Assembly (NCBI GenBank): GCA_903929795.1
Contig: CAIYWC010000113.1
Coordinates: 1 to 64,000, forward strand
Source of the DNA: an uncultured Myxococcales bacterium
GTDB lineage: Bacteria; Myxococcota_A; UBA9042
DNA length: 64,000 bases
Reading direction: 5' to 3'
Part shown: piece after piece, positions 1 to 64,000 of the stretch
Layout of the letters: each line of letters begins with the position of its first letter
Position numbering within the stretch: position 1 is the stretch's first letter
The notes under the pieces: model-generated
Database searches by the model: none
What the model was told of the DNA's origin: nothing
Seen by the model: only the letters and a program-made list of their open reading frames with translations
Program-made: the position numbers and the translations under genes

Positions 1-120
1 GCAATCGCCAAGCTTGGTGGGCACTTGCCGCGTAACGGTAGACCCGGCTGGCAAACGCTCTATACAGGATGGCGGCGCCTTGAGGACCTCGCCGAGGGAG
101 CAAGGCTGGTGCTGCGATGA
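1..120 (+). pseudogene. C-terminal remnant of an IS4-type DDE transposase, cut by the window edge
   Basis: The window opens inside a frame whose last 39 codons run to a TGA at 118-120. The visible end contains AKLGGHLPRNGRPGWQTL followed by YTGWRRLEDL. A KLGGxL patch and a GWxTLxxGWxRL patch close to the C terminus are familiar from IS4-family transposases. The catalytic DDE core lies outside the window, so it cannot be seen whether the element is intact. No clear terminal inverted repeat was recognised in the bases that follow. The assignment rests on pattern recognition of a short tail. Confidence 0.5.
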
Positions 121-308
121 GATGCGATCAATCCGTAGCCAAGTGGGCGGGCGAATTCCCTGGGATTGTCGCGCGTTCCCAAGGGCCCATAACAAAATGT
201 GTCGATCGCGTGACTCAGGTGTCGCCGCACGTATGGCTCGCCAGGCGGGCGCGCTTGGCGACCCGGCTGACAGCAGGAGGACTTGTGACGGTGATTCTGT
301 CACAGGTC

Positions 309-782
309 CTAAGTCGGCGCGGCCTCGTCGTCCGTGCCTTCGCCATCGCCAGCCGCCAGCCGCTTGGCGACAAACTGCGCCAGCCGCTCGCGATCGGTGT
401 CGTTCAGGTCCAGAAAACGCACCGCCAGACCGTGGGCAAACCCGCGCACGCGCCGCGCACCCAGCACTTGCCCGCGCGTGCGGATCGGCGGCGAGGCGTC
501 CGGCAGCTGAAATTGCAGTTCAAGAATGCGCGGTTCGGCCGAATTGCGCTGCGAAAAGGAGTGGCTCTCGATGAAGATGCCCGACGCGCTCAGGTTGGTC
601 GCCGGGTGCTGCCAAATCCGCGTCCCGTCGTTCTCCTGGACAAAAAGGTCAACCATGACGCGCCGCGAGCGTCGCCGCTCAATCGGCCCTTCAATCCGGT
701 GGTTACCGGTGGCGGACATGGCCTCGGCCGTCGTCGGTCGAAGCGCGGTCGGAGCGCGGGGCTGCTGGTCGTCGTTGGGCAT
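309..782 (-). CDS. PilZ-domain protein (cyclic-di-GMP binding)
   Basis: A 157-residue protein that fits the single-domain PilZ family, which binds c-di-GMP and modulates motility, exopolysaccharide or surface functions. The two family motifs are visible: an Arg-rich RRRSRR patch (RxxxR) and downstream NLSASG, a variant of D/NxSxxG with Asn in first place. The barrel follows and ends in RFLDLNDTDRERL. The start is uncertain: ATG at 782 (MPNDDQQ) and ATG at 719 (MSATGNH) are both possible and neither has a strong ribosome binding site. The frame remains open further upstream, but that part only mirrors the gene on the other strand. A TGTGAC/GTCACA inverted repeat (284-304) lies just after the stop, without a T-run. 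Confidence 0.75.
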   Translation of the reverse strand: MPNDDQQPRAPTALRPTTAEAMSATGNHRIEGPIERRRSRRVMVDLFVQENDGTRIWQHPATNLSASGIFIESHSFSQRNSAEPRILELQFQLPDASPPIRTRGQVLGARRVRGFAHGLAVRFLDLNDTDRERLAQFVAKRLAAGDGEGTDDEAAPT

Positions 783-905
783 GCGCGGGTGATTCTTTGG
801 GCGCAGGGGGAGACGCCGTCCTTGGAGCGTAGGGAGTCCCGGCACGGCCGTCAACCGCGGCGCCGCGCGTTGACGCAAAGTGCCCGCCAAGCCTAAGCTT
901 TGGCC

Positions 906-3900
906 ATGGTGATGCAGACACAGACGGACAGGCGACGGCGGCTTCCCGCGCGGCGCATGGCAACCGATCTGGCCTGGCTCGCGCTGGTTTTGTCGGCGTG
1001 CGGATCGCCTGCGCCGGCGCAACAAGCACAAGTGACCGCGGACACAGGGCCTGAGGATGCAGTCGTTGCTGCAGAGGACGCGGCCGATGTTCTTGAGGAC
1101 GCGGCCGATAGCCAGAAGGATGCGGTCGAAGCTCAAAAGGATGCGACCATTGCTTCTGAGGACGCGATCGATGCGGATGGGATCGCGGTCGAGGTTCAGG
1201 GAGACGCAGTCGTTGGTCCTCAGGACGCGGCCGATGCAGCAGAGGACGCGGCCGATGGTCAAAAGGACGCGCCAGATGCCGATTTGTGCGCGGGCATTGC
1301 CTGTCCGGACCTGCCGTGTGCGACCCAGGCCTGCGCCCCATCGACTGGGGCCTGCGTCCCGACAGCCAAGGCCGACGGCACCGCTTGCGATGACGGCAAG
1401 AAATGCACCTTGAACGACGCCTGTGCGGCTGGCGTCTGCAGCGGATCAGCTCCGAACTGCGACGATGGCAATGCGTGCACGAACGACAGCTGCAACGCCT
1501 CGCTCGGATGCGTCAACACAGTGGTCAAAGCAGGAACGGCCTGCGACGACGGCGATGCGTGCACGGTCAGCGACGTGTGCGCCGGGATGAGCTGCGGTGG
1601 CAGCGCGAAGTTGTGGGAGAAGACGTTTGGCGCGCCGACGCAGGGTGAGTTGGAGACAGTCATCGCCGCGGACGGCGGCTTTGTTGCCACGGGCTACCAG
1701 ACCACGCTCGCCTCGTGGGGAACGCCGGTCAGCAGCTCGCTGGTTGTCAAGTTCGACGCCGCCGGCAATGCCGTCTGGAATCAGACCCTTGGCGCGAAAG
1801 ACGACGGAACGATTGCGGTTGTGGCGACGTCGGACGGCTACGTCGTCGCGACGAACAGCATAGGGACACTGTCGTCCGACAACTCGCTCGCCAAGATCGA
1901 CAAGGCGGGAAAACTCCTCTGGCTACAGCCCTATCCAGAGAAAGTCCTCGACCAGTTCTATGGCCTCGTCGCAGACGGTTCCGCGGTCGTCGCCTCGGGC
2001 GATGCTTGGAACGCGTCCGGCATCCCGCACGGCTGGTTGCAGCGCATCGACGCCAGCGGCGCGCCCGAATGGACCCGCATCGCCAGCGATGGCACTTACC
2101 AAGCGATCGCCAGCGTGCCCGGCGGCTACGCGGTGATCGGCGACCTCGCCATGGGCGGCGCATCGGAAATCGGGCTGTTTCGCTTTGACACCCAGGGCAA
2201 CCGGCTCTGGCAGCGGGGCTACGACGTCGACTCCATCCAGCCAAGCAGCATCATCGCCCTGCCGGACGGCTTCGCGCTCGCGGGAGGTGCCAACCAATGG
2301 GCCACCACCGGCTCGTGGTTCATCCGCACCGACACCGCCGGCAACGAGCTGTGGCGGCGCACGTACCCCGGCACCGGCACTTTCTTCGGCGCGATCGCGG
2401 TCGGCGACGGCTTTGTGCTCCGGAGCGAGTCTGGCACGACGGTGCTGCGCGTGGACGGTTTAGGCAACCTCCTGACCAGCAAGGACTTTCCCGGCGGGAC
2501 CGGCTTCGCGCTTGCCACCGACGGTACCAGCCTGCTGTTTGGCGGCAGCACGCCGTCCGGCCTGCCGTGGCTCCAGCGCACCGACCTCTTTTTCAACACC
2601 ACCTGCGTCCCACCGTGCGGCAGCCTCACGCCGACGGGCTGCGACGACGCCAACCCCTGCACCGCCGACCTCTGCGACGCCGCGCACGGCGGCTGCTGGC
2701 ACGTCAACCTCGCGGACGGCGCGTCGTGCACGTCGGGCGACGCCTGCCAGACCGGGCAGACCTGCAGCGCCGGCGTGTGCAGCGGCGGCGGCGAGAAATT
2801 CTTCAGCAGCAGCATGGACTTCACCAGCATCACCGACCTCTGGCCCAGCGCCGGCGGCTTCTTTGTCGCCGGCAGCAGCGGCGGCTTGGCGCGCATCGCT
2901 CGCAGCGACGTGCTTGGCAAGACCCTGTGGAGCAAGGACTTTCCCCAAGGCGGCAGCCTCGAGACCTTCACCGCGCTGGCCCCGCAGCCTGGCGGCGGCA
3001 TTGCGGCAATTGGCCAGAGCGCCGACGCCACGGCCACGCACAGCTTTCTCGTCACCGTCGACGCCGACGGCGCGGCAACGGCCAGCCAGACCTATGGCAA
3101 TTCCTGGCAATTGGCGGCGCTTTCGCCCAGCGGCGTCGGCTTTGCTGCGGCCGGCAGCGCGGCCGTAGGCGCCAATCCGCCGGATATGCTGCTCCTGGCG
3201 CTGGACGCGACTGGCGCGGTGGCCTGGTCGCAGACGTTTGGCGGCCCGGGCGAGGACGTGGCGCACGCGCTTGTCGTGCTGCCGGACGGTTTCTTGCTCG
3301 CCGGCTCGACCGCGCCCAGCGGCGGCTGGTCGCAGGGCTGGCTCGTCCGCTCGGACAGCAGCGGCGGCTCAATCTGGGCCGAGACGTTCGCCGAACCCTC
3401 CCCCAAGTCCGCGATCTTCAGCGCGATTGCCACAAGCGACGGCTTCGCGCTCGCCGGCTTGACGGATCAGAACATGAGCTGGATCGGCCGCTTTGACGCC
3501 AACGGCAAGCTGCTCTGGCGCCGCGACTTGAACCTCAACGGCGCGTCGGGCGGCCTGGTCGCCACCGCCAACGGCTTTGCCACACTCGTGCATTTCGGCG
3601 GCTGGGAGGACCAGCTGCAGCGCTACGACGGCACCGGCACGCTGCTAGGCGCGGCGTCCATCGGCCCGACCGGCAGCATCCTGACCCAAAGCACGGCGCT
3701 TTACGGGCTTGCCGACGGCTTCGCGCTCGCGTATGGCGCGCCCGGCAGCTTGGCGTTGATGCGCACCGACAGCTTCGGCAACGCGTCCTGCGCCGCCTCC
3801 GGCACCTGCGCCAGCCTCCCCGCCAGCGGCTGCGACGACGCGAACCCGTGCACCGCCGACGACTGCGACGCCGTCCACGGCGGCTGCTGGCACACAAGCC

Positions 3901-4769
3901 TCGGCGACGGCCAACCGTGCGGCTACGCCAGCGCGTGCAGCGCGGGCACCTGCGTGTGCGCGCCCGGCTTCATCGGCGTCGCCGGAGGCGTCGGCACGGT
4001 CTGCGCCGCCGACGGCCCGGTCTGGGGCAACCTGCCGATTTCGCCCACCAACTTGACCGACAACGGCGACGGCACCGTCAGCGACGCCGCCACCGGCTTG
4101 ACCTGGCAGCAGGCCAGCCCCGCTGCCAGCACCGCGACCTGGGCCCAGGCCAGCGCGGCGTGCGTCGGCTTGAACCTCGGCGGCCACAGCGACTGGCGGC
4201 TGCCCAGCCTGGCGGAGCTCAGCACGCTGATCGACTTCAGCAAGGCCAACCCCGCGACTTCCAACCTGTTGCAGACCAACGTCGCGGACTACTGGAGCGC
4301 CACGCCGGCGGGGACCGGCTGGTGGACGGTCAACTTCGGGTTCGGCGCCGAGGCCAGCGACGCGCCCAGCGCCGCCAACCACGCGCGCTGCGTGCGCGGC
4401 ACCACCGCCAGCACTAGCGGCGCGCGCTTTGTCGCCACCGCCAACACCGTCGGCGACGGCTGGACGCAGCTCACCTGGCAGCGCGGCGTCGATCCGCAGG
4501 GCGAAACCGTCACCAGCGCCGCCGGCTACTGCGCCAGCCTCGCCGGCGGCTGGCGCTTGCCCAACATCCAGGAATTGCGCGGGCTTGTCGACCGCAGCGC
4601 CGGCAGTCCGGCCATCGACGCCGCCAGCTTCCCCGCCACGCCGGCCGACTGGTTCGGCGCCAGCAGCATCGCCGGCGCGCCGGTTCCGGATTGGCGCGTC
4701 TCGTTCGCCGACGGCAGCTCCATGGCCAGCGCGCCGACCGCCAGCCTGCGCGTGCGCTGCGTCCACTGA
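906..4769 (+). CDS. Large surface lipoprotein: acidic linker, Cys-rich modules, propeller repeats, two DUF1566 domains
   Basis: About 1287 residues. An Arg-rich n-region (RRRRLPARR) and hydrophobic stretch end in the lipobox LSAC, so the product should be a lipoprotein. Next comes an acidic linker of about 85 residues made of EDAAD-like repeats, then Cys-rich CDDGxxCT modules. Two long stretches of propeller-like repeats follow (blades such as FVATGYQT and LAGGANQ with GNxLW/LWxR turns). A second and third Cys module ([26 protein letters not shown]) flank the second stretch. The C-terminal third has two DUF1566/Lcl-like domains, marked by DNGDGTVSDAATGLTWQQ and two WRLP motifs. Family knowledge suggests an extracellular or cell-surface role; the ligand is unknown. 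ATGs at 906 and 912 and a TTG at 900 are possible starts; no good ribosome binding site decides between them. Confidence 0.8.
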   Translation: MVMQTQTDRRRRLPARRMATDLAWLALVLSACGSPAPAQQAQVTADTGPEDAVVAAEDAADVLEDAADSQKDAVEAQKDATIASEDAIDADGIAVEVQGDAVVGPQDAADAAEDAADGQKDAPDADLCAGIACPDLPCATQACAPSTGACVPTAKADGTACDDGKKCTLNDACAAGVCSGSAPNCDDGNACTNDSCNASLGCVNTVVKAGTACDDGDACTVSDVCAGMSCGGSAKLWEKTFGAPTQGELETVIAADGGFVATGYQTTLASWGTPVSSSLVVKFDAAGNAVWNQTLGAKDDGTIAVVATSDGYVVATNSIGTLSSDNSLAKIDKAGKLLWLQPYPEKVLDQFYGLVADGSAVVASGDAWNASGIPHGWLQRIDASGAPEWTRIASDGTYQAIASVPGGYAVIGDLAMGGASEIGLFRFDTQGNRLWQRGYDVDSIQPSSIIALPDGFALAGGANQWATTGSWFIRTDTAGNELWRRTYPGTGTFFGAIAVGDGFVLRSESGTTVLRVDGLGNLLTSKDFPGGTGFALATDGTSLLFGGSTPSGLPWLQRTDLFFNTTCVPPCGSLTPTGCDDANPCTADLCDAAHGGCWHVNLADGASCTSGDACQTGQTCSAGVCSGGGEKFFSSSMDFTSITDLWPSAGGFFVAGSSGGLARIARSDVLGKTLWSKDFPQGGSLETFTALAPQPGGGIAAIGQSADATATHSFLVTVDADGAATASQTYGNSWQLAALSPSGVGFAAAGSAAVGANPPDMLLLALDATGAVAWSQTFGGPGEDVAHALVVLPDGFLLAGSTAPSGGWSQGWLVRSDSSGGSIWAETFAEPSPKSAIFSAIATSDGFALAGLTDQNMSWIGRFDANGKLLWRRDLNLNGASGGLVATANGFATLVHFGGWEDQLQRYDGTGTLLGAASIGPTGSILTQSTALYGLADGFALAYGAPGSLALMRTDSFGNASCAASGTCASLPASGCDDANPCTADDCDAVHGGCWHTSLGDGQPCGYASACSAGTCVCAPGFIGVAGGVGTVCAADGPVWGNLPISPTNLTDNGDGTVSDAATGLTWQQASPAASTATWAQASAACVGLNLGGHSDWRLPSLAELSTLIDFSKANPATSNLLQTNVADYWSATPAGTGWWTVNFGFGAEASDAPSAANHARCVRGTTASTSGARFVATANTVGDGWTQLTWQRGVDPQGETVTSAAGYCASLAGGWRLPNIQELRGLVDRSAGSPAIDAASFPATPADWFGASSIAGAPVPDWRVSFADGSSMASAPTASLRVRCVH
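1051..1278 (+). repeat. Degenerate in-frame tandem repeats encoding the acidic EDAAD linker
   Basis: The bases GAGGACGCGGCCGAT recur with variants about every 21-30 bases, giving repeats such as AAEDAADV, LEDAADSQ and AEDAADGQ. They lie between the lipobox and the first Cys module of the surrounding lipoprotein gene. Such a low-complexity tether is expected to change length by slippage. Confidence 0.6.
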
Positions 4770-4775
4770 CGCCCC

Positions 4776-4804
4776 TTGCGCCGAACCGCCGACCCTGCTA
4801 TCCT
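4776..4804 (+). promoter_or_regulatory. Sigma-70-type promoter of the tRNA-Ala gene
   Basis: TTGCGC (4776-4781) and TATCCT (4799-4804) are separated by 17 bases. The likely transcript start lies about 35 bases before the tRNA. The element sits in the short gap after the preceding lipoprotein gene. It is a sequence match only. Confidence 0.45.
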
Positions 4805-4848
4805 ACCGCCCGCTTCGCGTCTCGCGCGCGCAGTGAGGATTCCTGTCT

Positions 4849-4924
4849 GGGGTCATAGCTCAGCTGGGAGAGTACCTGAATGGCATTCAGGGGGTCATGG
4901 GTTCGATCCCCATTGGCTCCACCA
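4849..4924 (+). tRNA. tRNA-Ala (anticodon GGC)
   Basis: A complete 76-base cloverleaf. The acceptor stem GGGGTCA pairs with TGGCTCC, including two G-U pairs. The anticodon stem is CCTGA/TCAGG with loop ATGGCAT, so the anticodon is GGC and reads GCC/GCU alanine codons. The T arm is ATGGG-TTCGATC-CCCAT. The discriminator is A and CCA is encoded in the DNA (4922-4924). A promoter lies upstream and a hairpin terminator downstream. Confidence 0.97.
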
Positions 4925-4957
4925 AGTACCGGAATCCTGAAGCTTTACGCTTGCATC

Positions 4958-4987
4958 AAAAGCCCGACGAGGGCTTTTGCTGTTTTT
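4958..4987 (+). terminator. Rho-independent terminator after tRNA-Ala
   Basis: An eight-base stem AAAAGCCC/GGGCTTTT with loop GACGA (4958-4978) is followed by GCTGTTTTT. It lies 34 bases after the tRNA 3' end and before the MFS gene, so it probably ends the tRNA transcript. Confidence 0.8.
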
Positions 4988-5054
4988 GCGCGGCTGTTTG
5001 GCGTCGCTGACTGGCGTTTGGCGTTTTGGCCGCGTCTGCGCCACACTCAGCGCC

Positions 5055-6320
5055 ATGCCGCCCACCGCCGCCACAACCGCCCCTTTTCGCGCCTGGCGCT
5101 GGCGCGTCTTTGCCAGCACCTGGCTCTGCTACGCCGGGTTTTACTTCTGCCGCCGGCCGTTCTCCATCGCCAAAGCCGACATCGGCAACCAGCTGCACTG
5201 GACCGCGACCGACCTCGCCCACGTCTACGCCGCCTACCTCATCGCCTACGCGCTCGGCCAGTTCGCCTCCGGCGCCATCGGCCCGCGCTTGGGCCCGCGC
5301 AAGATGCTGCTCGGCGGCATTGCGCTCAGCATCGCCTGCAGCGTCGCGTTTGGCTTTACCGACAGCCTGCTCTGGTTCATCGCGCTCATGGCGCTCAACG
5401 GCGTGGCCCAAGCCACCGGCTGGTCCAACACCGTCGGCACGATGGCCAACTGGTACCGCCGCAAGGAGCGCGGCACCGTCATGGGCATCTGGGCGACCAA
5501 CTTCCAGATCGGCGGCGTCGCGGCCGCGGGCTTGGCCGCCTGGATGTTGCCGCGCCACGGCTTTCGCTTCGCGTTTTACTCGGGCGCGGCGGTGCTGGCA
5601 GGCGTCGCGGTCATCGTGTTCCTGTGGCAGCGCAACCGCCCCGAGGACGCCGGCTTGCCCGCGCTCGTCGATCCCGACCAGCCGCCGGAAGACGCCGACA
5701 CGCCGACGCCCAGGTGGTCGCGCGAGACCTGGATCACAGTGCTGCTGATCGGCGGCGCGTATTTTGGCATGAAATTCATCCGTTACGCGCTGTGGAGCTG
5801 GGCACCGTTCTTCCTGGAAAAAAACCTGCACCTGCGCGGCGACGACGCGGGCTACGTCTCGACGCTTTTCGACGGCTGCGGCGTCGTCGGCGTCATCGCC
5901 ACCGGCTGGCTCAGCGACAAGGTGTTTCGCGGCCGCCGCGCCACCGTCAGCTTCCTGATGATCCTCGGCGTCGTCGCCGCCACGTTGCTCCTGTTCACCG
6001 TCGGCGCGCACAGCGTCCTGGGCTTCGCCGTCTCGATCGGCCTCATCGGCTTCACGCTCTACGGCCCCGACGCGCTGCTCACCGGCGCCGGCGCCATGGA
6101 CGTCGGCGGCTTGCGCGGCGCCGTGCGCGCGTCCGGCATCATCTCGGGCATTGGCTCTGCCGGCTCGGTCGTGCAGGAGCTCGTCATCGGCAAAATGTAC
6201 GACAGCGCCCACGGCTCCATCGCGCCCATCTTGGCGACATTGCTGGGCTCTGCGCTGTTCACCGCGGCGTGCGTCGGCGCGATTGTCTGGCGCAACCACC
6301 GCGGCGCTTCGGACATGTAG
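5055..6320 (+). CDS. MFS transporter, organophosphate:phosphate antiporter (GlpT/UhpT-like) type
   Basis: A 421-residue protein with about twelve hydrophobic segments. Near the N terminus YAGFYFCRRPFSIAKADI resembles the first helix of GlpT/UhpT proteins, which exchange sugar or glycerol phosphates for inorganic phosphate. The loop GPRLGPRKMLLGG after the second helix is the MFS signature. The domain-joining loop (around 195-225) is acidic and Pro-rich. Substrate cannot be read from the sequence, and bacterial members also include regulatory sensors. ATG 5055 is chosen because upstream in-frame codons lie in and just after the terminator. No cognate metabolic gene is adjacent. A decayed copy of the last 58 bases is found 1 kb downstream. 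Confidence 0.85.
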   Translation: MPPTAATTAPFRAWRWRVFASTWLCYAGFYFCRRPFSIAKADIGNQLHWTATDLAHVYAAYLIAYALGQFASGAIGPRLGPRKMLLGGIALSIACSVAFGFTDSLLWFIALMALNGVAQATGWSNTVGTMANWYRRKERGTVMGIWATNFQIGGVAAAGLAAWMLPRHGFRFAFYSGAAVLAGVAVIVFLWQRNRPEDAGLPALVDPDQPPEDADTPTPRWSRETWITVLLIGGAYFGMKFIRYALWSWAPFFLEKNLHLRGDDAGYVSTLFDGCGVVGVIATGWLSDKVFRGRRATVSFLMILGVVAATLLLFTVGAHSVLGFAVSIGLIGFTLYGPDALLTGAGAMDVGGLRGAVRASGIISGIGSAGSVVQELVIGKMYDSAHGSIAPILATLLGSALFTAACVGAIVWRNHRGASDM

Positions 6321-6564
6321 CCGCGCGGTCGGTGCGCGTCGGCACGGCTGGAGCGTCAACAACTGCCGCGCGCCAATTCGCCGCGCCTCGCTCAGCACGC
6401 ACTGGAGCCGCCTCTGGTGCTGGAGATTGCGATGCCTCGTTCTCGACGACGCTGCCTGCCTGCTCGTCGCTGGCGCCCTTGCGCGCGTGGCGGCGACCAG
6501 ACGGCCTCGTCCAGCGCATCGAATCGGCTATCGGCGCGCCGCCGGGCCTGCCCACCGAGGAGTT

Positions 6565-7074
6565 CTAGTTCGTCTTCTTGAAGTCGCTGAAAGTCGTCGT
6601 TCCGTTGCAGTTGCTCAAGGCACTCACGTGTGTCCACGTAAAGGAGCCGGCCATGGTTTTCTGGTCGGCCGAGAGCGTGACGTTCACGGCCGTGACGGTC
6701 GTCGTCCCGCCGTACTCGGAGTACCCTGCGGGCGTGGTGGTCCAGCTCACGGCGTTCGTCGCGCTGACGGTTCCGGCGTAGCTCAACTTGGGCAGCAGCG
6801 AATTCGTCAAGGTGAAGTCGCAGCTACCAGCTGGCTGCGTGATCTGGAAGCTGGGATTCGTGACGATTCCGGTGATGGCGGAGGAGCAGGTCGTGTCGCC
6901 GACGAGGACCTGTTCACTCGCGGTCCACGTCCCGCTGATGTTGGCACAGGCGCTGCTGGTGTCGTTCCCGATGGCACCATCACCACCAACGTCGCCACCA
7001 CCGCCGCCGCTACTGCTGCCGCCGCATCCGACGCCCAAGGCGCACGTCACGGCGAAAACGAAGACCCTTTTCAT
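6565..7074 (-). CDS. Small hypothetical lipoprotein
   Basis: 169 residues. Signal peptide MKRVFVFAVTCALGVGC ends in a lipobox, and a Gly/Ser-rich linker follows. The remainder (from ACANISGTWTAS) looks like a compact beta-sheet domain resembling lipocalin-like or META-type secreted domains, with SGTW and AGSFTW motifs at its two ends. It contains Cys residues that could pair. Function is not recognised. A possible extended -10 (TGCTATCTT on the minus strand, near 7140) lies upstream. Confidence 0.7.
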   Translation of the reverse strand: MKRVFVFAVTCALGVGCGGSSSGGGGGDVGGDGAIGNDTSSACANISGTWTASEQVLVGDTTCSSAITGIVTNPSFQITQPAGSCDFTLTNSLLPKLSYAGTVSATNAVSWTTTPAGYSEYGGTTTVTAVNVTLSADQKTMAGSFTWTHVSALSNCNGTTTFSDFKKTN

Positions 7075-7478
7075 CTTGTGCTTTTTTGTCCTCTCGTGAG
7101 GGATGACCGAACCTGCCCGGCCGCACCCGGCACCAAGATAGCATCGCGCGAGTCGTGCACCACCGCTGCGTGGGCATCTGCCACGAGCGTGTCATGACCG
7201 AGCAGATTGGCGACAAGTTGCCCCACCGGCCGACAGACGGAGTTCCGAGCCCCTCTGGCTGCTGAGCTTCCCAGCACCCATCGTCTGGCGCACCCACCGC
7301 GGCGCTTCAGACAGGTAGCCGTGCTGTCACTGCGCGGCGGTCCGGCGTCCGCCGCAGTCAGGCAGCGGTCACGGGAGCGGCGAGGTCAGGCTTGGTCATT
7401 CGACAAGCTGGCGAGGTCTGCCGATCCCAGTGCGGCGATGCTGCGATCGGTCGTCATCCGAGGTCCGCATGTGCAGAC
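7075..7478. other. 404-base intergenic stretch between two minus-strand lipoprotein genes
   Basis: It holds the upstream region of the small lipoprotein gene (7075-7180) and, at 7279-7336, a decayed copy of the 3' end of the MFS gene. I see no further gene, RNA or terminator in it. Confidence 0.6.
7279..7336 (+). pseudogene. Relic duplicate of the MFS transporter gene 3' end
   Basis: These 58 bases match 6281-6338, the last codons, stop and first downstream bases of the MFS gene, with about nine mismatches (roughly 84% identity). The copy still reads VWRTHRGASDR-stop where the gene reads VWRNHRGASDM-stop, so the reading frame and TAG are kept. Nothing upstream in the copy resembles the rest of the transporter. 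It suggests an old partial duplication around the intervening lipoprotein gene. Confidence 0.6.
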
Positions 7479-10400
7479 TCAGCAACCTTCGCCATAAAGG
7501 CAGCAGTCGCCGTCGGGGTTGGAACAACACGGATCCGTGCAGCAATTGTCCACATAGCACGTGCCGTTGTTGCAGGCCGCGCAGTAGCCCGTGCACAGCG
7601 CGTCGCCCCGGCAATACCCGGTGCCGTCGAACGCGAGGACGCACTGTTCGTTGAACGTGCAGGGATCGCCGGTGTTGCAATACGCGCCCACCAAGGCCAC
7701 GGGCGTGCAGACGCCGGTACTGCATTTGTAGTGCGTGCAGTCGGTGGCGACGCCGCATGGAAGCGCGTCGCTCGGCACGCTCGAGCACGTGCCCGCGTTG
7801 CAGCTGTCCGCCGTGCAGGGATTGCCGTCGCTGCAGTTTTTGGGCGCTCCCGAGACGCACTCGCCGCCTTGGCACGCGTCTCCGACGGTGCAGGCGTTGT
7901 TGTCGTCGCAGGCGCCGGTCTGGGCGGTGTGCGCGCAACCACTCGCAGGCACGCAGGAATCGGCGGTGCAGGCGTTGCCATCGTTGCAGTTCGCCGTGCC
8001 GGTCCCGGTGCATGCGCCGCTGACACAGTTGTCGCCGGTCGTGCACGCGTTGCCGTCACTGCAGCTTGTGCCATTTCCCAGGTTGACGTGCTTGCAGCCG
8101 ACCGACGTGTCGCAGCTGTCGGTGGTGCAGGGCTGGCCATCGTCGCAGGAGACGGCCGTCAGGTACGCGCAGCTGCCGCCCGAGCAATGGTCGCCGGAGG
8201 TGCACGCATTGTTGTCCGAGCAGGTCGCAAGATCGTTGGCGACATGCTTGCATCCGCTTGAAGTTACGCACGAATCTGTCGTGCACGTGTTGGCGTCATC
8301 GCAACCGAGGGCCGCGCCGCCGTGGCACGCGCCGTTTGAACAGCTGTCCCCGGTGGTGCAGGCATTGCCGTCGTCGCAGGGTCCACTGGCGCTGGCGTGG
8401 GTGCAGCCCGCGATCGCGTCGCACGCATCGATGGTGCACGCCACGCCGTCATCGCAGCCGATGGGGCTTCCGGGTACGCACGCGCCGCCGAGACAGCTAT
8501 CGCCGGACGTGCAGACGCTGTTATCCGTGCAGGTGGCGGCGTTGGCCAGGTGCGTGCAGCCCGTCTGGGCGTTGCAGCCGTCGTTGGTGCACGGATTGCC
8601 GTCGGAACACAGCGCCGCGGTCCCGCCGAGGCAGCTGCCGCCCGCGCACGCGTCCCCGACCGTGCAAGCGTTGCCATCCGTGCACGTCGCGGCGTTGGCG
8701 AGGTGCGTGCAGCCGGTTGGGGCGGAGCAGCCGTCCGTTGTGCAGGGGTTGCTGTCAACGCAATTGGCCGCTCCGCCAGGCTGACAAGCGCCGCCGACGC
8801 ACGCGTCGCCGATCGTGCACGCGCTGCCGTCGTCGCAGCTTCCGGCCTGCGGCGCGTGTGTGCAACCTGAGACGCTGTCGCAGCCGTCCGCCGTGCAGCC
8901 GTTGCCGTCGTCGCAGCTGCGGTAGTTGCCGGAACTGCAGACGCTGTTGAGGCACTGATCGCCGACCGTGCACGCGTTGGCGTCGTCGCACGGGTTGCTG
9001 TTCGCTTTGTGCGCGCAGCCCGTGGTGCTCACGCAGCTGTCGGTCGTGCATGGATTGCCGTCGCTGCAGTCCACGGCGTTGGGCCCAATGCAGACGCCGG
9101 CCGCGCACACATCGCCGGTCGTGCACAGATCGCCGTCAACGCACACGCCGCCGTCGACGGGTTGCGAGACGCAGCCGCTGCCGGGCTGGCACGTGTCGGC
9201 CGTGCACGGGTTGCCGTCATCGCAGTCGAGCGCGGTGCCGCCCAGACACGTGCCACCGCTGCACGCTTCGCCAAACGTGCAGACGTTGCCGTCGTCGCAC
9301 GCGCCGGCTTGGGCGACGTGGTTGCACTTGCCGCCGCCGCAGTTGTCTGCGGTGCAGATGTTGCCGTCGCTGCAGTCCAGGCCGCCCGTGCCGGCGCATG
9401 TGCCGCCGGAGCACGCATCGCCGGTTGTGCAGGCGTTGCCGTCGTCGCAAGCACCCGCGGCGGCCGTGTGCTGGCAGCCGGTCGATTTGCTGCACGTGTC
9501 CAACGTGCACACATTGCCGTCCGCGCAGTCCGTCGCGGCGCCGCCAACGCACGCGCCGGCTTGGCAGAGGTCGCCCGAAGTGCACGGATCGCCGTCGGAA
9601 CACGCCTTCGGGTCCAATGCCGTGTAAACGCAGCCGCTGCCTACAGAACACGCGTCCGCGGTGCACGGATTGCCGTCGTCACAGTTCCTGAGCGCGCCGC
9701 CGATGCATGCGCCGGCCTGGCAGATGTCGCCCAGCGTGCAGACGTTCCCGTCATCGCACGCGCCGCTGATGGCCTTGTTCTGGCACCCGTCCGTCGCGGA
9801 ACAACTATCTGATGTACAAGGATTTTCGTCGTCGCACGCAAGCGCGCCGCCCGGGATGCAGCTGCCGGCCGCACAGTGGTCGGCCAGGGTGCAGACGCTG
9901 CCGTCCGTGCACGTGGCGGCGTTGGGCATGTGCACGCAGCCCGAGTTGGCCGCACAGCTGTCGTCCGTGCACGGGTTTTGGTCGTCGCAGGCCAGCGTCT
10001 CGCTGGAAGTGCAGCTGCCGCCTTGGCATTTGTCGCCCAGCGTGCACGCATTGTCATCGCTGCAGCTGAGCGTGTTGGCGGTGAAGGCGCAGCCGCTGCT
10101 GGCGTCGCAGCCGTCGTCCGTGCACGGGTTGGCGTCCGTGCAGAGGACGGAGTTGCCCGGCGTGCAGCTGCCGTTGAGGCATTGGTCGCCGGCCGTGCAA
10201 GCGTCCCCGTCGTCGCAGTCGCCGCTTGCAGCCTTGTGTTTGCAGCCACTTGCGGCCACGCAGCTGTCCGCGGTGCACGGATTGCCGTCGTCGCAGTCGA
10301 GCGCGCCGGCGCCGAGGCACTTTCCGCCAGCGCAGCTGTCGCCGGTCGTGCACAAGTTGCCGTCGGTGCATTTGCCGCCGTCCGCGCTGATCGACGTGCA

Positions 10401-11621
10401 ACCGCTTGCCAAGTCACACGAATCCGCCGTGCACACGTTGCCATCATCGCAGTCCAGCGCGCTGCCGGGCTGACACGCGCCGCTGCTGCACACGTCGCCG
10501 ACGGTGCAGGCGCTGCCATCGTCGCAAGCGGCGCTTGTGGCCTTGTGCGCGCATCCCGCGCTCGCGTCGCAACTGTCTGCCGTGCAAGGATTTTCGTCGT
10601 TGCAATCGGTGGCCGCGCCCGGCGTGCACACGGCGTTCACGCAGCTGTCGCCCACCGTGCACACGTTGCCGTCGTCGCAGCTGCCGCCCGTCGGCAGGTG
10701 TTTGCAGTGACCGACCGGGTTGCACTGCTCAATCGTGCACGGGTTGCCGTCGTCGCATTTGGTGACGTCGCTTGGAAGTGCCGGATCGCAATCCGGATTC
10801 TTGTCGCAGTCTGCTGGACAGCTGACCGTGGTTTCACCCAATGCCGCGACGCAAAACCCGTCGCCGCAGTAGCCGCAGTCGACCGGGCAGCTCAGGAAAT
10901 CCTCGCCGCCTTCGCAGGTTCCGTTGCCGCACGACGCGGCGCAGTCTTTTGGGCACTGTGCCGGACCGCCGTCGCTCGCTTCACACACGCCGTTGCCGCA
11001 GACCTGCCAGACGCAGTCCTCGGCGCACGTCGCCGGCGACTCGCCCTTGTCGCAGACGTGGTTGCCACACGCGTTGGCGCAGTCCACCGGACACGCTTGC
11101 GGCGACTCACCGCAGTCGTAGCCCTTGCATTTGCCATCGCCGCAGGAGCCGCAGCAGTCGATCTTGCAGCTCGTCGGGCCTTCTCCCGGTTCGCAAACGC
11201 CGTTGCCGCAGCCTTTGCAGTCGGCGGGGCAGGTCGTTTGGGTTTCGCCGCACGGCGTGCTGCAGATACCGTCGCCGCAGGTGCAGACCGGCCCAGTGAC
11301 TTCCGCGGAATCCGTTTCCCCATCGGCTTCGGACGCGGCGTCCGACCCGTCCTGCCCGGCAACCACGTCCGTCCCGGGCGCGTCGTCCGCGTCTGGTGTC
11401 GCGTCCGCATCGCCGACGGGCGCAACCGAGGCGTCAGCGGTCGCATCATTCGCCGACACGCTGTCGGGGCCCGCGGCGTCGCTGCCGCTTTGCCCGTCTG
11501 CGTCGAATGCGCTCTCCGCCGAATCCTGTGCAGAATCGGGCTGATCGCCCACCGTTGTGTCATCCGCCGCAGTCTTGGGCGTGCCGCAAGCGACCGCGGC
11601 CAGGAAAAAGCAGGCGAACAC
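7479..11621 (-). CDS. Giant Cys-rich repeat lipoprotein (1380 residues)
   Basis: A hydrophobic segment ending in the lipobox AVAC is followed by an acidic Asp/Ala/Ser linker of about 95 residues. Seven CGxGxCExGE...CPxDC modules come next. Then about nineteen double modules of roughly 45 residues alternate CDDGNxCTxGDxCxxGxC with CDDGNPCTxDSCxxxxGC. The end is a distinct Cys-dense tail (CCTDPCCSNPDGDCC). There is no globular domain. Related repeats are common in secreted Myxococcota proteins, where Dickkopf-like database hits are usual; they are expected to be disulfide-bonded and surface-exposed. The start is unsure: GTG 11621 gives no positive n-region, whereas upstream in-frame codons read KPGRRGYEA, which would suit a signal peptide but has no obvious start codon. 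Confidence 0.8.
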   Translation of the reverse strand: MFACFFLAAVACGTPKTAADDTTVGDQPDSAQDSAESAFDADGQSGSDAAGPDSVSANDATADASVAPVGDADATPDADDAPGTDVVAGQDGSDAASEADGETDSAEVTGPVCTCGDGICSTPCGETQTTCPADCKGCGNGVCEPGEGPTSCKIDCCGSCGDGKCKGYDCGESPQACPVDCANACGNHVCDKGESPATCAEDCVWQVCGNGVCEASDGGPAQCPKDCAASCGNGTCEGGEDFLSCPVDCGYCGDGFCVAALGETTVSCPADCDKNPDCDPALPSDVTKCDDGNPCTIEQCNPVGHCKHLPTGGSCDDGNVCTVGDSCVNAVCTPGAATDCNDENPCTADSCDASAGCAHKATSAACDDGSACTVGDVCSSGACQPGSALDCDDGNVCTADSCDLASGCTSISADGGKCTDGNLCTTGDSCAGGKCLGAGALDCDDGNPCTADSCVAASGCKHKAASGDCDDGDACTAGDQCLNGSCTPGNSVLCTDANPCTDDGCDASSGCAFTANTLSCSDDNACTLGDKCQGGSCTSSETLACDDQNPCTDDSCAANSGCVHMPNAATCTDGSVCTLADHCAAGSCIPGGALACDDENPCTSDSCSATDGCQNKAISGACDDGNVCTLGDICQAGACIGGALRNCDDGNPCTADACSVGSGCVYTALDPKACSDGDPCTSGDLCQAGACVGGAATDCADGNVCTLDTCSKSTGCQHTAAAGACDDGNACTTGDACSGGTCAGTGGLDCSDGNICTADNCGGGKCNHVAQAGACDDGNVCTFGEACSGGTCLGGTALDCDDGNPCTADTCQPGSGCVSQPVDGGVCVDGDLCTTGDVCAAGVCIGPNAVDCSDGNPCTTDSCVSTTGCAHKANSNPCDDANACTVGDQCLNSVCSSGNYRSCDDGNGCTADGCDSVSGCTHAPQAGSCDDGSACTIGDACVGGACQPGGAANCVDSNPCTTDGCSAPTGCTHLANAATCTDGNACTVGDACAGGSCLGGTAALCSDGNPCTNDGCNAQTGCTHLANAATCTDNSVCTSGDSCLGGACVPGSPIGCDDGVACTIDACDAIAGCTHASASGPCDDGNACTTGDSCSNGACHGGAALGCDDANTCTTDSCVTSSGCKHVANDLATCSDNNACTSGDHCSGGSCAYLTAVSCDDGQPCTTDSCDTSVGCKHVNLGNGTSCSDGNACTTGDNCVSGACTGTGTANCNDGNACTADSCVPASGCAHTAQTGACDDNNACTVGDACQGGECVSGAPKNCSDGNPCTADSCNAGTCSSVPSDALPCGVATDCTHYKCSTGVCTPVALVGAYCNTGDPCTFNEQCVLAFDGTGYCRGDALCTGYCAACNNGTCYVDNCCTDPCCSNPDGDCCLYGEGC

Positions 11622-12003
11622 GGCCTCGTAGCCGCGCCGACCGGGCTTGAACGCGCCAGCGCGTGCGCCGGTGGGCTGTCGTTGTGCGTCGTGTGTCGGG
11701 CAGATCGGGGCTCCAAGGGTACAGACTTCGGGAAGTGTCCGTTCGGGTCCAGCTCCTCCGCTGCCCGGGAACTTCCATGCTGTTGTTGTCTCGTGCGCAG
11801 TTTGCGCTTTCAGACAGAGCAGTCAAGCCAGGTGTTCGTTGCCGCAAAACCACACGATTTTGCGCACTTCAGGCGGAGATGCCCGTCCGTGGCACGCGGC
11901 CCGCATGCCCCATCCCGCACCGTCGCCGACCTGTAGCCGCGCCGCCGCCGCGGGTTTACACTCCGCCCCAGCCGCGCCTGCTTCGCGCGTCCCGGAGTCC
12001 GCC
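11622..12003. other. 382-base divergent promoter region
   Basis: This gap lies between the starts of the minus-strand Cys-rich gene and the plus-strand DUF4139 gene. A seven-base inverted repeat CGCAAAA/TTTTGCG (11843-11864, loop of eight) sits near its middle and could be an operator. A TTGACT hexamer (minus strand, 11821-11826) lacks a convincing -10 partner at standard spacing. The leftmost part may encode the true signal-peptide start of the Cys-rich protein. No other gene is seen. Confidence 0.4.
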
Positions 12004-14181
12004 ATGCGCCGTCTCGCCCTCGCCTTGCTCGCCCTGCCCGCTTGCCTGCCGATGCAGCAGCTGATTGAAATCAAACGCGAATTGCCGGTCACCAAGGTCG
12101 TGCTGTACCAGAACGGCGTCGGCTATTTTGAGCGACGCGGCAAGCTGCACGGCAAGGAAGTCGAACTGCGCGTGCGGCCGGATCAGGTCAACGACGTGCT
12201 CAAGTCCCTGAGCGTGCTGGATTTGTCGGGTGGCACGCCGTCGTCGGCGTCGCTGCCGGTGGAGAAATCCGGCGATCGCCTGGCGCAGGAGCTGCCGGCG
12301 CAGGTCCGCAACGCGACCGGGATGCTGGGGCTGCTGGCGGTGCTGCGCGGCGCGGAGGTGGAGGTGGACGCCGACCAGGGCACGCTCCAGGGCCGCGTGG
12401 TCGGCGTGGAGACGACGCAGCGGCGCTACGTGAACGGCAACGGCGAACAGGTCAGCGCGGAGCCGATGCTGACGCTGATGGCCAACGAGGACCAGCTGCA
12501 GACGGTGCCGGTCAGCCAGATTCGCCGGCTGACGATCGGCGACAAGACGCTGTCGGTGGGCCTGCAGCAGTCGCTGGATATCTCGCGGTCGGACGGCGCC
12601 TGGAAGCCAATCAGCGTGACGGTGCGGCTGGCGGGCGATGAGAGCCACGACCTGATTATCAGCTACATTCATGAGGTTCCGGTGTGGCGGCCGGCGTACC
12701 GCGCGTGGATTGAGAGTGGCAAGGGTATCCAGCTGCAGGGCTGGGCGGTCGTTGACAACGTCTCGGGCGAGCCGTGGAATGACGTGAACCTGACGCTGGT
12801 GGTCGGTTCGCCGCTGTCGTTTCGCTACAATTTGGCGACGCCGCACAACGTAGAGCGGCCGGATTTGTCCAGTCGTTTGCCGCAGATAGCGGACGCGCCG
12901 CCGCCGCCGGATGTGGGCTTCGCGCCGTCCGCTCCTGCGCCGCCGCCGGCAGCGATGGAGGCCGATTTTGGCGGCGGTGGCTCGGCGGACGGGTATTTTG
13001 ACGCCGCCCCGTCGTCCGGGCGCAAGATGGCGAAATCGGCCGACGCGCCGAAGCCGATGGCGATGGCGATGGCGCGCCAGCAGGCGATGGCGACCGACGC
13101 GCGCATGCAGGCCCAGCGCGCGCAGATGCAAGAGCAGATGGCGCGCCAGGAGGAAGACGCCCGGCGCGACGCGATGCAGCGGTCCGCGCAGGCGCTGATG
13201 CAAGGCCGCGACGTGGGCGCGCTGTACGCGTACGAGGCCACGACGCCGATCACGGTGCCGGATCGCTCGGCGGCGCTCATCAACATCATCTCGCGGCAGA
13301 TCGACGGCAAGGATATCTTCCTGTTTCGCGATCCGCAGTCGGGCGAGGCGCCGTTTCGCGCCGTCATGCTGAAAAACGCCAAGGATTCCACGATTGAAGG
13401 CGGGCCCATCACGCTGTACATCGACGGCACGTTCGCCGGCGAGGGCTTTATCGGCCGCGTTGCGAAGGACGAGACGGCTTTTGTGCCGTACGCCAAGGAA
13501 GGCGGTTTCGCCTTGAATTTGCAGCAGGAATACCGCATCGATGAGCTGCACCTCGTGCGCATTGTCGACGGCCGGATCACGATCCAGGGCAAGCGCGTGG
13601 CGACTCGGACCATCCAGCTGGAGTCCAACCGCGACAAGCCGAGCGTGGCGTACGTCAAGCTGCCGCTGACCGGCGGGATGGAATTGCTCAATCCGCCCAA
13701 GGACTTCGTGCGCAGCGGCGGGGACGTGTACGTGCCGGTCGAAGTGGCCGCCAAGGCCAAGGCGGAGGCCAAGCTCGTGGAGGCGACGCCGGTGGAATTC
13801 GTCGAAGCCGGGCTGACGTCGCAAGTCCTGGACGCTTTTCGCTTTTACCTGCAAGGCGCGCATGTGGTGGACGCCATCGCGGGGCCGATTCGCGAGCTGC
13901 TGACGGCGCAGGACCAGCGGGGAGCGCTGCAGCGCGACCAGGAAAACCTGCAGCGGCAGGCGCAGATTCTGGACGCGGACGGTCGGCGCATTCAGAGCAA
14001 CCTGGACTCCCTGCCGCTGGGCCCCGTGGCGGCGGACTTGCGCAAAAAGCTGGTGGATCAGCTGGCGGCAACGTCCAAGAAACAGGCGGAAGTGGCGAAA
14101 AAGCTTGTGGAAGGTCAGGTCAAGCTCGCGGCGATTGACGAGCACATCCGCACGCTTCTGGCGCAGATTGACCTGAAGTAG
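12004..14181 (+). CDS. DUF4139-domain lipoprotein
   Basis: 725 residues. A lipoprotein signal MRRLALALLALPAC opens the protein, preceded by CGGAG nine bases before ATG 12004. The segment VTKVVLYQNGVGYFER and the later WRPAYRAWIE, GWAVVDNVSGEPWNDV and LTLVVGSPLSFRY are typical of DUF4139 proteins, a family including mucoidy-inhibitor MuiA-like members. A Pro-rich and then Met/Ala/Gln-rich low-complexity insert (residues about 295-400) splits the domain. The C-terminal 100 residues (from about 640) form a heptad-rich coiled coil. The molecular function is unknown; an envelope location is inferred. It is followed closely by the RMD1-like gene. Confidence 0.8.
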   Translation: MRRLALALLALPACLPMQQLIEIKRELPVTKVVLYQNGVGYFERRGKLHGKEVELRVRPDQVNDVLKSLSVLDLSGGTPSSASLPVEKSGDRLAQELPAQVRNATGMLGLLAVLRGAEVEVDADQGTLQGRVVGVETTQRRYVNGNGEQVSAEPMLTLMANEDQLQTVPVSQIRRLTIGDKTLSVGLQQSLDISRSDGAWKPISVTVRLAGDESHDLIISYIHEVPVWRPAYRAWIESGKGIQLQGWAVVDNVSGEPWNDVNLTLVVGSPLSFRYNLATPHNVERPDLSSRLPQIADAPPPPDVGFAPSAPAPPPAAMEADFGGGGSADGYFDAAPSSGRKMAKSADAPKPMAMAMARQQAMATDARMQAQRAQMQEQMARQEEDARRDAMQRSAQALMQGRDVGALYAYEATTPITVPDRSAALINIISRQIDGKDIFLFRDPQSGEAPFRAVMLKNAKDSTIEGGPITLYIDGTFAGEGFIGRVAKDETAFVPYAKEGGFALNLQQEYRIDELHLVRIVDGRITIQGKRVATRTIQLESNRDKPSVAYVKLPLTGGMELLNPPKDFVRSGGDVYVPVEVAAKAKAEAKLVEATPVEFVEAGLTSQVLDAFRFYLQGAHVVDAIAGPIRELLTAQDQRGALQRDQENLQRQAQILDADGRRIQSNLDSLPLGPVAADLRKKLVDQLAATSKKQAEVAKKLVEGQVKLAAIDEHIRTLLAQIDLK

Positions 14182-14241
14182 CGCGAACGGCGTGCAGGGC
14201 TGCAGGTGCAGCTTGCGCGCCGACAGCAGGGAGGCCAGTCG

Positions 14242-15027
14242 ATGCCGCAGATTCGCGCGTTCCAGGTCGCCAAGCAGATTCAAATCAAGGAGTTTCGCCG
14301 GGCTTTTGCCGCGCCGGTGCTGGCCGGGGACAGCGCGGAGGCGCTCTGGGCCCACGGCGCGGAGGGGCGGTTCGCGGCGTATGAGTACGGCGCGGTCGCG
14401 TTCGTCGGCGTAGACGAGCTGGAGCAGAGCAAATTGCTGAGTTTTCTCGCACCGTTCTGCGTGGATCCGCTGGCTGATCGGCTCTCCGAAATGCTGGACG
14501 TGACGGTGGCGGCAGGCGAGGCGCAAGTCGGCCACACGTCGGTCACGGTGCCGGAGCTGAATCTGGAAACACTACGTATCTTGATGACTTACGTGGCGCA
14601 ATCGGTCGCTTTGGACTTCTTTGCTACGCAGGCGCAAAGGTTGCTGACGGACACCAAGGCGCTGTCGCTGGTGCTGGAAGAGAAGGGCCGCATCAGCCTG
14701 AGCGGCGACCAGCTCGCGCGCTACATCGCCAAGTCCATGAATTTGAAGCACACGATCGTCGGCAGCCTGTACATCCTGGATTCGCCGGATGAGACCTGGG
14801 AAAACCAGGAGCTGCACCGGCTCGACCGCGCGCTCAAGCGGACGTTCGACATCCAAACGCGCTACCGGAGCGTCGCCGAGGACATCCAGATGGCCCAGGA
14901 GAACCTGGACCTGCTGCGCGACCTGAGCCAGAGCCGCAAAAGCACGCAGCTGGAGTGGATCATCATCGCGCTGATCCTGGTCGAGGTGGTGAACATGCTG
15001 GTCGAGCGGATTTGGCGGCATGCGTGA
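14242..15027 (+). CDS. RMD1/DUF155 family protein with C-terminal membrane anchor
   Basis: 261 residues from ATG 14242, which has GGGAGG about nine bases upstream. The pattern fits the RMD1/Sif3 (DUF155) family: an N-terminal alpha/beta part with YEYGAVAFVG, a central helical region with LERDTK-like spacing (LLTDTKALSLVLEEKG), and a single C-terminal transmembrane helix LEWIIIALILVEVVNML followed by a basic end. In eukaryotes RMND1 acts in mitochondrial translation; bacterial members are uncharacterised. It lies 60 bases after the DUF4139 gene and may be cotranscribed. It converges with the methyltransferase gene. Confidence 0.75.
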   Translation: MPQIRAFQVAKQIQIKEFRRAFAAPVLAGDSAEALWAHGAEGRFAAYEYGAVAFVGVDELEQSKLLSFLAPFCVDPLADRLSEMLDVTVAAGEAQVGHTSVTVPELNLETLRILMTYVAQSVALDFFATQAQRLLTDTKALSLVLEEKGRISLSGDQLARYIAKSMNLKHTIVGSLYILDSPDETWENQELHRLDRALKRTFDIQTRYRSVAEDIQMAQENLDLLRDLSQSRKSTQLEWIIIALILVEVVNMLVERIWRHA

Positions 15028-15055
15028 ATGCCTCCGTGCGAGGCCGACCCGTGCC

Positions 15056-15799
15056 TCAGCGCGCCGGCTTGATCGCCACCGCCACCAGACTCTTGCCGAT
15101 CGGCGTCCGCGGCAGAAGCCGGCTCAGCGCCGCCTCCAGCACGCGCGTCACGGGCACGCCCACGCGGTCATAGGCCTGCGCGCCCAGGGCGTCGTATTTC
15201 TTGCGTTTGAGCACCTTGCCGGCGATGAACCACGGCAAAATCCCCAGCGTATCCAAGTAGTCCAGCCGCTGCACCTGGAAACCCGCGGCGGCGAGCTTGT
15301 CGCCCAGCTCCGCGCGCCGGTAGCGCCGCACGTGGTCGACAATCGCGTCCAGCGAACCGTACAGCTCCGGAACCGCGGGCACGAAAATGCAGAGCGCGCC
15401 GCCCGGTTTCAGCACCTCGAACAGCCGCGCCAGCACCGCCGCGTCGTCCGGGATGTGCTCCAGCACGTTGACCATCAGCGCGGCGTCAAACGGCACCGCC
15501 AGCAGCTCCGGCGCGACCTCGTGCAGCACCGCTTCCGCCACCGTCACGTTGCGCCGCTCGCCCACGCGCGCGCGCAGCTTTTCGCAGAGGTTCGCCGCCG
15601 GCTCCACAAGCAGCGCGCTGTCCACCCGGTCGAGATAGCGCAGCGCGACGTTGCCGATACCCGCGCCGACCTCGATGACGCGACCATGCAGATAACCTTG
15701 AAATTGCTCAAGAATCCAGCCGGTATAGCGCGGCAAATCGGCCAGCGCCTCCAGATCCTGGCCCGCGTAGTGCGTGTTGCTCGTATCGGCCACGTGCAT
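15056..15799 (-). CDS. Class I SAM-dependent methyltransferase
   Basis: 247 residues. The Rossmann motif I is VIEVGAGIGNVALRYL (about residues 42-57), followed by an acidic strand end (LLVEPA), motif IV DAALMVNVLEHIPDD and LKPGGALCIFVPA. Such proteins methylate small molecules, lipids or sugars in family members; the substrate is unclear. The C terminus carries a basic patch (KVLKRKKYDA) and a hydrophobic helix, which may favour membrane association. ATG 15799 lies two bases after the stop of the last sugar-permease gene, so it is probably the final gene of the ABC operon. Confidence 0.8.
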   Translation of the reverse strand: MHVADTSNTHYAGQDLEALADLPRYTGWILEQFQGYLHGRVIEVGAGIGNVALRYLDRVDSALLVEPAANLCEKLRARVGERRNVTVAEAVLHEVAPELLAVPFDAALMVNVLEHIPDDAAVLARLFEVLKPGGALCIFVPAVPELYGSLDAIVDHVRRYRRAELGDKLAAAGFQVQRLDYLDTLGILPWFIAGKVLKRKKYDALGAQAYDRVGVPVTRVLEAALSRLLPRTPIGKSLVAVAIKPAR

Positions 15800-15801
15800 C
15801 C

Positions 15802-16653
15802 TCAACCTTTGACGCCGCCAGCGGTCAGACCGCCAACCAGCTGTTTTTCAAGCGAATAAAACAGCGCCATCACCGGCGCGGAAACGACGAGCGAGGCAGC
15901 GGCGAACAGCGCCCACTGGACGTCTTTGTCGCCGACATAGCCGCGAATTTGCACAGGAAGCGTGTAAGCCGCCTCGCGCGAAAGGAAAGTGTAGGCAAGC
16001 ACGAACTCGTTCCACGCCGTCATGAAGGAAAACAGCGCGGTGACGGCGATTGCCGGCGCGGACAGTGGCAGGATAATGCGCCAGAAAATCTGCAGTCGCG
16101 TCGCGCCGTCGATGATCGCAGACTCCTCGATTTCCTTGGGCAAAGTGTCAAAATAGCCCTTGAGCGTCCAGGTGCAAAATGGCACCGTCGTCGTCGCATA
16201 GACAAGCACGAGGCCGAGCATGGAGTCCAGCAGGTTGAGCTTTTGCATCAGCACGTACAGCGGAATCATGGTCAAAATGCCGGGAAACATCTGCGTGGCG
16301 AGAAAGCCGAGCATGCCGGCGCGGCGGCCGGGAAACTCGAAGCGGGCAAAACCATAGGCGGCGGTGCAGGCAAGCGTGATGCCCAGCGCGGTCGTGGACA
16401 GCGAGACGATGAGCGAGTTGGCGAGCTGGCGGCCAAAAAGCCACGTGCCATCACTGCCTTTGTGGCTGACGACCGCGGTAAACGCATCGAGCGAGAGCGT
16501 CTCCGGCCACGGCCACGGCGATGCCGACGCGCCACCGGTGCCGCTGAGCGCCAGCTTGATGACGTACAGCGCCGGATACAGCGTGGCAATCGTGATCGGC
16601 ACGAGCAAGACATGCAGCGCCCACGGCGGAAATCCCTTGCGCGGCGTGGTCAT
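15802..16653 (-). CDS. Sugar ABC transporter permease, MalG type
   Basis: 283 residues with six hydrophobic segments. The EAA loop is clear: EIEESAIIDGATRLQIFWRIILPLS in family terms (here EESAIIDGATRLQIF followed by LPLSAPAI). TQMFPGILTMIPLYVLM is typical of MalG helices. The ATG overlaps the stop of the partner permease gene by four bases (ATGA), showing translational coupling. It forms the membrane channel with the larger permease and is driven by the ATPase encoded at the operon start. Confidence 0.9.
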   Translation of the reverse strand: MTTPRKGFPPWALHVLLVPITIATLYPALYVIKLALSGTGGASASPWPWPETLSLDAFTAVVSHKGSDGTWLFGRQLANSLIVSLSTTALGITLACTAAYGFARFEFPGRRAGMLGFLATQMFPGILTMIPLYVLMQKLNLLDSMLGLVLVYATTTVPFCTWTLKGYFDTLPKEIEESAIIDGATRLQIFWRIILPLSAPAIAVTALFSFMTAWNEFVLAYTFLSREAAYTLPVQIRGYVGDKDVQWALFAAASLVVSAPVMALFYSLEKQLVGGLTAGGVKG

Positions 16654-18407
16654 CCGTTCACCGCCTCGGTCGCCTTGGAGCGGCGCTGCGTCAGCAGCGT
16701 GTAGCCCAATAGCAGCAGGAAAATCAGCACGCTGTACGCCGCGGCCAGCCCGTGACGACGGAGCACGGAGAACGCGAAGTAGGCCTCCGTAATCAGGATA
16801 TCGGTCTTGTGCTCCGGCCCGCCGCCGCTGACCAAGTAGATGACGTTGAACGCGTTGAACGTCCAAATGACGCCCATGATGACCGCCGGAAACAGCGCCG
16901 GGCGCAGCAGCGGCCAGGTCACGTGACGGAATTTCTGCCACGCCGTCGCGCCGTCGATGTCCGCCGCCTCGTACAGGTCCGCCGGGATGGACTGCAGCGC
17001 GCCCAGCGACACGACCATCATGAACGGAAAGCCGAGCCAGACGTTGGTCAGCAAATTCGCAGTGAAATTCGTGGCCAGCGAGTCGCCGAGCCAATCGATG
17101 CGCCCCACGCCGCACAGCGCCAGCATCGCGTTGATCGGCCCGTATTGGGTGTTGAACAGCCACTTCCAGGTCAGCGCCGTGATGTAACTCGGCACAGCCC
17201 AAGGCACAATCAGCAGCAGCCGGTAATACGCGCGGCCACGCAGTTTGGGCTGATTGAGCACGAGCGCCAGCGCCAGGCCGATCGTCACGTGCAGCAGCAC
17301 GTTGATCAGCGTCCAAACGACGGTCATCGCCAGCGTGCGGCCAAAATGCGTCGCCGAGGTCGGATCCATCGCCGTTTCAACGACTTCTCGGTAATTTGCC
17401 AGGCCGAGGAACTGGCCGTTCGGCCCCGTGAAGGACAGCCCGACGCCGACTGCGAACGGCACAAACACCAGCACGCCGGTCGCAAACAGCGCCGGACCGA
17501 CGTAGAAATACGGCACCGGATCCTTGCGCAGCGCCGCGAGGATCGCCGCCAGCCCCGGCACGACCGGCCCCAGCAGCACCGTCAGCAGCAGCGCGCCGCC
17601 CAACAGCCACGCCGGACCCGCTGCGCTCACTTGCCCCACGGCGGAGTGCGGAATCAGCCAACCGTCAGCCAGCAGCTGCACACCCGCCGAGCCCGCCGAC
17701 GGCAGCGGCGGCAGCAGCAGGACCGCGGCCGCCACGCTCAACGCCAGCGCGACAGTCGGCGCCGCGCGTTCACCCAGCGGCTTGCGCGCGCCCAGCGCCA
17801 GCGCGACCGCCAGCAACGGCAGCAGCCACAGCAGGGTCGGCGCAGACGGCGGCTCGACCGGCCGGAGGATCAGCGCCACCGCGCCGCCCATCGCCGGTTT
17901 GTTCTGCACCGCGCGAAACGGCTGGATCAGCGCCTGCGCGCCGTCGGGCAGCACCGCCAGCAGCCGCGCGCCCTCCATCGGCTGGCGCTTTTGCAGCGCG
18001 TCTTCCGCCGCCGTGGCGCGCGACTTTGCCACCTCCAGCACGGCGCCCACAAGCGGTTCCGCCAGCGGCTGGCTGGCAAAAACCACGCTGCTGCCGCGCT
18101 CGATGCCAAATTCGTCCGCGCCGCCCGACGCCACCACGGCGACGTGGGACAGCAAAAGTCCATGCTTTTTCGCCAGTTCGCCCAACGCCGCGTCACGCCC
18201 GGCCGCGTCGCGTTGGCTCACAGCCGCCACATGCGCCGCCGCATCCGCCAAGGACGCCGCCTGCACCAGCCGCGTCGCCTGCTCCGCGTTGGCTGCCAGC
18301 GCCGCGTGACCCGCCGCCAACGCCGCCAGCGCCAAGCCGGCCACGATGAGCATCGCGGCGGCAAAGAACAGCAAATTCGGCTTGTTCGGCAACGGCGCAA
18401 GCGCCAT
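16650..18407 (-). CDS. Sugar ABC transporter permease, MalF type, with a large N-terminal extension
   Basis: 585 residues, about twice the usual length of MalF-type permeases without a periplasmic loop. The C-terminal 290 residues are a normal permease: DPVPYFYVGPALFATGVLVF, the EAA loop EAADIDGATAWQKFRHV and LRPALFPA. The N-terminal 285 residues have one membrane helix (about 12-35), a soluble segment of about 150 residues with GIERGSSVVFAS and LIQPFRAVQN, then three hydrophobic helices. This topology resembles an extracytoplasmic sensor module such as a Cache-like fold, but that is inference. AGGAG lies seven bases before ATG 18407. The gene follows the binding-protein gene with a gap of nine bases. 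Confidence 0.88.
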   Translation of the reverse strand: MALAPLPNKPNLLFFAAAMLIVAGLALAALAAGHAALAANAEQATRLVQAASLADAAAHVAAVSQRDAAGRDAALGELAKKHGLLLSHVAVVASGGADEFGIERGSSVVFASQPLAEPLVGAVLEVAKSRATAAEDALQKRQPMEGARLLAVLPDGAQALIQPFRAVQNKPAMGGAVALILRPVEPPSAPTLLWLLPLLAVALALGARKPLGERAAPTVALALSVAAAVLLLPPLPSAGSAGVQLLADGWLIPHSAVGQVSAAGPAWLLGGALLLTVLLGPVVPGLAAILAALRKDPVPYFYVGPALFATGVLVFVPFAVGVGLSFTGPNGQFLGLANYREVVETAMDPTSATHFGRTLAMTVVWTLINVLLHVTIGLALALVLNQPKLRGRAYYRLLLIVPWAVPSYITALTWKWLFNTQYGPINAMLALCGVGRIDWLGDSLATNFTANLLTNVWLGFPFMMVVSLGALQSIPADLYEAADIDGATAWQKFRHVTWPLLRPALFPAVIMGVIWTFNAFNVIYLVSGGGPEHKTDILITEAYFAFSVLRRHGLAAAYSVLIFLLLLGYTLLTQRRSKATEAVNG

Positions 18408-18416
18408 GGAGCGCTC

Positions 18417-19727
18417 CTACTTGCCCAGGCGCGCGATAGCCTGATCCGCTGCGGTCTGCGCTTCCGCCAGCGCGGCCTTCGGATCCGCGCCCGAGAAGAT
18501 GATTTTGCGCAACGCGGCGCTGTACGGCGCCCAGGCCACGGACGGCTCGACCGCGGTGGGCATCGGCACGGACGTCTCCGCCTGAGCGTGGAATACGCGC
18601 ACGACCGGCTTCTCCAAAAACCGCGGATTTTCGTAGACTTTCACGTTGGCAACCATCTGCCCGCCCGCCTGCAGCCGCGTGATCGCGGCCTCGTCGCTGG
18701 TCAGGTAGTCCATGACCTGGAGCGCCGCGCCGCGCACCTTGCTCTGCTTGGTCAGCAGCACGGCCTCCGAGCCGAGAAACGGCCGCAGCGGCTTGCCCGG
18801 CTCGATCTCCGGCAGCACGGCGACGCCCCAGTCGATGTCCTTGCTGATTTCGCTGATGAACCACGGCCCTTGGATGGTGAACGGCGTCTTGCCGTCGTTG
18901 AACATTGCCGTGACGACGAAGCCGCCGACGCCCTTGGGCAGGATCTTGGACTTGATATAAAAATCACGAACAAGTTCAGCGGCTTTGATCGCCTCTGGCG
19001 TATCGATCGTGACCTTCTTGGCCTCGTCGTCCCAGACCTGGCCGCCTTCGCCGTACAGAAATGGCGCGTGGAAATACAGGTCCGCGGCGTCGTACGCCAA
19101 GCCGAAACTCTCGGTTTTTTCAGAGGTAAAGCCCTTGCCGACCTCGATCAGCTGGCCCAGCGTCTTGGGCGGCGTCGGCACCAGCTTGCGGTTGTAGAAC
19201 AGCGCGACGGACTTGAATGCCAGCGGCAGACCCCAGATCGCCTTGTCGAACACCAGCGGCTTGACCGTAATCGGCAAAAAGCGCGCCAGCCGGTCCTTGC
19301 TGGCGAACTCGCCCAGCGGCTGCAGCAGGCCGTCGCGCGCCCACAGGCCAATCTTGTCGTGCGCCATGATGATGAGATCCGGGCCGTTGCCATTGGGCGT
19401 AGCTACTTGAAACTTATCGATAATTGCGTCAAACGGCACCGCCAGCGCCTGGATCTGCACCGCGGGCTGCAGCTTGTTCCACTGCGCCACCAGGACGTCC
19501 AGCGCCTTGCGTTCGTCGTCGCGGTAGCTGTGCCAGAGCGTCACGGTCTGCGGCGCTGCGGGCGCGGCGGGCTCCGCGGTCGTGGTGACGGCCGCCGGCG
19601 CCGCCACCGCTTCACCCGGCTTGGCTTCGCGCAGCTCGGCATTGGGCCCCGAGACCGGCGTCGCCTCTTTCTTGCCACAAGCCGCAGCCAACACCACCGT
19701 CGTCAACAACAGGAAACGCTTCATCAT
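18417..19727 (-). CDS. Sugar ABC transporter substrate-binding lipoprotein
   Basis: 436 residues. The signal peptide MMKRFLLLTTVVLAAAC ends in a lipobox, followed by a Pro/Ala-rich linker. The mature part starts with VTLWHSYRDDERKALD, the usual first strand of cluster-B (MalE/UgpB) binding proteins. AIWGLPLAFKSVALFYN and FTIQGPWF are further family landmarks. The binding site Trp/aromatic residues suit an oligosaccharide or a glycerol-phosphate ligand, but the actual ligand is not evident. GAGGCGAA precedes ATG 19727. Gene order is ATPase, binding protein, two permeases, methyltransferase. Confidence 0.9.
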   Translation of the reverse strand: MMKRFLLLTTVVLAAACGKKEATPVSGPNAELREAKPGEAVAAPAAVTTTAEPAAPAAPQTVTLWHSYRDDERKALDVLVAQWNKLQPAVQIQALAVPFDAIIDKFQVATPNGNGPDLIIMAHDKIGLWARDGLLQPLGEFASKDRLARFLPITVKPLVFDKAIWGLPLAFKSVALFYNRKLVPTPPKTLGQLIEVGKGFTSEKTESFGLAYDAADLYFHAPFLYGEGGQVWDDEAKKVTIDTPEAIKAAELVRDFYIKSKILPKGVGGFVVTAMFNDGKTPFTIQGPWFISEISKDIDWGVAVLPEIEPGKPLRPFLGSEAVLLTKQSKVRGAALQVMDYLTSDEAAITRLQAGGQMVANVKVYENPRFLEKPVVRVFHAQAETSVPMPTAVEPSVAWAPYSAALRKIIFSGADPKAALAEAQTAADQAIARLGK

Positions 19728-19748
19728 TTCGCCTCGTTCAGGGTCAGC

Positions 19749-20828
<1,080 letters not shown>

Positions 20829-20884
20829 AGCCCCTCCGTCACGCGCTTGTAGCACGACCGCGGATTTGGGCCAACGTGGCAGGG

Positions 20885-23090
20885 CTATTTCATCTTGACG
20901 CGCAGAACGGCCTCGCGCGTTTGCGTGGCGCCGGTGGAGAGCAAATTGCCATTATTGTCCGTGCCGGTGGAGCCGACGAGGTAGACCGAGCCCGTCACGC
21001 TGTCGACCCAGACCTTGTTCAGCGCCGTGCGCGCGCGCGTCCCCGCGGTGTTGCTGCAAGTGGTGACGTCGGCGGTGGTTGCGACGATCTTGTCCCACGT
21101 CCAGCTGGTGCCGAACGTGCCATGCATCACGAACATCGAGCGGCACGTCGTGGTGCCGGGAATGTCGACCGTGCCAGCGACCCAGCCGTCGCTGCCGGCC
21201 AGATAGACGCTGCGGACGGCGTAGTTGGTGCCCCAGGCGCTCGGCGCGGAAAGCGGCGCGGTTGGCGCCTGCGCGGTCCAGACGCCGTTGTCGAATGCAG
21301 TCAACGTGCCAGAGTCACCGCCGGCAAGCATGTGGCTGGCCGAGGTGCCGTGGATCGCGCGCAGAATGAAAGTCGGCGCGTTGATGGCGGTCTGGAAGGC
21401 CGCGGGATCGGCGCTGGTCGCGGTGTAGGCGACGCCGCCCAGGTTGGTGATGCCGCCGCACGCCGCCGTCGCGTTGCCGTTCCAGACGGCTACGCCCGTC
21501 ACGTTCTGGCCGCCGCCGACGGCTGCCGCCTGCGAGTAGGCCGTGATGTAGAACAGGTTGGACGCCGCCGCGTAAATGTCCGTGACACTGAGGGCCGCGT
21601 TGGCGCACGCGGTCGTGCTGTTGGAGATCAGCAGCGGCTTGCCAGCCGTCCAGGTCGCGCCATTGAAGGTCGCCGTTTCCAGCTGCGCCATCGCGGGTGT
21701 GCCGCCGCCGCCGGGACCGCCGCCGGTAGCCGCGGACGCGTTGCCGCCGAACAGGTAGATTTCATTGCCGGTTGCGTCGGTCGCCATGTCCACGGCGCGC
21801 AGGGCGCGGCTCAGGCCAATCAGCGTCGGACCGCCCGCGGCCCACGTCCCAGCGGCGGTGTTGAGCACAAGCGTCGACGGCGTCGTGTCGCCGCCGATGA
21901 TGTTGCCGCCGACGGTCAGCCGCCGCCGCATATCCGTGTATTCCGTATTGTTTTGCGCGGAGTTGGCCGACAGCCCTAGAGGCGACTCGACGACCGTGCG
22001 CAGCAGCCCGGCGCTCTGGCCACCGCCGCCACCGCCGCCGCCAAAGCCCTGGTCGTAGCCCGAGGTGTTGATGCTCAAGTTCGGGTAGCGGTCCACGCTG
22101 GTGAGGATACCGGTCGTCATGTTCGCGTTCAGCGCGCCGGCGTCTTCCTCGACGCCTGTGCACAAAGTGCCGGCACAGAAAGGATATTTCTGCGCGGCGG
22201 AAGCGGTCGCGCACGTCGTGCCCCACGGCTTGATGGCGCTGCTGCAGCCGGCGGTGGCGTCGCAGCTGTCGGCGGTGCACGCGATGCCGTCGTCGCACGA
22301 CTTGGAGGTCCCGGCGGTGCACGTGCCGGCCACGCAGGTCGCTGCGGGCGTGAAGATGAGCGTCGCGCAGCTGCTGGCACCGCAAACCGTGCCATCGGCT
22401 GCGGTCGTGTGCTGGCAGCCGGCGGACGCGTCGCAGCTGTCCGCGGTGCATGCGTTGTTGTCATTGCAGTTCAGCGCGCCGGTTCCGGCCTGGCACAGGC
22501 TGTTGGCGCAGACGTCGCCGGTCGTGCACGCGTTGCCGTCGTCGCACAGCGCGGCGTTGGGGGCGTGCTGGCAGCCCGCGGCGGGGTCGCAGCTGTCATT
22601 GGTGCAAACGTTGGCGTCGTTGCAGTTGGGCGCGGCGCCGCCGACGCACTTGCCGGAGACGCACGAGTCGCCGGTCGTGCATGCGCTGCCATCGTCGCAC
22701 GCGAGCGCGTTGTCGGCGAACACGCATCCCAGCGCGGGGTCGCAGCTATCGGTAGTGCACGGGTTGTTGTCGTTGCATGTCACGGCGTTCGGGCCGGTGC
22801 AGACGCTGCCGGTGCAAATGTCATTCGTCGTGCACGCGTTGCCGTCAGAGCAGACGGACGTGTTCGGCACATTCACGCAGCCCGTCGCGCTGTTGCAGCT
22901 GTCGTCGGTGCAGACGTTGCTGTCGTTGCAGGACTTGAGCGTGCCCGCGCAGGCGCCGCCCTGGCAGGTGTCGCCGGTGGTGCACGGGTTGGCGTCGTCG
23001 CACGCGGCGGTGTTGTTGGCGTGCAAGCAGCCCTGCACGTTGTTGCAGGTGTCCGTGGTGCACACGTTGGCGTCGTCGCAGGAAACCGCG
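20885..23090 (-). CDS. C-terminal part of a giant Cys-rich/propeller lipoprotein (downstream of a frameshift)
   Basis: This frame continues the Cys repeats of the gene beginning at 26171: after the shift it reads [13 protein letters not shown] in register with the repeat unit. About eight double modules follow. A transition ([14 protein letters not shown]) leads to a Gly-run linker (near 22030) and a 400-residue domain with propeller-like blades such as [28 protein letters not shown] and [12 protein letters not shown]. The protein ends [11 protein letters not shown]. The frame is open upstream to 23314, but there it no longer matches the repeat unit, so the real junction lies at the G-run 23091-23101. 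The whole gene would be about 1760 codons. Confidence 0.7.
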
Positions 23091-26000
23091 GTGGGTGGGG
23101 GTGCCGCAGACGCCCGCGGTGCAGGTCGCGCCGCCCTGCCACGCACTGCCGACGCAAGTGGTGGCGATGCACGTGGCGCCGTCGCCGAGCGCGGTGTGGA
23201 CGCACCCGCCGGTCGAGTCACAGGAATCGACCGTGCACGCGTTGCCGTCGTCGCACTTGTTGCCGGTGCCGCCGCACTTGCCGCTCGCGCAGACGTCGTT
23301 GGTCGTGCACGCATTGCCGTCGTTGCAGCCCAAGGAATTCGCGGTGTTGACGCAGCCTGTCAGCGGGTTGCAGCTGTCGTCCGTGCAGCTGTTGTTGTCG
23401 TTGCAATTGGCCGCCGTGCCGGGCTGGCAGCTGCCGCCCGCGCAGAAGTCACCGGTGGTGCACGCGTTGCCGTCGCTGCACAGCCCGGCGTTGGCGCTGG
23501 AGACGCAGCCTTTGGTCGAGTCGCAGCTGTCGGTGGTGCACGGGTTGCCGTCGTTGCAGACCAGCGCGGCGCCGCCGACGCAACCGCCGACCGAGCACGC
23601 GTCCGCCGTCGTGCACGCGTTGCCGTCGTTGCAGGGCGCGGTGTTGAAGTTGTGCACGCAACCGCCCGCGGGCGTGCAGGAATCGTCCGTACACGCGTTC
23701 TGGTCGTTGCAGTCTAGCGCCGCGCCGCCGACGCACGCGCCGCCCGAGCAGACGTCGTTGGTCGTGCAAGCGCTGCCGTCGTTGCAGCTCGCGCTGTTGT
23801 TGGTGTGGACACAACCCGCCACTGCGTCGCAGGAATCGGTCGTGCACACGTTCTGATCGTCGCAGCCAATCGCGGTCGAGCCCACGCACGCGCCGCCCGA
23901 GCACACGTCGCCGCTGGTGCACGCGTTGTTGTCATTGCAACCCAGGCTGTTGTTGGTGTGCGTGCAGCCGCCAAACGGGTCGCAAGCGTCGCTGGTGCAG
24001 ACGTTTTTGTCGTCGCAGTTGACGGTCGCGCTGCCGGTGCAGGTGCCGCCGCTGCAGGTGTCGTTTTGCGTGCACGGGTTGTTGTCGGAGCAGAGCGCGG
24101 TGTTGGGCGTGTGCGCGCAGCCGGTCGCGGGCGCGCAGCTGTCGTCCGTGCACGGGTTCGCGTCGTCGCAGCTGACCGCGGTGCCCACGCACGCGCCCGT
24201 CGCGCACGTGTCCGCGGTCGTGCACGCGTTGCCATCGTTGCAGCCGGCGGAGTTGTTGGCGTGCAGGCAGCCCTGGAGCGCGTTGCAGAGGTCGGTGGTG
24301 CAGAACTGGCTGTCGTCGCAGGACGTCGGTGTCGGTGCCGCGCCGCAGATACCGACCGCGCAGACGGCCGGGGCGGTGTAGCCATTGGCGCTGCAGCTGC
24401 CGGGGATGCAGATCGCGCCGGCGGCGGCGTTCGCGTGCGTGCATCCGCCCAGCGTGTCGCAGCTGTCGATGGTGCACGCGTTGCCGTCGTTGCAGTCCAC
24501 GCCCTGGATGACGCCGACGCAGTTGCCGTTGCCGTCGCACGTGTCGCTGACGGTACAGGCGTTCAGGTCGTCGCAGGCGTTGGTGTTGAACGTGGTGACG
24601 CAGCCCGTTTTCGCGTTGCAGTACTCGTCCGTGCACGGGTTGTTGTCGTTGCAGACGGTCAGCACGCCGGGTTCGCACACCCCGTTGGCGCAGGCGTCGT
24701 TGGTCGTGCAGATGCTGCCGTCCTCGCAGTTGGCGGCGTTGGCCTTGAACTGGCAACCGAGCGCGGTGTCGCAGGAATCGTCCGTGCACGGGTTGTTGTC
24801 GTTGCACGCGACGCTGGTGCCGCCGGAGCAGGTGCCGCCCAGGCACGCGTCCGCGGTGGTGCAAACATTGCCGTCGGTGCAGGTCGCGGCGTTGGGCGCG
24901 TGGACGCAGCCGACCGCGGGCAGGCAGCCGTCGTCGGTGCAGACGTTGGCGTCGTCGCAGTTTGTCGCGGTCCCAGCGAGCGTGCACGCGCCGTCCTGGC
25001 AGGTCGAGCCGGGGTCAAAGCTGCCGGCGCCGCAGCTGGCGGCCACGCAGACAAACCCGTTGGTCACGTTGGCGTTGACGCAGCCGGTGGTCGGGTCGCA
25101 GCTGTCGTTGGTGCAGACCTTGCCGTCGTCGCAGCTGAGCGCGGTGCCGGGCTGGCAGACGCCGTCCAGGCAGAAGTCGTTTTGCGTGCACGCGCTGCCG
25201 TCCTGGCAAAACGCGACATTGCTGGTGTGCGTGCAGCCCGCGGCGAGATCGCAGGCGTCGTCGGTGCACACGTTGCCGTCATCGCACTTGGCCTGCGCGC
25301 CGAGCACGCATTGGCCGCCGATGCAGACGCTGGGCGCGGTGAAGGCGCCGGCCTCGCAGACGCTGCCGGCGCAGACCGTGCCGGTGGCGGCCGCGGTGTG
25401 GACGCAGCCGGTGACCGCGTCACACAGGTCGACCGTGCACGGGTCCAGGTCGTCGCAGCTGGTGGACGCCGTGCCGGGCAAGCACGCGCCGCCGCCGCAC
25501 GTGTCGCCTTGCGTGCACGGGTTGCCGTCGCTGCAGGGCTTGGTGTTGTCGTTGTAGCTGCAGCCGGTGGCCAAGCTGCACGTGTCGTCGGTGCAAGGAT
25601 TTTTGTCGTCGCACGTCGGCGGCAAGCCGGTGCCGCAGACGCTGCCATGGCAGGTGTCGTTCAGCGTGCAGCCGTCGCCGTCGTCGCATGCGGTGCCGTC
25701 CAGCGGCAAGTGCGCGCAGCCCGCTTGGGGGTCGCACAAGTCGGCGGTGCACGCGTTCTTGTCTTCGCAATTCGTTGGATCGCCTGTGCATTTGCCGCTG
25801 ACGCAGTGGTCACCGGTGGTGCACGCGTTGCCGTCCGTACAGGTGCCGCTCGCGGGCAGGTGCACGCACACGCCCGCGGAGCCGCAGTTGTCGGCGGTAC
25901 ACGGGTCGCCGTCGTCGCAGCTCAAGCCGGCGCAGCTGGGCGCATCGGCGGCGGCATCGGTGGCGGCGTCCGAGCCCAAAATGTCCGCGGTCGCGTCGCT

Positions 26001-26171
26001 GCCGCCATCCAGCGCGGTGGCGCCGTCAGCGGTCGCGTCGTCGGTGAGGCCGGTGCCGGCGATCGCGGGCGAATCGTCGCCGCAGCCGGCCAGGTGCACG
26101 GCAACGACCAGCGCGATCGAGAAAATAGCCTCTCGCATCAGCCACTTCTGGATCATGCCTTGACCGCTCAT
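22845..26171 (-). CDS. N-terminal part of a giant Cys-rich lipoprotein (frame lost near 23100)
   Basis: Signal peptide with basic start (MIQKWLMR) and lipobox HLAGC, an acidic Asp/Ala linker, then more than twenty Cys double modules. These alternate CxDGNxCTxxDxCxxGxC and CDDxNPCTDDSCxxxxGC, with irregular members such as CVAASCGAGSFDPGSTC. Register is kept to CTAGVCGTPT at about 23100; past that point the frame gives basic nonsense (RGFLRRRQR) until a stop at 22845. Removing one base restores the repeat in the adjacent frame. ATG 26171 has GGGAGGA upstream. Either the gene is truly frameshifted, which would leave a shortened lipoprotein, or the base is an assembly error. Confidence 0.75.
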   Translation of the reverse strand: MSGQGMIQKWLMREAIFSIALVVAVHLAGCGDDSPAIAGTGLTDDATADGATALDGGSDATADILGSDAATDAAADAPSCAGLSCDDGDPCTADNCGSAGVCVHLPASGTCTDGNACTTGDHCVSGKCTGDPTNCEDKNACTADLCDPQAGCAHLPLDGTACDDGDGCTLNDTCHGSVCGTGLPPTCDDKNPCTDDTCSLATGCSYNDNTKPCSDGNPCTQGDTCGGGACLPGTASTSCDDLDPCTVDLCDAVTGCVHTAAATGTVCAGSVCEAGAFTAPSVCIGGQCVLGAQAKCDDGNVCTDDACDLAAGCTHTSNVAFCQDGSACTQNDFCLDGVCQPGTALSCDDGKVCTNDSCDPTTGCVNANVTNGFVCVAASCGAGSFDPGSTCQDGACTLAGTATNCDDANVCTDDGCLPAVGCVHAPNAATCTDGNVCTTADACLGGTCSGGTSVACNDNNPCTDDSCDTALGCQFKANAANCEDGSICTTNDACANGVCEPGVLTVCNDNNPCTDEYCNAKTGCVTTFNTNACDDLNACTVSDTCDGNGNCVGVIQGVDCNDGNACTIDSCDTLGGCTHANAAAGAICIPGSCSANGYTAPAVCAVGICGAAPTPTSCDDSQFCTTDLCNALQGCLHANNSAGCNDGNACTTADTCATGACVGTAVSCDDANPCTDDSCAPATGCAHTPNTALCSDNNPCTQNDTCSGGTCTGSATVNCDDKNVCTSDACDPFGGCTHTNNSLGCNDNNACTSGDVCSGGACVGSTAIGCDDQNVCTTDSCDAVAGCVHTNNSASCNDGSACTTNDVCSGGACVGGAALDCNDQNACTDDSCTPAGGCVHNFNTAPCNDGNACTTADACSVGGCVGGAALVCNDGNPCTTDSCDSTKGCVSSANAGLCSDGNACTTGDFCAGGSCQPGTAANCNDNNSCTDDSCNPLTGCVNTANSLGCNDGNACTTNDVCASGKCGGTGNKCDDGNACTVDSCDSTGGCVHTALGDGATCIATTCVGSAWQGGATCTAGVCGTPTHRGFLRRRQRVHHGHLQQRAGLLARQQHRRVRRRQPVHHRRHLPGRRLRGHAQVLQRQQRLHRRQLQQRDGLRECAEHVRLL
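23091..23101 (-). other. Single-base frameshift in a G-run
   Basis: The forward strand reads GTGGGTGGGGG here. Between the last in-register codon GGC and the resumed TCCTGC there are 19 bases where 18 would keep the frame. Deleting one base of the five-G run gives [16 protein letters not shown], a perfect continuation of the Cys repeat. Homopolymer position suggests sequencing error or slippage. Confidence 0.75.
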
Positions 26172-26325
26172 CGTTCATCCTCCCTGCGCGCCGCAACGCG
26201 CGATCCCACCGATGGACGATACGAATCGCAGCGGACGAAAGAAGGGATCGATGGCGCGGACGACAATAACTTTACAAATCCACACCAATGCCCCGCTCAG
26301 TGCTCAGGCTTGGCTGGCGCGACGA

Positions 26326-26739
26326 TCATTCCACAGCAAATTTCTGCTCTTCCCAGCCCTTGATGCCGTCGGGCATGATCCAGACGTTGCTGTAGCCCAG
26401 GGCGATGGCGGCTTCGGCGGCGTGGTGGCAGGCCGTGCATTTGTCGCTGCCGCAGTAAAACACAAGCATCGCCGCCTTGTCGGCGGGCAGCGCGTCGGCA
26501 ATCACGGCGTCCGCTTTGAGGTGTTTTGCAGTCGGAATGTGGCCTTGGGTAAAGCGCTCGTCGCCGTTGTCGTCGAACACGAAGAGCGCATCCTTGGCGG
26601 CGAGCTTGGCGTTCAGATCCGCGGCGCTGATGCGCTTGAAGGCTTCCGCCGGGCTGTCGGCCGTCACGGCGGCGGCGCCACAGGCGGCGAGCGGGAGCGC
26701 GAGGCAAAAGATCATGAAAAGACTGGAAATCGTGCGCAT
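26326..26739 (-). CDS. Rhodanese-like domain lipoprotein
   Basis: 137 residues. MRTISSLFMIFCLALPLAAC is a lipoprotein signal. A single rhodanese-like domain follows: ISAADLNAKLAAKDALFVFDDN, GHIPTAKHLKADA, and the active loop VFYCGSDKCTACHHA, in which the first Cys is at the catalytic position. The end is GWEEQKFAV. Periplasmic rhodaneses move sulfane sulfur or act in envelope redox handling; the partner is not apparent. The loop has three Cys and two His, more than usual, which could instead bind a metal. ATG 26739 is chosen because the signal peptide begins there; a longer frame upstream is not supported. Confidence 0.8.
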   Translation of the reverse strand: MRTISSLFMIFCLALPLAACGAAAVTADSPAEAFKRISAADLNAKLAAKDALFVFDDNGDERFTQGHIPTAKHLKADAVIADALPADKAAMLVFYCGSDKCTACHHAAEAAIALGYSNVWIMPDGIKGWEEQKFAVE

Positions 26740-26830
26740 GGCAACCCCGTAATCCAAGGTGAAAAGACCCGCGGCGCCGGGGCCAGGTCGTGCAAGCGTA
26801 CGGACCGCGGCACCGTGCGCCAGCGATCGC

Positions 26831-28327
26831 TCAGAACTTGATGGCAGCGCTGGCGGAAATGATGTCAAACGAGGACGTGAAGACGCCGGCGTTGGCCGGG
26901 ACACCGTCGTAGCCGCCGCAGCCGACCGGGCAAGGCGCGACCGGACGCTGCTGGAAGACCTTGGCGTAGGTCTCGTCGACGGTCTGGGTCTCCTGGAAGA
27001 CGTGGCTGTACGCCGCGGTGATGTCCACAGGCCCGGCTTTGACCTTGACGCCGCCGTTGACGCCCAGGCGGTTGTACGAGGGAAAATCCAGGTTCTGGTA
27101 GCCCTGCGGCACCGCGCCGGTCTCGACGAACGTGCCCGCCATGAAGCCGATCGGCAAATTGGGGAGGTTGTACGAGCCGCCGAGCCGCAGCGAGAACGTG
27201 TCCTTCCAGCGCTTGGCGACCGTCACGTCCTGCGCGTCGGCCTTGGCAAAAAGCTGAATCTGTCCAGCTAGTTGCACGTTGAAATCCTTGAGCATCGACC
27301 AGGCTTCGTAGGCAAAATCCAGCTCGATGTCCCAGCGCTCGGGCCGATGCTTGTCGGTCGGCGTCGCGCTCGTGGCGAGCTCCAGCGCGCGGTCCAAACC
27401 GCGATAGCGAATGCCGACGTGCGCCGTGGGCGGCAGCACCAGCTGGAGCGCCGCGCTGCTGCCGATCACCGCGAGTTGGGCCGCCGTGAACTGCGCGCCC
27501 GTGCCCGTGTCAGCGATCGTAAAATCGCCTTTTCCGTTCAGCGTGACCGGGATGACGCGACCCGACGCGCCGATCTCGATGTTGTCCACCGGCCGCCACC
27601 AGCCACCGACGATCGCCGAGAAAGTCGGTGGCGCGGACAGCTTGAGGGTCGACTCGATTTCAGCGCCCTTGTAGTACGGCGCCAGCGCGCTGCCGTTGTC
27701 GCCATCCACAACCAAGCTCAGCGTCGTCGACGGCTGGCTGACGATCTGCGCCGTCACGCCGATGCCGAACTTGTCTTCGACGCCGTACGCCGCTGCGAGG
27801 CTGTAGAACACCATGATGGCGTCCATTTTCGTCAGCATCCAGCGTTGGCCGCCGTCGACCGGCCATTCCTGGTGGCCCGCGGCGCTCGGCCCATAGACGC
27901 CGGCGGCGAACACCCAGTTTTCCAAGCCAAAATCATAGCTACCCACCAGCATGCCGCCGAGCGCAAACCACGGCGTCTGGTTTGACACGGTCGCCAGCGG
28001 ATCCGGCGTCGCACCCGTGTATTTGTCCACGGGAATCTTGTCGTACGGCATGTTCGTCGGCTGACGCGTGAACGTCTGCGGCGCGTGGACCACGTTGTGC
28101 GAGTACAGCAGATTGGCGCCCTTGGACTTGATCAAAGCGCCCGGATTGTGGGCCAGCGCCGTCAGGTCGTCCGCTTTGGCGGCAAACGCGTTGCCGCGCC
28201 CCACCGACTGCGCGCCGTTGTCCGGCACTTCAAAGCCACCCGCGTACGCGTTCGGCGCGACCAGACACAACAGCGGCACGGCGAGCAGAACGCCGCGCAC
28301 ACGAAAGTTCGCAAAATACTTCGACAT
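26831..28327 (-). CDS. FadL/TodX-type outer membrane transport porin
   Basis: 498 residues with signal peptide ending in NAYA and mature N terminus GGFEVPDNGAQSVGRGNAFAAKADD. This is the N-terminal hatch typical of FadL/OmpP1/TodX proteins, which admit long-chain fatty acids and other hydrophobic compounds. LTALAHNPGAL matches the NPA-type motif of the hatch. The remainder alternates strands of a 14-stranded barrel and ends with Phe (AIKF), as outer membrane barrels do. GAGGGGAAC precedes ATG 28327. The next minus-strand gene is the rhodanese lipoprotein. Confidence 0.9.
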   Translation of the reverse strand: MSKYFANFRVRGVLLAVPLLCLVAPNAYAGGFEVPDNGAQSVGRGNAFAAKADDLTALAHNPGALIKSKGANLLYSHNVVHAPQTFTRQPTNMPYDKIPVDKYTGATPDPLATVSNQTPWFALGGMLVGSYDFGLENWVFAAGVYGPSAAGHQEWPVDGGQRWMLTKMDAIMVFYSLAAAYGVEDKFGIGVTAQIVSQPSTTLSLVVDGDNGSALAPYYKGAEIESTLKLSAPPTFSAIVGGWWRPVDNIEIGASGRVIPVTLNGKGDFTIADTGTGAQFTAAQLAVIGSSAALQLVLPPTAHVGIRYRGLDRALELATSATPTDKHRPERWDIELDFAYEAWSMLKDFNVQLAGQIQLFAKADAQDVTVAKRWKDTFSLRLGGSYNLPNLPIGFMAGTFVETGAVPQGYQNLDFPSYNRLGVNGGVKVKAGPVDITAAYSHVFQETQTVDETYAKVFQQRPVAPCPVGCGGYDGVPANAGVFTSSFDIISASAAIKF

Positions 28328-28502
28328 TTAGTTCCCCTCGTCTCGCCCCAGCGAGCTCCCCGCCGCGACAGTACCAGTGGCGCGGTTTCACGTCCAGCAG
28401 GCGACGTTTTGACGAAGTCCATCGGCCTATGCCACGCTTGCGGGCGGGGAAGGCGTTGGAAGTTGCGTCGGTGTACGCCGCGGCCGCGCCAAATGGGGGT
28501 TC

Positions 28503-29450
28503 ATGCAGCGCATCAGCACGATTATCGCGACGTTTTTCATCGTCAGCCTCGGCCTCGTCGGCTGTAGCAATCCGGTCGATACCTCGGCCAACAACATTCC
28601 GCTGCGGCCTGACGCCGTCGATGATGCGGCTGACGTCAGCGCCACGACAGCGGGGTGCGACTGCATGAAAGTCGGCGACATGTACCGCTTCACCACGCTT
28701 CAGTTGACCAGCGTCGACGGCAATCCGGATTTCGCTGTGATTCCGGTGCTGAACAGCCTGTGGCAGAGCGACATCGACACTTTCGAGCTGAATTTCATCG
28801 TGCGCGTCAGCAAGGTGAGCGCGGACTCCGTCGACGTCGTCGTGACCAATGGCGCCCGCGTCGGCGACACCAAGAAGCCCTGCATGTTGCCCGCAACGGC
28901 GGCCACGCTGACGTTCCCGCGCGTCGGCTGTGCGCTGAACGACTCGGCGCCCGGTGAGATGAACGTTTACTCCGGATCGCAGCAACACACCAAGAATTGC
29001 GGCTACTTGGACGCCAAGACCATGGCGCCCGCCCCCGCGATCGGCGTCGATCACTCGATTCCCATTCGCGGCGCCGTCCTCAAGGCCACCGCCAGCGCTG
29101 ACTGCAGCACGATCGACAACGGCATCGTCGTTGCCGGATCCTTCAGCAAAGACGCGCTGTTCCGCCTGTGCACCTGCCAGACCCTGCCCGGCCAAACCTC
29201 CGACGTCTGCGTGACGCCAGATCCGGCCTACAAGGACACGACGAGCACGCCGCCGGGCGCGTGCGACGGCTGCGGCACCGGCTGGCAGAGCTTGGGCGGC
29301 TTGCTCAGCGCGTTCGCTGGCGACGCGGGCCTGCAATACGGCTGCAAATCGGACACCGGCGGCCCGTCCGTCTGCCTGACCGCGACGTTCTCGGCCAAGA
29401 AGCTCGACCCCGCCGTTTGGCTGCCGTCCGACTGCAGCGCCGCCAACTAG
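28503..29450 (+). CDS. Hypothetical lipoprotein
   Basis: 315 residues. The signal MQRISTIIATFFIVSLGLVGC carries a lipobox and is followed by a short Asp-rich linker. Ten or more Cys residues are spread through the protein (CDCMKVGDMYRF near the start, CTCQTLPG and CDGCGTGWQSLGG later). Repetitive strands such as DTFELNFIVRVSKVSADSV suggest a beta-rich secreted domain. No family is recognised. It starts the plus-strand run leading into the CoA-transferase gene 14 bases downstream and may be cotranscribed with it. Confidence 0.75.
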   Translation: MQRISTIIATFFIVSLGLVGCSNPVDTSANNIPLRPDAVDDAADVSATTAGCDCMKVGDMYRFTTLQLTSVDGNPDFAVIPVLNSLWQSDIDTFELNFIVRVSKVSADSVDVVVTNGARVGDTKKPCMLPATAATLTFPRVGCALNDSAPGEMNVYSGSQQHTKNCGYLDAKTMAPAPAIGVDHSIPIRGAVLKATASADCSTIDNGIVVAGSFSKDALFRLCTCQTLPGQTSDVCVTPDPAYKDTTSTPPGACDGCGTGWQSLGGLLSAFAGDAGLQYGCKSDTGGPSVCLTATFSAKKLDPAVWLPSDCSAAN

Positions 29451-29464
29451 ACAGGTTTCGCACG

Positions 29465-30646
29465 ATGCCCGGCGCGCTGGAAGGTCTCAAGATCCTTGAT
29501 TTTACCGCGCTTTACCCCGGGCCGCTGGCGACGCAGTGGCTGGCCGACAACGGCGCCGATGTGCTGCGTGTGGAGGCGCCCGATCGGCCGGATCTCCTGC
29601 GCTGGATGCCGCCGCTGGATGCCGGCGACAAGGGCGCGGCCTGGCGCGCGGTGAACCGCAACAAGCGATCGATCGCGCTGAACCTGAAAGCGCCCGGCGC
29701 GGTGGACGTCGTGCGCAAGCTCATCGCCGAGTACGACGTCCTGGTGGAGCAGTTTCGGCCCGGCGTGCTGGACCGCCTGGGACTGGGCTGCGCGTCGCTG
29801 CGCGCGCTGCAGCCCGGGCTGATTTGGTGCGCGATCAGCAGCTATGGCCAGACCGGTCCGTGGCGCGATCGGCCTGGGCACGACATCGACTTCTTGGCGA
29901 CCGCGGGCGTCGCGCATCACACCGGGCGGCCGGGCCAGGGGCCAACGCCCAATGGCGCGCTGCAGGGCGATTTTGGCGGCGGCACGTTCGGCGCGGTGGC
30001 GGGCATCCTCGCGGCGGTCGTGCACCGGCAGCGGACGGGCCAAGGCCAGCTGGTTGACGTGTCGATGGCCGACGGCGCGCTCTGGATGAATATGCTGAGT
30101 GTTTCCGCGGCATTAGCGGCGCAACACGATGCAGGGCCAGCGACCGAGCCGTTGAACGGCGGTGGCGTGTACGACTACTACGCGACGGCCGATGGCCGGT
30201 ACCTGGCGATGGGCGCGCTGGAGCCGAAATTCTGGTCGCAATTTTGCGCCGCGGTGGGCGCGCCGGAACTCGAGCTGGAGCCGGGCGGTTCGCCAGCCGA
30301 GATCGCCAGCCTCAAAGCCAAGGTCGCGGCGATCCTGGCGCAGCGGACGCTGACGCAGTGGACGGCGGTGTTCGCGCACGTCGAGTGCTGCGTGGAGCCG
30401 GTGCTGACGCCGACGGAAGCTGTGCAACATCCGCAGTTTGCGGCACGGCACATGATCGTCGCAGTGCCCGATGAAACGGGCGAGCTGCACCGGCAGGTCG
30501 CGTCGCCGGTCCAGTTTTCCGCCACGCCCGCGGCGTACGCGCGCACGGCCGTGGAGACCGGCCACGACACGACCGCCGTCCTTGCCGCCGCCGGTTTCGA
30601 CCCGGCAGCCATCGCCGCGCTCCGGGATGCCGGTGCCATCAGCTGA
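29465..30646 (+). CDS. Class III CoA-transferase (CaiB/BaiF family), alpha-methylacyl-CoA racemase-like
   Basis: 393 residues from ATG 29465. The N-terminal LEGLKILDFTALYPGPLATQ and NKRSIALNLK are hallmarks of the family. The acidic residue in GHDIDFLATAG corresponds to the catalytic Asp that forms the acyl-anhydride intermediate in CoA-transferases or acts in racemases. GQLVDVSMADGAL and NGGGVYDYYATADGRYL follow the AMACR/CaiB pattern. Reactions in the family are CoA transfer between carboxylates, or epimerisation of 2-methylacyl-CoA; the choice is open. It fits a lipid-handling role with the nearby FadL gene. Confidence 0.88.
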   Translation: MPGALEGLKILDFTALYPGPLATQWLADNGADVLRVEAPDRPDLLRWMPPLDAGDKGAAWRAVNRNKRSIALNLKAPGAVDVVRKLIAEYDVLVEQFRPGVLDRLGLGCASLRALQPGLIWCAISSYGQTGPWRDRPGHDIDFLATAGVAHHTGRPGQGPTPNGALQGDFGGGTFGAVAGILAAVVHRQRTGQGQLVDVSMADGALWMNMLSVSAALAAQHDAGPATEPLNGGGVYDYYATADGRYLAMGALEPKFWSQFCAAVGAPELELEPGGSPAEIASLKAKVAAILAQRTLTQWTAVFAHVECCVEPVLTPTEAVQHPQFAARHMIVAVPDETGELHRQVASPVQFSATPAAYARTAVETGHDTTAVLAAAGFDPAAIAALRDAGAIS

Positions 30647-32234
30647 GTCACCGGAGCTGCTGTGGTCGGAGCGGCTCGCGCGCCTGGGCGTTTGGGCGCT
30701 GTGCGTGGGCGTGCTGGCGCGCAACCTCGGGCCGCTGAAAGAAGGCGACGAGTGGATGCACCTGGCGATTGGCCGCTGGATGCTGCAGCACGGCACGCTG
30801 CTGCCGGCGCCGGATCCGCTGATTTGGCACGATCTGGGCGGCGATCTGCAGCACGAATGGCTGGCGCAGGTGATCCTCGCCGGCGTGACGCAGCTGCTGG
30901 GCTTCGCCGGGCTGCGACTGCTGCGCGGCGTGCTGATTGCCACCGCCGCGGCGCTTGTCGCGCACCTGCTGCACCGGGCGAGCCAGCGGTGGTCGGCGGC
31001 GCTGGCGGGCACGGCGCTGTGGTGGCTCGTGGCGCAACCGCACGCGGCGGCGCGCCCGCACGTCCTGGGCTGGCTGTTCGCGCTGCTGGTGCTGGGCGTG
31101 CTGCTGGCCAAGCCGGATCCGTGGTCGCGGCGGCGCTGGCTGGCGTTCGGCGCGCTGCTGGTCGTCTGGGCGCAGGCGCATTCGTCGCAGATCGTGGCGC
31201 CGGTATTCATCGGGCTGCACCTGCTGAGCGTAACCTGGCACCGTTGGCGCGATGGCCTGCCGCCGCTCGCCAAGCCGTGGCTGGCGCGCACGCTGATGGC
31301 CGGAATTGCCGTATTTTTGCAGCCTTGTGGCTGGCAGCTGCTGCCGTATGCGCTGCGTTCGCCGCAGGTCGCGCAGGGACTGGTGGACGAATGGGCGCCG
31401 ACCTGGGCGCCGGACATCTGGCAGGTCCAGCCGTGGGTGCCGCTGACGCTCGGCGCGCTGCTGCTGGCGGTGGTCGCCGTCCCGCTCTGGCGAGAACGCC
31501 CGCCCGGTGCGCCTTTTCCCAGCGTAATGCCCGCCCTGCTCGCGAGCGCGGAGGGCCTGCACACGCGGCGGATGACGTTTTTTGCCTGGCTGCCGCTGCT
31601 GTTTGTCGTCACGCGGCTGCGGCTGGCGGTGCCGGCGGTGCTGCGGACGCTGCTTGCGTTCGCGGTGGCGCTGAGCGTGTGGTGGACAGTCGGGCGCGTG
31701 CCGCAAGTGTGGCCGGAAACGGACTGGGTGCCGGGGAATTTTCCGGTCGCAGCCACGCCATTTCTTGGCCACACGCAGCTGCGCGGCCGGCTGTTCAACC
31801 CGGATCCATGGGGCGGTTGGCTGGCGTGGTGGCTTCACGGCGCGGTGCAGCCGTCGACCGATGGCCGGATGCTCATGGCGGGCCGCCAGTGGGCGCTGGA
31901 CAGCCAGGCGATCCAGGCGCACGCGCCGGATGCCGAAAAGCTATTGCAGGACAACGATATCGCGATCGTGATCCAGCGCAGTGCGGACTGGCTGCGGATT
32001 CGGCCGCTGGACCCGCAACAGTTCGTGCTGGCGTGGGTGGATGACACGGCCGTGGTCGTCTTGCGCCGCGGTGAAAAGTTCGCGGGCAATCTCAAGGAAG
32101 TCTGTGCATTTTATGGCAAAAATCCCGAGCTGGTGGCGATGGGCCACTGGCCGGTCCGGCTCCAGGCGCCGCCGGGGCAGCCAAGCCCGACGGATGTACC
32201 CAGCGCGCTCGATGCGTGCGGCAAGCAGAGGTAA
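30627..32234 (+). CDS. Polytopic membrane protein of unknown function
   Basis: 535 residues from ATG 30627, which overlaps the CoA-transferase gene by 20 bases. About ten hydrophobic helices alternate with short loops. The first periplasmic loop GDEWMHLAIGRWMLQHG contains the acidic-then-HLAxGRW arrangement seen in several bacterial GT-C-like membrane proteins. GLFNPD-like RLFNPDPWGGWLAWW and a C-terminal soluble domain of about 150 residues (ADWLRIRPLDPQQFVLAWVDDTAVV) resemble that group. A glycosyltransferase-type function is a guess; no lipid-carrier motif is certain. Confidence 0.7.
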   Translation: MPVPSAESPELLWSERLARLGVWALCVGVLARNLGPLKEGDEWMHLAIGRWMLQHGTLLPAPDPLIWHDLGGDLQHEWLAQVILAGVTQLLGFAGLRLLRGVLIATAAALVAHLLHRASQRWSAALAGTALWWLVAQPHAAARPHVLGWLFALLVLGVLLAKPDPWSRRRWLAFGALLVVWAQAHSSQIVAPVFIGLHLLSVTWHRWRDGLPPLAKPWLARTLMAGIAVFLQPCGWQLLPYALRSPQVAQGLVDEWAPTWAPDIWQVQPWVPLTLGALLLAVVAVPLWRERPPGAPFPSVMPALLASAEGLHTRRMTFFAWLPLLFVVTRLRLAVPAVLRTLLAFAVALSVWWTVGRVPQVWPETDWVPGNFPVAATPFLGHTQLRGRLFNPDPWGGWLAWWLHGAVQPSTDGRMLMAGRQWALDSQAIQAHAPDAEKLLQDNDIAIVIQRSADWLRIRPLDPQQFVLAWVDDTAVVVLRRGEKFAGNLKEVCAFYGKNPELVAMGHWPVRLQAPPGQPSPTDVPSALDACGKQR

Positions 32235-32237
32235 GCG

Positions 32238-32933
32238 ATGGTGGTAGCGGTTGTGACAGGAGCGACGGGTTTTACGGGCAAAGCGGTCGTGGCGGAGCTG
32301 CTCAAGCGCGGCATCCAGGCGGTGGCGCACGTGCGGCCGGATTCCCACGATCTGCCGCGCTGGCAGGCGTATTTTGCCGAGCTGGGCGCCGAAGTGGACA
32401 CGACGCCGTGGCAGCCGCACGCGATGGCGTCGATGCTGCAAAAGCGCGCGGCGGTGCTGGTGTTTTGCTGCGTTGGCACGACCCGCGCGCGCATGAAAGC
32501 GCAGGGCGCGGCGCAAAACAGCTACGAGGCGGTGGACTATGCGCTGCCCAAGCTGCTGGCGGAGGCGAGCGCGGCGGCGGGCTGCGTGCGGCGGTTTGTG
32601 TATTTGTCGTCGCTGGGTGCCGGTCCCAACGCCCAGGGCGCGTACCTGCAGTGGCGCTGGAAAGCCGAGGAAGCCGTGCGCGCGGCGGGCGTGCCGTTCA
32701 CGATCGCGCGGCCGAGCCTCATCACTGGCGAGCGCGACGAACGACGGCCGAGCGAGGCGTTTGCCGGCAAGGCGCTTGACGGCTTGTTGAGCGTTGTCGG
32801 GGCCTTAGGCGCGACGACACTGCGGGACCGCTACCACTCCACGACCGACGCGCGGCTGGCGGGCGCACTGGTGCGCATTGGGTTGGACCCGGACATGGCC
32901 GGCCAGACGGTGCTTGCGGAAAAATTATCGTAA
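32238..32933 (+). CDS. Atypical SDR / NAD(P)-binding protein
   Basis: 231 residues, beginning MVVAVVTGATGFTGKAV, a Rossmann start with the TGATGxxG motif of atypical or extended SDRs. FVYLSSLGAGP is followed by YLQWRWKAEEAVRAAGVPFTI, where the YxxxK dyad is replaced by YLQWRWK. ARPSLITGERDERRPSE resembles the end region of NmrA/HTATIP2-type proteins. Redox activity is therefore uncertain; some relatives only sense NADP. It starts three bases after the membrane-protein gene, so these are likely one operon. Confidence 0.75.
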   Translation: MVVAVVTGATGFTGKAVVAELLKRGIQAVAHVRPDSHDLPRWQAYFAELGAEVDTTPWQPHAMASMLQKRAAVLVFCCVGTTRARMKAQGAAQNSYEAVDYALPKLLAEASAAAGCVRRFVYLSSLGAGPNAQGAYLQWRWKAEEAVRAAGVPFTIARPSLITGERDERRPSEAFAGKALDGLLSVVGALGATTLRDRYHSTTDARLAGALVRIGLDPDMAGQTVLAEKLS

Positions 32934-32936
32934 TTT

Positions 32937-32989
32937 CAGCTACTTCAGCGACGCGCCGCCCGGATAGCTGTAGCTGACAAAATCCGCCC
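32937..32989. repeat. Perfect 53-bp direct repeat, copy 1 (downstream of the IgGFc-lipoprotein gene)
   Basis: Identical to 33043-33095, which holds the last codons and stop of the IgGFc-type lipoprotein gene. Read on the minus strand it repeats ADFVSYSYPGGASLK and the stop. The spacer between copies is also 53 bases, giving a 106-base period. No mismatch is present, so the duplication is recent or maintained. Confidence 0.9.
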
Positions 32990-33042
32990 GGCAAGGCGTG
33001 ACGTGAGGGCGCGAATACCTGCAGCGCCTTCACACGCCGCGG

Positions 33043-33095
33043 CAGCTACTTCAGCGACGCGCCGCCCGGATAGCTGTAGCTGACAAAATCCGCCC
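33043..33095. repeat. Perfect 53-bp direct repeat, copy 2 (inside the 3' end of the IgGFc-lipoprotein gene)
   Basis: The parental copy: it spans the last codons and stop of the minus-strand lipoprotein gene, with three bases beyond. Its twin lies at 32937-32989. Confidence 0.9.
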
Positions 33096-35430
33096 AGCCA
33101 TACACAAGCAGGCCCACTTTCTGCACGGATTTCAGGGTATGCGCGCCCGGCGCAACTGCGATCCGCAGGACCGACCAGCCGGGCACGAACTCCGTGAAGC
33201 CGGTTAGCGCCGCACCATCCAGCGTCGCGAGCGCGCCAGTCGGCGCCATGACATTGATATAATTGGCCTTGTAATTGCTCGGCACCAGAAAAACGTAGTC
33301 CGTCAGAAAGCGATCGACCGAGACGGACAGCGAGAAATCCGGATCGCCGATGCCGGCGTCGCCTGGCTCCGCAATGTTCGGGCAATCGGCATTCTTGCTG
33401 CACGCCCACGGGTAATCCTTGACGTTCCACGTGTACGCGCAGACTTTTTGGCCTACGGCGACACCCGTGCAGGTGTCCGAATTCGGCCCCGGCGCGAACG
33501 ACGCGGCCATGAACTGGCCGACCATCACCGGCTGGCTGGACGTGATGACAAAGTCCTGGTCGGACTCGAATTCAAACCACTGGCCCTTGTTCAGCACCGG
33601 AATGGCGCCCTGCGGCGGGTTGGTCGTCACCGTCGTGCCGTCGGTCGCCGCCAGGACGCGCCACGCGTCCTTTTCCAGCCCGCGCTTTTGCACCTTGGTC
33701 GCCAGGTAGGTCGTGCCCCAGGACGCGACGGGAAAGAGCTGCTCTTCCATGTGATCGCTGCAGCACGTCGCTGGGCAATCGGCGTTGGTCGTGCACGCCC
33801 AGCCCTGGTACTGGCACGTGCCGTTGATGCAGTGGTCGGTGTTGGGCGAGTTGGACGCCTCGGAGCCGCCAAAAACGGCGATGTCCTTGTCCGCCTTGAT
33901 CCACGTGCCTGTCATGTCGGAGCCGATCGCGTTGCTCTCCACGTTCAGCACCTCGCCTTCGGCCAGATCCACTTCCAGCGTATCGCCAGCGTTCTTGGCC
34001 GGCAGGCTGGGGCCCGCCAGCGTCGGCGCGGAAAGCAGCATCGTCACGTGCGTTTTGGCCGTCCCACCGGTGGTCGCCACGACGGTAAAATAGCTCTTGA
34101 GCGAGTCCACCGACTGCTCGCGGGTCATCACCCAGTATTCCTGGCCCAGGCCGTTGGACGGCAAAAGCAGCGACGCGTCATTGGAAAACACGCCGACGTC
34201 CTGCAGCGGATTGAACTGGTACGCGACGATCGGCTGGCTGGACTTGATGCGATAGACGTTCTTGGTGATCGCCGTGCCGTCCTGGTTGAGCGGCTTGATC
34301 TTCCACAGCGGGTCGGGAAGGTTGAGGATCTTCAGGCCGTTAGCCGCCACCGTATATTTCGACTGGTGCACAACGCCGGTCGTGTCCGTCGCGATCACCG
34401 TGACGGTCGCGGGCGCGGACTTCGTGTTGGAGACGATGACAGAGAACTGCGCGTTTTGCGCGTCGAAGAAACCGCCTTTGCCGTCGGGAATGTAGACGTT
34501 GTCGAGATCGACGGCGAAATAGTCGCAGCCGGCGTTCGTGTTGGCCTTGATGTCGCCGGAGCATGGGTCGGAGCACAAGCCGCCGACGCACGCCATGCCT
34601 TTGGCGGCGCAGTCCTCGGTAACGTCGTAGCCGGAGCCGTCGGACTTGCACTCGACCGCCGCGCCGCTGGGATCACACGACTTGGAGCCCGGGACGCACG
34701 CCATGCACGCGTTGTTCAGGCATTGCTGGCCGGACGGGCATTGGTGGACCACGGTGGTCGTGGCGCCGTCCGCGCTGCACTGCATCAGGACGTCAAAGTT
34801 GATGACCGACGGATCGGATTTGGCGCAGTACTCCTTGCCGGCATCGCAGATCCGGCAGTCGTCGTTCAGGCAAAAAGGCTTGGCGTCCGGGCACGTCTGC
34901 TCGTCAAAGCCGTTGCCGGTCGCGTTGCAGACGTCCAGGAATAGCCCGTTGCACTGCTTTTCGCCCGGCGTGCAGGAGATCGTCTTGCACTGAAAATCGA
35001 CGCATTTTTGCGGGTCGGTGCAGTTTGCGTCGAACAGGCACTGGACGCATTTGCTCAAGGCAATCGCGCAATACGGTGTGTCGGGCAGGTTGGTGCACAC
35101 GGAGTTCTTGGTGCAGGCGGGGCCGGTGTACGCGCTGCCGGTGTCAGGCGAGGCGCCGTCGCTGCCGCTGGCGATATCCCCATCCGCGGCGCCGTCCGTG
35201 CCGTCCGGCAGGCAGTTTTGCGGGTCGGCGCAGCTGTCATCGAGCACGGTGACGTCCGCGGCGGGGCTCACGTCGCCGTCCGGCAGGTCCCCGTCCGCGC
35301 CGCCGCCCTTGATGGCGTCCGCTTTCGCGTCGGGAAGCGTGAAGCCGCCGCCACCGCCGGTGTTCGCCGTACTGCTGCAGCCGAACAGGACGGCACACAG
35401 CAATAGCTCGAAAAGAAAAGCGAAACGCAT
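33046..35430 (-). CDS. IgGFc-binding-domain lipoprotein
   Basis: 794 residues. The signal MRFAFLFELLLCAVLFGC ends in a lipobox; ATG 35430 is preferred over 35436 because AGGG then lies seven bases upstream. A Gly/Asp-rich linker and a Cys-rich region (CTKNSVCTNLPDTPYC, CLNDDCRIC, CMACVPGSKSC) follow. From about 290 there is a domain like the N-terminal IgGFc-binding domain found in FCGBP and in many Myxococcota proteins: GCDYFAVDLDN, QFSVIVSNT, SSQPIVAYQFNPL, SLLLPSNGLGQEYWV, ITSSQPVMVGQFMA, DYVFLVPSNY. The role is probably adhesion or surface binding. The gene's 3' end is duplicated just downstream. Confidence 0.85.
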   Translation of the reverse strand: MRFAFLFELLLCAVLFGCSSTANTGGGGGFTLPDAKADAIKGGGADGDLPDGDVSPAADVTVLDDSCADPQNCLPDGTDGAADGDIASGSDGASPDTGSAYTGPACTKNSVCTNLPDTPYCAIALSKCVQCLFDANCTDPQKCVDFQCKTISCTPGEKQCNGLFLDVCNATGNGFDEQTCPDAKPFCLNDDCRICDAGKEYCAKSDPSVINFDVLMQCSADGATTTVVHQCPSGQQCLNNACMACVPGSKSCDPSGAAVECKSDGSGYDVTEDCAAKGMACVGGLCSDPCSGDIKANTNAGCDYFAVDLDNVYIPDGKGGFFDAQNAQFSVIVSNTKSAPATVTVIATDTTGVVHQSKYTVAANGLKILNLPDPLWKIKPLNQDGTAITKNVYRIKSSQPIVAYQFNPLQDVGVFSNDASLLLPSNGLGQEYWVMTREQSVDSLKSYFTVVATTGGTAKTHVTMLLSAPTLAGPSLPAKNAGDTLEVDLAEGEVLNVESNAIGSDMTGTWIKADKDIAVFGGSEASNSPNTDHCINGTCQYQGWACTTNADCPATCCSDHMEEQLFPVASWGTTYLATKVQKRGLEKDAWRVLAATDGTTVTTNPPQGAIPVLNKGQWFEFESDQDFVITSSQPVMVGQFMAASFAPGPNSDTCTGVAVGQKVCAYTWNVKDYPWACSKNADCPNIAEPGDAGIGDPDFSLSVSVDRFLTDYVFLVPSNYKANYINVMAPTGALATLDGAALTGFTEFVPGWSVLRIAVAPGAHTLKSVQKVGLLVYGWADFVSYSYPGGASLK

Positions 35431-35602
35431 GAACATCCCTGCCGGCCGGGGCGGTCAGACCGCGAGCCTTGAGGATAACGGCTTCCGGCCTCGGCGGCAA
35501 TCGTTGATTTTTCACGTTATTTCAGGATGTTTGGCCAGTCCGCGCAATGGCCGGGCTTGCCAGAGAACGCGCCGCGCCGTACCGTTCCTGCTTGGAGGCA
35601 CG

Positions 35603-36034
35603 ATGCGCTATTGGCTGATGAAGACCGAACCCGATGCGTTTGCCTGGCAGGACCTGCTGCGCGACGGTGTGGCGACGTGGGACGGCGTGCGCAACTACAC
35701 GGCGCGCAACAACCTGCGGGCGATGGCCTTGGGCGATAGGGTCCTGATTTACCACTCGAATGTCGGCAAGGAGGCGGTGGGCATCGCGCGCGTGGTGAAA
35801 ACGGCGTTTCAGGACCCGACGACCGAGGACCCGCGCTGGTCGGCCGTGCAAGTCGCGCCGGTGGCTGCGCTGCGCAAGCCAGTGACGCTCCAGACGATGC
35901 GCGCCGAGCACGCGGCGGGCGGGCCGCTGGCCGAGATCAAGCTGATCCGCGAGAACCGGCTGTCGGTGATTCCGCTGACCGACGGCGAATGGCACCACCT
36001 ACTGGCGCTGGCCGACACGCCGGAGCCCGGTTGA
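35603..36034 (+). CDS. EVE-domain protein (thymocyte nuclear protein 1-like)
   Basis: 143 residues, entirely an EVE domain of the PUA-like fold. It begins MRYWLMKTEPDAFAWQDL and carries WDGVRNYTARNNLRAMALGD, VLIYHSN and VGIARVVK. EVE proteins are thought to read modified bases in DNA or RNA. The aromatic cage-like residues W and Y of YWLMKTEP and the NN of RNNLR are present. GGAGG lies seven bases before ATG 35603. No restriction or modification gene is adjacent, so a housekeeping role is as likely as defence. Confidence 0.92.
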   Translation: MRYWLMKTEPDAFAWQDLLRDGVATWDGVRNYTARNNLRAMALGDRVLIYHSNVGKEAVGIARVVKTAFQDPTTEDPRWSAVQVAPVAALRKPVTLQTMRAEHAAGGPLAEIKLIRENRLSVIPLTDGEWHHLLALADTPEPG

Positions 36035-36171
36035 ACATGCCGACCGATCTCCAACACCAAACTTTGTCGGTCAGACCTGTTGCATTTCGGACTGGGACCG
36101 CGACCGAGCACCTCTGGTGGCTCGCCGCGGATCGAGACCGGTTGATTGCAAACCTCGGTCGGGGTGGATAG

Positions 36172-37197
36172 ATGCCGCAGCTGCTTGTCGACACGGCGGT
36201 GCTGTCCGGTCACGCGAATTCGCTGCCGTTGGCGTGGCTGGAAGGGTGCAAGCTGTTGGCCTTTGCGCCACGCGAGCTGACCCCGCACACGCCGCACGCG
36301 CACGACGCGGACGCGTTGCTTGTGCGCACGGCCACGCGCGTGGATGCCGCGCTTGTCGCCGGGCTGCCGCGACTGCGCGCGCTGGCGACGCTGTCGTCCG
36401 GCACGGATCACCTGGACCTGCCGGCGCTGCGGGCGCACGACGTCGGACTGCACACGGGTCAAGGCGGCAATGCCATCGCCGTTGCCGATTGGGTGTCCTG
36501 GGCGCTGGCGCGGCTGCCGCTGCGCAACCGGCGGGTGCTGGTCGTTGGCGTCGGCGCGGTGGGCAGCGCAGTGGCGGAACTGCTGGCGCACCAGGGCCTC
36601 ACGCCGACGCTGTGTGACCCGCCGCGGTCGGAGCGCGAAGCGGATTTTCCGCCGCTGACGCTCGATCAGGCGCTGGCGGACGGGCCGTGGGGCGCGGTGA
36701 CGCTGCATGTGCCCAAGGCGGCGGACGGCCCGCACGCGACGACCGATCTGCTCCATCGCCACCGGCTGGCGCAGCTGCGGGGTGCCGTGGTGCTCAATGC
36801 GGCGCGCGGCGGCGTGCTGGACGAAACGGCGGCCGCGGCGCTGCGGCTGGACGGCCATCTGGCCGGCCTCGCGGTGGACACGTTTGTCGGCGAGCCCCGG
36901 CCGCGACCGGAACTGCTCAAGGCTGCGGACCTCGCGACGCCGCACATCGCCGGTCACAGCATCGAAGGCAAGCTGCGCGTGGCGCACCGCGCGATCGCGG
37001 GGCTACGTCGTGCGCTCGAACTGCCGCCGTCGGGCTCGCTCGCCGCCGCGATCAGCGACGTGTTGGCCGGGCTGGGCGACCGCGACTTGACGCCTTTTGC
37101 CGCTCTGGACGCAGCAAATCGCGCGCTGCGGGCCGAGCCGGCGCAGTTCGAGGCGATCCGTCACACCCACCGCCGCGTGGAGCATTTCTTGCGGTGA
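36172..37197 (+). CDS. pdxB: 4-phosphoerythronate dehydrogenase-like 2-hydroxyacid dehydrogenase (PdxB-like)
   Basis: 341 residues. The NAD-binding motif VGVGAVGSAVAELL is central (about 122-135). LNAARGGVLDE holds the catalytic Arg, DTFVGEPRP the Glu region and ATPHIAGHSIEGKLR the His. The HIAGHSIEGK block is characteristic of PdxB, which oxidises 4-phospho-D-erythronate in DXP-dependent vitamin B6 synthesis, rather than SerA or lactate dehydrogenase. The C-terminal dimerisation part is shorter than in enterobacteria. No other pdx gene is nearby. Confidence 0.85.
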   Translation: MPQLLVDTAVLSGHANSLPLAWLEGCKLLAFAPRELTPHTPHAHDADALLVRTATRVDAALVAGLPRLRALATLSSGTDHLDLPALRAHDVGLHTGQGGNAIAVADWVSWALARLPLRNRRVLVVGVGAVGSAVAELLAHQGLTPTLCDPPRSEREADFPPLTLDQALADGPWGAVTLHVPKAADGPHATTDLLHRHRLAQLRGAVVLNAARGGVLDETAAAALRLDGHLAGLAVDTFVGEPRPRPELLKAADLATPHIAGHSIEGKLRVAHRAIAGLRRALELPPSGSLAAAISDVLAGLGDRDLTPFAALDAANRALRAEPAQFEAIRHTHRRVEHFLR

Positions 37198-37234
37198 CAA
37201 CCGGCTTCTGCTACTGGACTTCTGGAGGTTTCCC

Positions 37235-37702
37235 ATGCGGCGAATTTTGGTTCTCTGTGTCCTGTTGAGCAGCTTGCTCGCCCTGCCCGTTTGGGCCGTG
37301 CCCGGCCTCGGCGCGCCGTATGTCGGCATCGGCACGCACACGTACGGCGGCATCTTCGGCCAGTCCGGCGTGAACTACGGCGGCACGCTGGAAGCCGGCA
37401 TCGACGACCTGTTCAAGAGCTTCGGCCTCGGCGTGCGCCTGGACTCGCCGACCTTCAAGACCTTCAACCCGACCGCCAATATCGAGCTGCGTTACTCGAT
37501 CTTTTCGGTGCCGTTTCTGCGCATCGTCGGCGGGGTGTTCGGCGGCGTGCAAAAAAACGTCGGCCTGGACGGCATGTACGGCTTTTTCGGCGCCGCGCGT
37601 GTCTCGCTGGGCTTGCCCTACCTCGGCGTGAACATCGGCGCGCAGGGCGGCAACGGCTATTTCACGCCGTACGGCCAGCTCACGCTCGGCGTGGTTTTCT
37701 GA
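37235..37702 (+). CDS. Small exported protein, probably an outer membrane barrel
   Basis: 155 residues. Signal peptide MRRILVLCVLLSSLLALPVWA. The mature part is Gly-rich with alternating hydrophobic residues and ends in VVF: PYVGIGTHTYGGIFG, YGGTLEAGID, VGGVFGGVQKNVG, YGQLTLGVVF. This suits a small beta-barrel of six to eight strands. GGAGG lies eight bases before ATG 37235. No family is recognised. It converges with the DUF423 gene, the stops being four bases apart. Confidence 0.75.
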   Translation: MRRILVLCVLLSSLLALPVWAVPGLGAPYVGIGTHTYGGIFGQSGVNYGGTLEAGIDDLFKSFGLGVRLDSPTFKTFNPTANIELRYSIFSVPFLRIVGGVFGGVQKNVGLDGMYGFFGAARVSLGLPYLGVNIGAQGGNGYFTPYGQLTLGVVF

Positions 37703-37706
37703 GCAG

Positions 37707-38096
37707 TCAACGCACTTTCCACGCTGCCAGGGCGATCGACAACCAGCCGACGATGAACGCCACACCGCCAAAAGGCGTGACGATGCCAAACTTGGGCACG
37801 CCCGTGGCGACAATCGCGTAGAGGCTGCCGCAAAACAGCGCGATTCCAATGGCAAAAGCCCAGCCGGCGGTGCGCAGCTCCGGCAGTTCGCCCAAGCCGC
37901 GCCCGCGCGCCAGTGACGCCAGCACGTCCACGCTGAACAGCGCGAAAACATGGTAGAACTGGTAGCGGACGGCGGTCTCGAAGATGCCCAGCTCATACGG
38001 CGTCAGGCGACTCTTCAACGCATGCGCGCCAAACGCGCCCAGGATGACCGCCAGCGCGCCGAGCAGCGCCGCCAAGAAAGCGAAGGGAAGCTGCAT
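37707..38096 (-). CDS. DUF423 (YgdD/TMEM256-like) membrane protein
   Basis: 129 residues and four membrane helices. The N terminus LLGALAVILGAFGAHALKSRL with TAVRYQFYHVFAL is the signature of DUF423 proteins. FCGSLYAIVATGVPKFGIVTPFGG matches the second half. The biochemical function of the family is unknown. It is the last gene of a minus-strand run with the HAD and PlsX genes. Confidence 0.9.
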   Translation of the reverse strand: MQLPFAFLAALLGALAVILGAFGAHALKSRLTPYELGIFETAVRYQFYHVFALFSVDVLASLARGRGLGELPELRTAGWAFAIGIALFCGSLYAIVATGVPKFGIVTPFGGVAFIVGWLSIALAAWKVR

Positions 38097-38105
38097 GTTC
38101 GGACC

Positions 38106-39188
38106 TCAATCGTCGTTGGGCGCGCTCAGGAATTCCGCCAAACCGGGGATGCGGTGGGCCGTCTGCCGCGCCAGCTTGCGCGCCCGGGCGAACGCCAGCT
38201 CGGCCTCAAAAAGCTGTTCATACGGCAGCGGCGCCAGCTCCGGCCGCGGCGGCTCACCCGGATGCGCGGCGAGGCGCTCCACAACGCGCGCGGCAAAACC
38301 CTTGGAAAAACCCACGTCGAACGCCGCCGAGCACGGCAACAGCGTCCGCGCGACGTGCACGCCGTACGCCTGACGACACAGCCCGCGGCGCACGGCATCC
38401 TCCAGCGTGCCCGCCAAATCCTGAGCATCCACGCCACTTTCCTTGACCAGCGACTCCGCCACAGCGATCACCACCGCGTCGTCGCACAGCTGGCCGTCCG
38501 CCAAATTCACGGCGATTTGCAGGGCGTTGAACGTCGCCAGCACGCGGCCGCGGTAGGCGCCAAAGCGCGCGGGCGGCGAATTGCCTTCCAGGTGGATGAA
38601 GATCCGCCGCACGGGATCGTCGCGTCCAAGCAGCGGAATTCGCCCAAGAACCGCAGCAATTTCATCGTCATACCCGCCGCAAGTCTTCAGGATGCGCGCC
38701 ACGCGCGGCCCGCCGATCCGGCCGCTGCAGACGTCGCTGTACAGGCAATAAATCAGCGCGTCGAGCTCCGCGTCGTCGCCAAAGCAGATCTCGCCCACCG
38801 CGTCGCCGCGCCCCTGCAGCCACAGCCGCGTCTCCAGATGCGCCAGGAGCTTGTACGGCACCTGCGCCTTGATCGCGCCCAGCCGACCGCGTTTCAACGC
38901 CGAACCAAAATCCTTCAACACCAGGCGATCACAGCGAATTCCGTGGAGCTGGAACATCTTCTCGATCCGCGCGCGGATCCAGCTTGGACTGCCGGACACC
39001 ACGATCACGCGCGTCTCGTGCGACTGGGACAGCCCGCGCAGCAGCGCGCGCACGCCCGGGATCGCCCGCTTGCGGTGCGCGCCCTCGACCGCTGCCTGCA
39101 GCAGCCCGCGCACGGTGGAAAACTCCGTCTGCAGGTAGGTTTTGTCGAGATCCCAGCGGTAGACGACCTCGGGCTTCTTGTCAGCCAT
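38106..39188 (-). CDS. HAD-superfamily protein resembling App1-type phosphatidate phosphatases
   Basis: 360 residues. HAD motif I is DLDKT near the N terminus (about residue 13), motif II is VVSGSPSWIRARI, a Lys lies in LVLKDFG, and motif IV is CFGDDAELD. The order VSGSP, KDFG, GDD is similar to that of the App1 (DUF2183) phosphatidate phosphatase catalytic domain. That would suit a lipid phosphatase beside PlsX, but this is inference. The C-terminal half is helical and unrecognised. The start overlaps the 3' end of plsX by eight bases, so the two are translationally coupled. Confidence 0.7.
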   Translation of the reverse strand: MADKKPEVVYRWDLDKTYLQTEFSTVRGLLQAAVEGAHRKRAIPGVRALLRGLSQSHETRVIVVSGSPSWIRARIEKMFQLHGIRCDRLVLKDFGSALKRGRLGAIKAQVPYKLLAHLETRLWLQGRGDAVGEICFGDDAELDALIYCLYSDVCSGRIGGPRVARILKTCGGYDDEIAAVLGRIPLLGRDDPVRRIFIHLEGNSPPARFGAYRGRVLATFNALQIAVNLADGQLCDDAVVIAVAESLVKESGVDAQDLAGTLEDAVRRGLCRQAYGVHVARTLLPCSAAFDVGFSKGFAARVVERLAAHPGEPPRPELAPLPYEQLFEAELAFARARKLARQTAHRIPGLAEFLSAPNDD

Positions 39189-40224
39189 CGTGCGGCTCCA
39201 CCAGACGCGCCAGCGCCGTCGCCAGCTCCTGCTGCAGATTGCGGTGCGTACAGCGCGTCGCCAGCTTCACGGCGTTTTCAAACGCGACCTCCGCCGAATC
39301 CGGGCTCGCGATGAGCACGAGCTGCTGCAAGCCGAGCACCGGCGCGCCGCCATATTGCTGAAATTCCGAGACCTTGCGCAGCATCCCGACGCCGCGATCC
39401 AGCAGGCGCAGGCCGACCTGCCACGTCACTTTCGTCCGCCAAGCGTAGCGCGCGGCTTCGACCGTCAGCGTCGTCAAGCCTTCCAGCAGTCCGCGGACGG
39501 TGTGGCCGACCAGACCGTCGGCCACCACGACGTCGGCATGGCCGCGAGCCAGATCCGTCGGCGTGATGTTGCCCATGAAACGCAGCCCAATGATTTTCTT
39601 GAGCTTCTGGTGTGCTTCGACGATGTCCGGCGGCCCGTCCTGCGGCTCCGCGCCGGTCGACAGCAGCGCCACGTGCGGCTCGCGCACGCCCGTCACCACG
39701 CGCGAATAGGTCGAACCCAGCACGGCAAATGCCACCAGCTCATCCGCCGACGTCACCCGGCGCCCCGACACGTCCAGCAGCAGCGCCAGCGGATCATCGC
39801 CCGACGCGCGTGGCATGGTCGGAAACACCGCCGCCGCCGCCACCGCCGTCACGCCCGGCAGCCGCGGCAGGTGCATCTCGGCCAGCTCCAGCACCAGCGC
39901 CTGTGGGCTCGCCGTCAGCAGCGCGTCCGCCTCGCCATTGCGCAGCAATTCCATGGCGATGGGCAGCCCGTGCCGCGCCGCGCGCGCCTGCGCCTGCGTG
40001 TCGCCAGGCTGGCGCGGATACGTCGCCGGCGCGCCGACCAGCCGCAGCGTCATCGGGTCGTACGGCAGCAGGCTCAGCAGTTCCTGCATCCGCGCCACGT
40101 CGCCCACCAGCACCACGCGCGCAATCCCCTGCCGGGCCATCCGCGCAGCGGCAGCGACGATGCCGTGCGGCGCAGCGGTGCCGCCGTAGGTGTCGACAAC
40201 GATGGTGGGCTTGCGGTTGCTCAT
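39181..40224 (-). CDS. plsX: Phosphate acyltransferase PlsX
   Basis: 347 residues. It begins IVVDTYGGTAAPHGIV, a variant of the IDAMGGDxAP start of PlsX, which converts acyl-ACP and phosphate to acyl-phosphate for PlsY in phospholipid synthesis. Further landmarks are ELVAFAVLGSTYSRVV, VALLSTGAEP, GLRFMGNI and ADVVVADGLVGHTV. The initial MGGD is changed to YGGT, so it may be a divergent paralogue. No fabH, acpP or rpmF neighbour is present, unlike the usual plsX context. A second plsX elsewhere would be informative. Confidence 0.85.
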   Translation of the reverse strand: MSNRKPTIVVDTYGGTAAPHGIVAAAARMARQGIARVVLVGDVARMQELLSLLPYDPMTLRLVGAPATYPRQPGDTQAQARAARHGLPIAMELLRNGEADALLTASPQALVLELAEMHLPRLPGVTAVAAAAVFPTMPRASGDDPLALLLDVSGRRVTSADELVAFAVLGSTYSRVVTGVREPHVALLSTGAEPQDGPPDIVEAHQKLKKIIGLRFMGNITPTDLARGHADVVVADGLVGHTVRGLLEGLTTLTVEAARYAWRTKVTWQVGLRLLDRGVGMLRKVSEFQQYGGAPVLGLQQLVLIASPDSAEVAFENAVKLATRCTHRNLQQELATALARLVEPHDG

Positions 40225-40288
40225 CGGCCAAAAGCGTGCGCCTCGCAGCGGGCGTGGGTCAAGCGAATCCTTGGAGGCCGGCAAACCG

Positions 40289-40885
40289 TCAAGGCTCCGG
40301 CGCGCGGCGCGGCGGCCACAGCCTCGGCAACAGCCGCGGCGTCCGGGCGCACCACGCCGCATACTGCGGGCCCAGCCCTTCAGCGAGTGCCACTTCTTCG
40401 ACCTCAATGCGCCGCAGGACCGCCCAGGTGATTGGCACGACGACAAGCAGCCCGGGCAGCCAGCCGCCAGAGCCCAGGCCGAGACCAAAAACGCCAAGCA
40501 ATCCACCGGTATAGGACGGATGTCGCACGTACCGGTACAGGCCCCAGTCTACCAGCTTGTGGTCCGCGCGAATGGCGACCGTGATGGTGAAATAGCGGCG
40601 CAGCGTGAGGATCGCCGCCCAGCGGATAGCCAGGCCGATGGCGATGCAGCCCGCGCCGATCCAGCGCACCGTGGGCAACCAGCCGGCGGGCCAAGCGCCG
40701 ATGCCGGTGAAAGTGAGCCATGCGCTGCCGCCGAGCGCGACGGCGATGGCCAGGATGACGTAAGCCAAGGTGCCGCGGTCGCGGTGGCTGTCGCTGCTGG
40801 CGTTGGCGCGCATGCCGGCGACGAGCGCGAGTTCGGCGCTGGCCCAGAGCACCATCAGGGCGACAAAGACGGTGTTTGCGGTCAT
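40289..40885 (-). CDS. Isoprenylcysteine carboxyl methyltransferase-like membrane protein
   Basis: 198 residues with about five membrane helices. The C-terminal block LYRYVRHPSYTGGLLGVFG is the SAM-binding RHPxYxG signature of the ICMT/phospholipid methyltransferase family. The later EEVALAEGLGPQYAAW supplies the E and Y of the same motif set. Bacterial members methylate lipids or small hydrophobic acids; the substrate here is unknown. ATG 40885 is chosen at the first membrane helix; the frame upstream is not convincing. It lies between plsX and the radical SAM gene. Confidence 0.85.
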   Translation of the reverse strand: MTANTVFVALMVLWASAELALVAGMRANASSDSHRDRGTLAYVILAIAVALGGSAWLTFTGIGAWPAGWLPTVRWIGAGCIAIGLAIRWAAILTLRRYFTITVAIRADHKLVDWGLYRYVRHPSYTGGLLGVFGLGLGSGGWLPGLLVVVPITWAVLRRIEVEEVALAEGLGPQYAAWCARTPRLLPRLWPPRRAPEP

Positions 40886-40943
40886 GGCGGGCCTCGCGGG
40901 CGCGGTTGCGCGGCCGGCAGCGTGCGAGCGCGCGGGCGCGGAG

Positions 40944-42815
40944 TCAAGCGTCCATGATGGCGCGCAGCTCCGCGGTGCCGTGCAGATCGGCGTAGCCCTG
41001 GCGCAAGCCATAACAGCGGGCATTGTAAGCACATTTCCGGCACTCGTCCGACTTGACAAACTCGCCCTCGCCCATGCCCTCCGGAATCGCCGTGAGCTGC
41101 AGCTGGCTGCGGTCAAACGGCTCGGGAATCAGGCACAGCGGCAGGCCGCACATCGACTCGAAGCCCACGACGCGCACGTCCAGCGACTCCGCCAGCCGCA
41201 GCCCTTCACCCAACGCCGGCAGCATGTCGGAATACTTGGGAATCAAACGCTTTTCCTTGGGCACAAGGTCGGTCGACGGCGCGACAAAGGAGTAGTTCGC
41301 CAGCGCCCGGGGCCAACGCGCGGCGACCAGCCGGATGAAGTCCGGAAATTCGTGGAGATTCGTCTCGCAAAGCACGAAATTCAGCACGATTTCAATCGTT
41401 TCCGCATACAGATTGTCCAGACCGGCCGCTGTACGCACAAACGTGCCCGGCGTGTCCGTCACGGCATCGCACACCGCCGCCGTCGCGCCGTGCAGCGAGA
41501 CGAACGCCTGCTGCACGCCCGCCGCGACAACTGCGTGACACAGCTCAGGATTATCCAGACGCACCGCGTTGGTCTGCAGACATACCGGCTCCGCCGAAAC
41601 GGCGGCGGCAAGGCGAATCCAGTCCAGCAACCGCGCATTCAGCGTCGGCTCGCCACCGGACAGCACGATTCGGGCCCCTTGCGCACCCGCCTCGCGAATC
41701 GCCGCCTCGATCGCCGCGTCCGTTGCCGGCGGCAGATGCGTCGAGACAAAACAGAATGCGCACGCCTGGTTGCAGTGAAAATTGACGCGGATGATGGCGT
41801 CAAAGAAGGGCGTGCCATCCACCCGGGCCGACAAGCTCTGCGTCACCAGCTCGTGGGCGATCTGCTCCGGCAGCGGCCGCAGCATGTTCAGACGCCGCCG
41901 GGCTTTTTCGTCGGTGATCGGCTGAAGTTCCGGCGCGGAAAAGTGCTGCAAGTAGGCATCCGCCAAGCCCGAACAGCGATCCGCGACAATGCAAGTCGCA
42001 CACGCCGCGACGTGGCTGTGACGCTCCTGGCGCCGGCTGCCCGGCGAGAGCTTGTACAGGTGCGGCAGCCCGCGGCGCGGCGGAAAAATGCAGGGAGGCG
42101 GCCCCGAATCGGCCGCCAAGCGCAGCGGAATCGCCTCGAGCCGACAGGCCGCATCCAGCGCCTTGAGCACCTCAGCCGCCGTCTGATAATCCAGTAATTC
42201 CAAAAAATTTGGCGCATCGGTCGGCACATTCGCCTCGATCGCCACCGGCCGGCCCAGATCGCCAACCGCCGCCATCAGCGCCGCCGGCATCGCCACCACG
42301 AGCGCGTGGGTCGCCCGCGTCAGCGACGCCAGGAGTTCCACGGCGATGCCCGCCGCCAGCAGCGCGCGGATCCCGGCGATCGTGCGGGCAAAACCGCCGT
42401 CGTCCTGGGTGATCGCGTCCACGCGCGCGTCCGGCCCGACCAGATTCACCCGCGCCGAGGTCAGCCCCGCGTGCGCCAGCGCCTGCGCGCGCGCGTCGTC
42501 GATCAGCGTGGCGTTGGTCTCGAGCGACACGCGCAATGCGCCAGATTGCCGTGCAAATGCAATAAGTTCCAAGAGGTCGCGCCGCAGCGTCGGCTCGCCG
42601 CCCGTCAGGCGAATTTCTTCACAGCCGTCGCCCAGCGCTCGCCCGATCGCCGCCCGCAGCGCAGTCGGCGCGATCGCCGCCAGGTCATCGCTCTCCGCAC
42701 GGCGATTGCAGTACACGCAGTTCTGATTGCAGCGCAAATTCGTGGCAATTGTCTGCAAACGCGGCCCGCGATGCGGGCGCGACGGCGCGTTGGACAAAGA
42801 GGTCGGCGGTGGCAT
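40944..42815 (-). CDS. Protein with two radical SAM domains, each with a SPASM-like Cys tail
   Basis: 623 residues. Two complete radical SAM modules lie in tandem. The first has CNQNCVYC (Cys29, 33, 36), the GGEP motif LTGGEPTL, and a tail CATCIVADRC. The second has CNQACAFC (Cys348, 352, 355), LSGGEPTL and a tail CRKCAYNARC. Each [4Fe-4S] would cleave SAM to a 5'-deoxyadenosyl radical. Tandem full-length copies within one chain are uncommon, and peptide or cofactor maturation is typical for SPASM-like members. ATG 42815 starts cleanly; a longer form from TTG 43034 adds 73 unconvincing residues but would sit just after the preceding stop. Confidence 0.85.
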   Translation of the reverse strand: MPPPTSLSNAPSRPHRGPRLQTIATNLRCNQNCVYCNRRAESDDLAAIAPTALRAAIGRALGDGCEEIRLTGGEPTLRRDLLELIAFARQSGALRVSLETNATLIDDARAQALAHAGLTSARVNLVGPDARVDAITQDDGGFARTIAGIRALLAAGIAVELLASLTRATHALVVAMPAALMAAVGDLGRPVAIEANVPTDAPNFLELLDYQTAAEVLKALDAACRLEAIPLRLAADSGPPPCIFPPRRGLPHLYKLSPGSRRQERHSHVAACATCIVADRCSGLADAYLQHFSAPELQPITDEKARRRLNMLRPLPEQIAHELVTQSLSARVDGTPFFDAIIRVNFHCNQACAFCFVSTHLPPATDAAIEAAIREAGAQGARIVLSGGEPTLNARLLDWIRLAAAVSAEPVCLQTNAVRLDNPELCHAVVAAGVQQAFVSLHGATAAVCDAVTDTPGTFVRTAAGLDNLYAETIEIVLNFVLCETNLHEFPDFIRLVAARWPRALANYSFVAPSTDLVPKEKRLIPKYSDMLPALGEGLRLAESLDVRVVGFESMCGLPLCLIPEPFDRSQLQLTAIPEGMGEGEFVKSDECRKCAYNARCYGLRQGYADLHGTAELRAIMDA

Positions 42816-43038
42816 CGGGACGTCGCGTGGCTGCGAAGGGTTCGCCTGCCGATGATGCCTACGCCCGGCGGACGCGTCCAGCGGCGGCCGCGCGATCGCG
42901 TGCGGCAGCGGCTGCGGGCAAGCCGCTTGTTGGGTCCGAACGGGCAAGAACTGCGCAAAATGAATCCACAGGACCTGACCCGTTTGCCAAGGCGCAGCCG
43001 CGGTCTGGTGAGTCGGCGAAAACACGTCTTCCAAACGC

Positions 43039-43887
43039 TCAGGACATCAGGTGACCGGGCACGGAGATGACGTCGCCGCCCACCACCGGCCCGACGGGCA
43101 CAAACGGCGGCGCGAACGTCGGAATCGGCCCTTTGCCCATGACCAGCGAAATCTGCTGCTGCGGCAGCCACATCAGAAACACCGCGGCCAAGCCCTGCGC
43201 GATCGCATCGAACAGCTCCTTGTGGTGCAGCGCGTCGGAATCGCCCAGCGCGTCAATCATCTCCTGCTTCAGGCGCGGTGCGGTCATCTCCGCCTGCATC
43301 GCCGACGGACAGGTGATCAGCGGCACCGGCACGTTTGGCATCGGCGGCGCCGTCGGCCCCGGAAACGCCGCGAACGCCGGATACCATGGCAGCCCGGGCA
43401 CGGCGACGTTGTCCTGCCAATTCTTCCAGCATTTCGCCACCGCCGTCGCTACCGCCTTGGAATACTTGAGCTCTTGCGGCGTCGCCTTGGGCGCGCTCAT
43501 CAGGATCAGCGGCTTGATGTCCGGCCCCGACAGACAGCCGGGCGCGCCGATTGCGCTGACGGCCATGACCTGAATGCTGCCGAATTTTGCCTGCAATTTC
43601 CATAGATTGTGTGCGTTGCAGATCGCGTCGCACACGCCGTCGATGAACGCCTCGAACTTGCCGCCGATCGCGCTGACCTGGTCCACGTGGTACTTGTTGG
43701 TCGATGCGGCGACGAACAGCTTGGACGGATCCGGCGCGACGGAGCGCTCCGCCGGCTGGAACGCGTCCACGTACTGCTTGCCGGCGTCGCCCTGCGGCTG
43801 TTGCCAATCGACGGAAAGCTTGATCGCGTGCGCCTTGAACGCCGCCTTGCTGAGCTGTTTGAGCAACGCGGGCTGCATGCCGGGCAT
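43039..43887 (-). CDS. Hypothetical protein
   Basis: 282 residues with no recognised family. ATG 43887 is chosen because GGAGGT lies eight bases upstream. There is no signal peptide. Two segments stand out: KYHVDQVSAIGGKFEAFIDGVCDAICNAHNLWKL in the middle (helical; cited in parts GGKFEAFIDGV and CNAHNLWKL), and a hydrophobic Pro/Gly-rich C terminus (PTFAPPFVPVGPVVGG). It precedes the dual radical SAM gene on the same strand, so a substrate or partner relation is conceivable but not shown. Confidence 0.7.
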   Translation of the reverse strand: MPGMQPALLKQLSKAAFKAHAIKLSVDWQQPQGDAGKQYVDAFQPAERSVAPDPSKLFVAASTNKYHVDQVSAIGGKFEAFIDGVCDAICNAHNLWKLQAKFGSIQVMAVSAIGAPGCLSGPDIKPLILMSAPKATPQELKYSKAVATAVAKCWKNWQDNVAVPGLPWYPAFAAFPGPTAPPMPNVPVPLITCPSAMQAEMTAPRLKQEMIDALGDSDALHHKELFDAIAQGLAAVFLMWLPQQQISLVMGKGPIPTFAPPFVPVGPVVGGDVISVPGHLMS

Positions 43888-44052
43888 CGGTCGGACCTCC
43901 GGCTGCACAAGCTAGCGTGGCGGCGGCTGAGTCACAAGCCGCGCGGGCGGACGTGGGGCGAAAAGTCCCCGCTTGCGCCGGAGAAATGACGTGGTAGCGT
44001 CGCGCAGTTGCTGCCGGGTTGGACCGGGCGAACGCGGGACGGGAGGTCGAAG

Positions 44053-44553
44053 ATGGGCAAGTGGCTCGCGCTGCTGGTCGTTGCGGGATGCCAGCGGGAA
44101 CTGCCTGCGCCGGTCGCCCAGCCGCCCAAGGTTGTCGCGCCGACGCCGGACGCGACGCCGCGGCCGCAGCACATCGATCTGGTGGCCGCGCCGGCGGACG
44201 GGCCCGTGGCGCCCTACATCCAGGCGCAGGTGGTGCGCGCGAAGGCGGAAGGTCGGAGGCTGCTTGTGTACGTCGGCGCGACCTGGTGCGAACCGTGCCG
44301 GCGTTTCCACGACGCCGCGCAGGCCGGTCAGCTCGACGATGCGTTTGGCGACCTGCGGCTTGTCGAGTTCGATCTGGACCGCGATCGAGATCGCTTGGCC
44401 GCTGACGGCTATCACTCTGATTTAATTCCACTTTTGGCGATCCCTGGCCCTGATGGCAAGGGCAATGGCCGCGGTATGCAAGGGTCGGTGAAAGGCGACG
44501 GCGCTGTCGCGCAGATGCGGCCCCGGCTGCAGGAATTGCTGGCGGCGCCCTGA
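44053..44553 (+). CDS. Thioredoxin-fold lipoprotein with CEPC active site
   Basis: 166 residues. A short lipoprotein signal MGKWLALLVVAGC is followed by a Pro-rich linker. The thioredoxin-like core has LLVYVGATWCEPCRRFHDA with the redox pair CEPC, LVEFDLDRDRD, and LIPLLAIPGPDG at the place of the cis-Pro strand. The WCxPC form fits periplasmic reductases of the TlpA/DsbE type. GGGAGG lies before ATG 44053. It could reduce disulfides in the envelope, which would suit a cell that exports many Cys-rich proteins; that link is inference. Confidence 0.85.
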   Translation: MGKWLALLVVAGCQRELPAPVAQPPKVVAPTPDATPRPQHIDLVAAPADGPVAPYIQAQVVRAKAEGRRLLVYVGATWCEPCRRFHDAAQAGQLDDAFGDLRLVEFDLDRDRDRLAADGYHSDLIPLLAIPGPDGKGNGRGMQGSVKGDGAVAQMRPRLQELLAAP

Positions 44554-44568
44554 CAGGAGGAGAAGAAC

Positions 44569-45408
44569 ATGACGGATTTGACAGGGAAAATTGCGCTGGT
44601 GACCGGCGCGAGTTCAGGCATCGGCAAAGAGACGGCGATCGCGCTGGCGCGGATGGGCGCGACGGTGGTATGCCTATCGCGTGATCCGGAGCGCGCGGCG
44701 GCGGAAATTCGAGCGCGTTCAGGCAGTTCCAAGATCGAGACGCTGGCGGCGGACCTGGGCACCATCGCCGGCGGCAAGCAAGCGGCGGCGGATTTCTTGG
44801 CCCGGCACGACCGGCTGCACATCCTGGTCAACAACGCGGGCGCGGCGTATGGCCAGCGCGAGCTGAACGCCGACGGACTGGAAAAGACCATTGCACTCAA
44901 CCACATGGGCTACTTCGTGCTGACGAACGCGCTTCTGGACACGCTCGAGGCGTCAGCGCCGGCGCGGATCGTCAGCGTCGCGTCGCGGGCGCACAAGGGC
45001 GCGCGGCTGGACGTGGACGATCTGGCCATGCGCAACGGCTGGGGCCAGCGACGGGTTTACGGCATTTCCAAACTCTGCAACATCCTGTTTACCAAGGAGT
45101 TGACCCGTCGACTTGCCGGCACTGGCGTCACGGCGACCTGCCTGCATCCCGGCGTCGTCGCCACCAACATCTGGGGCGCGAGCGGCAGCCTCGGCGGCAA
45201 GCTGGTCGGCCTTTTGGGCAAGCCGTTCATGGTCACGCCGGCGCAGGGCGCGGACACGATCATCTGGCTGGCGGCAAGCCCGGACGTGGCCGGTGAGAGC
45301 GGCGGCTATTACATCCGCCGCCAGCTGGCCCCGACCAGCGCAGCCGCCTCGGACAGCGCGTTGGCCGGACGCCTGTGGGCCACCAGCGCGGCGCTCGTCA
45401 AACGCTGA
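44569..45408 (+). CDS. Short-chain dehydrogenase/reductase (retinol dehydrogenase-like)
   Basis: 279 residues, a classical SDR. The cofactor motif is TGASSGIG, followed by NNAGAAYG, SVASRAHKG and the YxxxK dyad in YGISK. LHPGVVATNIWG is typical of the retinol-dehydrogenase or WW-domain oxidoreductase-like subgroup. The Arg after the second strand (SRDPE) suggests NADP. GGAGGAGAAG precedes ATG 44569. It lies 15 bases after the thioredoxin gene and upstream of the ether-lipid operon, separated from it by a promoter-like region. Confidence 0.9.
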   Translation: MTDLTGKIALVTGASSGIGKETAIALARMGATVVCLSRDPERAAAEIRARSGSSKIETLAADLGTIAGGKQAAADFLARHDRLHILVNNAGAAYGQRELNADGLEKTIALNHMGYFVLTNALLDTLEASAPARIVSVASRAHKGARLDVDDLAMRNGWGQRRVYGISKLCNILFTKELTRRLAGTGVTATCLHPGVVATNIWGASGSLGGKLVGLLGKPFMVTPAQGADTIIWLAASPDVAGESGGYYIRRQLAPTSAAASDSALAGRLWATSAALVKR

Positions 45409-45727
45409 GGCGGCGGCTTTCGCCCGGCATGCGGCCGGTCGTGGAAACGCAACAGTGACAGACTCCCCAGCACACGCTTGCGATCGCGACCAAACCGTGA
45501 CAATAATCCGCTCCGGAAGGCGGCCCATCGCGCGCTTGTCGGACCGAAGAAGTCTGAGTTAGACTGGGCGCGGAAAAGGCGGCACCAGTTGCGCAGGACG
45601 TGCGGCGTCACCCGCGAGCGGCCGAACCTGACCGCAGACGTTTGGGCGCGATGTGGCGCCTGTCCGGCGCTGGCCGGATGAGGCGACGCAGACGCGACGC
45701 CGGCTGGACGGTCTGGAGGGAGGGTAC
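45409..45727. other. 319-base region upstream of the ether-lipid operon
   Basis: It carries a promoter-like element at 45536-45565 and leaves a leader of about 155 bases before the AGPS-like gene. The leader is GC-rich with no clear riboswitch fold. No gene is seen. Confidence 0.45.
45536..45565 (+). promoter_or_regulatory. Possible promoter of the ether-lipid operon
   Basis: TTGTCG (45536-45541) and TAGACT (45560-45565) are spaced by 18 bases. It is the best such pair in the gap between the SDR gene and the AGPS-like gene. Confidence 0.35.
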
Positions 45728-47728
45728 ATGGCGGTCGAACGGGTGCTTGAAACAGTTGGAAAAACCGGGCTTTTCGCGCTGGCGCACACCCGCAAGTGGG
45801 TCGACGCGCTGCGCCCACAAGCGAGCACCCCGCCGCGCGCAGGCCAGACGCGCTTTGTGCCCGAGCCGCTGGCGATAGCCGCTGACGAGACCGAGAGCCC
45901 GGACATGTGGGGCTTTGCCGACACCGCTTTTGAAGCCAAGCCGAACGGCGACGTGTACTTGACGGGCACGCGCTACGAGCTGTCCAATCAGCGCCTGCCG
46001 TCGCTGCTGCCGTGGGTGCAGGGCGTGATGGGCGTGACGATCGACCCGCTGGACATCCGGACGTGGCCGGCGCCGACGGCCTTTCCGGAGCCGCACGAGA
46101 ATCCGGGTTTGCTTCGTGAAATCAAGGTTTTTCTCAAGCCGGAGCAGTGGACGCAGGACGGCGCGGAGCGCTTGCGCCACGGCCACGGCCAGACACAAGA
46201 GGAGATGTACGCGATCAAGTTTGCCAAGCTCGGGCGGATCCCGGATCTGGTGGTTTGGCCCGCGGAAGAACAGCAGGTGCTGCAGCTGGTTGCGGCTGCG
46301 AAGGCGCACGACGCCGTGCTGATTCCGTATGGCGGCGGGACAAATGTGACCGATGCGCTGCGCTGCCCTGACGGCGAACAGCGGACCATTGTTTCGGTCG
46401 ACATGCGCAAAATGAATCGGATTTTGTGGATTGACCCGGTCAACCGCATGGCGTTCATTGAGGCCGGCGCGGTCGGTCGCCACATCATCGCCAACCTCGC
46501 GCGCTATGGCTGGACCATGGGCCACGAGCCCGACAGCGTGGAATTCAGCACGATGGGCGGCTGGGTCGCGACCCACGCGTCGGGCATGAAGAAAAACCAG
46601 TACGGCAATATTGAAGACATCGTGCTGGACGTGCATGTCATTACCGCGCAAGGGAAATTGGAGCGTTCGTCGGTCGGCCCGCGTGAATCCGTGGGGATTG
46701 ATCCGCGTCTTTGGTTGTTTGGCTCGGAAGGCACGCTGGGGATTATTACTGGCGCCGTCGTCAAGCTGTTTCCGCTGCCGGAAGTGCAGAATTACGGCTC
46801 CATCTTGTTTCCGACGTTTGAGCAAGGCGTGGCATTCATGTATGAATTGGCGCACGCCGGCAATTGGCCCGCGTCCGTGCGACTGATGGACAACCTGCAG
46901 TTTCAGTTCGGCCAAGCGTTGAAGCCCGCGTCCGAGGGCTGGCACGTGCAGAAGTCAAAGCTTGAGAAGCTTTTTGTCACGCAAATCAAAGGCTTTGACC
47001 CGAACCAGATGGTCGCGTGCACGCTTGTGTTTGAAGGGGCCAAGGCGGACGTCGCGGTTCAGGAGGCGCGCGTGTACGCGATCGCGGCCAAGCACGCGGG
47101 CATGAAGGCGGGCGCGGAGAACGGCTCGCGCGGCTACCAACTGACCTACAGCATCGCCTACATCCGTGATTTCGTGATGAAACATTGGGTGCTGGCCGAG
47201 AGCTTCGAGACGAGCGTGCCTTGGTCGCAAGTGACCGCACTGTGCGACGGCGTGAAAAAGCGCGTTTGGGAGGAACATGCCAAGCGCAAGCTGCCCGGGA
47301 CCCCTTTCATCACGTGTCGCGTGACGCAGATTTACGAGACCGGCGTCTGCGTGTATTTCTATTTCGCCTTTCACTACAAGGGCGTCGAGAATCCGACCGC
47401 GGTGTACCACGAGCTGGAAAATATCGCCCGGGACGAGATCCTTGCGCAGGGCGGATCGCTTTCACACCACCATGGCGTCGGCAAGCTGCGCCAGGAATAT
47501 CTGCCGAAAATCATGAGCGACGCGGGCCTGAATTGGCGGATTCAAGCCAAGAAAGCGCTCGATCCGTCGGATATTTTCGGCTGTCACAATCAAGTGACCG
47601 CGCGGGCGACCGCAACCGAAGCAGCTGTTTTTCCTGAACATTCAAGCTCGGAAACTGCGGCACCGGCCAAGCGCTCGCGCGACCGAATCAAGACGTCTCG
47701 CATCGCCAAGACCGGAGGTGCCGCATGA
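45728..47728 (+). CDS. Alkyl-dihydroxyacetonephosphate synthase-like FAD enzyme (AGPS homologue)
   Basis: 666 residues from ATG 45728, with GGAGGGAGG upstream. The enzyme family exchanges the acyl chain of acyl-DHAP for a fatty alcohol, making the ether bond. Similarity to eukaryotic AGPS runs along the chain: PHENPGLL, RIPDLVVWP, the FAD-binding IPYGGGTNV, GHEPDSVEFSTMGGWVA, SGMKKNQYGNIEDIV, GSEGTLGIITGAVVKL, RLMDNLQFQFGQALKP, IKGFDPNQM, ESFETSVPW, CRVTQIYETGVCVYFYFAF and the HHH motif of SLSHHHGVGKLR (His580-582). Residue 283 is His (ATHASG) where human AGPS has the essential Arg419 (STRASG). The C-terminal 35 residues after HNQV are polar and extra. No peroxisomal signal is present. First gene of a three-gene operon. 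Confidence 0.92.
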   Translation: MAVERVLETVGKTGLFALAHTRKWVDALRPQASTPPRAGQTRFVPEPLAIAADETESPDMWGFADTAFEAKPNGDVYLTGTRYELSNQRLPSLLPWVQGVMGVTIDPLDIRTWPAPTAFPEPHENPGLLREIKVFLKPEQWTQDGAERLRHGHGQTQEEMYAIKFAKLGRIPDLVVWPAEEQQVLQLVAAAKAHDAVLIPYGGGTNVTDALRCPDGEQRTIVSVDMRKMNRILWIDPVNRMAFIEAGAVGRHIIANLARYGWTMGHEPDSVEFSTMGGWVATHASGMKKNQYGNIEDIVLDVHVITAQGKLERSSVGPRESVGIDPRLWLFGSEGTLGIITGAVVKLFPLPEVQNYGSILFPTFEQGVAFMYELAHAGNWPASVRLMDNLQFQFGQALKPASEGWHVQKSKLEKLFVTQIKGFDPNQMVACTLVFEGAKADVAVQEARVYAIAAKHAGMKAGAENGSRGYQLTYSIAYIRDFVMKHWVLAESFETSVPWSQVTALCDGVKKRVWEEHAKRKLPGTPFITCRVTQIYETGVCVYFYFAFHYKGVENPTAVYHELENIARDEILAQGGSLSHHHGVGKLRQEYLPKIMSDAGLNWRIQAKKALDPSDIFGCHNQVTARATATEAAVFPEHSSSETAAPAKRSRDRIKTSRIAKTGGAA

Positions 47729-50433
47729 GTGGCCTGAAAATTGCATCGCTGCACGGCGCGCACGTGCTTTTGACCGGCGCGACGGGTTTTGTCGGCAAAG
47801 TGGTGCTGGCCGAACTCGTCCGGCGGCGCGAAGAGCTGGGCTTGGCGCAGGTCCACGTGCTGGTGCGAGGCAAGAAAGACCGCACGGCCGAGCAGCGGTT
47901 CGTGACGGAAGTTGTTGAATCTCCATGCTTTCAGCTGCTTGGCGATGAGTGGCCGAACTCTTGCCAGGTCGTGCACGGCGAGCTGACGCGCGAACATTGC
48001 GACCTGGGCCGCAACGACCTGAAGCTGCTGACGACCCGCGTCACGCACATCATCCACTGCGCGGCGTCGGTGGATTTTGACCTGCCGGTCGCGGAAGCGG
48101 CGAGCTGCAACATCACGGCGGCGCTGAACGTGCTGGCGCTGGCGCAGCGCTGCGTGCGCCTCAAGCACATGGTGAGCGTTTCGACCGCGTATGTGACGCC
48201 GTGGCAGGCGGACCAGGGCCCGGTCCTGGAGCAGCTGGTGCCGCTGCCGATCTCGCCCAACGAGACCTATCAGGCGATTCTGGACGGCACGGCGGACGAG
48301 CGCGAGCTGCTGCGGGTGACTGGCCATCCGAACACATACACGCTGACGAAATGCTTGGCGGAGCACCTGCTGAGCGAGCGCCGCGGCCACGTGCCGATTT
48401 CCATTGTGCGGCCTTCTGTGGTGTCGGCGTGCCTGCAGTACCCGTTTGCGGCGTGGATCGACTCGGCGGCGGCTTTTGCCGGTTTCGTCGCGCTGATCGG
48501 CGCCGGGCACTTGCGCGTGCTGGCCGCGGATCCGGACAGCAAGCTGGACGTCGTGCCGTGCGACATCGTCGCCAAGCGGATCATCGACGCCTGTTTTCTG
48601 ACGGAAGCCGAGCGACCGATGCGCATTCGGTACGCCGTGGCCGGGTTGGCGCAAAATCCCACGACCAAACAGTCGGTTTCGGGCATCGTCCGGTATTTCC
48701 AGCGCCACTTGGTGGATCGTCGCCCGGAAGTGTCGTGGATCGGCCCGCCGTCGCGGCGTTTTGCCCTGGAAGAGCTGCGCCACCATCGGGTGCCGCTGCG
48801 GGTCGCACGCATCGGCTTGCGCGCCGTTCAGCAGCATAAAAAGCTGCGGCAGGCGACGCGCGTCGGCGAAAAACTGAAATTCCTCAATCGAGCTTTTCCG
48901 TATTTTACCCACAACTCTTTTGATTTTCATACCACAGAACCGACCGGAGACGCGCACTGGACCGTGGACGCCTACATCGAGCTGATCTGCCGCGGCGTCT
49001 ACCGCCACTTGATGAAAAAAGACGCGAGCCAGATGGTCTTTGGCGGCAAGCAGCACAAGGACAACGGCCGCGATTTGCTGTGGGTGATGCGCCAGCCGCA
49101 GGGCAATTGGGCGATTCGCATGTTCGCGCTGACGATCCGCAAGGCGCTGCGCCAGTGCACGACACAAGTCACGTTCGACCGGCCGAGCTTTGAAGCCGCC
49201 GTGCGCGCGCTGCCGCCCAATACGCTGCCGGTGCTGGTGCCGAACCACCGCAGCTATATGGATTTTTTGCTGTGTTCGTACCTGTTTTTTGATCGTCCGG
49301 ATCTCGGAATCGCGATCCCGCACATCGCCGCGGCGGAGGAATTCTCGCGTATTCCGATTTTGGGTGAATTGTTCCGACACACCCATGCGTTTTACTTGAA
49401 ACGCGGCCAGGGCAAGGCGGACGCGGCGCTGACCAAGCAGGTGCACGATCTGGTGGAACGCCGCGAGACGCTGCAGTTTTTCATCGAGGGCCAGCGCAGT
49501 CGCAGCCGGCAATTCCTCGCGCCGCGCACCGGGCTGCTGCGCTGCCTGCAGTCGACGGGCGAGCGGTTCACCATGCTGCCGATCGCGATCACGTACGACC
49601 GCGTGCCGGAGGAGGCGTCGCTCATTCGCGAGCTGACGGGCTACCAGAAGCCGGAGATGCAGTTGGCCGCGCTGCTGCGGTGGACCGCGCGGATGGTGGA
49701 CGGTCAGGTCAGCCTGGGGCGGATTCACATCGCGTGCGGGGAGCCGGTTCCGATGGAGCTGGAGAGCGACGTGCGCGAGGTGAGCCGGTCGATCATGGCC
49801 GAGCTGCAAGGCGCGACCGCGACGACGACGCACCACCTGCGGGCGTTTCTGGCGCAAAATCAGCTGGATGGCGTGGACCAAGCCTGGCTGCGCGGCGCGA
49901 TCGAGGCGCGCGGCGGCGTGGTGCTGGACAGCGCGCTGGCGGCCGAGGAAACGCTGGGCGAGGCTGAAGAGCTGTGCATGCGCCACAACTGGCAGCACTG
50001 GTTCTACGCGGACGCGGCGACGACCTGGCCCGACCACCCGGTTGTGCAGCATCATGTCGGGCAAAATGGCTTCGCTGCGGTCGAATCGTCGGCGCTGGAG
50101 ACGCTGCGCGAGCCGCGGCTTCAGGCGCTGCTGAATGCGCTGTTTGCGCCGATCGTGCGCGACTACCGCGCGGTGGCGCTCGCGCTGGGCCCGACCGAGT
50201 GGCCGCCGCGGCATGGCTCGCCGCAGACGGTGCTGTATGACGCGCCGCAGTCGTATCTGCCCTATTTGCAAGGTGCTTTTGCTGATTTGACCCAACGCGG
50301 TGTGCTGGCCTCGCATCCGCAGTGGGGGCACACGTGGGGCCACAACGCGCACGCGCTCGGGCCGTACGCGGCGGCGATTGGCGATCTGGCCGCGTCCTCC
50401 GCTCTCTGGCCGCAAAGCGCAACAGGAACCTGA
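47725..50433 (+). CDS. Fusion of fatty acyl-CoA reductase and GNPAT-like (PlsB-type) acyltransferase
   Basis: 902 residues. The N-terminal half is a fatty acyl reductase (NAD_binding_4): TGATGFVGKVVLAEL for the cofactor, HCAASVDFD, and YTLTK as the YxxxK dyad (Tyr205, Lys209). It should reduce acyl-CoA or acyl-ACP to fatty alcohol. The second half is an acyltransferase close to animal GNPAT/PlsB: VPNHRSYMDF (His508 catalytic), FFIEGQRSRSRQF (from about 585), LPIAITYDRVPEE and GRIHIACGEPVPME. It should acylate DHAP. Residues 680-902 resemble no domain I know. Its ATG overlaps the AGPS stop (ATGA), with GGAGG upstream. One protein thus supplies both substrates of the neighbouring AGPS. Confidence 0.9.
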   Translation: MSGLKIASLHGAHVLLTGATGFVGKVVLAELVRRREELGLAQVHVLVRGKKDRTAEQRFVTEVVESPCFQLLGDEWPNSCQVVHGELTREHCDLGRNDLKLLTTRVTHIIHCAASVDFDLPVAEAASCNITAALNVLALAQRCVRLKHMVSVSTAYVTPWQADQGPVLEQLVPLPISPNETYQAILDGTADERELLRVTGHPNTYTLTKCLAEHLLSERRGHVPISIVRPSVVSACLQYPFAAWIDSAAAFAGFVALIGAGHLRVLAADPDSKLDVVPCDIVAKRIIDACFLTEAERPMRIRYAVAGLAQNPTTKQSVSGIVRYFQRHLVDRRPEVSWIGPPSRRFALEELRHHRVPLRVARIGLRAVQQHKKLRQATRVGEKLKFLNRAFPYFTHNSFDFHTTEPTGDAHWTVDAYIELICRGVYRHLMKKDASQMVFGGKQHKDNGRDLLWVMRQPQGNWAIRMFALTIRKALRQCTTQVTFDRPSFEAAVRALPPNTLPVLVPNHRSYMDFLLCSYLFFDRPDLGIAIPHIAAAEEFSRIPILGELFRHTHAFYLKRGQGKADAALTKQVHDLVERRETLQFFIEGQRSRSRQFLAPRTGLLRCLQSTGERFTMLPIAITYDRVPEEASLIRELTGYQKPEMQLAALLRWTARMVDGQVSLGRIHIACGEPVPMELESDVREVSRSIMAELQGATATTTHHLRAFLAQNQLDGVDQAWLRGAIEARGGVVLDSALAAEETLGEAEELCMRHNWQHWFYADAATTWPDHPVVQHHVGQNGFAAVESSALETLREPRLQALLNALFAPIVRDYRAVALALGPTEWPPRHGSPQTVLYDAPQSYLPYLQGAFADLTQRGVLASHPQWGHTWGHNAHALGPYAAAIGDLAASSALWPQSATGT

Positions 50434-50434
50434 C

Positions 50435-51514
50435 ATGCCAGCGCTCGACGACAAGACGCCGCCGCGGCCGCACGCGCGCAAGGCGCATTCGGTGCTGGTC
50501 ACCGGCGCGACCGGCTTTTTGGGCCGCCACGTGCTGACGGCGATCCGCGCGCTGGAGCCGGACACCCACATCTGCGCTCTCGTGCGCAACCCCGCGGAAT
50601 GGCACGCGATGGACTGGACGGAAGCGCTGGGTCAGGTGGACCTGATCGAGGGCGGCGTGACCGGCGACGACGCCTGGACCCGCGATCCGCGGCTGAACGG
50701 CTTGGGCGGCATCGTGCACCTGGCGGCCGTCGTGCGCCATGCGCGCCACAATCCGCAGGACATCTACGACACCAACATCGGCGGCCTGTTGCGCATGGTG
50801 CGGCTGGCGGGCAAGCACGCGTGCCGCATCGTCTTTGTGTCCACGTCGGGGACGGTCGCTTGCTTCAATCGGCCCGATAAGTTCGCGCTGGAGGATGCGC
50901 CCTACGTCGACCAGACGGTCCGGAACTGGCCGTATTACGACAGCAAAATTCAGGCGGAGAAGCAGGCGCGGATGCTGGCGGCGGAGTTGGGCGTCAGCTT
51001 GACGGTCATGCGGCCGCCCGTGCTGCTGGGTCCGGGCGACCACAAGTTTCGCTCGACCGGCCATGTGATCAAGCACTTGCGGCGGCAATTTCCGTTTCTG
51101 ATTCATGGCGGGATGCACTTTGTCGACGTGCGGGACGTGGCGGCGGCGATCGTGCGCGCGCTGCGTCACCCCGCAGCGCGGCCGGTGTACCATCTGGGTG
51201 GGACAGCGACCTCGATCGAGGCATTTTTCCGCATGGTTCAGGACGTCTCGGGCGTGCCTGCGCCCACGCGCGTGGTCCCGCAGGCGCTGGCGTGGGCGCT
51301 CGCGGCGGCGGCACAGGCGACGGCTGAGCGCCTGCCGGGTCAGCCCAAGTCGCCGTTTCCCGACCCGGTCGTCATCGAGATGGCCAGCCACTGGTGGGCC
51401 ATCCATTCGCGCTACGCAGAGGCCGAGCTGGGCTACATTTCCCGCCCACCGTTCCAAACGCTGGCCGATACCGTGACCTGGCTGCGCGCGCACCATCCCG
51501 GGCTGCGGCCGTAG
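50435..51514 (+). CDS. Extended SDR (NAD-dependent epimerase/dehydratase-like), third gene of the ether-lipid operon
   Basis: 359 residues starting one base after the previous stop. The cofactor motif is VTGATGFLGRHVL, followed by HLAAVVRHARH, VSTSGTVAC and YDSKIQAEKQA, where YxxxK is Tyr-Asp-Ser-Lys. MRPPVLLGPGD and HFVDVRDVAAAIV follow the extended SDR pattern of 3-beta-HSD-like enzymes. Its operon position suggests reduction of the keto group of alkyl- or acyl-DHAP. That step belongs to another SDR-type reductase in eukaryotes, so the role is inference. Confidence 0.85.
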   Translation: MPALDDKTPPRPHARKAHSVLVTGATGFLGRHVLTAIRALEPDTHICALVRNPAEWHAMDWTEALGQVDLIEGGVTGDDAWTRDPRLNGLGGIVHLAAVVRHARHNPQDIYDTNIGGLLRMVRLAGKHACRIVFVSTSGTVACFNRPDKFALEDAPYVDQTVRNWPYYDSKIQAEKQARMLAAELGVSLTVMRPPVLLGPGDHKFRSTGHVIKHLRRQFPFLIHGGMHFVDVRDVAAAIVRALRHPAARPVYHLGGTATSIEAFFRMVQDVSGVPAPTRVVPQALAWALAAAAQATAERLPGQPKSPFPDPVVIEMASHWWAIHSRYAEAELGYISRPPFQTLADTVTWLRAHHPGLRP

Positions 51515-51576
51515 CCCGCTTGCGGCCCGCGCGATTGCGCTTATCCTGTAGCAGGACTTGGCTCTGGAGGATTTCC

Positions 51577-52539
51577 ATGCGTGGCTATTTTCTGATGATC
51601 TCCGGCGTTTCCGTGCTTGGCATGAGCGGCTGCTGGTTGGACAACGGCAGCACGCCGGTGACCACGGACACCGCCAGCGGGGACGACACCCAAATCAGCG
51701 GGTCGGATGCGATCAGCGGCACCGACGCGTCTAGCGGCACCGACGCGATGAGCGGCACCGATGTCAGCGCAGACACGGACACCGCGAGCGGCGACGTCAC
51801 AATCGGCTGCACGGTCGGCACCGACACCTGCGGCGCCGGAAAATTCTGCTCCGCGCCCACCGGCCAATGCGGCGGCACCGGCACCTGCGCGGCCAAGCCG
51901 CAAGTCTGCCCGATGGATTGCGGCGCGTTTTGCGGCTGCGACGGCAAAGCATACTGCAACGAGTGCATCGCGAACGGCGCCGGCGTCGTGCTCGCCCACA
52001 GCGGCGCTTGTGGCGCGGCGACCCAGTGGTTTACCACCTGCGGCGCGCCGGTCTGCAGCGGCGTCAAGCCGATCCCCGGTGTCGCAGCGTGCACGACCCA
52101 AAAGGCCGGTGACGCGTGTACGGCGGGCGCTGCGCCTTGCGACTTGCAGAACGCGTGCCAACAGGAGTTGACCTGCACCGACAAGGATCCGAAGCTGAAC
52201 CCGGGCGGCTGCCCAATCTCGCGCCGGGCCAAGAAAACTGACATCCGCTACCTGGACGCGGACGACGTCGCCAAGCTGCAAACGGAGCTGCTGGCGACCA
52301 AGCTCGCGACCTACAAGTACCGCGACGCCGGTCCGCAGGCGCCGCAGCAGCTGGGTTTCATCATCGATGACCAGCCCGACAGCCCTGCGGTGGACGCGCG
52401 GCGGGACATGGTCGACCTGTACGGCTACCTGTCGATGTCGGTGGCGGCGCTGCAGGCGCAGCAAAAGCAGCTGGTGCAGCAGGCCCGGCGCATCGAACAG
52501 CTGGAAGCTGCGGTGCGCGACGCGTCGGTCTGCCGGTAG
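51577..52539 (+). CDS. Lipoprotein with Kazal-like Cys domain and S74-type intramolecular chaperone end
   Basis: 320 residues. The signal MRGYFLMISGVSVLGMSGC carries a lipobox. A Ser/Gly/Asp/Thr linker (GTDASSGTDAMSGTD) follows. Residues 75-150 form Cys-rich modules: CGAGKFCSAPTGQC and CGCDGKAYCNECIANGAG, the latter like a Kazal core. The C-terminal 100 residues (ISRRAKKTDIRYLDADDV ... LGFIIDDQP) resemble the S74 chaperone/autoprocessing domain of phage tail fibres, closing with a coiled coil (VAALQAQQKQLVQQARRIEQ). The usual SDxRxK start is SRRAKK here, so autocleavage is uncertain. GGAGG precedes ATG 51577. Confidence 0.75.
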   Translation: MRGYFLMISGVSVLGMSGCWLDNGSTPVTTDTASGDDTQISGSDAISGTDASSGTDAMSGTDVSADTDTASGDVTIGCTVGTDTCGAGKFCSAPTGQCGGTGTCAAKPQVCPMDCGAFCGCDGKAYCNECIANGAGVVLAHSGACGAATQWFTTCGAPVCSGVKPIPGVAACTTQKAGDACTAGAAPCDLQNACQQELTCTDKDPKLNPGGCPISRRAKKTDIRYLDADDVAKLQTELLATKLATYKYRDAGPQAPQQLGFIIDDQPDSPAVDARRDMVDLYGYLSMSVAALQAQQKQLVQQARRIEQLEAAVRDASVCR

Positions 52540-52651
52540 ATTTCAGGCACGCTGACCACAGTTCGCGATCCAAGGCCGCCAACCGGGGCGTGCCATCTGC
52601 GGAACAGGCGCGTGCTCCCCGCCCGGGATGCCACAGGTCTGCCGCTGGATT

Positions 52652-53374
52652 CTACAAGCCCAGCAAAGTCTTGCAGTCCGCCAGCACCGACGCCGGGTGG
52701 CTGGTCAGGTTGTTGTTCACCATGAACGCAGAGTACGTCAGCACCTGCGTGCCTGAGTCGTCCAGCACGACGGTCACGCGGTCAGCTGCGCCTTGCGTCT
52801 TCGTGGTCGCCGCGCCGTAATAAAGCGCCAGCTCGCGACCGAGGTCACTCCACAGCGCAAAGGCAAAGTTGTCGGAGGCCTTGAACGCGGCGTTTTTGGC
52901 CGCGGAATCGAATGAAACGCCGATGATGGTCACGCCAATCGCGTCAAAGTCGCTTTGGAGGTCGCGGAACCCGCAACCCTCGATCGTTCAACCTGCGGTC
53001 GATGCTGCCGGATAGAACCAGAGCACCGTCCAGTGGCCTTGCAAAGCGTCCGGCGTCACCTTCGCGCCGGTCACGTCGACGACCTTGGAAAACGTCGGCG
53101 GATCGAGCGGCGGATTGACGAGCGCGCCGATCGTTTTCACCGGCTTCTTGACGTCCTGGCCGGTATCGACCGCCACGTCCGGCTGGACATCGGCTGCCGC
53201 CACATCGGCGACGGCTGGGGCGTCCCCGGCTGCCGTGTCCGCAACCGCGGCGCTATCCTGGGCGACATCCTGGACAGCAGCGGAGCCGCCGCCACCCGCC
53301 GCCGCCGAGCCACAGGCGACAAGCCCAAGCCACGCCAAGACACCCAACCAACCTGACCGCCATTGCCGATTCAT
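52652..53374 (-). CDS. Selenocysteine-containing peroxiredoxin lipoprotein (Bcp/PrxQ type, in-frame TGA)
   Basis: 240 residues when TGA 52988-52990 is read as selenocysteine (residue 129). The signal ends in the lipobox LVAC, and a long Ala/Asp/Val-rich linker follows. The domain begins VNPPLDPPTF. The active site reads TVLWFYPAASTAG-Sec-TIEGCGFRD, matching the FYPKxxTPGCTxEACGFRD of Bcp with Sec at the peroxidatic Cys and Cys134 at the resolving position (+5). The frame continues unbroken through VTIIGVSFDS, LWSDLGRELALYYGA and RVTVVLDDSG, all Bcp landmarks. The protein would reduce peroxides in the envelope using a thiol partner. A SECIS-like hairpin follows the TGA. ATG 53374 overlaps the stop of the upstream gene (ATGA). 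Conceptual translation without Sec would wrongly give two small proteins. Confidence 0.88.
52958..52990 (-). promoter_or_regulatory. SECIS-like hairpin with its UGA selenocysteine codon
   Basis: On the minus strand the UGA (52990-52988) is followed by ACGATC, then a hairpin. Arm GAGGGTTGCGG (52981-52971) pairs with CCGCGACCTC (52967-52958) around the loop GTT. One G is bulged and one U-G pair occurs. The apical loop starts with G and lies 17 bases after UGA, inside the spacing and loop rules known for bacterial SECIS elements. SelB would recognise it. Confidence 0.75.
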
Positions 53375-54465
53375 GCGTCCCCCTCTGGATGAAGCCTCGC
53401 TTCCTGAGCCGCGACTACACTATCGAAACTCCGCTCAACCGCAACCAAAATATCGCGCAGCCACAAAAGATACGCGTCCGGCAGCCCCACCGTGCGCTCG
53501 GTCAGGATGCGCTCCAACTCTTCCAGGCGGTCGCAGTGCGTCGCCAACCACGCGCGATCGCGCTTGGCCTTGTCGCCCGCGATCTGCTGGCGCCAGTTGA
53601 GGTACAGCGCGTGTCCCAGCGCGTGCAGCTCCGCCATCGGCGCCGGCGCCCGCGCTTGCAGCCCAGCGGTCACCGCCCGTTCGTCCTGCCAGTGCACGAG
53701 TAGTTCTGCGGCGCGCTGCACCCGTTTTTCGTGAGAATCCGCCATGTTGGCGTGGCGCAGCGCCATCAGCGTCCCCAGCGCACTGTCCAGCGTGCCGATC
53801 AGCCGATCCAGCAGTGCCAGTCGCCGCAGGTGTCGCGGCACGCCCAGCACCAGCGCCTGCCAGTCCGCCTCCAGGTTGGCCAGCACCTCCGCCAGCCCCG
53901 CGGCTTGCTCCTCGCGGCTTCCCGCGCGCCAGGCCGCCTGCAGTTCGTCGCGCTCGGACAGGAAAAAGCCGATGAACTGGCCCACCGCGCTCACTTCCTC
54001 CGCCACCGACGGCACCTGCAGGCGTTTAGCCAGTGGTTCCAATTGCTTCCACAGCACCAGCAGATCGTCGATCATCTCCTTCAGCCGCCCGGGATCGCGC
54101 GTCCGCCGCGTCTGGCCGGCAAAATGCCGGACGTAGCGGTGCAGCACCAGCCGCCCGCGGCCCGTCAGCAGGCTCGCCTCGCGATCGCGCAGGCCCGCGA
54201 CCGCGTGCGCCTGGGCGATCGCGCCGCGCGCCTCCGTGTACAGCTCCAGCCGCCGCGCCAGCGCCAGCGCCAGCCGAGGCCAGTCGTCCCCGAGCTGCTC
54301 CGGCGCCTCCATCGCGGCCTGGGCGGCGATCGCCTGGGCGTCGGCGATCAGCGCATCCAGCTGTCGCAAGTCGCGGGTCAGCCGCACGTGGTCGACAAAG
54401 TGCAGCTGAAAGCGCAAGTGCAGCTCGTCCAGGCGGTGCAGCAATTCTGAAGCGGCGTGGGGCAC
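53371..54465 (-). CDS. Hypothetical alpha-helical protein, coupled to the selenoprotein gene
   Basis: 364 residues from GTG 54465, chosen because GGAGGTTCCCC lies upstream. The sequence is almost wholly helical with many Arg, Leu and Ala residues and heptad-like stretches (LTRDLRQLDALIADAQAI, LEELERILTERT). There is no signal peptide or recognised domain. Its stop overlaps the start of the selenocysteine peroxiredoxin by four bases, so the two are translated together. A regulatory or structural role is possible, but no function can be named. Confidence 0.75.
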   Translation of the reverse strand: MPHAASELLHRLDELHLRFQLHFVDHVRLTRDLRQLDALIADAQAIAAQAAMEAPEQLGDDWPRLALALARRLELYTEARGAIAQAHAVAGLRDREASLLTGRGRLVLHRYVRHFAGQTRRTRDPGRLKEMIDDLLVLWKQLEPLAKRLQVPSVAEEVSAVGQFIGFFLSERDELQAAWRAGSREEQAAGLAEVLANLEADWQALVLGVPRHLRRLALLDRLIGTLDSALGTLMALRHANMADSHEKRVQRAAELLVHWQDERAVTAGLQARAPAPMAELHALGHALYLNWRQQIAGDKAKRDRAWLATHCDRLEELERILTERTVGLPDAYLLWLRDILVAVERSFDSVVAAQEARLHPEGDA

Positions 54466-54847
54466 GGGGAACCTCCGGGCGCGCTGGCCCGCGGGCACTG
54501 GCTATCGGATTTTCGGCCGCGCGGCAAGGACAGGCCATCCACGCTCGCGGAAGTTTGGGCTCAAGCGTCCGACTGCCGCGGCGCGCCCGCTTTGGGCACG
54601 CGCGCGGTCCAGTCCGCAATGCAACAGGTCCAACCTTCGCGCATTTGGATGCGCACACAGGCGTTCTCGCACAAGCGTCACGTCTCCGTCACGGCCGCCC
54701 GCCATGCCGTTGCCCAAGCAAGTCGCGGGTCTATACTCAGCGCGGCAGCCGCCGTCTGGGACTGCCGGCAAGGTTCTATCGGGAACCAAGCGGCCTCGCG
54801 CCAACGACGCCAAGACCGTACGGTCCCCCTCGCACAAGAGGTGTCGT
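54466..54847. other. 382-base divergent region between the helical-protein gene and the EF-G paralogue gene
   Basis: It contains the promoter at 54710-54737 for the EF-G-like gene. The left half has the upstream region of the minus-strand operon without a convincing promoter. No gene or RNA is seen. Confidence 0.45.
54710..54737 (+). promoter_or_regulatory. Sigma-70-type promoter of the EF-G-like gene
   Basis: TTGCCC (54710-54715) and TATACT (54732-54737) are spaced by 16 bases, about 110 bases before the start codon. Confidence 0.5.
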
Positions 54848-56890
54848 ATGGCCAAAATTACCACTGCAAACATTCGCAACCTGATCTTCGTCGGGCACAT
54901 GGGCGCGGGCAAGACGACGCTGGTGGAGGCGTTGCTCTTTGCGGCCGGCGCCATTGCCCGCAAAGGCGCGGTGTCGGACGGCACGACCGTCAGCGATTTT
55001 GAGCGCGAGGAGCGCGAGCACAAGCACTCGATCTACGCCTCCGTGCAGCATTTTGACCATGCCGGGCGGCGCGTGAATGTCATCGACACGCCGGGCGCCG
55101 CGGACTTGTTGGGCCAAGCCATCGCGTGCCTGCCGGCGGTGGAGACGGTCGCCGTGGTCGTGAATGCAACCGCCGGGGTCGAGTTGGTGACGCGGCGGAT
55201 GATGGAGGCGGCGCGCAGTGCGAACTGGCCGCGGCTGATCGTCGTCAACAAGATGGACGCGCCGGACGTCGATTTCAAGGGGCTGCTGCGGCAGATCCAG
55301 GACACTTTTGGCCGCGAATGCCTGCCGATCAACTTGCCGACCAACGGCGGCAAGGGCGTCATCGATTGCCTGCTGAACAACGCCGGCGACAGCGATTTGG
55401 GCGCCGTGGCGGCGCACCACGCGGCGATCCTCGACCAGGTGGTCGAGGTCGATGAAGCGCTGATGGAGACCTACCTGGGCGGCGTGGAGCCAAATTACGA
55501 CGCGTTGCACGCGCCGTTTGAGACGTGCCTGGACGCCGGCCACGTGATTCCCATCTGTTTCACCGACGCGAAGAACGGCGCCGGCATTCCGCAATTGCTG
55601 GATATCATGGAACGTTGGTGTCCGAGTCCGCTGGAGGGCAATGAGCGGCCGTTCCTGACCGGCGAAGGCGCGGACGAGCGGCCGTTCGCGTACCACAACG
55701 ACGTGGATCGGCCGCTGTTGGCGCACGTGTTCAAGGTCACGACGGACCCGTTTGTCGGCAAGTTGGCGTTTTTCCGCGTGCATCAGGGCAAGGCGCTCGG
55801 CAACGCGCAGGTCTACATCGGCGCGAGCAAGAAGCCGGTGAAGCTCAGCCACGTCTTTCACCTGCAGGGCAAGGAGCACCCGGAGTGCGAGGAGCTGGTG
55901 GCCGGCGACATCGGCGCGGTGGCGAAAGTGGAGGAAATTCATGCGGGTGACGTGCTGCACGACGACCACGCGCTGGACTCCGTGCACCTGAAGCCGCTGA
56001 ATTTCCCGACGCCGATGCATGGCCTGGCCGTGGCGCCAAAGACGCGCGGCGACGAGGCGAAGATCGCCGGCGCGTTTCACAAGATTGTCGAAGAAGATCC
56101 CACGTTTATCGTCGGTCACGACGCGCAGACGCACGAGATGGTGATCCGCGGCCTGGGCGAGCTGCACCTGCGGCTGGTGCTGGAAAAGCTGAAGAACCGC
56201 GGGCTGGAAGTGGACACAAAGCAGCCGAAGATCGCGTACCGTGAGACGATTACCGCCAAGGCCGACGGGCACTATCGGCACCGGCGGCAGACCGGCGGCG
56301 CGGGGCAGTTCGGCGAGGTGATGCTGAAAGTGGAGCCGCTGGAGCGCGGCGCGGGCTTTGAATTCGTCGACGCGGTGGTCGGCGGCGCGATCCCGGGCCA
56401 GTACCTGCCGGCGGTGGAAAAAGGCGTGCGCGAGCTGCTGGACGAAGGCTTCGTCGGCGGCTATCCGATCCAGGACGTGCGGGTGACGATCACCGACGGC
56501 AAGCACCATCCGGTCGATTCCAAGGAAGTGGCATTCAAGACGGCCGGCAAGTTCGCCTTCCGCGACGCGCTGCAAAAGGCACGGCCGGTGCTGCTGGAGC
56601 CGATCGTCACGCTGGAAGTGGTTGTTCCGGAAGACAAAATGGGCGCAATCACCGGCGACATGTCCAGCCGCCGCGGCAAGGTGCTGGGCACGGATCTCGG
56701 CGGCGGCGAGATGGTGACGATCAAGGCGAACGCGCCGCTGGCGGAAGTGACGCAGTACCAGTCGATGCTGAAAAGCGTGACCGGCGGGCTGGGTAGTTTC
56801 GCGATGGAGCTGAGCCACTACGAGCCGACGCCGGCGCAGGTCCAAGCGGCGGTCGCGGCGACGTACAAGCCGCGGGCGGAAGAGGAGTAG
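54848..56890 (+). CDS. Elongation factor G-like GTPase (EF-G paralogue, FusA2 type)
   Basis: 680 residues from ATG 54848 with AGAGG upstream. GTPase motifs: G1 GHMGAGKT (16-23), G3 DTPG, G4 NKMD. Domains II to V follow in normal order: RPLLAHVFKVTTDPFVGKL (II), PTFIVGHDAQTHEMVIRGLGELHL (III, in part MVIRGLGELHL), RRQTGGAGQFGEV (IV) and GDMSSRRGKVLG (V). The spacing suits the second EF-G class found beside canonical fusA in Myxococcota, Thermus and mycobacteria. Paralogues may act in ribosome recycling or under stress, or lack translocase activity. There is no rpsL/rpsG/tuf context, so this is not the main fusA. Confidence 0.88.
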   Translation: MAKITTANIRNLIFVGHMGAGKTTLVEALLFAAGAIARKGAVSDGTTVSDFEREEREHKHSIYASVQHFDHAGRRVNVIDTPGAADLLGQAIACLPAVETVAVVVNATAGVELVTRRMMEAARSANWPRLIVVNKMDAPDVDFKGLLRQIQDTFGRECLPINLPTNGGKGVIDCLLNNAGDSDLGAVAAHHAAILDQVVEVDEALMETYLGGVEPNYDALHAPFETCLDAGHVIPICFTDAKNGAGIPQLLDIMERWCPSPLEGNERPFLTGEGADERPFAYHNDVDRPLLAHVFKVTTDPFVGKLAFFRVHQGKALGNAQVYIGASKKPVKLSHVFHLQGKEHPECEELVAGDIGAVAKVEEIHAGDVLHDDHALDSVHLKPLNFPTPMHGLAVAPKTRGDEAKIAGAFHKIVEEDPTFIVGHDAQTHEMVIRGLGELHLRLVLEKLKNRGLEVDTKQPKIAYRETITAKADGHYRHRRQTGGAGQFGEVMLKVEPLERGAGFEFVDAVVGGAIPGQYLPAVEKGVRELLDEGFVGGYPIQDVRVTITDGKHHPVDSKEVAFKTAGKFAFRDALQKARPVLLEPIVTLEVVVPEDKMGAITGDMSSRRGKVLGTDLGGGEMVTIKANAPLAEVTQYQSMLKSVTGGLGSFAMELSHYEPTPAQVQAAVAATYKPRAEEE

Positions 56891-56904
56891 CGCACCGGGA
56901 GGCG

Positions 56905-59085
56905 CTAAGGCGGCAAGAAGCAGTTCGGAATCGGCGTGTAGTTGCACCAGCCCGTCAGGCACGCGTCGAGCGTGCAGGGGTTGCCGTCGTTGCACATGCT
57001 GTCCGCCTTGCATGCCGTCGCCGTGCAGCCGGGGATGGGCGCATTGGAGCAGCTGCCGTTCGCCGCGTTGCACTGGTCGGCGGTGCACGGGTTGCCGTCG
57101 TCGCAGGTTACCGTCTTGTGCGCGCACTGGTTGTTCAGGCACAAGTCGCCGGTGCAGTTGTTGAAATCATTGCACTCCGCGTTGGTCTTGCACGGCGCGA
57201 CGCCGCAGCCGGGCGCGCTGATGTGCGCGCAGGTGTAGGTCGTCGTGTCGCAGTAATCCTTGGTGCACGGGTCGCTGTCGATGCAGTCCGTGTCCATTTT
57301 GCAGAACTGGACCGCGCAGTTCGGCATTGGAATGTTCTGGCAGTTGCCCGACGGATCGCACAAATCGGTGGTGCACGGGTTGCCGTCGTTGCACATCGTC
57401 GGGTCGCAAGGCTTGGTGCAGCCGGGGATCGGCGTCCAGGTGCAGCCGCCGGTCGACGCGTCGCAGCCGTCCGTTGTGCAGGGGTTGCCGTCGTCGCAAT
57501 ACGCCGGATTGCAGCAGTTGGGGATGGTGCCGTAGAGGCAAACGCCGCTGGGCACGTCGCATTTGGCGAGCGTGCACACGTCGCCCGCGGTGCAGTCCTT
57601 GTCGCTGGCGCATTTCAGGATGCAACCGGGGATCGGGTTCGCGGTGCAGTTCCCGGTCGGATCGCAGCCCACCTGTGTGCACGCGTCGGCGCCGGGACAG
57701 GTCGTGGGCGCGCTGGAGGTCGGGTCGCAGCAGTACGGCTGGCTCAGGTTGAACTTGTGGTTGCACGTGCCGCCCTTCGACGAGAGCAGGCAGAAGTCGC
57801 TCGTGCACAGGTTGCCGTCATCGCACTGGGCGTCGCTGGTGCAGCCGGTCTGGCCGCAGCCGGGGATCGGCGTGGAGATGCACATGCCGGTGGCCGGGTC
57901 GCAGGACGCCAACATGCACGGATCCGAGCTGCCGCACGCGATTCCGCTGTAGGCGCACTGGCCGCCCGCGCACATGTCCTGCGTGCACGCGTTGTTGTCG
58001 TTGCAGTCGGTGTTGGTCTTGCAGCCGGGGCCGCCGCAGCCGGGCATGGGCAGGTATTGGCACTGGAAGTTCATGCCGCAGCTGTCCGCCGTGCACGGGT
58101 TGCCGTCGTAGCAGGTGATTGAATTCATGAAGGGATCGCAGCAGATGCCCTTTTGGCTCAAGTCGCCGGAGTGCGTGCACGTGCCCATGCCGGTCGGGTC
58201 GAACTGGCACTTGTCGATCGAGCACTTGATGCCATCGTCGCACTGCGCGTCGCTGCTGCAGCCGGTCTGGCCGCAGTTGGGGATGGCGATGTTGAGGCAG
58301 GTGCCACCCTTGCAGTAATCGGTGGTGCAGGAGTTGCCGTCGTTGCACTGGGCGTCGACCTGACAGCCGGTCTGGCCGCAGTTGGGGATTTTCGTGTACA
58401 TGCAGCCGCCGCTCTGGGGGTCGCAGTACGCGCTTGTGCACGGGTCGGAGGTGGCGCAGCCGATGAAGGCGTAGGCGCACTGGCCGCCGGAGCACATGTC
58501 CTGGGTGCAGGCGTTGCCGTCGTTGCAGTCCGTGTTGGTCTTGCAGCCGGGGCCGCCACAGCCGGGAATCGCGGTGAAGATACAGCCGCCAGTGGCATCG
58601 CACAGGTCCTGTGTGCACGGATTCCCGTCATCGCACGGCACGGACGGCGCGATGCACTGGCCGTTCTGGCAGCTGCCGGGGCCGATGCAGCCGGTCGGTT
58701 GCGGGCCGCAAGCTGTGCCATCGGGCGCGGTGTAGAACACGCAGACGTGGCTGGTCTGGTCGCAGACGCCCTTGGCGCACGGCGACGATGGGCAGTTGCT
58801 GTCGGCCTTGCAGCCGATGGGCCCGATGTCCTGGACCCAGATGTCCGGGTAGCTGACGCCGTCGAGCGTGCCGGTGTCGTGATCCCAGATACCGTCGATG
58901 CCCCAAGTGTCGGATGGGTTGCCGGCGTCGTCGCTCCCGCTGTCGCTCAGCAGGATGTCGCTGCCGCCGCCGCTGGCGTCGTCATTGACCTGCTGGCCAG
59001 CAACGGCCACGTCCGAACCGCAGCCCGCGAGCCCGAAAAGGCCGAGCACAGCCGCTGTCGCCGCGATGTGTGTCCACTTTGCCAT
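56905..59085 (-). CDS. Cys-rich repeat lipoprotein with CNDGNxCT modules
   Basis: 726 residues. MAKWTHIAATAAVLGLFGLAGC is a lipoprotein signal with GGGAGGA before ATG 59085; the longer upstream frame is not supported. An Asp/Gly/Ser linker precedes about a dozen modules of roughly 50 residues. These alternate CDDGNPCTQDLCD with GCKTNTDCNDGNACTQDMC and are joined by IPGCGGPGC or IPNCGQTGC links, a variant different from the other Cys-rich proteins in this window. There is no globular domain. It converges with the EF-G-like gene (stops 15 bases apart). A sigma-54-like promoter lies upstream. Confidence 0.82.
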   Translation of the reverse strand: MAKWTHIAATAAVLGLFGLAGCGSDVAVAGQQVNDDASGGGSDILLSDSGSDDAGNPSDTWGIDGIWDHDTGTLDGVSYPDIWVQDIGPIGCKADSNCPSSPCAKGVCDQTSHVCVFYTAPDGTACGPQPTGCIGPGSCQNGQCIAPSVPCDDGNPCTQDLCDATGGCIFTAIPGCGGPGCKTNTDCNDGNACTQDMCSGGQCAYAFIGCATSDPCTSAYCDPQSGGCMYTKIPNCGQTGCQVDAQCNDGNSCTTDYCKGGTCLNIAIPNCGQTGCSSDAQCDDGIKCSIDKCQFDPTGMGTCTHSGDLSQKGICCDPFMNSITCYDGNPCTADSCGMNFQCQYLPMPGCGGPGCKTNTDCNDNNACTQDMCAGGQCAYSGIACGSSDPCMLASCDPATGMCISTPIPGCGQTGCTSDAQCDDGNLCTSDFCLLSSKGGTCNHKFNLSQPYCCDPTSSAPTTCPGADACTQVGCDPTGNCTANPIPGCILKCASDKDCTAGDVCTLAKCDVPSGVCLYGTIPNCCNPAYCDDGNPCTTDGCDASTGGCTWTPIPGCTKPCDPTMCNDGNPCTTDLCDPSGNCQNIPMPNCAVQFCKMDTDCIDSDPCTKDYCDTTTYTCAHISAPGCGVAPCKTNAECNDFNNCTGDLCLNNQCAHKTVTCDDGNPCTADQCNAANGSCSNAPIPGCTATACKADSMCNDGNPCTLDACLTGWCNYTPIPNCFLPP

Positions 59086-59136
59086 GACGTCCTCCCTGCG
59101 CGCGCCGTGACCTGCGCCCGGCGCACTACGTGGTGT

Positions 59137-59152
59137 TGCAGGAAGTGTGCCA
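59137..59152 (-). promoter_or_regulatory. Possible sigma-54 (-24/-12) promoter of the Cys-rich lipoprotein gene
   Basis: On the minus strand TGGCACACTTCCTGCA has GG and GC elements exactly 12 bases apart, matching TGGCAC-N5-TTGC with one change (CTGC). The transcript would start about 40 bases before the ATG. No activator site was identified. Confidence 0.4.
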
Positions 59153-59310
59153 TGTTCCGGACCGGCGCGCCAGTACCGGTAGCGCGGCGGAACGGCTTGA
59201 AGCTTCAACTGAATCACCGATGCCAGCGCCGCCGGGAAACCCAGAGCGGCGCCGCGCGTCGGCGATCGGTGTCGGAAAACTCCACACACTGATGGATTTT
59301 CCAACAAACG

Positions 59311-59691
59311 CTACGGCTGGCGCAACGGCAGCAGCGCGCGGACGCGGGCATCGCGCAGGAAGATACCGCCCCACACGCAGATCCCGACGGCGATCGGCGC
59401 GATGAACGGCTGACCCGCGCGCACGTGCGTCACGACCGCGCCGCCGAGATAGCCGGTCAGCAGCACCGCACCTAGCACGGAAGTCTGCGGAATTGCGTAG
59501 ATCACCGCGCAGAGCACCTCGACGACGCCGATGGCCGTCGCCAGTTCCGGCTTGAAGCCGAAGCTCGCCCACTGCTTGAGGAAATCCGCGCCACCGGCCA
59601 GCTTCATGGCGCCGCTGGCGGCGAACGTGAGAATCGACAGGCCAGTCAGGATGCGGCCACCCCAGAGGTAACCCTTGCTTTGCTCGCTCAT
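59311..59691 (-). CDS. DoxX-family membrane protein
   Basis: 126 residues with four membrane helices. RILTGLSILTFAASGAMKLAGG is the first helix with the SGxxKL feature of DoxX-like proteins, and ATAIGVVEVLCAVIYAIPQT the second. RAGQPFIAPIAVGICVWGGIFLRD is the last. Family members are linked to quinone or thiol redox stress. AGGA lies upstream of ATG 59691. It is divergent from a HxlR-type regulator gene, an arrangement that often indicates control by that regulator. Confidence 0.85.
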   Translation of the reverse strand: MSEQSKGYLWGGRILTGLSILTFAASGAMKLAGGADFLKQWASFGFKPELATAIGVVEVLCAVIYAIPQTSVLGAVLLTGYLGGAVVTHVRAGQPFIAPIAVGICVWGGIFLRDARVRALLPLRQP

Positions 59692-59758
59692 TGCCTTCCT
59701 TGTCAGCCCCCGCGGCGGCTGATAGTGAACGTTGGGACCGATTATCGCCAAGCCCACC

Positions 59759-59787
59759 TTGGTTACGAATCGGAACTGCTGTATAGA
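59759..59787 (+). promoter_or_regulatory. Promoter of the HxlR-type regulator gene
   Basis: TTGGTT (59759-59764) and TATAGA (59782-59787) with a 17-base spacer. TTAC at 59763-59766 and GTAA at 59788-59791 flank the spacer and -10 as a short inverted repeat and could be the regulator's own site. Confidence 0.5.
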
Positions 59788-59824
59788 GTAAGAACTGCGC
59801 CGGCGAGCGCAAGTAGGCACATGG

Positions 59825-60214
59825 ATGTTACCCAATCCCAAAGCCGAGTTGCCCGACGGGGATCACGCCAGCTGCCTCGCCGTCCGCGAGGTCCTCAACC
59901 GCATCGGCGACAAATGGAGCGCGCTCGTCATCGGCACTCTCGGCACGGGACCCAAGCGTTTCGGTGAGTTACGCCGCGGGATCGAAGGCATCTCGCAGCG
60001 GATGCTGACGTTGACGGTGCGGAGCCTGGAGCGCGACGGCCTGCTGACCCGCCGCGTGACGCCGTCGATCCCGCCGCGCGTGGACTACGAGCTGACCGAG
60101 CTGGGCCGCACGCTGCTGGTGCCGGTCATGGGCCTGGTCGAGTGGGCGCAGACCCACAACGACGCGATGGCGCAGGCCCGCGCGCGGTTTGACGACGCGC
60201 AGGGCCACCGGTAG
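59825..60214 (+). CDS. HxlR-family transcriptional regulator
   Basis: 129 residues with one winged helix domain. SCLAVREVLNRIGDKWSALV is the usual beginning, and GISQRMLTLTVRSLERDGLLTRR is the recognition region. PPRVDYELTELGRTL is the wing. The Cys near the N terminus is where redox- or electrophile-sensing HxlR proteins carry a reactive Cys, so it may sense oxidants or quinones. The divergent DoxX-like gene is the likely target. ATG 59825 lies 37 bases after a good -10. Confidence 0.88.
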   Translation: MLPNPKAELPDGDHASCLAVREVLNRIGDKWSALVIGTLGTGPKRFGELRRGIEGISQRMLTLTVRSLERDGLLTRRVTPSIPPRVDYELTELGRTLLVPVMGLVEWAQTHNDAMAQARARFDDAQGHR

Positions 60215-60268
60215 GCGCTTTGGCAACCGCCGCCGACCGTGGCAAACTCGCGGCGCGGAGGATGCCCG

Positions 60269-62395
60269 ATGCCCCAGCCCACGCTGCACCCCGGTGATCG
60301 CCTGAATCACGCGCTGCTGATCGAGCGCGTGCTGGGCCAGGGCGGCATGGGCACTGTGTACTTGGCGCACGATGAGCTGCTGGACCGGCGCGTCGCGGTC
60401 AAAGTCCTTGACCACGCTTCGGATTTGGAGACCGCGTCGCTCAAGACGCTGCTGGAAGCGCGGGCGGCGGCGCGCGTGGTGCATCCGCACGTGGTGGCGG
60501 TGCACGGCATCGGCGACGTTCTGGGCGTGCCGTTCATCGAGATGGAGTACGTCGACGGTGGCTCGCTGCGCCAGCAGCTGCGCGGTGATCCGCCGGGCCG
60601 CGGGCTGGCGGCGAGTTGGCTGGCGCAGATCGCGGCGGCGCTGACCACGGCGCACGAGGCGGGCGTGGTGCACTGCGACGTCAAGCCGGAAAACGTGATG
60701 CTCAAGCGGCGCGGCACGGTCGCCAAGCTGGCGGATTTCGGGCTGGCGCGCTCGCAGACGGACGGGCGCGCGCACGAGCCGCTGAGCCACGGCACGCTGG
60801 CCTACCTGGCGCCGGAGCTGCTGGAAGGTCCGCCGACGCCGGCGTCCGACCAGTTTGCCTTGGCCGTGCTGGCGGTGGAGCTCCTGGCTGGCAAGCGCCC
60901 GGCGCGCGATCGGCCTGAGCAGGAGCCGCAGCTGCCCGACGCGCTGGCCGTGCCGCCCAAGGCGCGCGAAGTGCTGCAGCGGGCGCTGGCGTCGGCGCCG
61001 GGGCAGCGGTTCGCCTCGCCGGCGGGGTTTGTCGACGCGCTGCTGCGGTCGCTCGGGCTGGCGCACCTGCGTGGGCCGCTGGTCGGGATGCCGGACGTCG
61101 ACCCGGGCGACAGTTCGCGCACGAGCTCGGATTTGCCGGTGCCGCTGCTGAACGTGGCGCTGCATCCGCTGGGTGTGGCCGAGCAGTTCCTGGCGGTGCT
61201 GGCGGTGCTGCCGTCGGGCTATCCGGGCGCGCTGCGCGAGGCGCTGGGCGCGCTGCCGCCGCCGGAGGTCCTGGCCGAGTTGAAACGCAAGGAGCAGATC
61301 GACGGCGCGGCAGACGATTGGCGCTGGATCTCGCCGCAGCCGCGCGAAGTGGCGCTGCGGCGGCTGACACCCCGGCAGCGGCGGCAGGTGTGCGCGCGAG
61401 TCGCGCTGGCGGTCGAGCTCTGCGGGCAAAAACGCGAGGCGACGCGCGAAGATGCGACGCGGCTGTACTTGGCGGCGCGGCGGCTGAAGGATGCGGCACG
61501 GCTGGCGCAGGAGAGCGCGGCGACGGCCAAGACGGCGCTCCACCGCGACCACCACCTGGCGCGCGCCGTGGCGCTGCTGACCTCGCAAACGGAACCGGGG
61601 CCGTGGCTGGCGGCGTTGAACGTGCGCATCGACTGGCTGCTGGCCTGCGGTTGGCTGGCGGCCGCGCGCGGACCGCTGGCCGAGGCGCAAGGCGTGATGG
61701 CGGACGCGGCGCTGGCGGCTCACGATCCGCTGCGTTTGCGGCTGAACGGCGCTGCGGCGCGGCTACGGGCGGCCACGGGCGATCCGCAAGGCGCGGTGCA
61801 CGGTTTGGCGCGAATCGTCGACCAGCTGCCAGAAACGACGGCGGTGGCGCTGCGTCTCGAGCTGCTCGCAGCGTACGGCGGGGCGCTGGCGGCGGCGGGC
61901 CAGGCGGAGCAGGCCTGGGCGATTGTGGCGCCGCACGTCGGTCACCGGGAGGGCCCGACGCCGGACGACGCGGTGGCCGCGCTGGCGACGCTGCGGCTGG
62001 TCGCGGCAGAAGTGCGGCTGCGGCTGAATCGCCTGGATCACGCGGCGCTGCTGGCGGGTCAGGCGCTGGCGACGGCGGAAGAGCTGGGCGACACGCTGGC
62101 CGCGGCGCGTTGCCTGCTGGTGCTATCGGATGTGGCGCGCGGGCTGGGCCAGCGCGACCGCCAAGCGCAGGGGCTGTCCCGGGCGGCCAAGCTGCTGCAC
62201 GCGCTGGGGCCGACCGAGCTGACCGGCATCTGGCACCTGCGGCAGGCGGACGCGCTGCTGGACGGCGCGCAGCCGCTGCCAGCGCTGGGCCACGTCGAAC
62301 GCGCGGCGGCGAGCTTTGCCGTCCTGGGCCTTACGCGCCACGACGCGGCGGTTGCGGCCCTGCGCCTCGCCGTGGGCTTGCCGACACCGCCATGA
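60269..62395 (+). CDS. Hanks-type Ser/Thr protein kinase with helical repeat tail
   Basis: 708 residues; GGAGG lies before ATG 60269. Kinase domain 1-270: GQGGMG (23-28), VAVK with Lys45, HCDVKPEN with Asp137, DFG with Asp156, and APE in YLAPELLEG. HCD replaces the common HRD, so it belongs to the non-RD-like class. The remaining 430 residues are Ala/Leu-rich helices with TPR-like spacing (ALLAGQALATAEELGD), as in many Myxococcota kinases. There is no membrane helix, so it is cytoplasmic. Its stop overlaps the start of the APC permease gene (ATGA), suggesting control of, or sensing for, amino acid uptake. Confidence 0.88.
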   Translation: MPQPTLHPGDRLNHALLIERVLGQGGMGTVYLAHDELLDRRVAVKVLDHASDLETASLKTLLEARAAARVVHPHVVAVHGIGDVLGVPFIEMEYVDGGSLRQQLRGDPPGRGLAASWLAQIAAALTTAHEAGVVHCDVKPENVMLKRRGTVAKLADFGLARSQTDGRAHEPLSHGTLAYLAPELLEGPPTPASDQFALAVLAVELLAGKRPARDRPEQEPQLPDALAVPPKAREVLQRALASAPGQRFASPAGFVDALLRSLGLAHLRGPLVGMPDVDPGDSSRTSSDLPVPLLNVALHPLGVAEQFLAVLAVLPSGYPGALREALGALPPPEVLAELKRKEQIDGAADDWRWISPQPREVALRRLTPRQRRQVCARVALAVELCGQKREATREDATRLYLAARRLKDAARLAQESAATAKTALHRDHHLARAVALLTSQTEPGPWLAALNVRIDWLLACGWLAAARGPLAEAQGVMADAALAAHDPLRLRLNGAAARLRAATGDPQGAVHGLARIVDQLPETTAVALRLELLAAYGGALAAAGQAEQAWAIVAPHVGHREGPTPDDAVAALATLRLVAAEVRLRLNRLDHAALLAGQALATAEELGDTLAAARCLLVLSDVARGLGQRDRQAQGLSRAAKLLHALGPTELTGIWHLRQADALLDGAQPLPALGHVERAAASFAVLGLTRHDAAVAALRLAVGLPTPP

Positions 62396-63801
62396 GCGAC
62401 AACCGCGACGCCACCCACGGCCTGCGCGCCAACACCTTGAGCTTGCACGTGGTTTCCGTGATCGGCGTCGCGTCCGCGGCGCCCGCGTACAGCCTCGCGG
62501 CCGCGCTGGGGTTGATCGCCGCCATCGCGGGCGTCAAGGCTCCGGCAATCCTGCTGCTGGCGTTTCCACCGATGGCGGCAATCGCCATTGCTTTTGACCA
62601 GTTCAACCGCATCGACCCCGACTGTGGCACGTCTTTTTCCTGGGTCACGCGCGCTTTTGGCCCGACGTGGGGCTGGTTCGCCGGCTGGGCGATCCTCACC
62701 GCGGACGTCGTGGTCATGGCCAGTCTGGCGCAGGTCTCGGCGCAGTACTCGCTGGCGCTGATCGGCCAGGATGCCGCCCGCCACCCGCTGCTGGCGCAAG
62801 GCCTGGGTGCGCTGTGGATCGCCGCGATGACCGGGGTGTGCTATCGCGGTATCGCGTTTTCCGCCCGGCTGCAGACCGCGCTGCTGCTGGTGGAACTGCT
62901 GGTGCTGGCAGCGCTGGCGGGCTTGATGCTGCACGCGGCCTATGGCGGGCAGCGGCCCGATGCGCTGCTGCCGACGCTGGCCTGGTTCTGGCCGGGCGGG
63001 CTGCCGTTGCGCGCGCTGCTGGACGCGCTGGGCCTGGCGATCTTCATCTACTGGGGCTGGGACACGGCGGTCAACGTGAACGCGGAGAGCGATCGGCCGC
63101 GCGAAACGCCGGGGCGCGCGGCGATCCTGGCGACGGTCGCACTGTTGGGGATCTTCGCGCTGTCCAGCGCGGCGGCGCTGGCGTGGGCGGGGCCGCAGTT
63201 CCTGGTCGCGCACCAGGACGACGTGCTCGCGGCGCTGGGCACTCAGGTCTTTGCCGCGCCGTGGGACCGTTTGGTGCCGGTGGTGGTGCTCACTTCGGCC
63301 GTCGCCGCGACGCAGACGACAATCCTGCCGGCCGCCCGCACCGCGCTGTCCATGGCGCAGCGCAACGCCCTGCCCACGGCGCTCGCGACCGTCCATCCGC
63401 GGCACCTGACGCCGAGCATGGCGACCGTCTGGACCGGCGTGCTGTCCACGGTCTGGTATCTGGCGCTGGCGCAGCTGACGCCGGCGGTCGTTGCGGCATC
63501 GCTGACGGCACTCAACCTGCTGGTCGCATTCTATTTTGGCCTGACCGGGCTGGCGTGCGCGTGGTATTTCCGCCGCGACTGCCCCACGCCGCGGCAGTTC
63601 CTCCTGCGGGTCGCGGCGCCGCTGCTGGGCGGAGGGTCGCTGCTGGCGCTGATGGTCTATCTAATCGCTGCGCCGCCAGACGGCCAAGCCAGCGCGATGG
63701 CGGTCGCCTTGGCGGTAGGCATCTTGCTGCTCGGCGCGCCGGTGCTCGTGTGGCAGCGGCGCTTGATCAAGAATACAGCAATTTCAGTGGATTGCGACTA
63801 A
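62392..63801 (+). CDS. APC-family amino acid permease
   Basis: 469 residues with about twelve helices. The start SLHVVSVIGVASAAPAYSLAA is a divergent form of the APC first helix. DPDCGTSFSWVTRAFGPTWGWFAGWA is the TM2-3 region (seen in part as CGTSFSWVTRAFGP), and IYWGWDTAVNVNAESDRPRE is typical of helix 6 and its following loop. It should be a proton- or amino-acid-coupled transporter; substrate unknown. Translation is coupled to the kinase gene. No cotranscribed enzyme gene follows. Confidence 0.85.
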   Translation: MSDNRDATHGLRANTLSLHVVSVIGVASAAPAYSLAAALGLIAAIAGVKAPAILLLAFPPMAAIAIAFDQFNRIDPDCGTSFSWVTRAFGPTWGWFAGWAILTADVVVMASLAQVSAQYSLALIGQDAARHPLLAQGLGALWIAAMTGVCYRGIAFSARLQTALLLVELLVLAALAGLMLHAAYGGQRPDALLPTLAWFWPGGLPLRALLDALGLAIFIYWGWDTAVNVNAESDRPRETPGRAAILATVALLGIFALSSAAALAWAGPQFLVAHQDDVLAALGTQVFAAPWDRLVPVVVLTSAVAATQTTILPAARTALSMAQRNALPTALATVHPRHLTPSMATVWTGVLSTVWYLALAQLTPAVVAASLTALNLLVAFYFGLTGLACAWYFRRDCPTPRQFLLRVAAPLLGGGSLLALMVYLIAAPPDGQASAMAVALAVGILLLGAPVLVWQRRLIKNTAISVDCD

Positions 63802-64000
63802 CGCGGCCGATCAGCCCGCGCCTTCGCCCGACCCTCAGCCCGGTCTTCCCGCGCCCGCGCCCGGCCTTGCTGGCGATCCTCGCGTGCGCGTTCCCGGCCC
63901 TGCGCGCGATCCGCACGCGCCGCACCCGGACGGCCCGCCGCCCGATCTTCCCGCGCCCGCGCGCGACCCTCCGCACGATCCGCCCGGCCTTCCGCGCGGC
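63798..64000 (-). CDS. C-terminal end of an Arg/Ala/Glu/Asp-rich repetitive protein, cut by the window edge
   Basis: The minus-strand frame ending in TAG at 63798-63800 reads RAEGRADRAEGRARARED and similar repeats every four to eleven residues, ending KARADRPR. The regular charge pattern suggests a helical or disordered charged tail. It overlaps the permease stop by three bases. The frame has no stop up to the edge. Because the region is extremely GC-rich, accidental openness cannot be excluded. Confidence 0.4.
   Translation of the reverse strand, partial: RAEGRADRAEGRARAREDRAAGRPGAARADRAQGRERAREDRQQGRARAREDRAEGRAKARADRPR

What the first reader, a model, noticed from the sequence alone, without database searches (positions are those of the whole stretch)
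7479..11621. All-Cys-module lipoprotein of 1380 residues
After the linker the protein consists of seven CGxGxCExGE modules and about nineteen CDDGN double modules without any globular domain. It could form a long disulfide-stiffened surface fibre. With three other repeat lipoproteins in 60 kb, recombination between copies may generate diversity.
Basis: partly seen in the sequence, partly recalled or inferred. Interest (0 to 1): 0.55.

Follow-up and report, generated by a model that had tools for sequence, protein, structure and literature searches.

The report
Disulfide-rich repeat lipoprotein from myxobacterium
A bacterium related to myxobacteria encodes a long lipid-anchored protein made almost wholly of cysteine-rich repeats like those in slime-mould matrix proteins; it is one of about a hundred such genes in this genome and probably acts as a stiff surface stalk or coat strand.

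Summary
A 1380-codon minus-strand ORF (7479-11621) encodes a lipobox-type signal, an Asp/Ala/Ser-rich linker, 7 CGxGxC modules, 39 half-modules (19.5 double modules) of Pfam Dicty_CTDC, and a unique Cys-rich C-terminal cap; 210 of its residues are Cys. It is not unusual in this genome: 81 fetched stretches hold 103 non-overlapping ORFs with 1829 half-modules (about 5.6% of the genome), and all 52 genomes of the relatives search carry the family. AlphaFold models four double modules at pLDDT 96.8 as a chain of small beta hairpins without a clear PDB match. Arrays at conserved sites in sister species mostly keep module number and order (61/61, 50/50, 24/24/24, 22/22/22), and modules are not homogenised. 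However, this gene is a mosaic: its first ~425 residues belong with another locus, then identity falls to background. Its site is empty in two sister species and holds unrelated genes in a third. Best reading: an outer-membrane-anchored, disulfide-stiffened spacer or coat strand, a headless member of a large stalk-lipoprotein family. Function is inferred, not shown.

The parts
7479..11621 (-). P0001, CTDC-repeat lipoprotein ORF (GTG 11621, stop 7479-7481), 1380 aa
   Evidence: GC3 0.84 in frame against 0.57 and 0.64 in the other two frames
11586..11621 (-). Hydrophobic end of signal and lipobox Cys (residues 1-12); true start probably upstream of 11621, in-frame open region to 11822
11286..11585 (-). 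Asp/Ala/Ser/Thr-rich linker (residues 13-112)
   Evidence: similar linkers in relatives
10794..11285 (-). Seven CGxGxC modules (residues 113-276)
7758..10757 (-). 39 Dicty_CTDC half-modules, A/B alternating (residues 289-1288)
10344..10355 (-). Mosaic break near residues 423-426: identity to L153 0.84 before, 0.50 after
7482..7757 (-). Cys-rich C-terminal cap outside the repeat (residues 1289-1380)
6321..11935 (.). Stretch absent between MFS gene and DUF4139-like gene in G003 and G002
6282..6348 (+). 67-bp direct repeat, copy 1 (spans the 3' end of the MFS gene)
7280..7346 (+). 67-bp direct repeat, copy 2 (84% identical)
6565..7074 (-). Small lipoprotein-like ORF (169 aa) between the two repeat copies
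4977..6320 (+). Flanking MFS transporter
   Evidence: MFS_1, E 7.1e-43
12004..14181 (+). Flanking DUF4139-like gene (Pfam score 19.4, below the cut-off of 31.8)

Best explanation
P0001 is a secreted, N-terminally lipid-anchored strand. A flexible acidic linker carries seven CGxGxC modules and about twenty double CTDC modules, each locked by its own disulfides, forming a long, protease-resistant, stiff spacer or coat strand at the outer membrane. It is a headless member of a large paralogous family in which similar arrays carry binding or sensing heads (FG-GAP propeller repeats, Laminin-G-like lectin domain, Lcl_C, MopE-type metal motif). Shown: sequence anatomy, module repetition, Cys invariance, lipobox homology, family size, mosaic make-up, site variation. 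Inferred: surface exposure, disulfide state and pairing, stiffness, and role as coat or spacer.
For: Dicty_CTDC match. Eight Cys kept in 2330 of 2378 usable double modules (the search requires module-like sequence, so this leans high). AlphaFold pLDDT 96.8, pTM 0.66 for four double modules, repeated hairpins. Lipobox and acidic linker shared with relatives; lipobox-like signal in 63 of 82 complete CTDC ORFs. Paralogues with heads: FG-GAP_2 in L128, Laminin_G_3 in L164, Cu-binding_MopE in L140, Lcl_C in window 900-4769. 18 DsbA-like Thioredoxin_4 matches in this genome, several ORFs with 3-4; family f1 median 18 (capped) against 7 in 82 genomes outside the class. Array length looks constrained: one-to-one module conservation in congeners. 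Precedents read as passages: TraA Cys-rich repeats proposed as a rigid stalk (PMC3325183), Dictyostelid CTDC matrix proteins (PMC4931340).
Against: No expression, localisation or redox data. Foldseek found no PDB match at E 0.001 (best 0.027). The N-terminal CGxGxC region did not model well (pLDDT 65.7). No ortholog was found in four congeners, so purifying selection on P0001 itself is untested. The start codon is uncertain.
Confidence: 0.6

Rival explanations
1. Cross-linked matrix or spore-coat component: the arrays are shed or form inter-chain disulfides to build an extracellular coat, as in slime-mould matrix and spore-coat proteins and eggshell membranes.
For: Same Cys spacing C-X4-C-X5-C-X8-C in half A as described for CREMP, close to that of SP75, and a-b alternation (PMC3068167 passages); Dictyostelid CTDC proteins are matrix proteins; P0001 has no head domain.
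Against: Lipobox implies anchoring; even Cys number per double module suits intra-module pairing; no developmental data.
Confidence: 0.25
2. Recombining surface-antigen family: module arrays exchange between paralogues to vary the surface.
For: Mosaic break in P0001 near residue 425, 0 of 500 block permutations in three of four tests, 6 of 500 in the fourth; L155 x L157 break at residue 961, 0 of 500. P0001 absent at its site in three congeners.
Against: No recent shared tracts with P0001; weak within-protein clustering of modules; one-to-one conserved arrays in most syntenic pairs.
Confidence: 0.15
3. Metal- or calcium-binding array: conserved Asp near the Cys bind divalent ions, and binding rather than stiffness is the function.
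For: Asp at fixed positions of every module is invariant or nearly so; a paralogue carries a Cu-binding MopE motif.
Against: No solved relative found by sequence; the Cys pattern suits disulfides.
Confidence: 0.12
4. Decaying or assembly-related copy with no function.
For: No ortholog found; odd start codon; two other CTDC genes in this genome are interrupted (window 23.1 kb; L133).
Against: 1380 codons open with in-frame GC3 0.84 and every module Cys in place.
Confidence: 0.07

Closest known systems
Dictyostelid CTDC matrix proteins (EcmA, EcmB, PdiA, PsiA; Pfam PF00526)
   Same: Same repeat family by curated score; secreted, cysteine-rich, tandem modules
   Different: Bacterial, lipobox-anchored, A/B alternating double modules; about a hundred genes in one genome against 6-15 CTDC proteins without PA14 per genome in the table of PMC4931340
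TraA of Myxococcus xanthus (PA14 head, Cys-rich repeats TIGR04201, MYXO-CTERM)
   Same: Myxobacterial surface protein with tandem Cys-rich repeats proposed as a rigid stalk (PMC3325183)
   Different: P0001 has no PA14 head and no NCBIfam match; anchored by an N-terminal lipobox
CREMP eggshell-membrane protein and slime-mould SP75 spore-coat protein
   Same: Half A has the CREMP spacing C-X4-C-X5-C-X8-C; SP75 has C-X4-C-X5-C-X6-10-C; alternating a-b modules in CREMP (PMC3068167)
   Different: Half B spacing differs; CREMP modules are described as strikingly conserved between repeats, those of CTDC arrays here are about 50% alike; homology not tested
Entamoeba Gal/GalNAc lectin heavy chain, ADAM disintegrin/Cys-rich domains, TNF receptors
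   Same: Disulfide-rich extended modules, weak Foldseek hits
   Different: E 0.027 or worse and Z 2.4 or lower: not evidence of relationship

Membership tests
Pfam Dicty_CTDC (PF00526) | Match above the curated score | tested here: met
   255.5 bits against 27, 19 stretches
Pfam Dicty_CTDC (PF00526) | Conserved Cys spacing of the repeat in tandem | tested here: met
   39 half-modules, residues 289-1288
Bacterial lipoprotein | Lipobox after a basic, hydrophobic signal | tested here: inconclusive
   Lipobox-like Cys shared with relatives; start codon and n-region unresolved
TraA-type receptor | PA14 domain | tested here: not met
   Pfam scan up to E 1 lists CTDC only
TraA-type receptor | TIGR04201 repeats and MYXO-CTERM | tested here: not met
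   No NCBIfam family up to E 1
CREMP / SP75 | C-X4-C-X5-C-X8-C spacing | tested here: met
   Half A spacing read from the modules against PMC3068167; spacing alone does not show homology
Actively recombining antigen family | Recent near-identical tracts between copies | tested here: not met
   None of the listed pairs involves P0001
Rigid fibre or stalk | Elongated shape with intra-module disulfides | not testable with these tools
   Model confident but no coordinates to measure

The most novel reading that the evidence does not exclude
One family of uncultured bacteria has built its cell surface from disulfide-locked CTDC stalk lipoproteins: about a hundred or more genes and some 5% of a genome, backed by an enlarged set of multi-domain DsbA-like oxidases, with new stalks made by joining the N-terminal module of one gene to the array of another and placed at turnover sites. 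P0001 is a headless structural strand of that coat.
Probability: 0.3. Interest if true: 0.65.

Novelty: new member of a known kind. Interest (0 to 1): 0.42.

Why it matters
Few bacteria are known for large disulfide-rich surface proteomes (own knowledge). A whole bacterial lineage in which hundreds to thousands of slime-mould-type CTDC modules per genome form lipoproteins would give a natural library of stiff, stable modules, with lengths fixed across species and varied heads. It would also make testable whether CTDC repeats act as stalks in both slime moulds and bacteria. P0001 itself, a nearly pure array without a head, is a clean test object for the shape and redox state of the module.

Tried and rejected
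Co-loss of cysteines to infer disulfide pairs: no double module had lost exactly two Cys (2330 of 2378 intact, 48 with one lost), so pairing could not be inferred. N-terminal CGxGxC model from 15 sequences: pLDDT 65.7, not used. PDB by sequence with P0001 and with the module profile: no hits. Foldseek and VIA-align: no clear fold match; a missing match does not show a new fold. ORF 4880-6568, used as a flank query, is a wrong frame over the MFS gene (correct ORF 4977-6320); it still located the sites. Short similarity of the MFS end with 11928-11955 is not above shuffles by score (26 against mean 23.3, max 32), so a target duplication around P0001 itself is not shown. In G004 the MFS end matches a place in its insert (score 49, null max 37 of 100); not followed up. 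Change-point tests over whole alignments picked alignment ends for P0001 and were replaced by tests on a restricted span. In that call some syntenic arrays also gave change-points above the 95% null with modest identity shifts (L132 x L218, L162 x L226, L179 x L221, L179 x L228, L175 x L224), so a change-point alone is not proof of exchange; the P0001 case rests on the fall to background identity while L127 x L153 shows none. Syntenic pairs that do not keep their arrays: L138 x L220 (42 against 23, identity 0.52) and L172 x L234 (41 against 32). In-print searches: Dicty_CTDC, cysteine-rich repeat with myxobacteria terms, TIGR02232, PF00526, 'slime mold repeat', CTDC with Myxococcota, five mixed terms; none listed a paper on a bacterial CTDC expansion. 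That is absence in this open-access library only.
Full report
What is there. The ORF at window 7479-11621 lies on the minus strand and encodes 1380 residues. In order it has a hydrophobic stretch ending in a lipobox-like Cys (residue 12), an Asp/Ala/Ser-rich linker, seven CGxGxC modules (count), 39 half-modules of the type CxDx3C (19.5 double modules) and a Cys-rich tail of about 92 residues without the repeat spacing. Cys make up 210 residues. Pfam reports only Dicty_CTDC, 255.5 bits against a cut-off of 27; NCBIfam reports nothing. The frame carries coding-like GC3 (0.84 against 0.57 and 0.64 in the other two frames).

Anchor. Relatives of the N-terminal part show lipobox signals followed by similar acidic linkers, and a simple rule finds a lipobox-like signal in 63 of 82 complete CTDC ORFs in hand. 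In P0001 the only ATG/GTG/TTG in frame before the Cys is GTG 11621, which leaves 11 residues, while a basic stretch lies just upstream in frame. The start is therefore open.

Family and lineage. P0001 has 301 matches in its own genome. I fetched 81 stretches including the window (1.07 Mb of 6.35 Mb), chosen because they held matches. They contain 104 ORFs with at least three half-modules or four CGxGxC modules, 1835 half-modules, maximum 72 in one ORF; P0001 is twelfth by count. After removing overlapping frames there are 103 ORFs, 1829 half-modules and 356,775 bp, 5.6% of the genome. Unfetched matches would raise this; taking ORFs from stop to stop inflates it; and some ORFs are cut by contig or stretch edges. 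Only 8 of 74 ORFs with ten or more modules are compact like P0001. All 52 genomes (G000 and relatives in the same class) have the family. In the phylum sample 118 of 188 have a match, but the load differs greatly: family f1 has about 800-2400 first-look candidates per genome, while the 82 matched genomes outside the class that I tabulated have a median of 31 (first-look candidates are unscored). Named relatives in GTDB are mostly labelled uncultured Myxococcales or Deltaproteobacteria MAGs.

Structure. An alignment of 58 four-double-module stretches from this genome gave an AlphaFold model at mean pLDDT 96.8 and pTM 0.66, with two small hairpins per double module. Foldseek's best PDB match was E 0.027 (Entamoeba Gal/GalNAc lectin), and the VIA second look gave Z 2.4 at most. 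The eight Cys are almost invariant: 2330 of 2378 usable double modules keep all, though the profile search favours such modules.

Does it diversify by recombination? Three results speak against it as a continuing process. Within P0001 no stretches of 60 bp reach 85% identity, and P0001 is in none of the 13 between-gene pairs found at 85% over 80 bp, several of which are overlapping frames or contig ends. For modules of one type and length the nearest neighbour by DNA lies in the same protein in about 10% of cases (0-13.5% by class, expected 1.5-3.6%), with median best identity of 0.69-0.78. At conserved sites in congeners G003 and G002 arrays mostly keep their number: 61/61, 50/50, 48/47, 35/39/35, 24/24/24, 23/24/22 and 22/22/22; exceptions are 41/32, 42/23/none and 40/none/41. 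Orthologous modules are 0.71-0.89 identical in 12 of the 13 pairs aligned and exceed the best within-protein paralogue for 65-93% of modules in those 12; the thirteenth, L138 x L220, is 0.52 and 14%.

Two results speak for exchange. P0001 residues 115 to about 420 are close to L153 in congener G001 and to L127 elsewhere in its own genome; beyond residue 423-426 identity falls from 0.84 to 0.50 and from 0.77 to 0.50 (0 of 500 block permutations each; with CTDC modules alone 6 of 500 and 0 of 500), while L127 and L153 show no such fall over the same span. The rest of the array has no close relative in four congeners: best 52% overall, with a 62% patch in G002. The tail has only weak matches in 5 of the 21 other genomes of its family. 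A second pair, L155 and L157, breaks at residue 961 (0.89 to 0.55). Several syntenic pairs also gave formal change-points with smaller shifts, so the test alone is not decisive.

Site. The stretch between the MFS gene (ends 6320) and the DUF4139-like gene (ATG 12004) holds P0001 and a 169-aa lipoprotein-like ORF. In G003 and G002 the two flanking genes are adjacent, with under 100 bp between them; in G004 about 4 kb of other genes (DUF2254, 4HB_MCP_1, a weak PadR match) lie there; in G001 the contig ends. A 67-bp direct repeat spanning the MFS 3' end (6282-6348) recurs at 7280-7346, 84% identical (score 79 against a shuffle maximum of 32), and brackets the small ORF. Gain of P0001 in this lineage is the simpler reading, but repeated loss is not excluded. 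The second CTDC gene of the window (20.9-26.2 kb) is likewise absent in G003.

How it most likely works. Exported as a lipoprotein, oxidised in the periplasm by DsbA-like enzymes (18 Thioredoxin_4 matches in this genome, several ORFs with three or four) and displayed at the outer membrane, P0001 would be a long stiff spacer or coat strand. Other members carry FG-GAP, Laminin-G-like, MopE or Lcl_C parts after their arrays, so a stalk with optional head is a coherent family theme. [quoted passage not shown] CTDC proteins in Dictyostelids are matrix proteins, some of them signals (PMC4931340, passages). CREMP shares the spacing C-X4-C-X5-C-X8-C and SP75 a close one (PMC3068167, passages). PF00526 is listed among modelled repeat families without known structure in PMC8078820 (passage). 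The link between DsbA-like number and CTDC load is strong across 36 class genomes (Spearman 0.75) but not on nine family means (0.56, p 0.11), so it may only reflect kinship.

Verdict. The protein is a new member of a known repeat family. Its all-module make-up is real, though uncommon even among its paralogues; a long CTDC array as such is ordinary for this genome. The wider expansion, the fixed array lengths with occasional joining of portions, and the variation of the site are the interesting parts.

Noticed in passing
window 20888-26174, minus strand: Second CTDC gene reads in two frames with a switch near 23.08-23.12 kb; sequencing error, decay or slippage not decided. The gene is absent between the same neighbours in G003.
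   Followed up: partly
G000:C58:29598-31469, C179:63848-65602, C63:18550-21093, C140:7630-9366: ORFs with several DsbA-like (Thioredoxin_4) domains in tandem; 18 matches in this genome.
   Followed up: partly
window 6282-6348 and 7280-7346: 67-bp direct repeat of the MFS 3' end bracketing a 169-aa lipoprotein-like ORF; looks like an insertion footprint.
   Followed up: partly
L155 (G002:C214) residue 961 against L157 (G001:C115) residue 893: Sharp identity fall (0.89 to 0.55 in the arrays) suggesting exchange of array portions between genes.
   Followed up: partly
L129 and L140 (G000:C169, C183): Two contig ends share 141 identical bases and appear to be one CTDC gene split by assembly.
   Followed up: partly
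L152 813-4958 (G004): The P0001 site holds DUF2254, 4HB_MCP and PadR-like ORFs instead, so the site may be an insertion hot spot.
   Followed up: partly
L133 6394-11667 (G000:C64): CTDC gene interrupted by a stop; one open ORF of 41 half-modules lies at the same site in G002 (L229) and none in G003 (L222).
   Followed up: no

Follow-up and report, generated by a model that had tools for sequence, protein, structure and literature searches.

An operon of AGPS, FAR-GNPAT and SDR genes, predicted to serve alkyl-ether lipid synthesis, in an uncultured Myxococcota genome with CarF and no detected ElbD

The window analyzed here is a 64,000-nucleotide stretch of a contig from an uncultured Myxococcales bacterium, and from its open reading frames three genes lie on the same strand at positions 45728-51514. 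The first gene (45728..47728, +, 666 aa) has an ATG start preceded by GGAGGG and encodes an AGPS-like protein, i.e. a homologue of the alkyl-DHAP synthase AGPS/ADPS. The second (47725..50433, +, 902 aa) overlaps the end of the first by 4 bp and encodes a FAR-GNPAT fusion, in which an N-terminal acyl-CoA reductase is followed by a C-terminal PlsB/GNPAT-type acyltransferase. The third (50435..51514, +, 359 aa) begins 1 bp past the FAR-GNPAT stop and encodes an extended, Epimerase/HpnA-like SDR. The sequence-only reading had described this arrangement with its four-base overlap and one-base gap, and all the frames were found at those positions. With AGPS, FAR-GNPAT and SDR genes on one strand, joined by overlaps or short gaps, the locus has the layout of the MXAN_1676-1674 operon, and the recurrence of this gene order in relatives and in distant phyla is far beyond chance. 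An unrelated classical SDR gene at 44569-45408, sitting 320 bp upstream, was considered as a fourth member and ruled out, as it is kept only within the genus.

Each of the three assignments agrees with Pfam, NCBIfam and PDB searches. The AGPS-like protein consists of FAD_binding_4 and FAD-oxidase_C domains according to Pfam. In the PDB search it was aligned over 570 residues with 4bby, the alkyl-DHAP synthase of mammalian peroxisomes (E 1e-170), and it also matched 2uuu, the ADPS of Dictyostelium (E 7e-92). The guinea-pig residues H300, T309, R419, R515, Y578 and H615-617, which we take to be the catalytic positions of ADPS, correspond to H266, T275, R385, R480, Y543 and H580-582 of the window protein, all of them invariant across an alignment of ten homologues. 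The PDB chains 4bc7 and 4bca are altered at R419 and Y578, and this confirms the numbering. The protein combines the domains, the full-length likeness to a solved ADPS and the catalytic residues of this family, and it is predicted to exchange the acyl group for an alkyl group on DHAP. A survey with a loose cut-off found AGPS homologues across many phyla (PMC11868695), and therefore AGPS alone is no marker of the operon.

In the FAR-GNPAT fusion, Pfam places NAD_binding_4 at residues 16-286 (E 4e-58) and Acyltransferase at residues 502-622 (E 4e-21), so that a reductase and an HX4D acyltransferase share a single frame. The reductase part has the Rossmann motif TGATGFVGK17 and the YxxxK motif at 205-209 (YTLTK; Y205, K209), while the acyltransferase part has the HX4D motif with H508 and D513 (HRSYMDF) and EGQRSRS588; these motifs are invariant or nearly so across ten homologues, and their catalytic positions do not vary at all. 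Fusions of this kind are known from Dictyostelium (FARAT, PMC7375469) and Tetrahymena (ART1, PMC3143110), where the FAR is likewise N-terminal, the DHAP acyltransferase C-terminal and the use in ether lipids, but both are eukaryotic and the Dictyostelium protein is peroxisomal (SKL signal). The fusion by itself is thus no novelty either.

The acceptor of the acyltransferase domain has to be considered here, as the domain scores with PlsB models and PlsY (PF02660) was not found in the source genome or in 19 relatives of its class, operon-less ones included. One could then suppose that, PlsY being absent, the domain in truth acylates glycerol-3-phosphate on the way to ordinary ester lipids and that the FAR makes wax alcohols. 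We regard this as very improbable. Relatives without the operon (G001, G005, G006, G008 and G012) have no detected PlsY either, and so some other acyltransferase must acylate G3P for the housekeeping ester lipids. Moreover, the gene is closely linked to AGPS, and its motifs HRSYMDF and EGQRSRS differ from the HRSHMDY and EGGRSRT of the aligned GPAT chain. The motifs lean to GNPAT, that is, to DHAP over G3P as the predicted acceptor, and the fusion probably works for ether synthesis alone.

The third protein has an Epimerase domain (Pfam, E 8e-29), and its Ser-Tyr-Lys residues S136, Y167 and K171 are invariant in the homologue alignment. Its AlphaFold model (pLDDT 90) has a generic extended-SDR fold, and the nearest solved folds are gox2253, cinnamoyl-CoA reductases and also cinnamyl-alcohol dehydrogenase 2. 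These neighbours are generic extended SDRs, and neither the fold nor the sequence points to a particular substrate. A more specific relation was found with ElbE, whose gene lies beside that of ElbD in Myxococcus (34% identity, E 1e-44). In M. xanthus, inactivation of elbE lowers the ether lipids and elbD gives no rescue (PMC9131029). On balance we favour a role of the SDR as the reductase that finishes alkyl-G3P from alkyl-DHAP. The SDR could instead be a fatty-aldehyde reductase that completes the conversion of acyl-CoA to alcohol, with alkyl-DHAP reduced by another enzyme and the operon and its first two enzymes read as before. Certain bacterial FARs go no further than the aldehyde, cinnamoyl-CoA reductases and cinnamyl-alcohol dehydrogenase 2 are among the closest solved folds, and the unrelated classical SDR upstream of the operon may be counted on the same side. 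However, FAR1-type reductases normally proceed to the alcohol, the upstream gene is confined to the genus, and the operon SDR is kept in the cassette across phyla, as expected for a step that completes the product. The aldehyde role is therefore held to be unlikely, and alkyl-DHAP reduction is the reading carried forward.

The neighbourhoods of AGPS homologues in Myxococcota, which had been proposed for checking, bear out the three-gene unit. In the family of the window genome (f1), the order AGPS, FAR-GNPAT, SDR is kept in every genome with a long enough contig. Of 282 Myxococcota genomes, 31 were found to carry AGPS and 30 to carry FAR-GNPAT, with 27 genomes common to both. A scan of named genomes also located the fusion in Myxococcota, Sericytochromatia, Gemmatimonadota, Gammaproteobacteria (Woeseiaceae), Acidimicrobiia, Thermoleophilia, Nitrospira and others; most of these genomes are MAGs, so single taxon labels carry a binning risk. 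AGPS lies upstream in 41 of the 48 fused loci of named genomes, and six of the remaining seven are cut by a contig end. An SDR follows directly in 33 of the 41 fused loci with at least 900 bp downstream, and the other 8 are without it. All-against-all clustering revealed no other neighbours conserved beyond close relatives. The pairwise distances of the three proteins co-vary (r 0.88, 0.77 and 0.84), and in a Mantel test none of 2000 permutations reached the observed r. The three genes thus co-evolve, and the unit that they form is met again in other phyla. In one Nitrospira sp. MAG (L097:9950-13519), the single case seen, FAR, acyltransferase and SDR form one ORF of 1189 codons directly behind AGPS.

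The AGPS tree puts the Myxococcus operon with Longimicrobiaceae and spirochaete sequences; the window falls among other uncultured Myxococcota and, less tightly, with Sericytochromatia, the deep forks being weakly supported. The Myxococcus and window lineages are not side by side, and their separate placement suggests that the unit may have passed between phyla. The guinea-pig and Dictyostelium AGPS sequences sit on long branches and their placement is not trusted. A record titled Comamonas sp. KCTC 72670 (L106, L179; 9.0 Mb) has two operon copies, AGPS that groups with Myxococcus, CarF and a long ElbD-like FAR ORF. It behaves like a myxobacterium, and its organism name is probably wrong.

The compact arrangement, which the sequence-only reading did not recognise, has in fact been published. 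The M. xanthus operon MXAN_1676-1675-1674 consists of AGPS, a FAR-GNPAT fusion and an SDR of the NAD-dependent epimerase/dehydratase type (PMC9131029), and it had been suggested for ether lipids earlier, by Curtis 2006 (PMC9131029). Hence the gene arrangement is known and not new, and it is the genomic context that is informative here. For direct comparison we used Myxococcus genomes reached via the family of G282, as M. xanthus by name was not recovered by peptide patterns in the genome collection. The Myxococcus identity of the comparison genome rests on two proteins. The encapsulin of G317 shares 285 of its 287 residues with the solved EncA of M. xanthus (4pt2), and a CarF of 281 aa has twelve histidines, among them the published 113 and 218. 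The operon of these genomes (G305, G317) is orthologous and has the same three genes in identical order with about 55, 43 and 43% identity to those of the window, and the FAR-GNPAT at the Myxococcus loci L176 and L177 is of identical architecture.

In addition to the operon, Myxococcus has ElbD, through which most of the flux passes. Myxococcus ElbD is a protein of 1474 aa with FAR, AMP-binding, carrier and acyltransferase domains. Like the window fusion it joins a FAR to an acyltransferase, but AMP-binding and carrier-protein domains lie between the two, whereas Pfam finds only FAR and acyltransferase in the window fusion. The ElbD operon also has no AGPS gene, unlike that of the window. Disruption of MXAN_1676 lowers ether lipids only slightly in M. 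xanthus (PMC9131029), because ElbD dominates there; the role of the operon is hard to judge in this organism since ElbD masks it. The lowering itself speaks for an ether-lipid role of the operon, its small share next to ElbD in M. xanthus against it.

In the source genome, a 94% complete MAG, and in 44 relatives, no ElbD match was found at E 1e-100 except in G012, a family member with CarF and without the operon; none was detected in the operon-bearing relatives tested. The source genome contains no long FAR ORF besides that of the operon, and its second-best match to the FAR domain is an SDR of 351 aa. Since no ElbD was found, this organism probably has no alkyl-ether route of the same type besides the operon, as distinct from other bacterial ether routes such as Ger/PlsA and as far as a search for ElbD in a 94% complete MAG can tell.

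Outside the window and unlinked to the operon, the source genome encodes a CarF/PEDS1-type desaturase (contig C195, 63059-63775, i.e. L159:5060-5776, +, 238 aa) with 50% identity to Myxococcus CarF. It belongs to PF10520 and has all nine essential histidines, including the equivalent of H113, a residue that the plant homologues lack and that separates PEDS1 from them; its histidines lie at 67, 92, 93, 102 (H113), 153, 157, 172, 179, 180, 183 and 184. No solved structure of a CarF relative was found. Within the family, CarF is present in 15 of the 17 genomes with the operon (not detected in G004 and G009) and in two of the five without it, an association that carries little weight on its own (Fisher p 0.055, kinship uncorrected). 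In G005, CarF is present with neither operon nor ElbD. Among surveyed cultured myxobacteria, CarF-type desaturases were almost confined to Cystobacterineae (PMC9304148). In our sample PF10520 occurs in 77 of the 282 Myxococcota genomes, which is wider than reported for cultured strains.

The presence of CarF also bears on what the operon makes. Its main product might be something other than membrane plasmalogen, either a specialised alkyl lipid like the M. xanthus homospermidine lipids or alkyl-diacylglycerol for storage. MXAN_1675/1676 are said to take part also in homospermidine lipid formation (PMC9548883), and in Dictyostelium FARAT supplies the synthesis of MDG, a storage lipid (PMC7375469). 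On the other hand, CarF acts on plasmanyl-ethanolamine lipids and accompanies the operon in all but two of the 17 family members that bear it, and we consider a specialised or storage product improbable.

When these lines are taken together, the operon very probably serves the committed steps by which alkyl-ether glycerolipids are made along the DHAP route of the animal, peroxisomal type. This reading has good support from homology and from the conservation of catalytic residues. The same evidence, with the conservation of the operon, backs the enzyme assignments of the sequence-only reading, and CarF elsewhere in the genome adds to the case for the chemistry it predicted, namely formation of fatty alcohol, acyl-DHAP, alkyl-DHAP and perhaps alkyl-G3P. 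The activities of all the operon enzymes and the lipids made are deduced from sequence. The FAR domain would make fatty alcohol by reduction of fatty acyl-CoA (or acyl-ACP), and the GNPAT domain would acylate DHAP to acyl-DHAP. AGPS would then swap the acyl group for the fatty alcohol to give alkyl-DHAP, whose ketone would most likely be reduced by the SDR to alkyl-G3P. Ordinary phospholipid enzymes would carry alkyl-G3P to a plasmanyl lipid, from which the unlinked CarF/PEDS1-type desaturase would form plasmalogen. This predicted order is that of mammalian FAR1, GNPAT, AGPS, PexRAP/DHRS7B and PEDS1/TMEM189. The likeness extends to the 570 residues aligned between the mammalian and window AGPS and to the histidines of CarF that are required in TMEM189, but the mammalian pathway uses separate genes and compartments. 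Mammalian PexRAP is a classical SDR, and its place is presumably taken by the extended SDR in the window genome.

The way from fatty acid to alkyl lipid in myxobacteria has been described as largely uncharacterised (PMC9131029). The present analysis adds the recurrence of the unit across phyla, the kinship of its SDR with ElbE, and the operon together with CarF without a detected ElbD. With the desaturase present and ElbD, the usual alternative in bacteria, not found, the three-gene unit may be the sole route in the organism. Such a CarF-bearing lineage with no detected ElbD is a clean system in which to study a pathway hidden by ElbD in M. xanthus, and both the sufficiency of the three genes for alkyl ethers and the role of the SDR as alkyl-DHAP reductase become testable in it. 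It also extends the reported range of CarF-type desaturases past the Cystobacterineae of the cultured-strain survey (PMC9304148). Taken further, a horizontally spread, self-contained alkyl-G3P cassette could be the sole source of CarF/PEDS1 substrate in uncultured ElbD-less Myxococcota, which would then possess, outside Cystobacterineae, a full aerobic pathway to plasmalogens like that of animals; we see the chances for and against this as evenly balanced.

Other genes of the window were noted in passing. A protein of 696 aa with two tandem radical SAM domains (40944-43034, -) is conserved in the genus, and adjoining it is a protein of 289 aa with no Pfam match (43039-43908) that shows 93-95% identity within the genus. 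Two large proteins (20885-23314, -, and 33046-35436, -) contain Dictyostelium CTDC repeats and an IgGFc-binding domain.

Follow-up and report, generated by a model that had tools for sequence, protein, structure and literature searches.

The question raised by this locus is whether an in-frame TGA ends a short lipoprotein, as a gene finder would have it, or is read as selenocysteine (Sec) within a longer one. The coordinates proposed in a first-pass annotation, 52652-53374 of the window (the whole stretch of DNA that was analysed, 64,000 nucleotides from an uncultured Myxococcales bacterium), are correct, and the gene lies on the minus strand. Read from 53374 to 52652 with the TGA as a residue, it translates into 240 residues with this single in-frame TGA. 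The active-site stretch W-F-Y-P-x-A-x-T-x-G-U, a Cys at +5 and the segments FRDL, GVSFD and WSD that follow are all in the same frame. Under the standard code, the list of open reading frames contains only two fragments of the gene, 53374-52988 (128 aa) and 52933-52652 (93 aa), which is the split that the first-pass annotation had foreseen, and the gene is overlooked by ordinary gene finding because UGA resembles a stop. Taking all of the evidence below together, we consider it very probable that the gene encodes a Sec-containing, exported and lipid-anchored PrxQ peroxidase.

Table 1. Features of the candidate Sec-PrxQ gene, with positions in the window and the basis of each assignment or detail of the feature.
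Feature	Position	Strand	Basis or detail
Sec-PrxQ lipoprotein gene	52652..53374	-	ATG 53374-53372, stop TAG 52654-52652
Predicted signal peptide with lipobox LVA^C, predicted lipidation at Cys21	53312..53374	-	sequence
Low-complexity Ala/Asp/Val-rich linker between lipid anchor and peroxiredoxin domain	53105..53311	-	sequence
AhpC-TSA/PrxQ domain, UGA read through	52655..53104	-	PF00578, Bcp structures, alignment
UGA codon 129, proposed Sec129, at the peroxidatic cysteine position	52988..52990	-	frame, Bcp structures, homologues
bSECIS hairpin, 8 bp, loop GUU at 52970-52968	52960..52978	-	fold and covariation
Resolving Cys134 codon (UGC), within the 5' arm of the SECIS stem	52973..52975	-	sequence
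Shine-Dalgarno-like AGGGGG upstream of the ATG (approximate)	53379..53384	-	sequence

The two-fragment gene call is itself an argument for taking the TGA as a true stop, in a pseudogene, through a sequencing error, or at the end of a truncated lipoprotein, the 3' end of the gene being dead. When the readthrough protein was used as query against the 52 genomes of the class, 22 homologues were recovered in 19 genomes, each with one in-frame TGA. The TGA was at the identical codon in 22/22, with no sense codon in its place within the closest set, and the close matches without TGA in the class were ordinary Cys Bcp proteins only (E ~1e-17 or worse). Across 379 genomes, an even sample from a larger group in a search limited to this phylum, 101 members had TGA, 31 had Cys and one had Ser at the same column; the UGA is thus aligned with the redox Cys of homologues, as is characteristic of bacterial selenoproteins. 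None of the 101 loci had TAA or TAG at this codon. Because TGA occupies it in all 22 class homologues and 101 phylum homologues, its chance occurrence at the peroxidatic codon is excluded. The protein is strongly conserved, and among three congeners dN/dS was 0.08-0.14 after the UGA compared with 0.09-0.20 before it; there is therefore no dead 3' end. The first-pass annotation had asked whether close relatives carry an ordinary stop with no conservation downstream; instead, the UGA is retained in the orthologues, with sequence conservation on either side of it. Pseudogene, sequencing error and ordinary stop were all rejected on this conservation, which leaves the true-stop reading next to no probability. 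A peptide-pattern search of contigs recovered two close relatives only. The member with Ser (TCC) at the peroxidatic position, L167, is a PrxQ homologue with degraded flanks and is possibly an inactive paralogue.

The readthrough protein matches Pfam family PF00578 (AhpC-TSA, E=1e-22) over residues 99-209, spanning the UGA. Its best solved relatives are Bcp/PrxQ structures, the top one a Xanthomonas-type Bcp, and their catalytic Cys (T-P-G-C-T) faces the UGA. The alignment with Bcp/PrxQ proteins suggested in the first-pass annotation therefore agrees with its claims that the TGA falls at the Bcp catalytic Cys, that a resolving Cys follows at +5 and that other Bcp landmarks lie in frame on both sides. 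Within the AhpC-TSA domain the active site reads T126-A-G-U129, the T-x-x-(C/U) arrangement of Bcp/PrxQ; in the alignment, the T, G and U of this motif and an Arg downstream do not vary. A resolving Cys at +5 is a common PrxQ feature, and the corresponding Cys134 is present in 73/77 Sec members of the envelope clade described below. The remaining four (L038, L039, L054 and L055) lack it and therefore must have a different resolving partner. L039, L054 and L055 represent a second envelope paralogue, found in one genus, whose tether is short (50 residues) and whose resolving Cys is replaced by Arg. The window protein is a relative of the Bcp equivalog NF006960 that falls outside it (64 bits, cut-off 140). 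It scores 23 bits on the NCBIfam PrxU model (NF040737, cut-off 270) and falls short of the cut-off of every NCBIfam model. An AlphaFold model from a three-row alignment of the window protein and two orthologues had a pLDDT of 34.

Reading a UGA as Sec requires dedicated machinery, and the selA, selB, selC and selD genes that the first-pass annotation had named as a check were all found in the same genome. The tRNA-Sec (C58, anticodon TCA) scored 70.6 bits, above the family cut-off, SelA 478 bits and SelD 372 bits; SelB was above its cut-off and includes, at its C-terminus, the winged helices SelB-wing_2 and SelB-wing_3, the part of SelB that contacts the SECIS. Across the phylum sample, tRNA-Sec was detected in 75/89 genomes with a Sec-Prx gene and in 140/290 others (Fisher p=9e-10, with no phylogenetic correction). 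Our scan, which used strict filters, detected no tRNA-Sec in 14/89 genomes carrying the gene, many of them fragmented assemblies, and both such genomes within the class carry SelB. The converse was seen in two congeners (G034 and G035, one of them 94% complete), which have tRNA-Sec and no detectable Sec-Prx copy. Two of the three Cys members of the envelope clade (L094 and L095; genomes G107 and G194) have Cys in place of UGA in genomes where no tRNA-Sec was detected. Recoding of the UGA to Trp, Cys or Arg by near-cognate readthrough, independent of the Sec machinery, is extremely unlikely given the full machinery in the genome, the co-occurrence of the gene with tRNA-Sec, this replacement by Cys, and a SECIS-type hairpin with covariation. 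Two tRNA-Sec matches each were observed in G040, G132, G138, G155, G281 and G286.

The hairpin in the window, GGUUGCGG-GUU-CCGCGACC, extends from 52978 to 52960, with the loop G at 52970, 17 nt after the UGA. Published rules for bacterial SECIS elements specify a loop of 3-9 nt, a stem of 4-16 bp, a G in the first two loop positions, a distance of 16-37 nt from the UGA and an MFE of at most -7.5 (PMC13188914). With a 3-nt loop, a stem of 8-9 bp, G first in the loop, a spacing of 17 nt and an energy of -16.3 kcal/mol, the window hairpin falls within every one of these limits, in agreement with the first-pass annotation, which had pointed to a G-starting loop at this distance. The energy by itself is unremarkable, since 11% of synonymous recodings were equally stable (not significant), and the case for the element therefore rests on conservation and covariation across relatives. 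The form GGUUGCGG-GU(U/A)-CCGCGACC, starting 9 nt downstream of the UGA, is kept in nearly all Sec members. Standard pairs occupy 95.7% of the pair cells in the 101 Sec genes, compared with 58% for the same codons in the 31 Cys genes, and sliding one stem arm of the Sec genes by 1-3 bases lowers pairing to 40-48%. Compensatory double changes, such as a middle pair going from G-C to A-U or U-A, were found in 17 cells (shuffled mean 1.5, maximum 6 in 1000 shuffles). Loop base 1 is G in 97/101 and loop base 2 is U in 99/101 Sec genes.

Codon choice carries the same signal. GGT is used at +4 in 87/99 Sec genes (16% background, p=7e-56) and GGG at +6 in 89/93 (19% background, p=8e-59), the p-values being descriptive as the counts come from relatives with shared ancestry. 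The envelope Cys relatives L094 and L095, with nearly the same peptide (TVEGCGYRDL), use GGC and GGC/GGT at those glycines. Selection in genes that use Sec therefore acts on the RNA as well as on the protein, as seen in third positions that are frozen in Sec genes and different in these Cys genes.

In a maximum likelihood tree of the peroxiredoxin domain, built on 149 columns and with many weak forks, the window gene belongs to a clade of 80 rows (77 Sec and 3 Cys) with support of 100/100, here referred to as the envelope clade. The other 52 rows include 24 Sec proteins, which have no signals, and 27 Cys Bcp rows in a clade of their own, so that envelope, cytosolic-looking Sec-PrxQ and ordinary Cys-PrxQ proteins form three groups. 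In the window protein, an N-terminal hydrophobic signal ends in the lipobox LVAC at residues 18-21, the arrangement of a lipoprotein signal. An Ala/Asp-rich linker follows, and the lipobox Cys and the UGA are 108 residues apart. A lipobox after a hydrophobic stretch was found in 71/77 envelope Sec members with a relaxed pattern applied per clade, and in L100 by eye (~72 in all). L104 and L133 begin with a plain stretch resembling a signal peptide, and the N-terminus is incomplete or unclear in L079, L092 and L137. The pattern was absent in the Sec members outside the envelope clade. A stricter filter, which misses very short signals and lumps in the cytosolic clade, accepted 47/101 Sec genes. 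Apparently very short lipoprotein signals, for example MLLLLLAC and MMLLLVAC, were seen in L101, L109, L114, L115, L116 and L134. The tether from anchor Cys to Sec spans 50-181 residues in the envelope clade and is rich in Ala, Asp, Ser and Thr.

These N-termini bear on whether the protein could be a cytosolic selenoprotein, like ordinary Bcp, with a misassigned start. Cytosolic-looking Sec-PrxQ relatives do exist (L056 and the other clade), and the lipobox calls are based on a pattern rather than a trained predictor. However, lipobox and hydrophobic stretch recur in ~72 of the 77 clade members, with a signal-like N-terminus in two more, the linker is divergent after a conserved anchor motif, and a Shine-Dalgarno-like AGGGGG precedes the ATG, which together make a cytosolic location very unlikely. 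Envelope placement had been claimed from the lipobox and the long linker; both are present, and the location itself is a prediction from sequence. In the envelope clade, the three proteins with Cys are nested inside Sec branches, which suggests a change from Sec to Cys. Among the cytosolic-looking Sec-PrxQ proteins, L142, L148, L152, L153 and L157-L164 have no resolving Cys at +5, where His, Lys, Asn, Gln, Arg or Ser is found, and have altered hairpins; these are apparent 1-Sec enzymes.

We propose that SelB with Sec-tRNA(Sec) would bind the hairpin just 3' of the UGA and insert Sec at residue 129. The nascent protein would then be exported by the general secretory route and lipidated on Cys21, with the flexible Ala/Asp-rich tether holding it in the envelope, where the PrxQ domain may reduce H2O2 or lipid hydroperoxides. 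The Sec129 selenolate would attack the peroxide, and the resulting selenenic acid would form a selenenylsulfide with Cys134 at +5. A thioredoxin-like donor in the envelope would re-reduce it, with electrons probably supplied by a DsbD-type transporter; such a transporter is encoded in the window genome. A main function other than that of a peroxidase, as a thiol oxidoreductase, regulator or signalling protein of the envelope, would fit with the absence of an electron donor gene near the Sec-PrxQ gene, with neighbours that are conserved in close relatives only, and with the loss of the +5 Cys in four envelope members. Against such a function stand the invariant T-x-x-U active site and downstream Arg, as well as the established peroxidase activity of Bcp/PrxQ enzymes, and we regard it as unlikely. 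The lipid-anchored Sec-PrxQ peroxidase is the reading that we compare with known systems below.

A Bcp-type Prx with Sec as its peroxidatic residue was reportedly verified in Eubacterium acidaminophilum by Sohling et al. in 2001. Sec-containing peroxiredoxins (Prx; COG1225/PF00578, TxxU, exemplar WP_011365628.1) are an established selenoprotein family (PMC9312934, PMC13188914). The window protein shares with them the domain, the peroxidatic Sec and the T-x-x-U motif, but differs in its lipobox and long linker and in its low score on the PrxU model. From the same broad group as the window genome, three Sec peroxiredoxins of Anaeromyxobacter dehalogenans are listed in PMC1794560; these may be counterparts of the cytosolic Sec clade identified here. 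Canonical Cys Bcp/PrxQ proteins (NF006960; PDB 5iph, 3gkk) have the same fold family and active-site motif, but they have Cys for Sec, no SECIS and no anchor, and form a separate clade. Exported selenoproteins are also known, namely an MtrB/PioB beta-barrel, a multihaem cytochrome and a DsbG-like protein (PMC13188914). These likewise have Sec outside the cytoplasm, but belong to other families, and none is a lipid-anchored peroxiredoxin. A term search of the two selenoprotein reviews (PMC9312934, PMC13188914) found no mention of lipoprotein, lipobox or Myxococcota, and a partial literature search covering few subscription papers returned nothing relevant on lipoprotein selenoproteins or on selenocysteine in Myxococcota. 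The searchable literature describes no lipoprotein-anchored selenoprotein peroxiredoxin. Because the reviews are silent and NCBIfam has no model for which the protein passes, the phylum-wide, lipoprotein-anchored Sec-PrxQ subfamily appears to be new. The first-pass annotation had called an envelope selenoprotein peroxiredoxin unusual, which holds for the lipoprotein form, whereas Sec at the peroxidatic Bcp position was already known.

It is reasonably likely that a phylum-wide Sec peroxiredoxin subfamily moved to the envelope as lipoproteins and provides Myxococcota with a general, selenium-dependent defence against peroxides at the cell surface or outer membrane, with Cys re-evolving locally where Sec coding was lost. 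Gene finders that treat UGA as a stop would split or miss the gene, as seen on the ORF list of the window, and databases may therefore largely lack an enzyme that is common in the envelope of a large phylum. The results also point to a wider use of selenium in Myxococcota than the few reported selenoproteins indicate. A selenol enzyme in the form of an exported lipoprotein raises the questions of how Sec withstands export and which reductant serves it beyond the cytoplasm, for which the Sec, Cys and resolving-Cys-less members, with their strongly conserved SECIS, offer a natural series for testing.

Gene neighbourhood was not conserved beyond close relatives. The upstream 375-aa ORF, the downstream lipoprotein gene and an epimerase gene are common to the window genome and one congener, and an EF-G gene is shared with another. 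The 375-aa ORF (53371-54498, minus strand) belongs to no known family, and its TGA stop and the ATG of the Sec gene share a 4-nt overlap (ATGA), which suggests translational coupling of the two in the window genome. This ORF is kept in L052 (76%), where the overlap with the Sec gene is not obvious. The convergent downstream gene (51394-52539, plus strand), common to the window genome and one congener, seems to encode a cysteine-rich lipoprotein with a Kazal-like segment; its product had no Pfam match, and the C-terminal part resembles a phage-tail intramolecular chaperone. Further along, an 800-aa ORF (56905-59307, minus strand) contains six copies of the PF00526 'Dictyostelium (slime mold) repeat' (1.1e-45), which is unusual in bacteria.
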